Assembly: GCA_028279305.1 (NCBI GenBank)
Contig: JANQOA010000197.1
Location: 1 to 36,604 of the forward strand
Direction: 5' to 3'
Length of the DNA stretch: 36,604 bases
Source: Pseudomonadales bacterium
Lineage (GTDB): Bacteria > Pseudomonadota > Gammaproteobacteria > Pseudomonadales > Azotimanducaceae
The first letter of the stretch is position 1. Each line of letters starts with the position of its first letter. The translations under genes were made by a program, and so were the position numbers. This document shows positions 1 to 36,604 of this stretch, in pieces. Under the pieces are notes generated by a model, which was not told where the DNA came from, did not search any database, and saw only the letters and a list, made by a program, of their open reading frames with translations.

Positions 1-1029
1 GCGGCCGCGGCGGTTGCGGGTCACCAGGTAGTCCATGCCGATCATGCCGCGCACGCCGGTGCGGGCCAGCCAGCCGGCCACTTTCTGCGCCGATTCCAGC
101 AGCGCCGGGTTGGCATCCGCGGCGGCGGGATAGCGGTTGCCGTTGTAGGCAACTTCCCCGCACATGCGCTGGTCGGTGGTTTGAAAATGATGCGGGATGC
201 CGTCCGGATCTATCCAGAACTGCACGTTGGGTGACGTGTTCGACGGCAGGTAGGCCTCCACCAGAAAGCGGCAGGTGGGCGCCTGGGTCGGCAGCCAGCG
301 CGCCAACAATTCAGCATCGCCGCCGTCCAGCAGCAGATTTCCCACGCCGCCGCTGGCGTAGTCGGCGCGGATAATCACCCGCTGGGTGACTTCCAGCAGG
401 ATCTGTACCCCCTGCCATAACTTTTGCAGCGCCGCCTCCGGCTGCTGGTGGTCCACGGTGATGACACGCCCGGGTATCGGTTTGATGCCTAACTGCGGCA
501 GTTGGGCGCGGGTGTAACACTTGTGGTTTGCCCGTTCGGTGGCGCGGGCATCTCCCGGGTGCAACAACGGGCGTTGGAAGTAGCGGCTCAGCTCTTCGCT
601 CAAGCGGGTGGTCAAGCGGGTGGCGCAGAACACGCTGAGATTAACCGGGGCGGAGCTGCTTTCCATCCAGGGTGCCAGTTGCGGCCACCAGCCGGGATTC
701 TGCAACAGCCGCTGAATCATCCCGGGGGATTTCCCCGCCGCGCCCGGCTTTGCCGCCGGCACTACCAGCGGCGGGTTGCAGGGGCCGAGCTGCTGCGCGG
801 CGAGGTATTCCAGGTAAGCGGGTTCGATGGGCTCCGCCAACAGCACCAGGTCGTCGGGGGTTGCCAGCCACAGGGCACGTTCCGCAAAAAAGTGCTGCAC
901 CGCCTCGTAAGCCCGCGAGTAGGCGGGATCGTCCATGGTGGCGGTATCGTGTACAAACAGTTGCCGCACACCCGGCTGATGCAGAAAGCCCGGTAGCAGC
1001 AACTCGTTGGCGGTCACCTCGGTAAGCAT
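1..1029 (-). CDS. ATP-grasp domain enzyme (partial, C-terminus off the window)
   Basis: The reading frame is open from an ATG at 1029 to the left edge, giving 343 residues without a stop. The N-terminal ~160 residues look like a pre-ATP-grasp domain. They are followed by KCYTRAQLPQLGIKPIPGRV (about 170-189), which resembles the start of ATP-grasp folds. IIRADYASGGVGN (219-231) looks like the nucleotide-binding glycine-rich strand, and GMIGMDYLVT (328-337) fits the metal/ATP-binding part. ATP-grasp enzymes join a carboxylate to an amine or similar nucleophile through an acyl phosphate. The substrate cannot be told. The start has no strong ribosome-binding site, and the next ATG is at codon 32. 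A terminator and 239 bp separate it from the OmpA-like gene upstream, so it probably has its own promoter. Family call is fairly firm; any peptide-ligase role would be inference. Confidence 0.7.
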   Translation of the reverse strand, partial: MLTEVTANELLLPGFLHQPGVRQLFVHDTATMDDPAYSRAYEAVQHFFAERALWLATPDDLVLLAEPIEPAYLEYLAAQQLGPCNPPLVVPAAKPGAAGKSPGMIQRLLQNPGWWPQLAPWMESSSAPVNLSVFCATRLTTRLSEELSRYFQRPLLHPGDARATERANHKCYTRAQLPQLGIKPIPGRVITVDHQQPEAALQKLWQGVQILLEVTQRVIIRADYASGGVGNLLLDGGDAELLARWLPTQAPTCRFLVEAYLPSNTSPNVQFWIDPDGIPHHFQTTDQRMCGEVAYNGNRYPAAADANPALLESAQKVAGWLARTGVRGMIGMDYLVTRNRRGR

Positions 1030-1180
1030 GTTGCCAGGAACGTTCCGTGTCTGTGCGGGAAAGAGCAGTGTAGCGAACAGCCGGCGGCGCGCTGTTGTGC
1101 AGATGTGAAAAGTCGGCGCCGGGGCTTACAAGTAATTTACATCCGCGGGGTATTGCGTCAGTTACTTGTCGGAAGCATAC

Positions 1181-1218
1181 AAAAATATAAAAGGCGGCAG
1201 CCGTGTCGGGGCTGCCGC
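1181..1218 (-). terminator. Rho-independent terminator of the OmpA-like gene
   Basis: Read on the minus strand, a perfect 9-bp stem (GCGGCAGCC with GGCTGCCGC, 1194-1202 and 1210-1218) closes a 7-nt loop. It is followed at once by a T-rich run with only one A interruption cluster (1181-1192). It lies 51 bp past the stop of the OmpA-like gene and before the ATP-grasp start, so it should separate the two transcripts. Confidence 0.88.
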
Positions 1219-1268
1219 ATGGTTTGCGTTTGTTAGTTTGTCGGTAACAGCGGAGGGATTGCCGGCGC

Positions 1269-2759
1269 CTAGTTTGCCGCCACCGGCATGGCACTCCACC
1301 AGGAAGGGTACAGCACCACATCGATGCGGCGGTTTTTCCAGCGGCCGTCCGATGTTTCGTTGTTGGCAATGGGCTTGGTTTCGCCGTATCCCACTGAAGA
1401 GATCTGGCTGCTGGAGATGTCGGTTTTGGCCTGCAGATACGCTGCCACGGATTCCGCCCGTTTCACCGACAACTGCAGATTGTCAGCATCTGCGCCGTAC
1501 GAGTCCGTGTGGCCTTCAATGGTAATGGGCGTCTGCGGGAATTCGCTGATGGCGGCAATCAGCTTATCCAGTACCGCCTCATGGCGGGTTTCCACCTCAG
1601 CGCTGCCGCTGGTGAAACCCAGGCCCACCAGGCGGATAATCAGCTTGCCTTCCGCGCGAACCACTTCCGCTTCGTTTTTGCGGAAAGAGCGTTCCACCTG
1701 GGCAACCGTCAGCTCACGTTCCTCCTGCTGCGCCAGCCGCCGGTCCAGCCTTGCTTTGGCGGCTTCACGGTCTTCCAGTTCCGCCTGCGCGGTCAGCAGT
1801 TCCTCCTGCAGCAGGCGCACCCGCTGCTGAGCCGCCCCCATCTGCTGGGACAGCAGGTTGCTCTGCTCCATGCCGCGGGTGACAGCAGCGACAATTTCTC
1901 CGGTAGCCTGTTCCGGCCCGTTGTCGAAGTACATGGGCACGTCAACCAGTTCCCCCAGCGGCGCCAGGGTTTCCTGCCAATGCAGCAGGACGTTCTCCAG
2001 GGAGGTGCGGTTGTCGTCGATGTCATCAGCCAGCCGCGCCACGTACTGCGCGTGTAATGCCTGGTGCATGGCTTGTTTGGCCAGGGTGCGGGGCTGGTCC
2101 GTGTCATAACGGTTGGCGGCCAGCACTTTGCGCGCTTCACTTAATAACTCAGTGGCGCTCTGGTAAGACTTGGGTGCCCAGTCGTCCGCGTCCATGCGTT
2201 TGGCGGTTTTGATTTCGTTTTCGATTTCCGTAAACAGGGAAATTTCGATCGCCTGCAGTTCCGCATCGCGGTACAGCAACTCCGCTTTGTCCGCATACCT
2301 GGGCACGCGGTTTTCGCGGCCTTTCTCCGCCCGGGAGGTGGCTTCGAACAGCTGGGTTTCAGCTTTCAGCCACAGCTGTGGCGAGCGTTCTTCAGCGCGC
2401 ACTTCCATGGCGTCAGCGCGGGCTTGAAACGCCGGGGAGACAAATGTTTCCACGGTTGGCGCCATCTCCGCCGCTTGATTGAACAGGCGCGTGGCGTCCG
2501 CAACGATGTTACGAACCCGTTCCACGTCAGCGCCGTCGTCAAAGGCGCGTTCAGCGCGGGAAAAATATTCGCCGGCGTCCGCGTAGGTATTTGGCGTCAG
2601 GACGCTGGCTTTGGCGGTGTTGGCGCGGCCCAGGGCATCTTCCGCGTCAGCAAACAGCTGCGCGCGCAAAGCGTCGCGTAAGGTGTTTTCAGCGGCGGCG
2701 GAGTAAGGGACGGGCAGAGTGGTCAGCAGGAGGACAATAGACAGAATGATCCGGGTCAC
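1269..2759 (-). CDS. OmpA-family peptidoglycan-binding envelope protein
   Basis: This 496-residue protein starts with a typical Sec signal peptide (hydrophobic stretch about 4-19, Ala-rich cleavage region near 22). A long helical, Glu/Ala/Arg-rich middle (about 25-350) has coiled-coil character, notably LLQEELLTAQAELEDREAAK. The C-terminal 120 residues are an OmpA_C domain: IEGHTDSYGADADNLQLSVK, VGYGETKPIANN and the NRRIDVVL end, where the Asp and Arg normally contact meso-diaminopimelate of peptidoglycan. It is expected in the outer membrane or periplasm as a cell-wall anchor. The start is GTG at 2759, with AAGGACC eight bases upstream. It lies 62 bp after the MFS gene on the same strand and ends at a strong terminator. 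The helical region has no assigned role. Confidence 0.9.
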   Translation of the reverse strand: MTRIILSIVLLLTTLPVPYSAAAENTLRDALRAQLFADAEDALGRANTAKASVLTPNTYADAGEYFSRAERAFDDGADVERVRNIVADATRLFNQAAEMAPTVETFVSPAFQARADAMEVRAEERSPQLWLKAETQLFEATSRAEKGRENRVPRYADKAELLYRDAELQAIEISLFTEIENEIKTAKRMDADDWAPKSYQSATELLSEARKVLAANRYDTDQPRTLAKQAMHQALHAQYVARLADDIDDNRTSLENVLLHWQETLAPLGELVDVPMYFDNGPEQATGEIVAAVTRGMEQSNLLSQQMGAAQQRVRLLQEELLTAQAELEDREAAKARLDRRLAQQEERELTVAQVERSFRKNEAEVVRAEGKLIIRLVGLGFTSGSAEVETRHEAVLDKLIAAISEFPQTPITIEGHTDSYGADADNLQLSVKRAESVAAYLQAKTDISSSQISSVGYGETKPIANNETSDGRWKNRRIDVVLYPSWWSAMPVAAN

Positions 2760-2821
2760 AGGCGGTCCTTGTTTGTGGCTGGCGCGAGTATACCGGAAGC
2801 AATTGCAATCCTCAGCATCCT

Positions 2822-4084
2822 TCAGTTTTCTTCACCCGGATTTGCCGTGCCGGCCGCTGTGCGGGGTTCAGGTTCCATCACCGATGGTTGCCGGCTGAAC
2901 ACCCCCGGCCAGATCCACAGCACGCAGAACAGGGCGGTGAGGCCTTCAGCAGCGGTGATGGCGCATGCCAGCGGCGCGCCCAACCAATCCGCCAACAAGC
3001 CGATGTGTAGAAAACCCAGGGGCGCGGTGCCGATACACACGGATAGAACCCCCATCATCTGACGGTCAAAACCCGGCGGGGCGTTCATCAGCACCAGCGC
3101 ACTCTGCATGGAGCCGAACGCAGCGCTGACCAGCCCCACCAGCAGCAGCAAGGCTGCGGACAAGGCAAACTGGCTGGTAAAAGAAAATGCCAGGGCCATG
3201 GCGCAGTAGCAGCCGACCGCGCAGACGTACAGGTAGCGGCTGTGTTCGCTGCGTACCAGCAGCGACAACGCCACCGCGCCCAGCAACGCGCCGGCGCCTT
3301 CCGCGCTGGTCAGCACGCCGGTCAAGGCATCACTCAAGCCCAGCACTTCTTTGCCGAACACCGGCACCATGGAAACAAAGGGAAAACCCCAGAGGTTAAA
3401 CACCACGGTAATGGCAAGGATGGGCAACAGCACCTGATGCTTGCGCAGGGCGTGCCAGCCGGCGCGCAGGTTTTCCATCACCGGTTCGGTAACGGGTTGG
3501 TGCCGGACCTGTTGCGGGCGGTTCGCCAGCACCATAAATACACCCGCCGCATACAGTACCGCGGACAGCAGAAACGCACCCTGTACCCCTACTTCCTGGT
3601 ACAGGTACCCGCCCAGCAGCGGCCCCAGCATACGCGTGGCCGAGCCGGCCAGGATATCCAGACTCATGGCGCGGCTGATGGACGCAGCGCCCGCCAGTTC
3701 TCCCATCAGGGTGCGCCGGACCGGAAAATCCAGGGACCAGACCAGGCCGGTGGCAAAAGAGAACAAGCCGCAGTGCCAGACCTGCAGTTCGTCCGCCGCA
3801 CTCAAGACGTACATAACCACCGTACCCGCGGCAATTGCGGTGTAGTTGAACAGCAACAGCCGCCAGCGCTCCAGGCGGTGGGCAATCACGCCGCCCAGCA
3901 GGCCGAACAGGGAAAGCGGCAGCAGCCGCAGCATCAGCATGCTGGCGACGATAAACGGCGAGCCGCTGGCATCCAGCACAAATATGGCGATCACCAGCAT
4001 GTCCAGCCAGCGCCCGGTACTGTTCAAGGCGCCAACCGCCAATAGCGTGACAAAGGGGCGCCCGAACAGGCGGCGTTCAGGCAT
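2822..4084 (-). CDS. MFS transporter, EntS/MFS_3-like exporter
   Basis: The 420-residue product is almost wholly hydrophobic, with about 12 predicted membrane spans and the short charged loops typical of the major facilitator superfamily. The sequence GGVIAHRLERWRLL (about 63-76) is in the loop-2/3 position of the MFS signature, and FPVRRTLMGEL sits in the helix 4-5 region, as in MFS_3 (enterobactin-exporter-like) proteins. The likely role is proton-driven export of a small molecule across the inner membrane; the substrate is unknown. Its ATG overlaps the end of the LysR gene by 8 bp (ATGCCTGA), so the two are translationally coupled and the LysR protein probably controls this pump. Confidence 0.85.
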   Translation of the reverse strand: MPERRLFGRPFVTLLAVGALNSTGRWLDMLVIAIFVLDASGSPFIVASMLMLRLLPLSLFGLLGGVIAHRLERWRLLLFNYTAIAAGTVVMYVLSAADELQVWHCGLFSFATGLVWSLDFPVRRTLMGELAGAASISRAMSLDILAGSATRMLGPLLGGYLYQEVGVQGAFLLSAVLYAAGVFMVLANRPQQVRHQPVTEPVMENLRAGWHALRKHQVLLPILAITVVFNLWGFPFVSMVPVFGKEVLGLSDALTGVLTSAEGAGALLGAVALSLLVRSEHSRYLYVCAVGCYCAMALAFSFTSQFALSAALLLLVGLVSAAFGSMQSALVLMNAPPGFDRQMMGVLSVCIGTAPLGFLHIGLLADWLGAPLACAITAAEGLTALFCVLWIWPGVFSRQPSVMEPEPRTAAGTANPGEEN

Positions 4085-4967
4085 CTTGCAGGGCTGCTTC
4101 CACGGCTTCGATAAAAACCCGGACTTTCAGGGGTACGTATTCGCGGTGCGGATAGACCGCGTAGATCCAGCGGGCGGATTGTTGGCGGTAGCTTTGCAGC
4201 AGCGGCACAAGGGTGCCGTCGGCAACTTCCCGGCGGACCAGAAAGTTTGCCAGGCGTGCGATGCCCAGACCTTGCAGGGTGGCTTCCTTTACAACCATGC
4301 CAATGCCGGAAAAAGTGGACTGTACGTCAATGTATGCGGTTTGCCCAGCGCTGCTGAATTCCCAGGTGGAGGATGTCTGCCCGCGCGCGTGTATGCACAG
4401 ACAGCGGTGGTCGGTGAGGCTGCCGGGCGTTTGCGGTATACCGGCCTCGCGCAGGTAGCCGGGACTGGCGCAGATCACCCATGGATCCTCAGTCAGCCGC
4501 CGGGCGACAAAATTTGCATGGCGGGGCGGTTCAAAGCGGATGGCCAGGTCAGCGTCCGCGGCCAGCAGATCCAGCGGACCGTCTCCCTGCAGCAACATCA
4601 CCTCCACCTGCGGATAACGGTCGTGAAATGTTTTCAGCAGCGGCACCACAACCAGGCTGGCAAAGGCATCCGAACAGGCGACCCGCAAACGGCCCATGGG
4701 GGTAACCGCCAGATCCTGTACCTGGGCTTCCAGATTGTTGAGGGACTCAAGGATATCCAGACCGCGCCGGTGCAGAGCCCGGCCGGCTTCGGTCAACGCC
4801 AGCGAGCGGGTGGTGCGGTTGAACAGACGCACGCCGAGCCGGTGCTCCATGCGGGAAATGCGTTTGCTGACGCTGGACGGATTCAGATCCAGGCGTTGTG
4901 CCGCCGCGGCAAAACTGCCGGCTTCCACCACCCGGGACAGCAACTGCAGGTCTGACAGCGAATCCAT
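4077..4967 (-). CDS. LysR-family transcriptional regulator
   Basis: The 296 residues have the usual LysR layout. The N-terminal winged helix-turn-helix (about 1-60) includes SFAAAAQRLDLNPSSVSKRI and the following LGVRLFNRTTRSLALTEAG. A linker helix and a LysR substrate-binding domain (about 90-290) follow. The length is standard. The protein most resembles the large family of LysR regulators annotated near MFS pumps or oxidoreductases. It overlaps the MFS gene by 8 bp, suggesting an autoregulated two-gene operon. The AT-rich stretch between this gene and the divergent DUF2970 gene contains related ATTAATGAA/TTCATGAAT motifs that could be its binding sites. The inducer is unknown. Confidence 0.93.
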   Translation of the reverse strand: MDSLSDLQLLSRVVEAGSFAAAAQRLDLNPSSVSKRISRMEHRLGVRLFNRTTRSLALTEAGRALHRRGLDILESLNNLEAQVQDLAVTPMGRLRVACSDAFASLVVVPLLKTFHDRYPQVEVMLLQGDGPLDLLAADADLAIRFEPPRHANFVARRLTEDPWVICASPGYLREAGIPQTPGSLTDHRCLCIHARGQTSSTWEFSSAGQTAYIDVQSTFSGIGMVVKEATLQGLGIARLANFLVRREVADGTLVPLLQSYRQQSARWIYAVYPHREYVPLKVRVFIEAVEAALQDA

Positions 4968-4972
4968 GGTTT

Positions 4973-5039
4973 ATTAATGAAATTAATTCATGAATATAGA
5001 GAATAGCAGGTAGTTTATGCCATTTGAATTAATGAATAA
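4973..5039. promoter_or_regulatory. AT-rich divergent control region with repeated TTAATGAA-type motifs
   Basis: The 101-bp gap between the LysR gene and the DUF2970 gene is far richer in A and T than its flanks. Two related segments are present: 4973-4995 (ATTAATGAAATTAATTCATG onward, including the palindrome AATTAATT and ATTCATGAAT) and 5026-5039 (GAATTAATGAATAA). LysR proteins bind such interrupted palindromes next to their own start. The assignment is inferred from position and pattern only. Confidence 0.45.
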
Positions 5040-5068
5040 GCTGTCCGGGTCGGCAGGAGCATACTGAA

Positions 5069-5362
5069 ATGAGCACATTGATCCAGGCAAAACAGACCCA
5101 GGCAAAACAAACCCAGGCAAAACACAATCAGCCGGAAGGTAGGGAAGGTAACGGTGCGCAGGGCGGTGAAACGCAAACGTTAACCTTTACCCAGATGCTG
5201 CACAGTACGCTGGCGGCGGCCATCGGGGTGCAGAACTCAGCCAACCGCAAGCGGGACTTTACCCACGGCAACTGGCTGCACTTTGTTTTTATGGGTGTCG
5301 GCTTTACCGCGTTTTTTGTACTGATGATGGTCAGTATCGTACGTCTGGTGCTCAGCGGCTGA
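5069..5362 (+). CDS. DUF2970 small inner-membrane protein
   Basis: This 97-residue protein has a polar N-terminal third made of three QAK-x-x pentapeptides, then the DUF2970 pattern: MLHSTLAAAIGVQNSANRKR, DFTHGNW, and one C-terminal membrane span (about 70-95, FVFMGVGFTAFFVLMMVSIV). DUF2970 proteins are short single-span proteins of beta- and gammaproteobacteria with no known function. The start is ATG with GGCAGGAG upstream. The family usually lacks the repeated N-terminal extension seen here. It is divergent from the LysR gene and may share its control region, but no functional link is shown. Confidence 0.8.
   Translation: MSTLIQAKQTQAKQTQAKHNQPEGREGNGAQGGETQTLTFTQMLHSTLAAAIGVQNSANRKRDFTHGNWLHFVFMGVGFTAFFVLMMVSIVRLVLSG
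5084..5128 (+). repeat. Three tandem 15-bp repeats in the DUF2970 gene
   Basis: The units CAGGCAAAACAGACC, CAGGCAAAACAAACC and CAGGCAAAACACAAT follow each other without gaps and in frame, encoding QAKQT, QAKQT, QAKHN. Being a multiple of three, gain or loss of a unit would change length without breaking the frame. Confidence 0.9.
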
Positions 5363-5423
5363 AGTGCCGGCAGGCTGCTCTCAGATTAGTGAGATAACAG
5401 AGATAAAGGACAAGGAATAGGGG

Positions 5424-5654
5424 TCAGGAATGACCCAGCCCGCGGGCGATTTCATACATATCGCCGCTGCCCAGGCTGTCGATCTCGTAAGTCAATAACC
5501 CCCGCACGTATTCCACCCCGCACTGTTTTTTCAGCGCCTGCACCAGCATCACCAGGGTCGCTTCCTGGATATCCCGGGCCTCCAGATTGTGCTCACTTGC
5601 CTGGCTGTCGATGCCGGCAATAAGTTCATTGGCAACGCCGTATTTAGAGGTCAT
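5424..5654 (-). CDS. Small hypothetical protein, 76 aa
   Basis: An open frame of 76 codons runs from ATG at 5654 on the strand opposite both neighbours. The product is acidic and helical, with no signal peptide or membrane span; a central stretch reads IQEATLVMLVQALKKQCGVE. I do not recognise a family. No strong ribosome-binding site is visible before the ATG (GGTATCTCT precedes it). It fills an otherwise empty 420-bp gap between the DUF2970 gene and the Rieske oxygenase gene, and no competing frame there looks better. It ends about 60 bp from the DUF2970 stop, facing it. It could be a real small cytoplasmic protein or chance coding. Confidence 0.45.
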   Translation of the reverse strand: MTSKYGVANELIAGIDSQASEHNLEARDIQEATLVMLVQALKKQCGVEYVRGLLTYEIDSLGSGDMYEIARGLGHS

Positions 5655-5783
5655 AGAGATACCGATTGCGGTTTGCTGTCAATGTGCGGTGTTTCATCCC
5701 CACTTGCACTACGTAATTCTACGGGTTTCTGAACAGCGTCCCCTGCGGTTAACGTGCCGGTACGACATTGCAGGTGGAGGATC

Positions 5784-7325
5784 ATGGTAGAAACCCTAAC
5801 CGGTACCCGGCGCTCGGCCGGCGTCACCTATCAAACACTGTTAGACGAAGACAGCCATCCGGTGCCGGAGATCATGCGGGTGCAGCAGCCGCTGCCGCCG
5901 GGTCCAACCCGGGTTGCCGCTGAGCAGTACTACAGCAGGGCATTTCACGACCTTGAAGTGGAGAAGGTCTGGTCCCGGGTATGGCAGATGGCGTGCCATG
6001 AAGACGACATCCCGGAGGTGGGAGACTACCTGCCTTATGACATTGCGCACCTGTCCTTTCTGCTGGTGCGCACGGCGGAAGATGAGTTCAAAGCGTTTCA
6101 TAATGCCTGCCTGCACCGCGGGCGTCTGCTGAAAACCCACGCCGGTAAACAGGCGCGGGAATTCCGCTGTCCGTTTCACGGCTGGGCGTGGCATACCGAC
6201 GGCGCGTTGAAAGAAGTACCGTGCCATTGGGATTTCCCCACTGTGAAGGCGGGGGAATACGACCTGCCTGAGGTGCAGGTTGGACGCTGGGGCGGATTTA
6301 TATTCATTAATCCGGACCCGGAAGCGGAACCCCTGCAGGACTTTCTGGGTGACCTCAGCGATCAGTTTCCCAATCTGCCGTACACCCGGCGTCACAAGAC
6401 AGCCCACGTTCACAAAATTCTGCGTTGCAACTGGAAGGTAGCCCAGGAAGCCTTCAGCGAGGCTTACCATGTGATTGCCACCCACCCGACCATTCTTGAA
6501 ACTATCGGTGACGCTAATACCCAGTACGATGTATTCGGTAACTATTGCCGGGCCATGTCCGCCAACTTTACCCCCAGTCCCCATGTCGCCCGCCAGTGGC
6601 CGGCCCTCAGTGAAGGGCGCCTGTACACCCGTCTGCGGCATGCGCTGACGGGACACATCTACGAACAGCATGACGACGGGCTGGTGCATGTCACCGATCA
6701 TCGGGGTGAGGTCAGCAAATTTAAGGCGGACGCCACCTGGGTCAGCGGACCGTTGACCCACGCGGATCCCAACATGCTGAACTGGGTGGGCGGCAAACAG
6801 TTGCCCGACGCCAATGTGATTGCGCTGCCGCCGCCGGCGGACGTGCCCCCGGGAAAGAACCTGCGCCAGGTGATGGCGGAACCGCTGCGCGAGTCTTTCC
6901 GCGGCGCGCTCGGCGACCTGATGGATCAGGTCAGTGACGCGGAACTGCTGGATTCCATTTACCTGACGGTTTTTCCGAACTTCCATCCCTGGGGTTCCTT
7001 TAATCAGATTGTCTACCGCTTCCGTCCCCACGGGGATAATCCGGAAGAGTGCATCATGGAGTGTATGTACATGGCGCCCACCCCTGCCGGGGAGCCGCGG
7101 CCTCCGGCTCCGCCGGTACACTACCTGAGCGCGGATGACGACTGGGTGGACGCGCCGGAACTGGGCATGTTGGCCAAGGTGTTTAATCAGGATGTGGTTA
7201 ACATGCCGGAGATTCAGAAAGGTCTGAAGACCATGCGTAAACCGGAAGTGATCCTGGCGGATTACGGGGAGACCAAACCCCGCCACTTTCATATGCTGTT
7301 GGATCAATGGCTGGCGAAAGCATAA
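5784..7325 (+). CDS. Rieske non-heme iron aromatic-ring-hydroxylating oxygenase, alpha subunit
   Basis: The Rieske [2Fe-2S] ligands are C109-L-H111 and C129-P-F-H132 (CLHRG and CPFHGW). The catalytic domain shows NWKVAQEAFSEAYHVIATH, where H229 and H234 are mononuclear-iron ligands and E226 takes the place of the bridging Asp of naphthalene dioxygenase. The third ligand is probably the Asp in NQDVVNM near the C-terminus. It should insert oxygen into an aromatic or steroid-like substrate using electrons from a separate reductase, which is not in this window. At 513 residues it is longer than most family members (about 440-460). I chose ATG 5784 because AGGTGGAGG sits just upstream at 5772-5780; an in-frame ATG at 5754 has no such site. 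Its stop overlaps the hemoglobin start (TAATG). Confidence 0.92.
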   Translation: MVETLTGTRRSAGVTYQTLLDEDSHPVPEIMRVQQPLPPGPTRVAAEQYYSRAFHDLEVEKVWSRVWQMACHEDDIPEVGDYLPYDIAHLSFLLVRTAEDEFKAFHNACLHRGRLLKTHAGKQAREFRCPFHGWAWHTDGALKEVPCHWDFPTVKAGEYDLPEVQVGRWGGFIFINPDPEAEPLQDFLGDLSDQFPNLPYTRRHKTAHVHKILRCNWKVAQEAFSEAYHVIATHPTILETIGDANTQYDVFGNYCRAMSANFTPSPHVARQWPALSEGRLYTRLRHALTGHIYEQHDDGLVHVTDHRGEVSKFKADATWVSGPLTHADPNMLNWVGGKQLPDANVIALPPPADVPPGKNLRQVMAEPLRESFRGALGDLMDQVSDAELLDSIYLTVFPNFHPWGSFNQIVYRFRPHGDNPEECIMECMYMAPTPAGEPRPPAPPVHYLSADDDWVDAPELGMLAKVFNQDVVNMPEIQKGLKTMRKPEVILADYGETKPRHFHMLLDQWLAKA

Positions 7326-7747
7326 TGCCGGCGGCCAGCCCTTATGAGATTCTGGGTGATGAAGGGATTGGGCAGCTTTGCCGGGTGTTTTACGAGGTGA
7401 TGGATGAATTGCCCCAGGCGGCGGAGTTGCGCGCGTTACACGCGGCGGATCTGAGTGAAGTGCAGCGTAAGCTGGCGGCTTATCTGACCGGTTGGATGGG
7501 TGGGCCGCCGGTCTATCTGGCGGCGTACGGCACGGTCTGTCTGACCGACGCGCACAAACCCTTTCTGATTGATGAGCGGCTGCGCGACCAGTGGCTGTTG
7601 TGCATGGACGAGGCCTTGCACAGAACCCAGGCCGGCGCGGAATTGAAAACCATGCTGGCCGAGCCGCTGCGCGCCATTGCTGACGCGGTTGTCAACTACC
7701 GCGGCGGGCGGCAGCCGACCGGGGCGCGGGTGATTGCCAGAGGTTAG
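7325..7747 (+). CDS. Group II truncated hemoglobin (TrHb2)
   Basis: The 140 residues match the 2-on-2 globin family: SPYEILGDEGIGQL at the start, FYEVMDE with Tyr23 at helix position B10, DAHKPFLI with His77 as proximal F8 heme ligand, and RDQWLLCMDEAL with Trp90 at G8, the residue that defines group II. These proteins bind O2 and handle NO or peroxide. The TAATG overlap with the oxygenase stop indicates translational coupling, so the globin may supply oxygen to, or detoxify by-products around, the Rieske enzyme (inference). An alternative start at 7307 adds six residues but lacks a better ribosome-binding site. The gene ends 3 bp from the convergent small gene. The RLR-x-x-H of typical TrHb2 is CLTDAH here. 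Confidence 0.9.
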   Translation: MPAASPYEILGDEGIGQLCRVFYEVMDELPQAAELRALHAADLSEVQRKLAAYLTGWMGGPPVYLAAYGTVCLTDAHKPFLIDERLRDQWLLCMDEALHRTQAGAELKTMLAEPLRAIADAVVNYRGGRQPTGARVIARG

Positions 7748-7750
7748 CGC

Positions 7751-8224
7751 TCAGGGGCGCTGCAGGCGGAATGCCATGCCCACTTCAGCAGCTTCTTCAA
7801 GGCTCGGCATCTGCGCAATGATGTCGGGGTAGTCGGCTGCGTAGCGGTCAACGTATTTCCGGTAGATGTCCGGTTCCGGCGGCTGCAGCGCCTCGGCGCG
7901 CAAACTGTAAACCGTGTCTTCAACGCGCAGGCGCACGGCGGGTGAGCGCAGCGCGGATTCAACCCAGCCGCTGTCGCGTGAACCGAATACGTACAATTCG
8001 TTGTCCGTTTCCACCACCCAGATGGTAACCACCCGCGGCAACAGGCCGCCGCTGGTTTGCAGCAGTACTTCGTGGGGCAGGTGCAGGTCGGACCAGCGGG
8101 CCGGGGGTGCTGCTTCAGTGCCCCCCAGCCGGAAGCCGGGCACCGGCCCCAGGGGTGCGGCCAGGGCACCCGCGAGTAACAGGACAACAAGCACAATAAG
8201 CGAAATGGAAAGCCATCGGGGCAT
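7751..8224 (-). CDS. Membrane-anchored split-barrel-like hypothetical protein
   Basis: This 157-residue protein has a hydrophobic N-terminal anchor or signal (about 5-25, ISLIVLVVLLLAGALAA) and a beta-rich domain: VTIWVVETDNELYVFGSRDS then GWVESALRSPAVRLRVED. The alternation resembles the flavin/pyridoxamine-oxidase-like split barrels (DUF2255 and related nitroreductase folds), but this is a pattern judgement. It is homologous to the lipoprotein encoded at 14174-14608: both share the I/L-W-V/I-V/I strand, YV-x2-G, WVE, VRL and a terminal FRLQ. Start and M20-peptidase stop overlap as TAATG, with GGAGGTG upstream, so it is coupled to the peptidase. Confidence 0.75.
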   Translation of the reverse strand: MPRWLSISLIVLVVLLLAGALAAPLGPVPGFRLGGTEAAPPARWSDLHLPHEVLLQTSGGLLPRVVTIWVVETDNELYVFGSRDSGWVESALRSPAVRLRVEDTVYSLRAEALQPPEPDIYRKYVDRYAADYPDIIAQMPSLEEAAEVGMAFRLQRP

Positions 8225-9633
8225 TATTCACCTCCTGAGTAAGCGCGCATCAGCCGCTCGGCAAACTCCAGCCCTTCGAGGAAAGACTTGACCCGGATGC
8301 GCTCGTCCCTGCCGTGCGCGCGAATGTCGTTAACGTCCACCATAATGCCTGAAACACCATATACCGGAATACCCGCGCGGCGCAAAAACAAACCGTCGGT
8401 GGCGCCGGTACTCATGACCGGCACCACGGTTGCGTCAGGCCACATGCGGGCGGTGATGGCCATGATCGGGGCCAGGATGTCTTCCGCCAGCGGTGACGGC
8501 GGGCTGGACAGGGCCGGCCTGGCCGGGGTGATGGTCATGGCCGGATTGTCGATTACAGCCGCCAGGGTGCGGCGGATTATCTCAGCATCCGAGCCGGGCA
8601 TCATGCGGCAGTTCACGGTAGCCTGAGCACGCTGCGGCAGCGCGTTCTCAGCGTGGCCGGCGTGCAGTTGGGTGGCCACGCAGGTGGTACGCAGGCGGGC
8701 GTTAAAACCCGGTTCAGCGGCCAGTGCGGCCGCCGCTTCATCGTCCCGGGGGTTTTGCAGCAGCCGCTTGATGTGCGCGGCAGTGGCTGCCGGCAGGGTT
8801 TCCGCGGTCTGGCGGAAATAAGCGCGGGTGACCGGGTTGAATTCCACCGGGAAGCTGAATTGCCTGATGTTGTCCAGCGCGCGGATCAGATCGTAGATGG
8901 CGTTGTCATCGCGGGGCAGGGAGCTGTGTCCGCCGCGGTTGGTCGCCTCCACGGTAAAAGTCTGGTAGACCTTTTCCGCTGCCTGCACGGAGTTGATAAG
9001 GGGCTTGTTATCGAACAACCCGCCGCCGCCGCCCTCGTTGATGGCGAACTCAGCGTCGATCAATTCACGGTGCTCAGCCAGCAGATGCTGGACACCGTTG
9101 GCCGGGCCGCCCTCCTCATCAGCGGTGAGGGCAATGATAATGTCCCGGTTGGGCTGATATCCCTCGCGCTTCAGCTTAATCAGGTTGGCTACGGCAATAG
9201 CCGCCTCGTCTTTGTTGTCCAATGTGCCGCGGCCGTAGAAGTAACCGTCGCGCTGCAGAAAGGTAAACGGCTCAACGCTCCAGTCCTGCGGGTCCGCTTC
9301 CACAACATCAATATGTGCAAGAAACAGCAGCGGCTGCCGGCTGGGGGCGGCTGCGCGGTAGCGCGCCACCAGATTACCTTTGCCGGGCACAGGCTCGATC
9401 ACATGTACGTCCGCTTCATCAAAACCCGCCTCCAGCAGGCGCGCGGCCATGGCCCGGGCCGCGGCGGTGTTGTCACCGGCTGAGTCGGTGGTGTTGATTT
9501 CCACCAGTTGCTTAAGAATGTCCACCGCCATCGCCTGGTGGCTGTTCATGGGCGCAGCCGCCAACAGCGGGCCGGCCCACAGCAGGCCGGCCAGTAAGCC
9601 CGGCAGCATTAAGGTAAAAACAGATTCGCGCAC
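8224..9633 (-). CDS. Secreted M20/M25/M40-family zinc peptidase
   Basis: A 469-residue protein with an N-terminal signal peptide (hydrophobic about 7-26, LLAAAP cleavage area). Metal-site motifs of the M20 family are present: FLAHIDVV (H107 and D109), GRGTLDNKD (D139, bridging the two zincs) and ADEEGG (E173 as general base, E174 as ligand), with a terminal His-containing HGRDERI segment. A dimerisation lid (about 225-340) interrupts the catalytic domain, as usual for the carboxypeptidase/acylase group. It should hydrolyse small peptides or N-acyl amino acids in the periplasm. The start is GTG preceded by GGGAGAAA. It lies 70 bp downstream of the crotonase gene and overlaps the next gene by one base, probably as one operon. 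Confidence 0.92.
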   Translation of the reverse strand: MRESVFTLMLPGLLAGLLWAGPLLAAAPMNSHQAMAVDILKQLVEINTTDSAGDNTAAARAMAARLLEAGFDEADVHVIEPVPGKGNLVARYRAAAPSRQPLLFLAHIDVVEADPQDWSVEPFTFLQRDGYFYGRGTLDNKDEAAIAVANLIKLKREGYQPNRDIIIALTADEEGGPANGVQHLLAEHRELIDAEFAINEGGGGGLFDNKPLINSVQAAEKVYQTFTVEATNRGGHSSLPRDDNAIYDLIRALDNIRQFSFPVEFNPVTRAYFRQTAETLPAATAAHIKRLLQNPRDDEAAAALAAEPGFNARLRTTCVATQLHAGHAENALPQRAQATVNCRMMPGSDAEIIRRTLAAVIDNPAMTITPARPALSSPPSPLAEDILAPIMAITARMWPDATVVPVMSTGATDGLFLRRAGIPVYGVSGIMVDVNDIRAHGRDERIRVKSFLEGLEFAERLMRAYSGGE

Positions 9634-9703
9634 GAGTTTCTCCCGGCTGATGATCCGGCTGCCCCCGGCAGCGGTGCGGAGGCAACTGCGTCAGCCGGGT
9701 ACA

Positions 9704-10408
9704 CTACAAAAACATAGCTTTGGCGCCAAGCACCCGCTGCAGCACGGTGTGGTTCATGGCCTGTTTGGTGGCCTGATAGCTGGGCAGGTCCAGCGCTGCA
9801 AATTCCTCAACAACGCGGGCGGCAGTCGTATGCAGGTCTGCCGCGTCGACAACTTCGTCCAGGTAGCCGTACTCACGCGCCTGGGCCGGCGCCAGCAGGC
9901 CGGCGGTGCCGACCCTGGCCAGCCCGGGCCGGGTTAAACGGTGTTCCGCCAGCGCCAGGGCAAAAGGCGGCACGGTCATGGCAATAGCCACTTCGTTGAG
10001 GCCGATGCGCCAGTCACCGCTGGCGCCGATACGATAGTCCGCACTCAACAGCATGAAGGCACCCATGGGGTAAGCGTGGCCGCTGCACAGGCAGACGATG
10101 GGCAGCGGGTAGCTGAGCATGGCGGCAATAAGGTCTATGCCTTTATTCAACAGCGCCTGTTGCCGGGAGCGGTCACCGCTGCCCAGTACTTTCATATCGA
10201 AGCCGGCGGAGAAGATGCCCGGCCGGCCGCTGATCACCACCGGCAGTGCCGCCTGCCGGGCGTCCGCCAGGGCAGCGCTGATGCTGTCGAGCAAGGTGCC
10301 GCTCATGGCGTTTACCTTGCCGTCGTCGACGGCAATCCAGGAGGCATTGCCGGAACGGCTGAGCTGGATGTGCGGGTGTGAAAAGGTGGTATCCGTTGAT
10401 GGCTGCAT
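9704..10408 (-). CDS. Enoyl-CoA hydratase/isomerase-family protein (crotonase)
   Basis: The 234 residues show the crotonase fold pattern. PGIFSAGFDMKVL (63-75) forms the first oxyanion-hole loop and CSGHAYPMGAFMLLSADYRI (108-127) the second. Glu139 in IGLNEVAIAM is in the position of a catalytic acid. Such enzymes hydrate or isomerise acyl-CoA thioesters, for example during beta-oxidation or ring-cleavage breakdown. The family is slightly longer on average (about 255). The gene starts at the edge of an operator-like site (TGTAGAC at 10411-10417) and is divergent from a TetR gene, which probably represses it. No strong ribosome-binding site is seen. Confidence 0.88.
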   Translation of the reverse strand: MQPSTDTTFSHPHIQLSRSGNASWIAVDDGKVNAMSGTLLDSISAALADARQAALPVVISGRPGIFSAGFDMKVLGSGDRSRQQALLNKGIDLIAAMLSYPLPIVCLCSGHAYPMGAFMLLSADYRIGASGDWRIGLNEVAIAMTVPPFALALAEHRLTRPGLARVGTAGLLAPAQAREYGYLDEVVDAADLHTTAARVVEEFAALDLPSYQATKQAMNHTVLQRVLGAKAMFL

Positions 10409-10410
10409 GA

Positions 10411-10460
10411 TGTAGACCGATTGTTATAATTCCTGAAAATATATAGATTAGTCTACATAA
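10411..10460. promoter_or_regulatory. Twin inverted TetR-type operator sites in divergent promoter
   Basis: Two related 20-bp sites face each other: TGTAGACCGATTGTTATAAT reading right from 10411, and TGTAGACTAATCTATATATT reading left from 10457. The outer heptamers TGTAGAC/GTCTACA are a perfect inverted repeat. The TAGAC-N7-8-TATA form resembles operators of LmrA/YxaF-type TetR repressors. A consensus -10 hexamer (TATAAT, 10425-10430) lies inside the first site, so binding should block transcription of the regulator gene and, from its position, the crotonase gene. Confidence 0.7.
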
Positions 10461-10478
10461 AATCAAATGGAGGCTTTG

Positions 10479-11033
10479 ATGCCGGCAAAAGCGGTGCACA
10501 AGCAGGCGCTGGTGGAAACGGCAATGCGGTTGTTCCGCCGCCAGGGTTACGCCAATACCGGGTTGAATCAGATTCTGCACGACAGCGCGGCGCCCAGGGG
10601 TTCGCTGTATCACTATTTCCCCGGCGGCAAGGAAGCTCTGGCTGAAGATGCGGTGCACCTGGCGGGCAACATGGTGCGGGAAATGCTCGAGGGCCTGAGC
10701 GCGCAGAAGCGTAGCGTGCGTAGTTTTGTTAAAGGCTACTGTGAAACCATGGCGGGCTGGATGGAGGAATCCGGTTTCCGCTCCGGTTGCCCGATTGCCA
10801 CCACCATGCTGGAAACGGCGCCGGATTCACCCGCCCTGACAGCGGCCGGCAAAGCTGCGCTGGAGGGCTGGATGGAAGTGATAGCCGGCGTGTTTGCGCG
10901 CGCCGGTCATAAACCGGCGGACGCCCAACGGCAGGCCCGCAGTCTGATTGGCGCCGTACAGGGTGCGCTGATTCTTGCGCGTATCTGGCGGGATGCGGAA
11001 CCCATCCGCGACGTCGCCCGGCACTACGCCTGA
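10479..11033 (+). CDS. TetR/AcrR-family regulator, LmrA/YxaF-like
   Basis: An N-terminal TetR helix-turn-helix occupies about residues 5-55 (ALVETAMRLFRRQGYANTGL, then APRGSLYHYFPGGKEALAED). The SLYHYFPGGKEAL form is typical of the LmrA/YxaF subgroup. The C-terminal part includes SGCPIATTMLETAPDSPAL, also seen in that subgroup. I place the start at ATG 10479 because GGAGG (10469-10473) stands at correct spacing; the upstream in-frame ATG at 10467 lies before that site. It is divergent from the crotonase gene with twin operator-like sites between. A GTG-start gene follows 6 bp after its stop. The ligand is unknown. Confidence 0.92.
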   Translation: MPAKAVHKQALVETAMRLFRRQGYANTGLNQILHDSAAPRGSLYHYFPGGKEALAEDAVHLAGNMVREMLEGLSAQKRSVRSFVKGYCETMAGWMEESGFRSGCPIATTMLETAPDSPALTAAGKAALEGWMEVIAGVFARAGHKPADAQRQARSLIGAVQGALILARIWRDAEPIRDVARHYA

Positions 11034-11039
11034 GCTGCC

Positions 11040-11357
11040 GTGCAACTTCAGGAAGAATTCCGCAACCTTGCTGATCTGCTTGAGCAGCTTTTAAGCCTGC
11101 TGGACGAAAGCGGGGACGAGTTCTGGTCCGCTTATCTGCGCCGCGGTTTGACCAAAGTCAAAAACTCCGAACTTGCCGGCGCCACTTATATTCTCGGCTG
11201 TTTTAACGGTGCGGATACTTTTGCCGATCTGACCATCGGCAGCCAATGGCAGCAGGAAGATCCCATACGCTACCGCAATCTCAATGCACGCCTGATGGAC
11301 CTGCGCAACCGCACGTTCCAATCGGCGAGCCGCATTGCCAGCCGCCGCCTCTGGTGA
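11040..11357 (+). CDS. Small hypothetical protein, 105 aa (DUF6966-like)
   Basis: The frame opens with GTG at 11040, 6 bp after the TetR stop, and encodes 105 residues. The first half is helical (FRNLADLLEQLLSLLDES), then EFWSAYLRRGLTKVKNSELA, a GATYILGCFNGADTFADLTI segment, and a basic C-terminus. The layout of a helix with leucine repeats, a W-x2-Y/W and a GxxTFxDL motif recalls short DUF6966-type proteins that often stand alone near regulators. No signal peptide or membrane span is present. It is probably co-transcribed with the TetR gene. The ribosome-binding site is weak, consistent with translational coupling. Function unknown. Confidence 0.65.
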   Translation: MQLQEEFRNLADLLEQLLSLLDESGDEFWSAYLRRGLTKVKNSELAGATYILGCFNGADTFADLTIGSQWQQEDPIRYRNLNARLMDLRNRTFQSASRIASRRLW

Positions 11358-11403
11358 CGTTGACCTGATACCCTGTTCCGAAAATGCACCGCGGTGGTGC
11401 AAT

Positions 11404-11460
11404 ACTGCTTGGTAAAAGCAGTACTGCTTTGCAAAAGCAATACTGCTTTACAAAAGCAGT
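11404..11460. repeat. Three tandem 19-bp palindromic repeats
   Basis: Three gapless copies: ACTGCTTGGTAAAAGCAGT, ACTGCTTTGCAAAAGCAAT and ACTGCTTTACAAAAGCAGT. Each is an inverted repeat with arms ACTGCTT/AAGCAGT around five bases, broken in one arm of the second copy. Because copies abut, junctions make additional palindromes (AAAGCAGTACTGCTTT-like). The array is in the 354-bp non-coding stretch 11358-11711 between the 105-aa gene and the TonB receptor. A GCACC/GGTGC hairpin (11386-11400) precedes it. The same gap holds an inverted TCTGACATT/AATGTCAGA pair (11510-11518, 11570-11578). It may be a multi-site operator or a small repeat family. Confidence 0.85.
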
Positions 11461-11711
11461 ACGGGACCCTGCGTCTCCACAGCAGTGGGGTGGTATGAAG
11501 AGCGGGTTATCTGACATTCATACGGGTTTTAAGCCGGCCCAAGGCGAGCTTAAAGAAAGTTAATGTGAAAATGTCAGACACTTCGACCCAACAATCTTGA
11601 ACTATCGATGTAAAAAATATACGGTGCACGCCGCAATGGCTGGGGTGCGGTGCCGATTGGAGAGCGGCCCCCGGCAGAGTCTTATCTCTAAATCTATTTA
11701 AAGGGAAATTT

Positions 11712-14150
11712 ATGAGAGTAATACGTCGCTTGCTTGCAGGTGTTGGTAGCGTATGGTTTGTCCTCTGCGGTACTTTCGCCTGGGCTGTTGAGGCAGCCGA
11801 CAACAATTTTGTAATTGAAGAGATCATCGTCACCGCGCAGAAGCGCGAGCAGAGCATTCAGGATGTGCCCATTTCGGTGTCCGCATTCGACTCCGCGTTC
11901 CTTGACGACGCGGGTGTGGACGACGTCCTGGAACTGCAGTTTTTTGTCCCCGGCCTGACGGTTTACAACAACCAGTCCGTGGCGCAGTCCAACTTTAACA
12001 TCCGCGGGGTAGGCACCGCCGGCAACAGCCTGTCGCTGGAGTCTTCGGTTGGGGTATACGTAGACGGTGTTTACCGCGCGCGTCAGTCTTCCGCCATCAA
12101 CGATCTGATTGACATCGAGCGGGTTGAAGTGCTGAAGGGCCCCCAGGGCACCCTGTTCGGCAAAAACACCGCTTCCGGCGCGGTACAATTCCTCACCGTG
12201 GCGCCGCAGCTGGACGAAGTGGGTGGTTACGTTGAGGTTAACGGCGGTAACGAAAGTTACGGCAACCTGAACGGCGCCATTAACGTTCCGTTCTGGGACG
12301 GCAAAGCGGCAGCCCGCCTGTCCGCCGGTTACACAGAACGGGACGGTTATGTGGACAACATCACCACCGGTGAAGAACTGAACGACCGCGACCGCTATTC
12401 GCTGCGCGGCCAGTTGCTGGTGGTACCCACCGATGACCTGAGCATCCGCATCATTGCGGACTATTCCGAAATTGATGAAAAGTGCTGTTCCGCCAGTAAC
12501 TCTTTTGACGGCCCGGGCGACACCAATGCGCTGTTTCTTGCTGCCGGCGGCACCCTGCCGCCCACCGGCCAGTTACCCGGCGCCAGTTTTGTTCTGCCCA
12601 TCGAAGCTCTGGGCGGCACGGTGGTGCTGGCGGACGACTTCGACCGCGACCGGGTGGCCCAGGACATTGATCCTTTTGCGGAAATCGAAGAGTCCGGTAT
12701 CTCCGCGGAAATCAACTACGACCTGAATGACACGATGACCTTGACGTCGATAACAGCTTACCGCAGCTATGAAGCCACCAGTTTTGTCGACGCGGACTTC
12801 ACCTCCCTGGACACCCTGAGCGCCAGCGGCGGTTTTACCGAGCAGGACACGTTTACCCAGGAGTTCCGCATAGCCGGTACCGCGGGGGACAGCATTACCT
12901 ATGTGGCAGGCTTGTATTACTTCGACCAGGACCTGGAAAACGAAACCACCCTGCGGCTGGGTTCAACGGCGAATCTGCTGCTTACCGGCGGTTTAACCAA
13001 CAGCGCGCTGCTGGGCGGACCGGCGGGTTGTGCCCTCGCCGGCATAGCCGCCATCTGTGACGATCCGGCATTTCCGGAGAACGGGCAGTCGGACAACTTC
13101 TCCAATCAGGAACAGACCAGTTGGGCGATATTTGCTCAAGCGGACTTCAACGTGACGGAAGATCTGATCGTCACGCTGGGGATCCGTTACCTGGATGAAG
13201 AAAAAGACATGGACGTGATTTTCACCGAAAGCCAGTTCAACCCGATCTGGGCTGCGTTTACACCTTTGTCACCCTTTGTGCCGGACGTCAACGGCGTGAA
13301 GTTTGAAGACGAAGAGTTTACCGGCACCGCCAAGCTCACCTACTACTGGACCGAAGACTTCATGACGTATATTTCATACGGCCGGGGTTATAAGTCCGGC
13401 GGTACCAATATCGACCGCATCGACCCGGCGCTGACCGGTTCCCCGCTGCTGTTTGATCCGGAAATTTCCGACTCTTACGAAATTGGTCTGAAAGGTGACT
13501 TCCTCGACAAGAAGCTGCGCATCAACGCCGCGGTGTACATCACCGACTTTGAAGATTTCCAGGCCAATACATTTGTCGGCACGGGGTTTGTGCTGCAGAA
13601 CGCCGGTGAAATTCAAACCCGCGGCTTTGAGCTGGAGGTATTTGCGCTGCCCGCCGAATGGCTGACCCTGACTTCAGGCGTTGCTTACGTGGATGCGGAA
13701 TATGACTCATTTGTCGGCGGTTCCTGTATCCGCACGCCGTTCGGCAACGAACCGGACGCAGCCGAACCGGCCTTCCCCACGGTCTGTGACAGCAGCGGCA
13801 ATACCGTTGGCGGCACGCCGGAATGGACGATATTCGGTTCCGCCCAGGTGCAGCACCGCATGCAGGACGGCGGTTTGTTCTACGGCCAGTTGGATGTGAA
13901 CTGGAGGGACGACAACCCGGCAGGCACCGACAACGACCCCAACAAGTTTGCCGACTCTTACACGTTGACCAACCTGCGGCTCGGTTACCGCTTTGCCGCT
14001 GACCGTTACGACGTCTCGCTGTGGGCCAAAAATCTGTTTGACGAAGACTTCAGCGCCGGCGGTTTTAACTCGGTGATTCGCGAAGGTTCGCTGAGCGAAT
14101 ACCACACCGAACCGCGCACCTGGGGGGTGACCCTGCGCGCCACGCTGTAA
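11712..14150 (+). CDS. TonB-dependent outer-membrane receptor
   Basis: The 812-residue protein has a signal peptide (about 1-29) and then the TonB box EEIIVTA (36-42) leading into QKREQSIQDVPISVSAF. A plug domain contains NIRGVG and VEVLKGPQGTLFGKNTASGA. A 22-strand-type barrel rich in aromatic and acidic residues ends in RTWGVTLRATL with repeated Y/F-x-Y/F strands. It brings a bulky substrate across the outer membrane using TonB energy. The QKREQ/'IEEIIVTA' subclass is common for organic substrates in marine gammaproteobacteria; substrate choice cannot be read from sequence. ATG 11712 is preceded by AAAGGGAAA. A near-palindromic sequence separates its stop from the convergent lipoprotein gene. 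Confidence 0.95.
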   Translation: MRVIRRLLAGVGSVWFVLCGTFAWAVEAADNNFVIEEIIVTAQKREQSIQDVPISVSAFDSAFLDDAGVDDVLELQFFVPGLTVYNNQSVAQSNFNIRGVGTAGNSLSLESSVGVYVDGVYRARQSSAINDLIDIERVEVLKGPQGTLFGKNTASGAVQFLTVAPQLDEVGGYVEVNGGNESYGNLNGAINVPFWDGKAAARLSAGYTERDGYVDNITTGEELNDRDRYSLRGQLLVVPTDDLSIRIIADYSEIDEKCCSASNSFDGPGDTNALFLAAGGTLPPTGQLPGASFVLPIEALGGTVVLADDFDRDRVAQDIDPFAEIEESGISAEINYDLNDTMTLTSITAYRSYEATSFVDADFTSLDTLSASGGFTEQDTFTQEFRIAGTAGDSITYVAGLYYFDQDLENETTLRLGSTANLLLTGGLTNSALLGGPAGCALAGIAAICDDPAFPENGQSDNFSNQEQTSWAIFAQADFNVTEDLIVTLGIRYLDEEKDMDVIFTESQFNPIWAAFTPLSPFVPDVNGVKFEDEEFTGTAKLTYYWTEDFMTYISYGRGYKSGGTNIDRIDPALTGSPLLFDPEISDSYEIGLKGDFLDKKLRINAAVYITDFEDFQANTFVGTGFVLQNAGEIQTRGFELEVFALPAEWLTLTSGVAYVDAEYDSFVGGSCIRTPFGNEPDAAEPAFPTVCDSSGNTVGGTPEWTIFGSAQVQHRMQDGGLFYGQLDVNWRDDNPAGTDNDPNKFADSYTLTNLRLGYRFAADRYDVSLWAKNLFDEDFSAGGFNSVIREGSLSEYHTEPRTWGVTLRATL

Positions 14151-14173
14151 CTCTCAGCGTAGCTGCGGCCGCG

Positions 14174-14608
14174 TTACCGCGGCTGCAGGCGGAACAGATA
14201 GGCTTCGTTGACGTTTTCGTTGCGCGGGCGGTTACCGTACTTGCCTTCGTAAGCGTCAGCGAAGCGCTTGAACTCCGCAGCGTCGGTGACCCGCACCGCC
14301 TGCAAGTCGTACAAAGCACCGTCAGCCAGCAAACGCACTTCGTTGTTACTTTCGATGTGCTCCACCCAGGTGGTCCGGTTGGCGCCGGCGTGCACGTACG
14401 CTGCTGAACCCAGCCCGATAATCCATAGTTTTACCGAATAAGGGTCCGCCGGGTTGGTTTCCAGCTGCACAATGTCCACTGCCGCGGCAACGCTCCAGTC
14501 CTCTGGCATCTGGGATTGAGTGCCCTGCAGAGCACCGCCGGAAAATGGAATGTAGCCGCAGGCGGCCAGGCTTAACAAAGCCACGGCAAGAAACGGAATT
14601 CTGATCAT
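14174..14608 (-). CDS. Lipoprotein, homologue of the 7751-8224 product
   Basis: The 144-residue product opens with a lipoprotein signal: IPFLAVALLSLAAC, with the lipobox Cys at residue 17. The mature part contains VKLWIIGLGSAAYV, TTWVEHI, EVRLLADGALYDLQAVRV and ends YLFRLQPR. These segments align in order with IWVV, YVFGSRDS, GWVES, VRLRVEDTVYSLRAE and FRLQRP of the membrane-anchored protein at 7751-8224, so the two are paralogues. The fold may be a split barrel of the pyridoxamine-oxidase type (inference). The start has AAGGGGC upstream. It is convergent with the TonB receptor and may be monocistronic. Confidence 0.75.
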   Translation of the reverse strand: MIRIPFLAVALLSLAACGYIPFSGGALQGTQSQMPEDWSVAAAVDIVQLETNPADPYSVKLWIIGLGSAAYVHAGANRTTWVEHIESNNEVRLLADGALYDLQAVRVTDAAEFKRFADAYEGKYGNRPRNENVNEAYLFRLQPR

Positions 14609-14682
14609 AGTTTGCCCCTTTGAGTTGCTTGTCTTGTATCACAGGCGGTGGGATGGATCTACGTAATGTTTTTTTTTTGGTG

Positions 14683-14746
14683 TTCAGTTCTGCCCGGGCT
14701 GCTTGGTGAATAGCAGGGGAGTTTCAGGAACGCCGTAAATACGTCC
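14683..14746 (+). repeat. Left 64-bp terminal inverted repeat
   Basis: Begins TTCAGTTCTGCCCGGGCTGC and ends near TAAATACGTCC. Its reverse complement differs from the right arm at two positions only (T/C and G/C). Confidence 0.9.
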
Positions 14747-15160
14747 CCGATTGGGTACTGTTCATCCCGGCCGGTTACCGAGCAACTCAGTGGTACCGGG
14801 CCGCCGTAAATACATCCCTATAGGCTGTGGCGGCGACATCCTGTCGCCCACACCCCGAAACCACTGAGTTACCCGTCCACCGGCCTGTTGTGCAGATACC
14901 CTGCTGGTGTTTTCGCTACATTCAGACAGTCACAGTTTCCTGGTGCACCCACCGCGCTGATACCCAGCGCACATGCGTTGATTCCAGGGTGTAGCGGAAC
15001 TTCTTTCAAGCTAATCACCCGGTGTGTTCGTTCAACGCCTGGGTGTAGCAAAACTCTAAGGCTGGGAGCGTTTATTTTGGGCTGCAGCAATGTAGGGCTG
15101 CGGGTGAATAGCAGAGTTTCAGGACCGTCGCCGACAGGACGTCGGCGCCGGAGCCTACAT

Positions 15161-15224
15161 GGACGTATTCACGGCGTTCCTGAAACTCCCCTGCTATTCA
15201 CCAAGCAGCCCGGCCAGAACTGAA
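15161..15224 (-). repeat. Right 64-bp terminal inverted repeat
   Basis: Begins GGACGTATTCACGGCGTTCC and ends CAGAACTGAA. It is the inverted partner of 14683-14746. It also pairs with the shorter inner copy at 15095-15127, so a compact local hairpin could form as an alternative. Confidence 0.9.
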
Positions 15225-15304
15225 TACCCAAAAGAACTCACTCCAAAAGTCCTCGATAAGCAGCCCGGGCAGAATAGGAAAACAAAAAAAGCTAACCTGT
15301 CTCT

Positions 15305-16546
15305 ATGAACGTTCTGTTTTTCCTATACACAATCCTGATGGCCGCCCTGGTCTACAACCTCTGGCGCCCGGTCTACAGCCCCGCCAATGTGGCGCTGGTC
15401 AGTTTCATGTTCGGCCTGTTGCTCAACCTCTTTGCGCTGCACTTTTTTGTTGTGCACACCTTTATCACGCTCCTGTACCTCAGCTCCGGTCCCCAGGGAT
15501 GGAGCGGCAACCTGGGCATGTTGCTGGCGCTGGGCGCGGGCCTGGGCCTGGTGCTGTATCACCTGCGCAGCTATACCACCCGCGAACAGGTGGAAGCGGC
15601 TTTGCAGGAGGGTCTGGGGGCGGATTACAAACAGCAGATCCTGCCCGAGCTGCGCGCGCAGTTCCCCAACGGGCTGCACATGCGCCGGATTTTCTGGCCC
15701 TTCCCCCAGGATCTGCCCGGGGTGGAGATTGTCAAAGACATTTCTTACGGCGAAGGCATCCGCCGGCTGGACATCTACCGCAAGCGGGGCCACGGCAGCC
15801 GGCGGCCGGTGCTGCTGCAGATTCATGGCGGCGCCTGGACGGAGAACATGGGCAGTAAGAACGAGCAGGCCCGTCCGCTGATGAACCATCTGGCCCTGCG
15901 TGACTGGATCTGCGTGAGCGCCGGCTACCGCTTAAGTCCCGGCGCCACCATGCCGGAACATATTGTTGACGTTAAAAATGCGCTGCTGTGGATCAAGCAG
16001 CATATTGCGGAATACGGCGGGGATCCGGATTTTGTCGTTGCGACCGGCGGTTCCGCCGGCGGGCATCTCAGTGCTTTGCTGGCGTTGACCGTCAACGATG
16101 ACACGTTCCAGCCCGGCGCAGAGGGTCAGGACACCACCGTGCAGGGGTGTGTGCCTTTTTACGGGGCGGTGGATCTGTTAAACGACGGTCAGCATCAGCC
16201 CAATGACAACCTGCAGAAGTTTCTCGCGGATTCGGTCATCAAACAGCCGCTGGCGGAGGCTGAACACCTGTGGACCCAGCTGTCGCCGTTACGCCGGGTG
16301 CACGCTCAAGCACCGCCCTTTTTTGTCATCTGCGGCGACAAAGACACCCTGGTGCCGGTGGCCACCAACAGTCACTTTGCGTCGCGCCTGGCTGAGGTCA
16401 GCGGTGAAAGCGTATGTTATGCGCAGATCGAAGGCGCGCAGCACGCCTTCGATCTGACCCGTACTCCCCACAGCGAAAACGTGGTGTTTGCCATTGAGCG
16501 GTGGCTGGCGTTCCAGTACAGCCGCTACCTGGGGCACAACGGGTAA
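15305..16546 (+). CDS. Membrane-anchored alpha/beta hydrolase (BD-FAE/HSL-like esterase)
   Basis: The first ~87 residues contain three hydrophobic spans (about 2-20, 28-58, 69-87) and anchor the protein in the inner membrane. The catalytic domain (about 135-410) has the oxyanion motif LQIHGGAW (171-178), nucleophile Ser250 in ATGGSAGGH, Asp347 in GDKDTLVPV and His380 in GAQHAF. This matches the BD-FAE and hormone-sensitive-lipase-like esterases acting on esters of small alcohols or sugars. The length of 413 exceeds the soluble family because of the membrane part. ATG 15305 has no good ribosome-binding site. The gene follows the inverted-repeat element and is convergent with the carotenoid oxygenase gene. 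Confidence 0.88.
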   Translation: MNVLFFLYTILMAALVYNLWRPVYSPANVALVSFMFGLLLNLFALHFFVVHTFITLLYLSSGPQGWSGNLGMLLALGAGLGLVLYHLRSYTTREQVEAALQEGLGADYKQQILPELRAQFPNGLHMRRIFWPFPQDLPGVEIVKDISYGEGIRRLDIYRKRGHGSRRPVLLQIHGGAWTENMGSKNEQARPLMNHLALRDWICVSAGYRLSPGATMPEHIVDVKNALLWIKQHIAEYGGDPDFVVATGGSAGGHLSALLALTVNDDTFQPGAEGQDTTVQGCVPFYGAVDLLNDGQHQPNDNLQKFLADSVIKQPLAEAEHLWTQLSPLRRVHAQAPPFFVICGDKDTLVPVATNSHFASRLAEVSGESVCYAQIEGAQHAFDLTRTPHSENVVFAIERWLAFQYSRYLGHNG

Positions 16547-16552
16547 GCGGAT

Positions 16553-17878
16553 TTAAGCCGGGTCGGCAATCCAGCTGCCGTGGAAACCGGCGGGCACCCG
16601 GGTCGGCAGGTGGATGCGGGCCACCGGCGCCTGAGTGACATCGTTGGCATTCACAATCACCAGCTCACTGCGGTTAACCGCTTGGTCGTAAACAAAACTC
16701 AGCAGGTAACCGTCGTCTTCAGCGCTGGCGCCAGCCGCGGGTACAAACACCGGTTCACCGCCCATGCGGCCGGCACCCAGCTCGTGGGCGCTGGTGGCGC
16801 CGGTTTGCAGATCGTACTTGCGGAACGCGGCGGCCGCCGGCAGGCCGGAGCCGAATTCAGCGGTGTATCCGTAGCGGTGCTTCAAGCCGACCACAGCATC
16901 CGGTACGCGGGGGAATTCCACCGCGCGGTCGTCAAGCTGGCTTTCGCTGACGGTGCCTTTGTCCTGGTGGATTGTCCAGCGGTACAGTACCGGGGGTACT
17001 TCACCGGCATCGGGTTTCATGGAATGAGCCATGCGGCATACATCAATGATGATGTCGGAACCCTCTTCGTAGGCGTTCAGCGGGTGGTAGACGTAACAGG
17101 GGTCGATGTCGTACCAGACGACATCCTGGTTGTTGCCGTTGCGCGGCATAACACCCAGGCGCGCGCCGTACTCGTCGCTCCACTGAATCGGCAGCCCGGT
17201 ATTGGCGGCGTTTTCCAGATTCCAGACCAGCGGCAGGTCCATGAAGATTGCAAAATTCCGCGTGATATTAAAGTCGTGCACCATGGTGGCGCCTTTCACT
17301 TCGATGACTTCGCTTTGCAGCAACTCACCGTCAGCGGAAGCGCGGTGGTAGGTCAGATAAGGCGGTACCATGCCGTAGGCAAAAAACAGCAGCTCGCCGG
17401 TTTCCGCGCAGATTTTCGGGTGCGCGGTCATGCCTGTTTCCAGCTTGCCGTTGTAACTGTAAGGCCCAACGGTTTCCAGGTCCGGGCTCAGCTCAAACGG
17501 CCAGTGACCTTCTTCCAGGGCCAGAATCTTGCCGGCGTGGCCGATAATGTGAGTGTTGGCCAGGCTTTTGCTGCGGTCATCCAGGACCTCCATGGCGTTG
17601 GCCTGGGGGTCGTCCAGCATCGGCGTACGCACATAGCGGTTGCGGTACCAGTTGGCTTTGCCGTTATTCAGTTCAACCCCGTGAATCATGCCGTTGCCCA
17701 GAAACCAGTGCGGGCTTTCCCCGGTTTGCGGGTTGGCGCCGTTACGCAGGTAGCGGCCGTTCAATTCCGGCGGAATGCTGCCGGTCACTTCCAGCTTGGT
17801 TTCGGTGACTTCGTCAAATGTGGGGGCAAAATTGCCGGACAGCCAGAAAGGCGTTTGTTCTGCAGCAGCTTCGCTCAT
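16553..17878 (-). CDS. Carotenoid oxygenase-family (RPE65/lignostilbene) dioxygenase
   Basis: The 441 residues have all landmarks of the seven-bladed carotenoid cleavage oxygenases. The N-terminal part contains GRYLRNGANP and FLGNGMIHGV. The four expected iron ligands are His153 (TAHPK), His201 (MVHDF), His265 (YHPLNAYE) and His433 (AGFHGSW). It cleaves a C=C double bond with O2, in carotenoids or in stilbene-type lignin dimers; bacterial members include both and the sequence does not decide. It follows the TetR gene by 19 bp on the same strand, with AGAAGGAGC before the ATG, so the pair is an operon likely autoregulated by that TetR protein. Confidence 0.92.
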   Translation of the reverse strand: MSEAAAEQTPFWLSGNFAPTFDEVTETKLEVTGSIPPELNGRYLRNGANPQTGESPHWFLGNGMIHGVELNNGKANWYRNRYVRTPMLDDPQANAMEVLDDRSKSLANTHIIGHAGKILALEEGHWPFELSPDLETVGPYSYNGKLETGMTAHPKICAETGELLFFAYGMVPPYLTYHRASADGELLQSEVIEVKGATMVHDFNITRNFAIFMDLPLVWNLENAANTGLPIQWSDEYGARLGVMPRNGNNQDVVWYDIDPCYVYHPLNAYEEGSDIIIDVCRMAHSMKPDAGEVPPVLYRWTIHQDKGTVSESQLDDRAVEFPRVPDAVVGLKHRYGYTAEFGSGLPAAAAFRKYDLQTGATSAHELGAGRMGGEPVFVPAAGASAEDDGYLLSFVYDQAVNRSELVIVNANDVTQAPVARIHLPTRVPAGFHGSWIADPA

Positions 17879-17897
17879 GATGGGCTCCTTCTATCGG

Positions 17898-18530
17898 TTA
17901 AGGTTGTTCAGCGTTACGGTCATCGGTCGGTTGAGTAGGCGCCATCATGGCCTTCATGCAGCCGATGGCTTCGAGAATGTATTCTTCCCGCAACGCGGGA
18001 TTGCCGCTGCGGCGCCAGGCTTTGTAAGCGCTGTCCACCACGGCAAATTGCAGTTCAGCCATGATGCGCGGGTTGCCGCGGCGGATCTGACCCTCAGCCA
18101 TGGCTTGCCGCAGGTTTTTTTCAATGGTGGCCAGCAGAATGTCACTCTGGGTCGTGCGTTCCAACTCCGCCAGGCCGGCGCCGCCTTTGGCCATGATCTC
18201 GTACAGCTCGGGGTGGCTTTCGGCAAATTCAAAAGCGTTGCGGACCACGGATTCTTCAGTGATCTGGGTTGCGCCCGACGGCATGGTGAACTGTGCCGCC
18301 TCACGGGCAAATTCTTCCGCGAGTTGTTCCAGCAGGCCTTTTTTGGAACCGAAATGGTGGAACAGGATGCCTTCACTGACCCCGGCGTGGCGGGCTACTT
18401 CAGCGGTGGAGGTGGCATCAAAACCCTTGTCGGCGAATAACACGCGCGCGGATGCCAGCAGCAGCTCGCGCTTGGCTTCGGGTTGCCGCCGGTAGGCCGG
18501 GGCGGTGCCGGTGCGTGATTGGGCGTGCAT
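17898..18530 (-). CDS. TetR-family transcriptional regulator
   Basis: Residues 15-65 form the TetR helix-turn-helix: EAKRELLLASARVLFADKGF, then TSTAEVARHAGVSEGILFHH and FGSKKGLLEQL. The C-terminal ligand domain is helical and of normal size for a 210-residue protein. It stands first in a two-gene unit with the carotenoid oxygenase and faces away from an alpha/beta hydrolase gene. The intergenic 30-bp imperfect palindrome at 18549-18578 is a good candidate operator, so the protein probably controls its own operon and perhaps the hydrolase. The inducer is unknown. Confidence 0.93.
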   Translation of the reverse strand: MHAQSRTGTAPAYRRQPEAKRELLLASARVLFADKGFDATSTAEVARHAGVSEGILFHHFGSKKGLLEQLAEEFAREAAQFTMPSGATQITEESVVRNAFEFAESHPELYEIMAKGGAGLAELERTTQSDILLATIEKNLRQAMAEGQIRRGNPRIMAELQFAVVDSAYKAWRRSGNPALREEYILEAIGCMKAMMAPTQPTDDRNAEQP

Positions 18531-18548
18531 GGTCCCATCTGATTGTTG

Positions 18549-18578
18549 TTGAGTATTACTTTACAAAGTATTACTCAA
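18549..18578. promoter_or_regulatory. Imperfect 30-bp palindrome, TetR operator candidate
   Basis: Outer arms TTGAGTA and TACTCAA are perfect inverted repeats, and AGTATTACT occurs twice within. It begins 19 bp before the TetR start codon, in an AT-rich gap shared with the divergent hydrolase gene. Position and symmetry suggest binding by the neighbouring TetR protein. Confidence 0.65.
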
Positions 18579-18698
18579 TAAGTAAATACCCATATGGAAG
18601 TTGCAGGGGGCTTGACGCTGCAACCGGTTGCGGCGCAGGTTGGTACACTTTGCCCGGAACGGGCTTTACAGAGCACGCTACTCGAGGGAGTGCGAAAA

Positions 18699-19652
18699 AT
18701 GAGTGAAAGGGCGGATGCGAGGGCGCATGAATGGCATGCGTACTACCTGCAGTTTGAATACTTTTCCGCAGCCGCGGTGCGGGACGGCTGTCACCCCAGG
18801 GTGCGGCTGCACGCGGAACCGCAGGGGTCCGTGGTGCTGGTGCACGGCCTCTCCGATTCCCCCTATTTCATGCAGGCCATAGCAGATCACTTTTATAGCC
18901 GGCACCGCTACAACGTTTATCTGCCCCTGTTGCATGGGCACGGTTTAGTTGAGCCCCGCGGCATGAACGATGTTTCCCTGGAGGAATGGAAGCGCAATGT
19001 TGCCTGGTCGGTGCAACAGGCGCATGCGGCCACGCCGCAACGGGTCAGTGTGGGCGGGCTGTCCACCGGCGGTGCGCTCAGCCTGCATGCGCTGTGCAAT
19101 AACGAACAGGTCAGCGGGGACCTGTTCCTGTTCTCCGGCGCCCTGGACCTGATTATCCGCGGCAACAGTCTGCTCGGTGACCTGGCCGAGATGATTCTGC
19201 GCAACAAGTGGGTGAACCGGGCGCTGGATGCGCGCAACCGCAACCGCCCGCTGGTGGGGGAAAATCCCTACCGCTACGCCTATGTGGATATGGACGGGGC
19301 GCGCGAGTTAGCGCGGCTGATTGCCGAGCTGGACAATCTGTACACCACTTTTGCCGAAAGCCGGGCGTACCGCCGTCGTATATTTGCCGCCCATTCCGAA
19401 GACGACCTGACGGCTGATATCCGCGGCATCCAGCGGCTGGCGGAAACCGCCGGTGACCACTGCCGCTTATGCATTTTCCCGCTGGAGGATAATGTCACCC
19501 ATGCCGGCCTGGTGTTGCCGCAAGACCTGACCACCGCGGACGGCCGCCTGCTGGAAGCCGGCAACCGCCGCTTTAGCAGGCTGCTGGACGCCATCGATTC
19601 CTTTCTGGCGGAAAGCAGCCGGGCGGAAGGCGCTAGCGCGGCGCGTGATTAA
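18699..19652 (+). CDS. Alpha/beta hydrolase, serine carboxylesterase-like
   Basis: The 317-residue protein has VVLVHGLSDSPYFMQ (45-59) as the oxyanion strand, nucleophile Ser122 in VGGLSTGGALS, an acidic residue in HSEDDLTAD (about 232-240) and His268 in NVTHAGLVLP. This arrangement matches bacterial monoglyceride-lipase/carboxylesterase-like hydrolases. No signal peptide is seen. I use ATG 18699, which is preceded by GAGGGAGTGCG; an upstream in-frame ATG at 18594 would add 35 residues that look non-coding. It is divergent from the TetR gene, and its 3' end overlaps the convergent membrane-protein gene by 20 bp. Confidence 0.88.
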   Translation: MSERADARAHEWHAYYLQFEYFSAAAVRDGCHPRVRLHAEPQGSVVLVHGLSDSPYFMQAIADHFYSRHRYNVYLPLLHGHGLVEPRGMNDVSLEEWKRNVAWSVQQAHAATPQRVSVGGLSTGGALSLHALCNNEQVSGDLFLFSGALDLIIRGNSLLGDLAEMILRNKWVNRALDARNRNRPLVGENPYRYAYVDMDGARELARLIAELDNLYTTFAESRAYRRRIFAAHSEDDLTADIRGIQRLAETAGDHCRLCIFPLEDNVTHAGLVLPQDLTTADGRLLEAGNRRFSRLLDAIDSFLAESSRAEGASAARD

Positions 19653-20667
19653 TGTGCAACTGGCCCTGGCCGGCCAGATTGCCGTACACGTCCAGGGTGG
19701 TGAAGTCGATATGTGTCTGGTCTGAATACTGCCCCTGTCCCTGGCCCACCAGCTGGCCGCCGCGGTTGTAGAGTTCGTACACCACCATGCCGGAGTTAGG
19801 GTCTATCATCCCCGTCATGCCGTATGCCGGGTTGTTCGGATTGCTGTTGTAACCCTCAAACTGGGTGTTGCTGACCCGCATATTCCAGACGTTTCCATAA
19901 GGGTCGTACCACTGCTGCTGTACCACCGCTGCGTTGGGTTGGTTAGGCGTATTGCCCGGATTGACCTGGGGTTGCACCGCCGGTTGGGGTTGCGGGTCCG
20001 CAGGCTGCGGTTTCTGTGCCGGCTGCGGCTGCGCCGGTTCCTGGGTTTTAGGCTGCTCGGGCTGTTGCGGTTGCGGTGCTTCAGGGCGCGGCATCAGCAG
20101 GTACAGGCCCAGCACCACAGCCACCGCAATAAGAATATAGCGGTTGTTGCCGCTGCCGAGTTTGCTCAGCAGCGAGCCGCCGCCGGCAGTTTCATGCCCG
20201 TCAGCCGGTTGGCTGTTGTTGCCGCCGGCAGGCGGCGCCGGTTGCGGCTGGTCAGGCTGGACAACCTCGGATACCCCGACCCAGTCATCCGCGCCTGCAG
20301 CCGGCGGTACCGGGGGCAGCTGCGCCGCAGGCAGGGTGGACGGCAGCTCACCCAGCCCCAACGCGTAGGTGAATGCCTGGATCACCTGCCGGGCAATGTC
20401 TTCGCGCACCCCGCGGCTGGTATCCAGGCGGGTCACCAGCCTGTCGGTCTGCATGCCTAATTCTTCTGCCGGGGAGTTGGTCAGAATATCGATCACCCCC
20501 TCGTCGATCACATCAAGGGCAATGCGGATCTCCCGGTCCGCGTCTTGCATGTGGTCAGCTAGCAGCCCGCGCAGGCGCTGATGTTTGCTGAAGCCGTCTT
20601 CCGGAAAACGCTCGTGCACATCCCTCAGGACTTTAGCCAGGCGGTCATAAACTTCAGTATCCGACAC
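19633..20667 (-). CDS. Single-span membrane protein of the kinase/FHA cluster, unknown function
   Basis: This 344-residue protein has three parts. Residues 1-110 form a helical acidic domain (RLRGLLADHMQDADREIRIA to IARQVIQAFTYALGLGE), of a type I have seen beside bacterial kinases and chaperones but cannot name. A Pro/Gln-rich tract runs on both sides of one membrane span (about 176-193, ILIAVAVVLGLYLL). The C-terminal domain (about 250-344) is beta-rich and Gly/Asn/Tyr-rich (WYDPYGNVWNM, YELYNRGGQLVGQGQ). Predicted topology: N-terminus in the cytoplasm, C-terminus in the periplasm. The start is GTG with AAGGAGA upstream. It is the last gene of a six-gene minus-strand operon, 47 bp after the vWA gene, and could be its sensor or output. 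Confidence 0.78.
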   Translation of the reverse strand: MSDTEVYDRLAKVLRDVHERFPEDGFSKHQRLRGLLADHMQDADREIRIALDVIDEGVIDILTNSPAEELGMQTDRLVTRLDTSRGVREDIARQVIQAFTYALGLGELPSTLPAAQLPPVPPAAGADDWVGVSEVVQPDQPQPAPPAGGNNSQPADGHETAGGGSLLSKLGSGNNRYILIAVAVVLGLYLLMPRPEAPQPQQPEQPKTQEPAQPQPAQKPQPADPQPQPAVQPQVNPGNTPNQPNAAVVQQQWYDPYGNVWNMRVSNTQFEGYNSNPNNPAYGMTGMIDPNSGMVVYELYNRGGQLVGQGQGQYSDQTHIDFTTLDVYGNLAGQGQLHINHAPR

Positions 20668-20714
20668 TTATTATCTCCTTTGCATCTGCATGTCCGCGTG
20701 CATGTTTGTTATAA

Positions 20715-21422
20715 CTACCAGACCACCGAAGAGCCCGGAGCCTCCAACTCCGGGGCGTCCTGGGCCAGTTGCGAAGCCGGGTCCGGCGCATTGGTGGGGG
20801 AAGAGGTGGCTTTGACCGGGGCGGTGGTTGCCCACTTGATGCTTTTCACCAGATCCGGCGCATTGTTGGCGCGCAGCGGTTTCAGGCGTTCCTGGGGGCT
20901 GTCCATGAAGCGCTCCAGGGTTTCCAGATCCGCGTTGCTGCCGATGGCGATGGCCAGGCGGGTGGCAGCCAGCGCTGCGTCCCTGGCAAAAAAGGCAGCC
21001 AGGCCCTGATCCACATCGTCGGTGGGATAACCGTCTGAGGTCAATACGATAACCGGCGGCAGCTGCCGGGGCGCCTGTTCGGAATCCAGCACCTCAGCCA
21101 GCATCTGCAAAGCCGCGCCCATGGCGGTTTCACCTCCGGCACTCAGGTCTTCCCAGGTAAGGTCAGCAATTGGACAGGGTTCTTCGATGTGCCAGCGTGC
21201 TACGGTATCAAAGCGCAGCACGCGTACAAACAGTTGTACTTCGGGGTTTTCCCGGGCCACTGCCTGCAGTTCCGGAATGGCGCTGCGCATGGCGTAATTC
21301 AAGGAAGCGATGCGGTCGCCGCGCATGGATCCGGAGCAATCCAGCGCAAACAGCACGTGCAGCTGGCGGCGGGTGAGCGCGGCGGGATCGATCTGCGGCA
21401 CGGGCGGGCGTTGGTCTGTCAT
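20715..21422 (-). CDS. vWA-domain protein, TerY-like
   Basis: The von Willebrand A domain fills residues 20-210. The metal-ion-dependent adhesion site is intact: D28-C-S30-G-S32, Thr98 in GGETAMGAA and Asp129 in TSDGYPTDD. This arrangement, with LFALDCSGSM, resembles TerY of tellurium-resistance clusters. A low-complexity C-terminal tail (about 205-235) is Ala/Pro/Ser-rich. There is no signal peptide, so it is cytoplasmic. It is encoded in the same operon as a PP2C phosphatase and a zinc-ribbon kinase, the set known as the TerY-P triad. In that context vWA proteins are thought to act as phospho-regulated scaffolds. The start has GAGGT upstream; PrsW stops 9 bp before. Confidence 0.88.
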   Translation of the reverse strand: MTDQRPPVPQIDPAALTRRQLHVLFALDCSGSMRGDRIASLNYAMRSAIPELQAVARENPEVQLFVRVLRFDTVARWHIEEPCPIADLTWEDLSAGGETAMGAALQMLAEVLDSEQAPRQLPPVIVLTSDGYPTDDVDQGLAAFFARDAALAATRLAIAIGSNADLETLERFMDSPQERLKPLRANNAPDLVKSIKWATTAPVKATSSPTNAPDPASQLAQDAPELEAPGSSVVW

Positions 21423-21431
21423 GATATTACC

Positions 21432-22937
21432 TCAACCCAGTACTTCCGCGGTGATACCCGCGCCGAAATCAATTTTAACGCCGTTAGCCAGCCGGATATT
21501 GCGTCCCGGATTGATGGTCTGCAGGCTGCCGTCGCGGAGGGTGGCGGTCCAATCACCGCTGCCGTTATTCTTCAGGCCCAGCACATCCGCCCGCACCGGA
21601 TGCTGGGTGATTTCAGCCGCGGTAGCGCCGGCCAGCGCGGGGATCTGGCTGAGGTCCAGGGGCCCCACCGCAACCGGCAGAGTGGCGGACTCGAACACCA
21701 GGCGCAATTCCGCCGCCGCCGGCGGGGCGGATGCGGGCGCCGCAGCCGGGGCCGGGTTGGCCTGAGGTGCGGCGGCCGGCGCCGGATTGGCCCGGGGTGC
21801 GGCAGCAGGTGCTGCAGGCTGGGGCGCATCAGCGGCCGCGTCTGCGCCTACAACAATGGAACCGTAGGTATCCGTATAGCGGCCGTGGCTCATGGCGATC
21901 TGCCTGGCTTTCAGCAGGCATGCAACCAGGAACACGCCGCCGGCACCCACCGCCAGATATTGCAGCGGCTCAAAAAAGTTGCTGGTGTTCCACATCGCAT
22001 GCAAGGCGGAAGTGCCCAGCCATGCGTAGATCACGTACTTGAACCCGTCCTTGGGTCTGGCCACCCACAAACCGATAAAATAACCGTTGATGCCGGCCCA
22101 GCCCATGTGGCCGACAATACCGCCGATGGTGCGCGGTAACATAAGCATCAACGCGTAGGCCATGCTGGCGCCGCCGTCGCCGGTGGCTTCATAGGTACTT
22201 TTCAGTTGTCCGGGCACATACTGCAAGCCGGTTTCGATGAGGATAAAGCCGGCGCCGCCGCATAGGCCCAGCAACATACCGTCCAACGGGCCGCGCACGC
22301 GCAGGTACTCGAACCACTTTTCCCCCAGGCGCGGCTGCCAGGTCTGCGGGTGCAGCGACATGTATGCCAGCAGCAGCACCAGGGTTACTTTCATCAGTTC
22401 TTCCATCAGGCCGGCGCCGAAAAACATGCCGATAAACGCGGAAAAGAAATCGTTGGAACCGGTCCATGCCTCACCGCCGGGGAGGATGCCGCGGAACACC
22501 ACAAAGTAAATGATGCCCAGGCTGGTGGTGAGCAGCAGGGCAACAAATACCGCGTTCAGCAGAGGCACCCAGAATGGCTTGTCGGTGCGGGAGTAGATAA
22601 ACAGCACCAGCAGCAGCAGCGCCAGCAGATAGCTGATGGACAGCAGGCCGAAGGTGATAAACGTCTGTTCGGTAGGGCGCTGCATCAGCTCAAACATGTA
22701 GTCAAAACCCACCAGCGTCGCCAGGCCGGTGAAGATCACCAGATAGAAGATGGGACTTTTGAAAATGTTGATGGTACTGGACTTGAGCGGCACCAGCTCG
22801 GAATAACTCGGCTCGTTGTAGTCCCGGGGCACCGGCGGCATGTCAGGGCGCGGCGCCGCCTGTCTGTCTGTCTGTTTGTTATCCGTCTGACTATCGGTTT
22901 TTTTGTCTGTCTCTTTATCTTTCTCTTTGTCATTCAT
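21432..22937 (-). CDS. PrsW-family intramembrane protease with C-terminal FHA-like module
   Basis: The 501 residues begin with a charged, Lys/Asp/Thr-rich cytoplasmic tail (1-30). Seven to eight membrane spans follow (about 63-345). PrsW motifs are intact: MEELMKV (Glu179, Glu180, Lys183), FILIETG with Glu235, GHMGW with His277, and HAMWN with His313. Known PrsW cleaves the anti-sigma factor RsiW in Bacillus, in the CPBP-related membrane protease group. After a repetitive Ala/Pro linker (about 370-408), the last ~60 residues are HPVRADVLGLKNNGSGDW to INPGRNIRLANGVK. This is homologous to the C-terminus of the adjacent kinase and FHA-like. The protease gene lies between phosphatase and vWA genes. 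Its substrate is unknown. Confidence 0.85.
   Translation of the reverse strand: MNDKEKDKETDKKTDSQTDNKQTDRQAAPRPDMPPVPRDYNEPSYSELVPLKSSTINIFKSPIFYLVIFTGLATLVGFDYMFELMQRPTEQTFITFGLLSISYLLALLLLVLFIYSRTDKPFWVPLLNAVFVALLLTTSLGIIYFVVFRGILPGGEAWTGSNDFFSAFIGMFFGAGLMEELMKVTLVLLLAYMSLHPQTWQPRLGEKWFEYLRVRGPLDGMLLGLCGGAGFILIETGLQYVPGQLKSTYEATGDGGASMAYALMLMLPRTIGGIVGHMGWAGINGYFIGLWVARPKDGFKYVIYAWLGTSALHAMWNTSNFFEPLQYLAVGAGGVFLVACLLKARQIAMSHGRYTDTYGSIVVGADAAADAPQPAAPAAAPRANPAPAAAPQANPAPAAAPASAPPAAAELRLVFESATLPVAVGPLDLSQIPALAGATAAEITQHPVRADVLGLKNNGSGDWTATLRDGSLQTINPGRNIRLANGVKIDFGAGITAEVLG
22861..22875 (-). repeat. Short tetranucleotide repeat in the PrsW 5' coding region
   Basis: TGTC is repeated almost four times (15 bases), near the start of the PrsW coding sequence. 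Seven Ts lie a little beyond it. A unit of 4 is not a multiple of 3, so slippage would put most of the protein out of frame. The tract is short, so the effect may be small. Confidence 0.55.
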
Positions 22938-23012
22938 CGAATAGTTTGCTCCCTCTATCCCAGCGCCGCCCGACGTTTTCTAACGCAGCTTGCCTATTGT
23001 GTCCATTCTGTT

Positions 23013-23807
23013 CTATGCGGTAAATCTTGACGAAGCCAGGCACAAGGTGGCGTCATCCCCGCTGCCGGCGTCCGAAACCTGCCGCAGCCAGTCCGGCAGG
23101 GCCTGCAGGGTGGCCTGCAGTTCAGCTTGTCCGGACACCAGTTCGCGGTAGTGCTGTACCGTTTTTGTGAAGGTGGCGTCATCCACAAATGACTTTGACA
23201 CGCCGTCGGTGGCCACCAGGGCAAAATCCGGCCAGGCTTCACCGCTGCCCAGCACGCGGATGCGCAGATGACTTTGCGCGTCCGCCATGCACAGCGAATA
23301 AGTCTGCTCCCCATGCAGGCCTTCATCCGCGGGCAAAGCCCGGGTTACCGAACCATCCGCATAACCCCACAGCAGGTCGCCGTCGCCGATCTGCAGAGCC
23401 AGGCAGAAATGCGCGTTGCCGGCTACCCCCACCAGGGTGGTGCCGTAAGGCTCATAGGGATCAAAACTGTAGTTTTCCGCATAGGGGTTGGCGTTGATGT
23501 GCTGTACCACCAGGCGCCGCCACAGGGTGACAATATCTTCACCCAGTCCGCGCAGCTCCTGGGGGTCGTCCAGCACCCATTCCACAGCCTGTTGAAAAGC
23601 GCTGATGGCCAGCTCAGCCCCGCTCTGGGAACGGAAATGGCGGTTGCTGCCGTGGCCGTCAGCCACGGCGATCATGAAACGTGTGCCTGGCTGGCTTTGG
23701 GGACTGGCGTACCAGGCGTCCTGGTTGGGTGTATTGCGGCGCAGGTGTGCAGAGCCTATGGCGCTGGCGCCGCCGGCCCGCCATTGTTTACCTCCGGGGT
23801 CAGCCAC
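23013..23807 (-). CDS. PP2C-type protein phosphatase
   Basis: The 264-residue protein has PPM/PP2C motifs in order: NQDAW (Asp30), VADGHGS (Asp50-Gly51), YGTTLVGV (121-128), IGDGD (140-144), ATDGVSKSF (Asp201) and GDDATL (Asp251, Asp252), which coordinate the two Mn/Mg ions. All metal ligands are present, so an active Ser/Thr phosphatase is expected. It starts at GTG 23807, overlapping the kinase stop by 8 bp with GGAGGAC inside the end of the kinase gene. This means kinase and phosphatase are translated together. They form an opposed pair with the vWA protein as likely target. It resembles the phosphatase of TerY-P triads. Confidence 0.93.
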   Translation of the reverse strand: MADPGGKQWRAGGASAIGSAHLRRNTPNQDAWYASPQSQPGTRFMIAVADGHGSNRHFRSQSGAELAISAFQQAVEWVLDDPQELRGLGEDIVTLWRRLVVQHINANPYAENYSFDPYEPYGTTLVGVAGNAHFCLALQIGDGDLLWGYADGSVTRALPADEGLHGEQTYSLCMADAQSHLRIRVLGSGEAWPDFALVATDGVSKSFVDDATFTKTVQHYRELVSGQAELQATLQALPDWLRQVSDAGSGDDATLCLASSRFTA

Positions 23808-25140
23808 TTGTGTCCTCCGGGTTGTTGATCAGCGCCGGTCCGCTGTCGAGCTCCAGGTTCAGCCCGTGCAATAAGCGGATGGTCTGTCCCGGATTAATCG
23901 GCGTAGCGCTGTAACCGGGAATTTCCGCCCGCCAGGTGCTGTTGCTGAGGTTGCGCAGCCCCAGCACGTGCTGGTGTTCCGGGTGGGCCTCGACCCGGGC
24001 GAGCGGGGCGTCAGCGCCGCTGTCATCCACATCCCGTTGCGCCAGCGTAGCGCCGGCCTGTAACACAAGGATGCGGCGCCCCATCTGCATCAGCGCCGCC
24101 ATGCCGGGGTCCCGCCGGCAGTAGCCGCACAGCACATCCGTGCGGTTACCCTGGTCATCCAACTGGGCGATGTTTTCGTAGCCGCATTCGGCACACTGAT
24201 AAACCGCCGCCGGGATGGCGTCGAACACGCTGCGCCATTCGTGTTCGTGAATACGCAGCTGAGGGTTGAACAAACCCGTTGTGAAGGATCTTGAAAACAG
24301 GCTGCGCAGCGCCGGGTTCAAGGATTGCCAGCGGTACACCAGGGCATCGTGCATGCCCTCCAGCGGCCCGTTGGCGGAGTTTACATCGTCAAAGATAAAT
24401 ACCGGCTCGGTTCCGTACAGACGGTTTTCAGCGTCCGCATCGAGAATGCGGATTTCCGCCTCGCGCCTGCCGTCCAGGGGGTGCCAGCCGAACATGACGT
24501 AAAAGAACATCACCGCCATGGAGAACAGGTCGGTTTTTGTACACGGCAGGGTTTCGCGGCGCACCACCTCCGGTGCCATGAATTTGCGGGTGCCGTAGAT
24601 GCTGGCCGGCGCACCGTCGATGTTTACGTTGTCGTTGTCGCAGACCAGGATGTCGGCCTGCTGCGGGTGGAGGAATATGTTGCCGAAGTTGATGTCCTGG
24701 TAACAGAACCCGCTGGCGTGCAGTTGCAGAAAACAGTGGGCCACGTGCCGGCTGACCCGGGCGCGTTGGGCCAGGGTCAACTCCACCCGCTGCGGCGGCG
24801 GAGCGATCAACTCGCGCATGCCCACATACTCCGCCTGGCGCAGCGGCATGACGTAACCAAAACTTGCGTGTCCCGGGATGCTGACCATCTCCAGCGGCCA
24901 CAAGAAGCGCGGATCCGGTGCGCCGCGCTCCACCGCTTTGGACAGCCGGCTGCGCAGGCCGGTATCCAGCGCAATGTAATGTTCGTGGTACCACTTCAGG
25001 GCAAACCTGCCGCCGTCCAGACTGATTTCGTAGACCGCACCCTGGCCGCCTGCGCCCAGCAGGTTGCCTACGGATCCGGCGCGCCGGCCGCTGTCGGTAT
25101 GGAATACGGTGCCCGGCTCCAGGTTGTCGTCACTGCTCAT
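23800..25140 (-). CDS. Divergent Ser/Thr protein kinase with zinc ribbon and FHA-like tail
   Basis: Residues 25-310 are a protein-kinase domain with glycine loop LGAGGQGAVYE (28-38), ATP-binding Lys49 and MAPE (188-191). The catalytic loop reads CYQDINFGNIFL in place of HRDLKxxN, with Asp149 and Asn154 kept. The metal-binding triad reads CDND (Asp168) in place of DFG. This family-specific drift matches kinases of the TerY-P triad. A zinc ribbon follows (Cys316, Cys319, Cys338, Cys341). The last ~65 residues (about 381-437) form an FHA-like module (VLGLRNLSNSTW, INPGQTIRLL) shared with the PrsW protein. It lies 9 bp after the FHA-lipase gene and overlaps the phosphatase gene. Activity is expected but not certain because HRD and DFG are altered. 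Confidence 0.9.
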   Translation of the reverse strand: MSSDDNLEPGTVFHTDSGRRAGSVGNLLGAGGQGAVYEISLDGGRFALKWYHEHYIALDTGLRSRLSKAVERGAPDPRFLWPLEMVSIPGHASFGYVMPLRQAEYVGMRELIAPPPQRVELTLAQRARVSRHVAHCFLQLHASGFCYQDINFGNIFLHPQQADILVCDNDNVNIDGAPASIYGTRKFMAPEVVRRETLPCTKTDLFSMAVMFFYVMFGWHPLDGRREAEIRILDADAENRLYGTEPVFIFDDVNSANGPLEGMHDALVYRWQSLNPALRSLFSRSFTTGLFNPQLRIHEHEWRSVFDAIPAAVYQCAECGYENIAQLDDQGNRTDVLCGYCRRDPGMAALMQMGRRILVLQAGATLAQRDVDDSGADAPLARVEAHPEHQHVLGLRNLSNSTWRAEIPGYSATPINPGQTIRLLHGLNLELDSGPALINNPEDTSG

Positions 25141-25149
25141 GAGCCGCGC

Positions 25150-26892
25150 TTATCCTTCCAGCAGTTCCAGCCGTATCCGCATCTTAACGTCGTTGTCGTT
25201 CCACAGGGAGCCGTGGTGCTGGCGCACCGGATGGATGTCTGCCCCCTGCAGATAGCCGTAGCGGTCCACCACCCGGTTGTCGCCGGCCGCTTCGATATGG
25301 AACTTAACGTTGTCCCAGCTGCCCTGTTCGGTAATCCGGCCAACGTCGATGCGGGTGACTGTTTTGATACCGTAGCCGAAAATACAGGTGGTCGGCACGC
25401 TGGTGCCGGGGCCGATCTCACTGTGGAACTCCCGCGCACTGGTCAGCAGATGCCGGTGCTCTTCCTTAACCCAGCTGTTGTCCGCGTGCAGGTCGATGAC
25501 TTCGCCGTCCGGGCCGTAGGCGGCAGGATAGGGGGGCACCAGCTGGTACGCTGAAGGCATGGTGATCAGAGCGGCGTGCAGGTTCTTGCGGCGGATGCCC
25601 AACGGCAGCACGTCGGGACCGTACATCAGAGCCTGGATGACAAACGGCGCGCCGAAGTGCGCGCCGGCCAGCGCAACAAATTTATCCACGTGCTCGGCGC
25701 CGCCCAGACAATTCAGGTAGTAGCGGGACACCAGCGCACCCATGCTGTGGCAGAGGATGGTGAACCTGGTATCGGTGCCGATCACGTCGCGGCGCCACCG
25801 GTCGATGGCCAGCTTAAGTTTTTCCGCCGTGTCGCGGTTATCCTGGCGCCAGTCGTAGGGGAATTCCAGCAGGTCTTCACCGGCTACGTAACCCAACTCC
25901 TGCTCCAGGTAAGCCACCAGCTCCGAATAGGCGTCCAGTTTGATGAAACCGGGGATCACGATAATTTCTTTGACCATCTTGCCCAGCCGCAGGGTGGGGG
26001 CGGTACCCACGGCTATGGATTCCGGGCGCCGCAGTACCTGCCGCAGGTTGGGCCAGATCAGCGTATCACCCGCGTACAGTTCGGAGCCCATGATGCCGGG
26101 CAGCACAACAACCGGGCGCCGCGCCTGGCCGGTTCCGGGAGCTGCCGCCAGCTCGCTGTAACTGACCCCGGCTTTGTAAACCAGAAAGGTATGGCCGATG
26201 CGAAAGTTCACGCCGTTGAACAATGCCTGTTCCTGAATCTGGCGCGCACGCAGAAAGGTGCCGTTTTTGGACCCCAGGTCCCGCAGCACCACCTGATTGC
26301 CATGCCTTTGCAGCACCGCATGCTGGCGGGAAACGGCTTCATCGTCGATGCTGATGGCGCATTCCGGATCGCGGCCGATATAGGTCTCCCCTTCGCTCAA
26401 CACATATTCCGTGGTGGCTGCGGGTGTGTAGACGACAATGCGCGGCACCGATAGGTCCTGGTAAGCCTGCTGCACCCCGTCGTAGGTCAAGGTCAGTTCT
26501 CCGGGTGCAATGGTTTCCACCACGCTGGGTTCATCTGCGCCGGCGTTAACTTCAATGTACTCCGGATTGCGCACGGGTGCCTGCACGTGGCCGGGCAGTT
26601 CCAGGGTTAAAGTGGTGTCACCCAGCACAATTTTGTTACCGTCCGCCACGCTTGCGGTGGTGACCGGGATGCCGTCGACAGTGGTGCCGCCGCTTGATTG
26701 CAGGTCTTCGATGGTCACCTGCCGGGGTTCAACCACCATACGCAGATGGCGGGCGGATACTTTCGGGTCCGTCAGCGGCACATCACAGCTTCTGCTGCGG
26801 CCGAATATGATCTCGCCGCCGCTGAGACGCACCACTCTGTGGCCTGCCGGGGCGTCGATATATACATTGCCGCAAAATTCGTCCGTTGCCAT
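25150..26892 (-). CDS. Tandem FHA domains fused to LCAT/PGAP1-like lipase
   Basis: Two forkhead-associated domains come first: residues 20-95 (FGRSRSCDVPLTDPKVSARH, then SSGGTTVDG) and 165-235 (YIGRDPECAISIDDEAVSRQ with H191, then SKNGTF). Both keep the G-R and S-x2-H phosphothreonine-binding residues. A lipase of the lecithin:cholesterol acyltransferase type follows (260-580): VVVLPGIMGSEL (261-272), FPYDWRQDNRD and nucleophile Ser383 in CHSMGALVSRYYL. Asp and His of the triad lie among GDNRVVDRYG and HPVRQHHGS. No signal peptide: it should work in the cytoplasm or at the inner membrane, recruited to phosphorylated partners. It is the first gene of the operon, divergent from the transporter-like gene. 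Confidence 0.92.
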   Translation of the reverse strand: MATDEFCGNVYIDAPAGHRVVRLSGGEIIFGRSRSCDVPLTDPKVSARHLRMVVEPRQVTIEDLQSSGGTTVDGIPVTTASVADGNKIVLGDTTLTLELPGHVQAPVRNPEYIEVNAGADEPSVVETIAPGELTLTYDGVQQAYQDLSVPRIVVYTPAATTEYVLSEGETYIGRDPECAISIDDEAVSRQHAVLQRHGNQVVLRDLGSKNGTFLRARQIQEQALFNGVNFRIGHTFLVYKAGVSYSELAAAPGTGQARRPVVVLPGIMGSELYAGDTLIWPNLRQVLRRPESIAVGTAPTLRLGKMVKEIIVIPGFIKLDAYSELVAYLEQELGYVAGEDLLEFPYDWRQDNRDTAEKLKLAIDRWRRDVIGTDTRFTILCHSMGALVSRYYLNCLGGAEHVDKFVALAGAHFGAPFVIQALMYGPDVLPLGIRRKNLHAALITMPSAYQLVPPYPAAYGPDGEVIDLHADNSWVKEEHRHLLTSAREFHSEIGPGTSVPTTCIFGYGIKTVTRIDVGRITEQGSWDNVKFHIEAAGDNRVVDRYGYLQGADIHPVRQHHGSLWNDNDVKMRIRLELLEG

Positions 26893-26981
26893 GCCTTCCC
26901 GTTGCGCTTGTTACAAGCTTTGTTATTCAGCGACGCCGGCCGTCTTCACCGGAAATTACCCGCCGCTATATACTGCCGGCT

Positions 26982-29900
26982 ATGATCAATCGAATAATCA
27001 GCGTGCGCAAGCACGAGTGGCGCACGGTGATTCTGCTGGGCAGTTACTACTTTGTCATGCTGGCCGCCACCACCATGATGGTGACCGCCAGCGACGCGTT
27101 ATTTGTCGGCGCGTTTGATGCCCAGCGGCTGCCCTACGGCATCGCCGCGGCGCAGATCTGTTCAGTGGGCGGCTTTTACCTGTACCGGTTGCTGCGCCGG
27201 GTTGTCCCCACCCGCTGGCTGAATGTCTGCGCCTCCCTGCTGCTGGTGCTTGGGGTGAGCGCGTTGTTTTATTATCTGTGGCGCGGATATACCGAGGCGA
27301 TTTTTGCTTTCATCACCATCGTGCCGCTGTACCAGGCCATCCTCGGCGCTGAATACGGCCGAATGTCCGCCAGCCTGATAGATGCCCGTTCAGCACGCCG
27401 GCTGCTGCCCCTGCTGGGCGCCATTGGCGGCGCCGGGGCGGCAGGCGGGGCATTGCTGGTGTCCTGGGTGTCGGAGCAATGGACGCAGATCTATGTGGTG
27501 CCCATTGTTGCCGGCTGCATCATGCTGCTGTTGATACCGGCGTCTCTGATCAAAGAATCGCAGCGTCCGCGGGCCAGCACCGCGCATGCCGGTATAGGTG
27601 AAGTGTTTGCGCACAGATATGCGCTGGCGCTGCTGCTGGCGGGGGCCCTGATTATTGCTCTCAGTACCATCGTGCGCACCCAGTTCGGCGCCATGGCCAG
27701 CGAAAACTTCAGCGGTGATGAACTGGGGGTGTTTTACGGCAACTTCTTCTCCTGGCTGAACCTGGCTTCGATATTTTTTGCCCTGATTGCCAGCAACTGG
27801 CTGATGTCGAATCTGGGCGCGGCGCGCTCGCTGCTGTTCTACCCGGGCATTATGGGCCTGATTGCAGCGGTGGGTACCCAGTTACCGCAGCTGCTGGTCA
27901 CCAGTGCCAGCCAGTTCATGGAGCGGCTGGTGCGGCAGAATATCCACAACACCGCCAGCACCATTGCCGGCATGCCCATCAAGGTCAGTGTACGCATCCG
28001 CATGGCAATGCTGTCCAGCGGCGTGGTAAAACCGCTGGCCGTGCTGGCCACCTCCGGCGCCCTCCTGGTTACGTTTGGAAATTTGTCACTATTCGAGACC
28101 GCCATTAGCTGGCAGCAGCTTTATTATCCGGTGGTTGTGTTGGCGCTTCTGTTGATCGCATTGATGTGGTTTGTTCGCCGGCGCTACGCTGCGGCGTTGA
28201 CGGACGCGCTGCATGCCCGGCGCCTGCAGCTGGACTATGAACAGAAGGATGATGAGCTGTTGAGCATGGTGCCCATGGATCCGGCGTTGCGCCGGACGCT
28301 GCACGGTTATCTCAGCAGTGACCTGCAGGAAAGGGTAGGGCTGGCGCTGGAATTGCTTGAAGGGCACGAGAATGGGGAGACGGTGGCCTTGATTATGCAG
28401 CATTGGCCGCTGTGGGAGGACTGGACCAGGATACGCGCGGTGACGTCGCTCAGCCGTACCGCGGACGATGAGGCGCGGGAATTTCTGCGCCGGCAATTTA
28501 CGCAGGAATCTGACGCTGTGCAGGCGGCATTGCTGGCCCACGATGCTGACAACTTCAGCACCGCTGAATTGTGGGCGTTGTTGGGCGAAGACGGTGCCAA
28601 CGGCGACGGCGGGCCGGATCAGGGGCGGAGCCATGCGCAGGTTGGAACAACCGATAGCGCCGCCGGCACGCTGCTCAAAACCGCTGCCGTGGCGCAGCTT
28701 GTGCAGCGCCAGGCGCCGGCGCTGCAGGAGCGCCTGCGCGCATGGCTGCAGGGTGAGGTCAGTGAGGGGCAGGCCCAGTTGGCGGCGGAGTGCCTGCGCG
28801 GCTGGCCGGACGGGCAGCTTGATGACGTGTTGCCGCGCCTGTTACCCCTGGCGCCGCAGGCGGTGCTGGAAGTGATGGCGGCGCGGCCGCAGGCTGCATA
28901 TGCGGAATTGTGTATCCCCTGGCTGAGCCGCGAACAGACCTACAATGCGGCGCGGGGGGTGCTGCTGGCGCTGGGCGAACACGCGATAGCGGCGCTTGAA
29001 CGCGCGGCGCTGGATCCCTTTGCGTCCAACAGCAGCTTTGGCGTGCTGGCTGAAATTGAGGGCCGCGGCGCGCATCTGGCGGGCATGCGCCTGATGGCCA
29101 ACGCCTCCCAGGATGTACGCAACCGTGCCGCTAAGGCGCGGCTGCGCGCACCTTATGCCATCAGTTCGCCTGAAATGGCCCTGGTGCGCGAAAACGCTGA
29201 AGAAGCGGTCAACCAGGCGGAACGGTTCCACGCTTACATGTTGAATTCCGCGGGGGTTGCCGAGAGTGTCGCGCGCAGCGAACGGGACGCCGCCCTGGAG
29301 GATGTATTTCTTAATTTGACCCTGGCTGATCCTGACACCCCGTTCAGGCAGATGTTGCTGGCGGTGCAGGGGTTTGACCAGAAGCAGAAGGCGCTGGCCC
29401 TGGAACTGCTGGATGAACATCTGCCAAACCGCATGAGCAAGCGTCTGGTGCCGGTGCTGGAGGACGAACCGATCCGTTCCTCCCATGACATTGATGCGGA
29501 CCGCGACTGGCTGCAGTTGCAGGAGCGCCTGGATCAGAAGGTGCCGCAGACTGCCCATGAGTCGATTGCCCTGCGCACCCTTAAGGAAGTGCCGCTGTTT
29601 GCCCGCTGGCGGGTCAGTGAACTGGAGGCGCTGGTGCAGCTCGGGCAGATGGAGGTGGGTCCGGCGGCGCTGGTGCTGCGCGACGGGGTGGCTGTACAAC
29701 TGGAGGAAACCCTGTTGAGCGGGCGCACGCCGCCGCTGCGGGAGGCGGATGTCTGCCTGCCGCTGGATCTGCTGTACCGGGCGCTGAACGCTGCGCCGCG
29801 CTGCGGGCAATTATGGCTGCAGTCGTTGGCGGCGCGCATGCCGGCTCCGGTACAGGGGCAGGTTGAAGTGACCCGCAGCGCCATGGTGTCGCTGGCCAGC

Positions 29901-30377
29901 AGGGCGGTGGCGGAAGACCATGCCGCGTCGGGTGAAATTGACATCTGGCAGCGTATGTTTTTCCTGCGCAGCAGTACCCTGGGGCAGAACCTGCCCGCCG
30001 CGCGCCTGCGGCTGCTGGCGCAGATCTCAAAAACGCTGAGCGCCGGCGCAGGGGAGTTGGTGGTGCACGAAGGGCGCCTTGGCCACCACTTTTATCTGTT
30101 GTGCACGGGGGCTGCTGAAGTCAGTTTGCAGGGGCAGGTACTGCATAAGCTTGGGCCTTCGGACGGTTTTGGTGCGCTGTCGCTGATTCAAGGCCAGCGC
30201 CGCCCCGTGACGGTACGCGTGACCCAGGACAGTGAGCTGATTGCCATCTCCCGCATCGACTTTCTCGACCTGCTGGAAACTCATCCGGCCCTGGTGCGTT
30301 CGATGGCGCGCAACCTGGCCAACCAGATTCTGTCGCTGCAGGAGTTGGACGGCAGCGCCTCGTTATCCGCTGATTAA
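26982..30377 (+). CDS. Npt-like nucleotide transporter domain fused to helical repeats and cNMP-binding domain
   Basis: The N-terminal ~430 residues form about 11-12 membrane spans and resemble the Npt1/Npt2 ADP/ATP-translocase group of the MFS, found with C-terminal soluble domains in several bacteria. The middle (about 430-980) is helical, Leu/Ala-rich and HEAT-like, in repeats with spacing near 35-40. The end (about 1000-1125) is a cyclic-nucleotide-binding domain: VVHEGRLGHHFYLLCTGAAE, LGPSDGFGALSLIQGQRRPV and a final helix. The PBC Arg/Glu context (GFGALSLIQGQRRPVTVRV) looks functional. It may link nucleotide state to signalling, but substrate is unknown. I start at ATG 26982 because 32 upstream codons look non-coding. 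It is divergent from the FHA-lipase operon by about 90 bp. Confidence 0.85.
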   Translation: MINRIISVRKHEWRTVILLGSYYFVMLAATTMMVTASDALFVGAFDAQRLPYGIAAAQICSVGGFYLYRLLRRVVPTRWLNVCASLLLVLGVSALFYYLWRGYTEAIFAFITIVPLYQAILGAEYGRMSASLIDARSARRLLPLLGAIGGAGAAGGALLVSWVSEQWTQIYVVPIVAGCIMLLLIPASLIKESQRPRASTAHAGIGEVFAHRYALALLLAGALIIALSTIVRTQFGAMASENFSGDELGVFYGNFFSWLNLASIFFALIASNWLMSNLGAARSLLFYPGIMGLIAAVGTQLPQLLVTSASQFMERLVRQNIHNTASTIAGMPIKVSVRIRMAMLSSGVVKPLAVLATSGALLVTFGNLSLFETAISWQQLYYPVVVLALLLIALMWFVRRRYAAALTDALHARRLQLDYEQKDDELLSMVPMDPALRRTLHGYLSSDLQERVGLALELLEGHENGETVALIMQHWPLWEDWTRIRAVTSLSRTADDEAREFLRRQFTQESDAVQAALLAHDADNFSTAELWALLGEDGANGDGGPDQGRSHAQVGTTDSAAGTLLKTAAVAQLVQRQAPALQERLRAWLQGEVSEGQAQLAAECLRGWPDGQLDDVLPRLLPLAPQAVLEVMAARPQAAYAELCIPWLSREQTYNAARGVLLALGEHAIAALERAALDPFASNSSFGVLAEIEGRGAHLAGMRLMANASQDVRNRAAKARLRAPYAISSPEMALVRENAEEAVNQAERFHAYMLNSAGVAESVARSERDAALEDVFLNLTLADPDTPFRQMLLAVQGFDQKQKALALELLDEHLPNRMSKRLVPVLEDEPIRSSHDIDADRDWLQLQERLDQKVPQTAHESIALRTLKEVPLFARWRVSELEALVQLGQMEVGPAALVLRDGVAVQLEETLLSGRTPPLREADVCLPLDLLYRALNAAPRCGQLWLQSLAARMPAPVQGQVEVTRSAMVSLASRAVAEDHAASGEIDIWQRMFFLRSSTLGQNLPAARLRLLAQISKTLSAGAGELVVHEGRLGHHFYLLCTGAAEVSLQGQVLHKLGPSDGFGALSLIQGQRRPVTVRVTQDSELIAISRIDFLDLLETHPALVRSMARNLANQILSLQELDGSASLSAD

Positions 30378-30640
30378 CGGTCGCGCTCGTAACTCATTGA
30401 ATTTCAAGTCACTAACCTCAGTTGCTCGCCGAACAACGAGTCATTAATCGGGCCCACCTCTCTTGAGCAGCCGCCGAACCGTCCAGACCTAACATCTAGT
30501 CTTCTAGCCCTCGTAACGCGCCTCCTTATTCACTTTTGTATACTTTGCAATTCAGTATTTTATTAAAATACACGGTTATTCGACATACTGTATGTTTATA
30601 CTAGTTGTATTTTATTAAAATACAGAATATATTCGCATAC
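30378..30640 (+). other. Intergenic region with AbiEi promoter
   Basis: This stretch marks the change from GC-rich to AT-richer DNA. No gene is seen. It holds the three-palindrome array at 30555-30623 and a -10-like TATACT (30598-30603), which lies between the second and third palindromes. No terminator with a T-run was found for the upstream transporter-like gene. Confidence 0.6.
30555..30623. promoter_or_regulatory. Three evenly spaced palindromes upstream of the AbiEi-type gene
   Basis: Two identical 17-bp palindromes, GTATTTTATTAAAATAC, lie at 30555-30571 and 30607-30623. Midway is a third, ACATACTGTATGT (30583-30595). The centres are 26 bp apart on each side, with 11-bp spacers. The array covers the candidate -10 sequence. 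AbiEi proteins are known to repress their own promoters by binding inverted repeats, so this is the likely operator. Confidence 0.75.
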
Positions 30641-31681
30641 ATGCAGCGTGATAAAACGAAAACCGAAATTCTCGACCTGGCTCTGGCAGCCGCAGCTAGA
30701 GAGGCCGGCCTCGACGTAAAGGTCGTAGCAAGAGAAAAGAAAGAAGAGAGAGGTAAGCGTACGATTTACGTCGATGCCTTGCTCGTAATAGACGGGGTGA
30801 ACTACCAAGCTGAAATAAAACGCTGGACCCAGCACGCCCCCATTGGTGGTTTAATCCAACAAACTGCTCAACTCGACAACGGCATACTCATCGCCGATTA
30901 CATCAACCCAAACATCGCTGAGCAGCTGCGGCACGCGAATGTTCAGTTCCTGGATACGGCGGGCAACATTTTCATAAAGCAACCTGGCCTACACATCCAA
31001 ATCAAAGGGAACCGCCCTAAGGAAGAAGCCTTTGCTGGTCCCAGAATGATCGCCCGAGCATTCACGACTGCTGGTCTAAAAGTCACCTTCGCTCTTCTAC
31101 TGCAACCTGAAAGAGCCAAATTGCCCTACCGTCAGATCGCTGAGTTGGCCGGCGTCACGCTGGGAACGGTTGGCAAGGCGATGGAAGACCTTAAGGAACG
31201 CGGATACCTCGTCACTCGTAGAAAGGAGCGAGTTCTCATTCGACTGGCCGAGCTTTTCCAGAAGTGGATCGAACACTATCCGGCGACGCTGCGTAAGAAG
31301 ATCAACCTGGGAACGTTCAAAGCTGCCGAAGCGAACTGGTGGAAAGAAACCAATTTGCAAAACCTGGGAGGTTGTTGGGGCGGAGAAATCGCGGCGATGC
31401 GCTACACCGAATATCTAAAACCGCAAATTGCAACCGTTTATCTTCCAAGAGAAGAACTGATGAAATTCATTGCAACAGCGCGACTCATAAAGACGAACAC
31501 TAGAGAAGACACCGCAACCATCGAGGTTTACGAAAAATTCTGGTTGGGGAACGATGAAGAAGAGTACACAGACCCTCTACTTACGTATGCCGACCTCATG
31601 GCAACAGATGATGCAAGAAATCTAGAGACAGCGAGGAGGCTCTATGAGGAGACAATTGCTCGACATCTCGGGGAAGCTTGA
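30641..31681 (+). CDS. AbiEi-family antitoxin/transcriptional regulator (type IV TA)
   Basis: The 346-residue protein has the layout of AbiEi_2-type antitoxins. Residues 1-135 precede the helix-turn-helix and include VDALLVIDGVNYQAEIKRW, whose Asp45, Glu58 and Lys60 resemble the PD-(D/E)xK nuclease core. A winged helix-turn-helix (about 160-205) reads LPYRQIAELAGVTLGTVGKA and DLKERGYLVTRR. The C-terminal domain (about 205-346) has WWKETNLQN, WGGEIAAMRYTEYLKPQI, DPLLTYADLM and NLETARRLYEE, as in the family. The start is ATG 30641; an upstream in-frame TTG at 30605 lies in the palindrome. The gene is AT-richer than both flanks. The next gene begins inside its last 38 bases. Confidence 0.85.
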   Translation: MQRDKTKTEILDLALAAAAREAGLDVKVVAREKKEERGKRTIYVDALLVIDGVNYQAEIKRWTQHAPIGGLIQQTAQLDNGILIADYINPNIAEQLRHANVQFLDTAGNIFIKQPGLHIQIKGNRPKEEAFAGPRMIARAFTTAGLKVTFALLLQPERAKLPYRQIAELAGVTLGTVGKAMEDLKERGYLVTRRKERVLIRLAELFQKWIEHYPATLRKKINLGTFKAAEANWWKETNLQNLGGCWGGEIAAMRYTEYLKPQIATVYLPREELMKFIATARLIKTNTREDTATIEVYEKFWLGNDEEEYTDPLLTYADLMATDDARNLETARRLYEETIARHLGEA

Positions 31682-32138
31682 CGATGCATCGATTCACGTA
31701 ATAGAAGCCATTTCGGAAGAAGCGAACAAACTATCCATTCCATTCTTGATCGTTGGTGCTGCCGCGCGCGATATGCTCATGCACCACTACTATGGCGTCG
31801 TGATTCAGCGCGCGACCACGGACGTCGACTTTGCCATTGATATCGCTGATTGGGAAGGCTACCAATTGCTGACTGCGAGCCTAATTGATCGAGGATTCGA
31901 AACAACTCAGCAGAAGCAGCGGTTGAAAGCAGACGACCATATGCATGTCGACATCGTTCCCTTCGGCGTAATTGCGGACACCAACGGCGACGTTCAATGG
32001 CCACCGCACCAGGACATTGAGATGAAGGTATTGGGATTTGAAGAAGCGCTAAGCAACCCAGTACACGTTAAGGTCAGATCCACACCCGACCTCATCGTTC
32101 GAGGGGCACTGACGATTTTGATGAAAACTATAAACTGA
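31644..32138 (+). pseudogene. Truncated AbiEii-like nucleotidyltransferase (toxin remnant)
   Basis: The 164-residue frame begins at ATG 31644 behind AGGAGG and overlaps the AbiEi-type gene by 38 bases. It carries the nucleotidyltransferase core FLIVGAAARDMLMHHYYGVV and RATTDVDFAIDIADWEGY, which matches AbiEii-like minimal NTPs, then HVDIVPFGV and VLGFEEALSN. Family members are usually about 250-290 residues. Here the protein loses similarity at VRSTPDLIV and stops 15 residues later. The usual SLPGLALLKLIAW and KDALDL parts are missing. Another frame after the stop encodes only a short fragment (DDFDENYKLMNAFIKGFN). This points to a deletion or frameshift, leaving an incomplete toxin. It could still be expressed as a short protein. 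Confidence 0.7.
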
Positions 32139-32375
32139 TGAACGCGTTCATAAAGGGTTTCAACCCAACTTGATCACGATCATGAGACAAATGGCCAAAC
32201 TAGGTGTGTGTCATCTGAAATAAGCAACTCTTATGAGCCTTCTTACATCGAGTGGCAGCGGAGCATTTTCGCACACGCCTGCATGTGCGCGCTGACGTGA
32301 GTCGTTAGCAGCAAACAGACCCCATCTTCGCCAAATAAAGACTCACTGTCCTCGAACTGTGGGCTTGGCCGCCGG
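32139..32375. other. Intergenic 237 bp between the AbiE-like remnant and the kinase
   Basis: No credible gene, RNA or terminator is visible here. The first part could be leftover coding sequence of the truncated AbiEii-like gene. The base composition changes back to GC-rich near 32340-32376, at the 3' end of the kinase gene, which fits a boundary of acquired DNA. Confidence 0.5.
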
Positions 32376-35129
32376 TCAGCCGCCGTCTAACAACCCGCGC
32401 AAATACGCCACATCAGCCTGAACGGCTTCATCATCCGCTTGGCTGCGTTCGATATTGTCCAGTTCCGCCGCCGCCTCCGCGGCGCGGCCGTTCTGAATCA
32501 GGGCCCGCGCCAGGGTCAGGCGGTATGCCGGTTCCGCCGGATGCAGTTCAACCAGCCGCGCGGCGCGCTCGGCAAACGCCTGTACCTGACCGGTGGCTTC
32601 CAGCGCCATCAATTCCAGATACAGGGCTTCTGCGTCGTCAGCAGCAATATAAGGTGCCATGGTGTGCAGGCTGTTGTCGTATTGCTCCGCCATGTACTGA
32701 AAGCGCGCCAGCATCATGGTCCAGTTGCGGTTATCCGGGTGGTGCTGCAGGGCCCGCTGCATGGCGCTGATGGCGTCAGCGTACTGCTCCAGCATGAAAT
32801 ATCCGGCGGCCTGCATGGCAGCGCTGTGGGCCTGATACTCAGCAGCGTCCAGTTCGATGGCAATTTCGTGTTCGCGGATGCTGCGCTCAGGGTCGGAGTA
32901 CAGGGCCGCCTGCCCGAGCAGAAAGTGCGCGTACGCATCGTCCGGGCCCAGCTCCACCGCCCGTTCCGCATCCGCCAGGGCAATCTGTTGGATTTCCTTG
33001 TCCTCGGAACCCAGCATGCCGATGATACTGCTGCGGCTGAGCAGCGCGCCGCGGTGGTCCGGATTGCGTTTGAGGATTTCGGTCAACGTTACCAGCGCGC
33101 TTTCCAGGTCGCCTTGTGCCGCCTGCCAGGTGGCCAGCCAGCGGGCGAAGTCGTCGTTGGGCTGAATATCCAGCGAGGTCTGCATCTGTGCCGCGGCACC
33201 GGCAAAATCGCCTTTCCCGGCCAGGGCATAACCCCAGTTGGCATGGGATTCAGCCACAAAGGTATTGTTTTTGATGAGCTGTTGCGCAAGCTCAATGGCT
33301 TCGTCGTAGCGGCCACCGGCAATCAGCGCCAGCTGCAGCAGGCCGCGGATGTTGTTGTCTACCGGAAAGGTCCGCAGGTGGCGGTTGAGGGCGTCAATGG
33401 CTTCGGCAAACTGTCCGCGGATATTCAGCGAGACTGCGTTCACCAGGTCTATTTTGGCGGACTCGGGGTGGATCTGAGCAATGTCGTTGTCAATGGCCGC
33501 TAAGCCGCGCTGTTTGGCCGCGGTGTCAGCAGCGGCAATCACGCGGAAGCCGTTGCGGTCCTGCACAATCTCGGGGGAGGTAGCGTCGTTAATGACGGAT
33601 GCCGCCACCACCCGGTAGATGCGCGCCTGTTCCAGAAAGGGATCATCTTCAAGCGCCCGGGTAAACCGTTCGTGGGCTTGTTCGTAGTTGCTGCGCCACA
33701 TGTCCACCCGGCCCTTGTAGTACTCTGCCTGGGCGTATCCGGGCGCTGCCTGCAAAGCACTGTCTGCCGCCTGCTCCAGGTTGCCGACCAGTTGCGTCAG
33801 CAGTTGCTCGTCCACCGCGCCGTCAGCGTGCAGATCACTGAGCTGCTCCTCCTGGCCCATGGCGTTGGCGATGTAAACTGCCGCGTTATCGATCTGGTTC
33901 TGCCGCACGTAGAATTCGCGCAGGGTGTTGCCGCCCCAACCCAGGACCACCAGCAGAGTGAGGGCACCCAGGCTTAAGCCGGCGGCCAGCGCCGGGCGCC
34001 GGCGCGCGCGCCGGGCGTACCGCTGTAGAGGGTTCAGCGGCCGCGCCAGGATGGGTTCGTCATCCAGGAAACGCTGCAGCTCGTCAGCCAGCTCAGCTAC
34101 AGTCTGATAGCGGTCTTCGCGGTCCCGTTCCATGGCTTTCTGCACTATGACAGCCAGGTCGTCACCGTCGTTCAGGGTCGGCGGGTTGGAAACCGCCACC
34201 CGCTTGACGAGTTCGTGGACAATTTCTCCGGTAAAAGGCGGTTCGCCGCTGAGCAGGGCATAGAGGCTGGCGCCGAGGCCGTAAACATCGGTTCTGTGGT
34301 CAGCTTCTTTACCTTGTGCCTGCTCCGATGCCATGAACGCGGGGGTGCCCAGCAGGCTGCCGCTGGCGGTCAGGTCGTTGCTGCTTTCGCGCATGCGCGC
34401 CAGACCGAAGTCGGTAACAAAAACCCGCCCGCTTTTGTCCACCAGCAGGTTTGAGGGTTTCAGGTCGCGGTGAATGATGCCCTGGTCGTGGGCGTACTGC
34501 ACCGCTCTGGCGGCGTCGCGGATCACTGCCGCCGCCTGTTCGCGGCTGAGATCCGCGGCTTTCGGGCTGCCGCCCTCCACCAGTTCCATAACCAGAAAAG
34601 GCTGGCCCTGGCTGACGCCGATTTCGTAGACCGCGGTGATGTGCGGATGGGAAAGCCTGGCCAGCAGTGACGCTTCGCGCATAAAGCGGCTGACCAGCTG
34701 GGCGTCGTTGACCTTAAGCTGTTTTACCGCCACCCAGCGCGACAGCTGGGTGTCCCAGGCGCGCCACACAACACCCATGCCGCCGGCGCCTATTTCACCG
34801 CTGAGGATGTAGCGGCCGACACGCCGGTCGGGCAGTTCCGCAGCCGCGCGGACTTCCTCCGGGGCTTCACTGTCGGTGACCGTCTCCAGGATCTCGGCAA
34901 AAGCCGCTTCCTCCCGCAGGGTTTGCAGTTGCGCCGCGGAGATGTTGCCGGTGTCCAGCAGTCTGTCGACCAGTTCAGAATAAACCGGGGCGCCGGCAAC
35001 GTTGCTGTTGCGGGCACGCGCCAGCTGCGCCTCGTCCACCCAGCCGCGCCGTAAGCCCGCCTCCACCAGCATATGGCTGGACAGCTCTTTCTGGCCCAGC
35101 CGCACGGTTTCGATCAATGCAGCAGCCAC
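32376..35129 (-). CDS. PknB-like Ser/Thr kinase with membrane span and TPR-like repeats
   Basis: A helical N-terminal domain of about 100 residues precedes the kinase (105-360). All core motifs are intact: GEIGAGGMGVVW (111-122), Lys136, HRDLKPSN (220-227), DFGLAR (240-245); APE reads SEQ (268-270). After a basic juxtamembrane stretch, one membrane span lies at about 380-398. The ~510-residue C-terminal part consists of TPR-like helical repeats (examples YAQAEYYKGRVDMWRSNYEQ and AESHANWGYALAGKGDFAGA). The orientation puts the kinase in the cytoplasm and the repeats in the periplasm. The start is GTG with GGAGGA upstream. It overlaps the sigma-factor gene by 16 bp. Likely a sensor kinase for the same signalling island. 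Confidence 0.92.
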   Translation of the reverse strand: MAAALIETVRLGQKELSSHMLVEAGLRRGWVDEAQLARARNSNVAGAPVYSELVDRLLDTGNISAAQLQTLREEAAFAEILETVTDSEAPEEVRAAAELPDRRVGRYILSGEIGAGGMGVVWRAWDTQLSRWVAVKQLKVNDAQLVSRFMREASLLARLSHPHITAVYEIGVSQGQPFLVMELVEGGSPKAADLSREQAAAVIRDAARAVQYAHDQGIIHRDLKPSNLLVDKSGRVFVTDFGLARMRESSNDLTASGSLLGTPAFMASEQAQGKEADHRTDVYGLGASLYALLSGEPPFTGEIVHELVKRVAVSNPPTLNDGDDLAVIVQKAMERDREDRYQTVAELADELQRFLDDEPILARPLNPLQRYARRARRRPALAAGLSLGALTLLVVLGWGGNTLREFYVRQNQIDNAAVYIANAMGQEEQLSDLHADGAVDEQLLTQLVGNLEQAADSALQAAPGYAQAEYYKGRVDMWRSNYEQAHERFTRALEDDPFLEQARIYRVVAASVINDATSPEIVQDRNGFRVIAAADTAAKQRGLAAIDNDIAQIHPESAKIDLVNAVSLNIRGQFAEAIDALNRHLRTFPVDNNIRGLLQLALIAGGRYDEAIELAQQLIKNNTFVAESHANWGYALAGKGDFAGAAAQMQTSLDIQPNDDFARWLATWQAAQGDLESALVTLTEILKRNPDHRGALLSRSSIIGMLGSEDKEIQQIALADAERAVELGPDDAYAHFLLGQAALYSDPERSIREHEIAIELDAAEYQAHSAAMQAAGYFMLEQYADAISAMQRALQHHPDNRNWTMMLARFQYMAEQYDNSLHTMAPYIAADDAEALYLELMALEATGQVQAFAERAARLVELHPAEPAYRLTLARALIQNGRAAEAAAELDNIERSQADDEAVQADVAYLRGLLDGG

Positions 35130-35794
35130 TGGAGTTCCTCCGCCGCCTGCCCGCGTTCCGCACAGTATTCATTAATCTCAGCCAGCAGGTAGGCGCGGAA
35201 CATTTTCCGCGCCCGGGTCAGAATGGTATTAAATTCCCGGGCGTTCATCTCCAGACGCTGCTGCACGCGGTGGGCTTCTTCGCCACTCATATCCACGGCG
35301 TTAAACAATTCATACAGGGGGGTGGGGTGGCCCTGGCTGGTTTGTTGCAGTTGCTGGGCGGCGCGGGAAATCAACAGCAGCATCCACTGTTCGTCAAACA
35401 CTTCCTGCAGGGCCCCGCGGGAGGGCGGCAACTCCACCAGGGCAGCCAGGTTGAGGCTGTTGCTGCCGGCGCCGGACGGCCCATCCTGCCGGGTCTGCTG
35501 CTCCTGCACGAAGGTGCTGAGCTGCTGCTTAACAAAATCCCGGAAGCGCAGTTGCTTTGCGTCCAGCTCAGCGAGCTGCCGCGGGTTCAGCAGCCCGGTC
35601 AGAAAGTGGTTCACCAGCAACCGGGTTTCCGTTTCAGGCAGCTCCAGGGTGTCCTGCAATACGGCCGCCACCGGTTGCCAGTAACGCTCCAGCAACTGTT
35701 GCATGGCCTGCTGTTTTTCCGCCACCCCGTCGCGCACCTGGGCAATCAGAGACCAGGGAGTTTCCGGAAACGCTGGATTGTCTGATGTACTCAT
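35114..35794 (-). CDS. ECF-type RNA polymerase sigma factor (divergent)
   Basis: The 226-residue protein starts TPWSLIAQVRDG, the typical opening of ECF-like sigma factors found with kinases. It has an LLERYWQPV segment (region 2 core) and RFRDFVKQQLSTFVQEQQ (about 83-100). The C-terminal part (about 165-215, MNAREFNTILTRARKMFRAY) fits region 4, the -35-binding helix-turn-helix. Region 2 is weak around the -10 recognition helix (LPETETRLLVNHFL in place of the usual DAEDLTQEFF). It may thus be a degenerate or specialised sigma factor. It sits between an unknown gene (12 bp upstream) and the kinase gene (16-bp overlap), so it could be controlled by phosphorylation. Confidence in the family is moderate. 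Confidence 0.7.
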   Translation of the reverse strand: MSTSDNPAFPETPWSLIAQVRDGVAEKQQAMQQLLERYWQPVAAVLQDTLELPETETRLLVNHFLTGLLNPRQLAELDAKQLRFRDFVKQQLSTFVQEQQTRQDGPSGAGSNSLNLAALVELPPSRGALQEVFDEQWMLLLISRAAQQLQQTSQGHPTPLYELFNAVDMSGEEAHRVQQRLEMNAREFNTILTRARKMFRAYLLAEINEYCAERGQAAEELQWLLH

Positions 35795-35806
35795 CCAGGC
35801 GCGGGT

Positions 35807-36604
35807 TCAGTTGCCGACAACGGTCATACGGGAGATGACGGTATCCAGATCACCCGGCTCACGCATGTCCAGACTGCGGTTGTTCAACAGCGACTGAATC
35901 AGCTTGACCGACTCATAAAGCTGCCTTTCACCGGTCTCACCGTAGCTGAATTCGATGCCCTGGTGATCGTCAGCGGTGAGGCGCAGAGACAGATACATGT
36001 GCTCGCTGACATTGATGGCCGCGCGGTCCATCATATACACCCAGAAAGCGGTGCCCACCCGCTGATAAAAGCTGTTATTGCGCAATTGCAGAACCGCCCG
36101 CATGCGCTTCTCTTCATCGTCAGCCGAGTTAAAGGCCAGCGCCAGCTGCTCCGCGACGTGCTCAATGGGCTCACGCCAGCGGCGGTAGACGGCGGCACCG
36201 GGGCTGTTACCGTCTGCCAGGCTCTCGGCAGAGCCGGTATACAGGGGAAACTCCCGGTCGCGGATGCCCTGCAGGATAAAATCGGTGAGGGCGTCGCGCA
36301 GCGGCGGCACAGCGCCGTAACCGGCGGCCACCAGGTTGTCAAAAGCACTCTCGCGGGAAAAATAGTCCAGCGACACGGCCAGGTTGCGGCGGTAGCCGTC
36401 GTCCAGCCAGCGGGTGCCGCGCAGCAGTTGTTCCAGCTCCGCTTCCGCTGCATCGTTCAGCAGCAGTTCGATTTTACGCCGCAGGCGGCGGTATTCGCTG
36501 GGCCGCAGGCGGCGGTCTTTGCTCTCCAGGGCAAAACCGATATTCATGAAGCGCACCGGCTCGCCCTGCCGGTTGGACAGGAACAGGGCATCCGCGGAGC
36601 GCTC
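35807..36604 (-). CDS. Hypothetical protein, partial at the window edge
   Basis: A frame runs from the window's right edge to the stop at 35807. It would start at ATG 36547 or GTG 36556 if complete, but neither has a ribosome-binding site. The 16 codons upstream (ERSADALFLSNRQGEP) look coding with no stop, so the true start is probably outside. The visible ~260 residues are mixed helical (RPSEYRRLRRKIELLLND, LEQLLRGTRWLDDGYRR) with no membrane span. Later text such as VGTAFWVYMMDRAAINVSEH could be a conserved core, but I know no family. It is 12 bp from the sigma-factor gene and so belongs to that operon. Confidence 0.7.
   Translation of the reverse strand, partial: ERSADALFLSNRQGEPVRFMNIGFALESKDRRLRPSEYRRLRRKIELLLNDAAEAELEQLLRGTRWLDDGYRRNLAVSLDYFSRESAFDNLVAAGYGAVPPLRDALTDFILQGIRDREFPLYTGSAESLADGNSPGAAVYRRWREPIEHVAEQLALAFNSADDEEKRMRAVLQLRNNSFYQRVGTAFWVYMMDRAAINVSEHMYLSLRLTADDHQGIEFSYGETGERQLYESVKLIQSLLNNRSLDMREPGDLDTVISRMTVVGN

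Follow-up and report, generated by a model that had tools for sequence, protein, structure and literature searches.

A TerY-P-like kinase, phosphatase and vWA triad encoded with an FHA-linked lipase and a tailed PrsW protease in a Pseudomonadales genome

Described relatives of the locus

The TerY-P triad reportedly goes back to Anantharaman et al. 2012 and, to our knowledge, its phosphorylation targets and the processes that it controls are still largely open. It is composed of a stand-alone vWA protein, a PP2C phosphatase and a kinase with a C-terminal zinc ribbon, all encoded in one operon, as summarized in an excerpt of PMC11090510. A similar trio surrounds the GAP1-N2-associated kinase, which carries a zinc ribbon and a 'beta-strand-rich domain' and occurs with PP2C and vWA proteins (Kaur et al. 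2020, PMC7159879); in the passages of that source considered here, these kinases are actinobacterial and GTPase-tied, and neither a lipase nor PrsW is mentioned. In the archaeal ArnA-ArnB pair, the C terminus of the vWA protein holds its known phosphorylation sites and is where the FHA protein binds, and the excerpted text of PMC6509490 presents the two as phosphorylation-dependent motility regulators, with no lipase or protease. Finally, the part of PMC3482391 considered here describes fusions of PrsW proteases to signalling domains, FHA among them.

Here, we describe a locus in a window of 36,604 nucleotides (that is, the whole stretch of DNA analysed). As in TerY-P triads, a stand-alone vWA protein, a PP2C and a zinc-ribbon kinase are encoded in a single operon; unlike in them, no TerD gene is found in the genome, the kinase bears an additional tail of predicted FHA fold, and a PrsW protease, an FHA-FHA-LCAT protein and a membrane protein with the domain ND are joined to the trio. 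The trio, and perhaps the tail, which is unnamed there, would be common to the GAP1-N2-associated kinases, a likeness drawn from the excerpted description and not from sequence; here the tail is assigned a predicted FHA fold and also occurs on PrsW. If the domain is the same, a fold may thereby be given to the kinase tail earlier called 'beta-strand-rich'. An FHA and a vWA protein are combined as in ArnA-ArnB, and chains of the PDB entry 8s05 (listed as 'Conserved protein'), presumably the ArnA-ArnB complex, weakly match the window vWA protein (E 0.0016) and FHA protein (0.00094). PrsW is fused to an FHA-type domain as in the known PrsW fusions, but here the tail lacks the FHA signature, and the kinase encoded nearby has the same tail.

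The component types are known and their combination looks new; no published account of it was found by title and abstract start in the open-licence PMC literature, and the parts of that literature covered contained no description of a TerY-P triad wired to an intracellular lipase effector under phosphorylation control. A triad joined to a canonical FHA reader on an assayable enzyme, to a tail-marked protease and to an adaptor that tracks the kinase type would offer concrete, testable substrates and outputs.

Gene order and conserved motifs

The features of the locus are collected in Table 1. The sequence-only reading had placed six genes on one strand with tiny gaps or overlaps, and all six ORFs were found on the minus strand; the close spacing holds, except that two of the five gaps (9, -8, 75, 9 and 47 bases in transcription order) are not tiny. 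The families that it had named were all recovered over the Pfam cut-offs (FHA in two stretches with LCAT, Pkinase, PP2C_2, PrsW-protease and VWA), and its wording of a triad 'fused' into a larger operon has to be dropped, the kinase, PP2C and vWA being separate genes.

Table 1. Window coordinates of the features and the evidence for each
Feature	Coordinates	Strand	Evidence
Six-gene operon	19633-26892	-	All six ORFs exist; coordinates, families and catalytic motifs check out
Membrane-anchored ND protein, 344 aa (ND, one TM, Pro/Gln linker, C-terminal part)	19633..20667	-	Hydropathy
ND, adaptor-like domain	20323..20667	-	Held-out profile, E 1.4e-6
Stand-alone TerY-like vWA, 235 aa	20715..21422	-	VWA, 2.6e-8
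PrsW intramembrane metalloprotease (predicted), proline/alanine linker, tail of predicted FHA fold, 501 aa	21432..22937	-	PF13367, 2.2e-23
PrsW tail, predicted FHA fold	21435..21719	-	AlphaFold (pLDDT 90.1) and Foldseek
PP2C phosphatase, 264 aa	23013..23807	-	PP2C_2, 7.4e-34
Ser/Thr kinase, 4-Cys zinc ribbon, tail of predicted FHA fold, 446 aa	23800..25140	-	Pkinase, 3.6e-14
Kinase tail, same domain as PrsW tail (by profiles)	23803..24102	-	hhalign 96.8%, E 2.5e-10; held-out profile 2.5e-7
Zinc ribbon C316xxC319...C338xxC341	24118..24195	-	Kinase alignment
FHA-FHA-LCAT protein, 580 aa	25150..26892	-	Pfam FHA 5.3e-33, LCAT 1e-14
FHA2, canonical (GR, SRxH and NGT, which we take as its FHA motifs)	26182..26418	-	Pfam and alignment
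FHA1-FHA2 linker, conserved acid-[T/S]	26490..26520	-	Alignment
Divergent intergenic region, 89 bases, likely promoter region	26893..26981	none	Inferred
Divergent MFS-like membrane protein with cNMP-binding domain, 1131 aa from likely ATG	26982..30377	+	cNMP_binding, 8.8e-15

The conserved block extends past the operon to the divergent gene, whose product is MFS-like in our own reading. The six-gene order together with this gene recurs in another genome of the same genus (G027, locus L062; gaps of -4, -4, 21, -4 and 21 bases in the same order) at 50-76% protein identity, and therefore is not an assembly accident. At E <= 1e-30, the divergent gene was found only in the window's genome (G000) and in G027 among 58 genomes, own included, and these are the two genomes with the whole operon. 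The searches yielded no third genome with the full block, and the full combination is thus confined to two related genomes; co-occurrence elsewhere, named beforehand as the test of the proposed system, was found narrowly, in this one genome. It should be noted that all co-occurrences are counts without a p-value, among related genomes and with profiles built from members. Between the orthologues of the two genomes, dN is 0.19-0.48 and dS is 1.8-2.6, which is near saturation (two dS values were not computable), consistent with purifying selection. The GC content of the block is host-like. The promoter scan gave 4 sites against 2.7 expected, near chance level, and terminator-like sites numbered 19 against 7.7 in shuffles, 17 of the 19 lying inside genes.

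All parts of the TerY-P-type triad claimed from the sequence are present, namely the vWA protein with a MIDAS, the PP2C in the same operon and the kinase with a C-terminal zinc ribbon. The catalytic residues K49, D149, N154 and D168 are invariant in the alignment of kinases, DND replaces DFG, and the CxxC...CxxC pattern of the ribbon is invariant in 5/5 aligned kinases; the full kinase model (mean pLDDT 61.6) served only to see the kinase fold emerge. The PP2C has the metal-binding motifs D50GHG, GDGD, TDG and GDD. The MIDAS (DxSxS/T/D) of the vWA protein is intact, with D28, S30, S32, T99 and D130 invariant in all six aligned proteins, including two from the Ter cluster of G044, and its C-terminal tail is modestly enriched in S/T (22% vs 10%). 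PADLOC was applied to eight window proteins. Against its TerY model, the vWA proteins of the window, G027 and Methylomonas gave E 0.013, 0.0014 and 0.0015, and one vWA protein from the TerD-bearing cluster of G044 gave no match at 0.1. With no STK_OB match at E 0.1 and a tail that resembles FHA in its predicted fold, the window kinase does not classify as a Gao-type kinase-OB protein. The absence of TerD genes, remarked on for the window, extends to the draft genome G000 (0 matches, 97.4% complete) and to G027 (0 matches), so neither has TerD alongside as a Ter (tellurite/stress) cluster does, with 4 matches in G044 and 2 in G478.

Tail, ND and FHA-lipase domains

Judged by sequence profiles, the tails of the kinase and of PrsW are one domain, and the model of the PrsW tail supports a divergent FHA fold for both, in keeping with the FHA-like PrsW tail proposed earlier. 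This assignment follows one predicted model, for which the best 31 PDB matches in Foldseek are FHA-domain entries (E 0.0097-0.13, none <0.001), counting as such the APLF/XRCC4, CHK2 and TIFA entries, which we take to be FHA domains. As an ordinary FHA domain by sequence the tail was rejected: hhalign gave about 1% probability against the operon's own FHA domains, the tail profile found no FHA among PDB sequences up to E 10, and the FHA signature is absent (no invariant Arg, no SxxH), the invariant residues being H, P, G, N, W, S, P, L and G. The body of PrsW is a predicted protease, with PF13367, several TM segments and the residues E179E180xxK183, H277 and H313 invariant in both orthologues. 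Outside PrsW, the tail was seen solely on kinases of this type. PrsW relatives were found in no plasmid or phage, in no viral contig after 69 pattern matches, and only in the own genome among 369 class genomes; the searches for tailed PrsW and ND covered samples of one phylum and plasmid, phage and viral collections.

The ND protein has a single hydrophobic segment, with TM residues about 177-195, no Pfam family at E 0.1, and no PDB match to its C-terminal part. A profile of g393 and Methylomonas members, built without the window and G027, finds the window ND at E 1.4e-6 among 3222 ORFs, and a Methylomonas-only profile weakly matches the window protein (0.0032). The reverse profile (window and G027 alone) finds only itself, and hhalign of ND against the g393 N-domain with shallow profiles gave no significant match (0.6%, the score falling within the spread of 20 column-shuffled controls); ND membership consequently rests on the former two profiles. 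ND was found solely in clusters with a tailed kinase, being present on five consecutive genes of a Methylomonas plasmid (L078), where the kinase, vWA and PP2C carry none, and once in G000. It gave no hit in the tailed triads of a Prevotella plasmid and three IMG/VR contigs, and none of 24 pattern matches in viral contigs was confirmed. An effector-associated domain (EAD) is present both on a core component and on one of that system's effectors (PMC7159879, passages considered), and no such pair of ND copies was found. ND may be described as an adaptor-like domain tied to the tailed kinase type.

The FHA-FHA-LCAT protein is predicted to be a phosphothreonine-reading intracellular lipase/acyltransferase, with no N-terminal hydrophobic segment by hydropathy. 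Its PF02450 domain has the Ser-Asp-His triad expected of an LCAT-like enzyme (predicted activity): S383 (HSMG), D538 and H560 are invariant in the 10/12 proteins that were aligned, L035 and L041 being left out because of unclear gene ends. FHA2 has GarA FHA chains as best PDB matches. The acid-[T/S] site of the linker (T127) is present in 9/10 of the proteins, a second site (T134) is T/S in 7/10, and phosphorylation of the linker Thr is a candidate guessed from conservation. The site is, as we see it, reminiscent of the GarA/OdhI phospho-motif, and presumably resembles a switch of that type, in which a conserved Thr motif lies close to an FHA domain and could be its intramolecular ligand; in contrast to GarA, which is not a lipase, the Thr here sits between two FHA domains. 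FHA-FHA-LCAT proteins also occur in Chloroflexota, Acidobacteriota and Nitrospirales (9 distant loci). In 5/9 of them a Hanks-type kinase gene is the direct neighbour or lies one gene further on, compared with 0/5 for LCAT-only loci, where the flanks of two are short. These neighbourhoods independently support the link from kinase to FHA-lipase. Relatives of PP2C, vWA, PrsW or ND were not found near the nine loci at E 0.01, and the triad occurs elsewhere without FHA-LCAT or PrsW, so the two need not share one pathway. The search of genus g393 for FHA-LCAT was run without a positive control.

Possible functions of the block

We tentatively favour, at somewhat below even confidence, a membrane-tethered TerY-P-type phospho-switch that gates an intracellular lipase. 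The kinase, PP2C and vWA, judged by families and intact motifs, would set the phosphorylation state of partners, the candidate phosphosites being the S/T-rich vWA tail and the conserved linker Thr/Ser of the FHA-FHA-LCAT protein. The canonical FHA2 would read phosphothreonine and thereby bring the LCAT-type hydrolase to the inner membrane or unlock it there. The divergent tail, a domain by sequence with a predicted fold, probably docks the kinase and PrsW on one shared partner, which would place the protease in the kinase complex. The single-span RsiW is the substrate of Bacillus PrsW, and the ND-TM-periplasmic protein could be either a membrane anchor and sensor or a similar PrsW substrate; PrsW is one of several options for the output. 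The trigger may be envelope stress or phage attack, and we infer the substrate, recruitment and lipid target of the switch. A broader and rather doubtful extension sees the block as the membrane version of a modular signalling platform. Its unchanging core would be the tailed TerY-P kinase, served in certain lineages by ND as a dedicated adaptor, and its outputs would be exchangeable, those of this block being a phospho-gated membrane lipase and a protease with a copy of the kinase's FHA-fold tail.

The occurrence of triad relatives near BREX and restriction genes makes defence a serious rival as to purpose, possible if on the unlikely side: the TerY-P-like triad would sense infection and release a membrane-damaging lipase and/or PrsW cleavage, and the phage would be stopped by the death or arrest of the cell. 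Among the five kinase relatives on IMG/VR contigs, one triad follows pglX-pglZ-brxL (BREX), from which a single small ORF separates it, and another follows a restriction-methyltransferase; the block is patchy (2/58 genomes), tailed triads are plasmid-borne in Methylomonas and Prevotella, and activity of a TerY-P triad against T7-like phages is reported in excerpts of PMC7699616 (on Gao et al.) and PMC11090510. However, Pfam showed no defence family on the scanned window proteins but an AbiEi-like regulator, 3.7 kb off and of different GC, the block itself being host-like in GC; the kinase lacks an STK_OB match and the vWA reaches the TerY model only weakly, and the kinase matches to PD-T4-6 and mad6 may merely reflect the kinase fold.

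It is quite improbable that PrsW proteolysis is the real output, with the ND-TM protein cleaved like an anti-sigma factor and the phospho-regulated FHA-LCAT as a side branch. The PrsW and ND genes are separated by the vWA gene alone in both genomes, and the signalling fusions of PrsW mentioned above would suit such a role, but the block has no sigma factor or transcription factor, the ND protein has no Pfam DNA-binding family, and in G027 the contig stops short of the TM segment of this protein. Least likely of all is that a lipid-metabolism enzyme, a TerY-P triad and PrsW are chance neighbours in one lineage without joint function, as the same order in just one other genome and the modules found apart elsewhere might suggest, for G027 keeps the order, its genes spaced by -4 to 21 bases, despite the divergence of its proteins, and PrsW bears the tail otherwise limited to this kinase type.

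Gene order and recurrence of the block

The window, contig C81 in a draft genome of 5.70 Mb, holds all six minus-strand ORFs described in the sequence-only reading, and their intergenic gaps are 9, -8, 75, 9 and 47 bases. The divergent gene for an MFS-like protein starts 89 bases upstream of this operon, and the last operon gene overlaps the convergent hydrolase gene by 20 bases.

Genes of the operon and its immediate neighbours, with their window positions
Gene product	Positions	Strand	Remark
Alpha/beta-hydrolase	18594-19652	+	convergent with operon
Single-span protein (ND protein)	19633-20667	-	
vWA	20715-21422	-	
PrsW	21432-22937	-	
PP2C	23013-23807	-	
Kinase	23800-25140	-	
FHA-FHA-LCAT	25150-26892	-	
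MFS-like membrane protein with C-terminal cNMP-binding domain	26982-30377	+	MFS-like by our own reading of the sequence

The sequence-only reading proposed a search for recurrence of the gene order, which was found in one other genome among the 58 searched (own genome included), namely the same-genus relative G027, where all seven genes lie in identical order. A public MAG record, JANQMF010000100.1 (Pseudomonadales bacterium), is identical with the G027 contig, which ends 187 codons into the ND protein gene, the last of the block, before the TM segment. Beyond the MFS gene the neighbours diverge, with a TPR protein in G027 versus an AbiEi-like regulator in the window. Both the MFS gene (58 genomes) and a full-length kinase relative were found, with the cut-offs applied, in the own genome and G027 only, and a partial kinase match in genome G044 lies inside a Ter cluster. 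PrsW was found in the own genome alone in a wider sample (1/369, G027 being outside this sample), as was FHA-FHA-LCAT at E <= 1e-40 (1/269); the same-genus genome G008 has an FHA-FHA-LCAT relative (34%) in a different setting. The seven genes are therefore a rare accessory block, not an artefact.

Intact motifs can be read in the sequences of the kinase, PP2C, vWA, PrsW and LCAT and in FHA2. K49, D149, N154 and D168 of the kinase, whose DFG position reads DND, and its CxxC...CxxC ribbon are unchanged across five aligned kinases, while PP2C retains D50-G-H-G, GDGD, TDG and GDD, vWA its MIDAS residues, and PrsW EExxK and two histidines. LCAT S383, D538 and H560 are unchanged in 10/10 aligned proteins from several phyla; FHA2 is canonical, and FHA1 retains GR and VSARH and has lost the Asn of the NGT motif. 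Between window and G027 genes, dN is 0.19-0.48 and dS is close to saturation, with two dS values not computable.

A PPVP motif, possibly a short binding motif in common, occurs in the sequences of PrsW (residue 34, window 22838), vWA (residue 6, 21407) and the ND protein (residue 118, 20316); G027 retains it in PrsW and vWA, and its ND protein has PAVP. In addition, the AbiEi-like regulator and the next ORF (30605-32138) were perhaps acquired separately, because their GC content is 0.50, below the 0.58-0.64 of the other window genes computed. A Hanks-type kinase with TPR repeats (32376-35129, minus strand) lies near two ORFs without clear family, and two DUF2255-like proteins are encoded at 7751-8224 and 14174-14608, the second scoring under the curated cut-off.

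The TerY-P triad and the tail of its kinase

The likeness of the kinase, PP2C and vWA genes to the TerY-P triad, proposed in the earlier reading, is borne out by three defining features, all present when tested, and they are a TerY-P triad in a rare new setting. TerD was not found in the own genome or G027, so the block is not a Ter cluster; identity of the triad with the OB-type defence triad was also rejected. The block may serve a stress role or defence.

The kinase and PrsW have a C-terminal tail in common: each matches the other as phmmer query, and profile comparison gave 96.8% (E 2.5e-10) between the two tails and 94.5-97.5% with the tails of another genus, g393. A profile from g393 tails alone matches the window PrsW (1.2e-8) and kinase (2.5e-7) among 3222 ORFs, with no unrelated protein among the 14 matches listed. 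The tail is present in 6/299 phylum genomes, that is, the own genome and five of g393 (genomes G496 and G551 were outside this query). FHA was not detected in the tail by two sequence comparisons. For an AlphaFold model of the PrsW tail (nine sequences; pLDDT 90.1, ten strands), Foldseek puts FHA-domain entries of the PDB in all of the first 31 places; most are named as such in their titles, and the APLF/XRCC4, CHK2 and TIFA entries we take to be FHA domains as well. These matches have probabilities of 0.96-1.00, query TM-scores of 0.41-0.69 and E-values of 0.0097-0.13, thus none under 0.001, and unrelated folds follow from rank 32 onward. The tail's invariant residues differ from those of phospho-threonine binding. 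On this predicted fold, we read the tail as a divergent FHA-fold docking domain. It may be the same as the beta-strand-rich kinase domain of Kaur et al. (PMC7159879), the two being likened by description, not sequence.

Among 398 sampled phylum genomes, kinase relatives at E <= 1e-20 were found in the own genome and four g393 genomes (three full-length, one truncated at a contig end). Where contigs permit, at g393 loci L057 and L060, PP2C adjoins the kinase and vWA lies one gene beyond; FHA-LCAT was not found in 7/7 g393 genomes at E <= 1e-20, in a search without positive control. The same kinase architecture occurs on two plasmids, one from Methylomonas (37% identity over 95% of the query) and one from Prevotella (31% over 95%), and vWA and PP2C adjoin the kinase on both. 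For a kinase on a Nostoc plasmid (23% over 97%), the tail match is weak (1.6e-4); a vWA gene is adjacent, and there was no PP2C match at this locus. Only these three plasmid records, of 2203 with any match, cover at least 80% of the query, and the remaining kinase matches, among those listed, end before the tail. The G044 kinase, in its TerD-bearing cluster, gave no tail match.

Five IMG/VR contigs carry a kinase relative: vWA and PP2C lie behind the kinase in three (L086, L088, L089), L087 ends at the kinase, and neither gene was seen at the kinase locus of L085. On L086 (1-11262), the BREX genes pglX, pglZ and brxL are upstream of the tailed TerY-P kinase, with one small ORF in between, and L087 appears to have the same genes upstream; on L088 a restriction-methyltransferase is upstream of the triad kinase.

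The ND domain of the single-span protein

Residues 1-115 of the single-span protein make up ND, which matches proteins just downstream of g393 kinases, where an FGE-sulfatase domain follows it (Pfam on L057). It also matches five proteins encoded in a row behind the Methylomonas kinase-vWA-PP2C triad (L078:11882-16418), in which the partner differs every time: Sel1 repeats, an unknown part, Tim44-like, Clp_N and a ClpX zinc-finger. A first comparison, by hhalign of shallow profiles, was negative. The window protein is matched at 1.4e-6 by an ND profile without window and G027 members and at 0.0032 by one from Methylomonas members alone, and for both the matches listed from 3222 ORFs are ND proteins exclusively; the reverse profile (window and G027 alone) had no match beyond those two. 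In 269 phylum genomes (G500, G496 and G551 being outside this query), ND occurs in the six tail-bearing genomes, one copy each, the same six that an earlier profile found among 200, and it directly adjoins the tail gene in the five g393 genomes. Among 72,556 plasmids, the Methylomonas ND matched its own record alone. The Prevotella and IMG/VR triads gave no ND match; therefore, the tail occurs without ND. Like the effector-associated domains (EADs) of Kaur et al. (PMC7159879), ND is grafted onto many partners; unlike them, it lacks the copy on a core component that the published rule calls for, and its identity as an EAD was rejected.

FHA-FHA-LCAT and neighbouring kinases

A peptide-pattern scan of 84,980 species genomes for FHA-FHA-LCAT yielded 40 stretches, 15 of them encoding a relative, and 10/15 relatives span both the FHA and the LCAT regions. 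Besides the G027 record, these come from five Chloroflexota (a count that takes in Dehalococcoidia, Anaerolineales and Ardenticatenales records), two Acidobacteria, and a single member each of Candidatus Aquidulcis and Nitrospirales. At five of the nine loci besides G027 (L034, L035, L037, L040, L041), a kinase ORF, scored by similarity to the window's Hanks-type kinase at E 1e-39 or better, is adjacent or one gene off; all five kinases have HRD and DFG motifs, and Pfam was applied to two (L034, L041). By the same similarity, no such ORF lies beside FHA-FHA-LCAT at L036, L038, L039 and L042; at L039 a WD40 protein adjoins it, with a masked stretch. At L043-L047, the five loci with LCAT only, two of whose flanks are short, there is no such kinase neighbour, and no PP2C, vWA, PrsW, ND or MFS relative was found at any of the 14 loci at E 0.01. 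Because kinases lie near FHA-FHA-LCAT at multiple loci, lipase and FHA are coupled to Ser/Thr kinases repeatedly, the kinases differing.

The FHA1-FHA2 linker contains an acid-[T/S] pair in 9/10 aligned FHA-FHA-LCATs and a second T/S, seven residues past it, in 7/10. Of the proposed mechanism, the sequences themselves show the gene order, protein families, intact motifs, common tail and ND membership; the fold of the tail is predicted, and we infer the substrates, docking, lipase target, PrsW substrate and trigger. The window vWA and FHA protein each weakly match chains of PDB entry 8s05, which we take to be the ArnA-ArnB complex, and the Pseudomonas T6SS kinase/PP2C/FHA pathway is a further parallel in logic. 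As a precedent, the FHA protein of ArnA-ArnB binds the phosphorylated C terminus of the vWA protein (PMC6509490).

At L034 (4694-7480), an ABC-2 transporter with three FHA domains lies between FHA-FHA-LCAT and the Ser/Thr kinase. In a second locus type (L056:8013-10778 and L042:9989-12051), FHA-FHA-LCAT is convergent with an FHA protein in place of the kinase, and that of L056 has three FHA domains.
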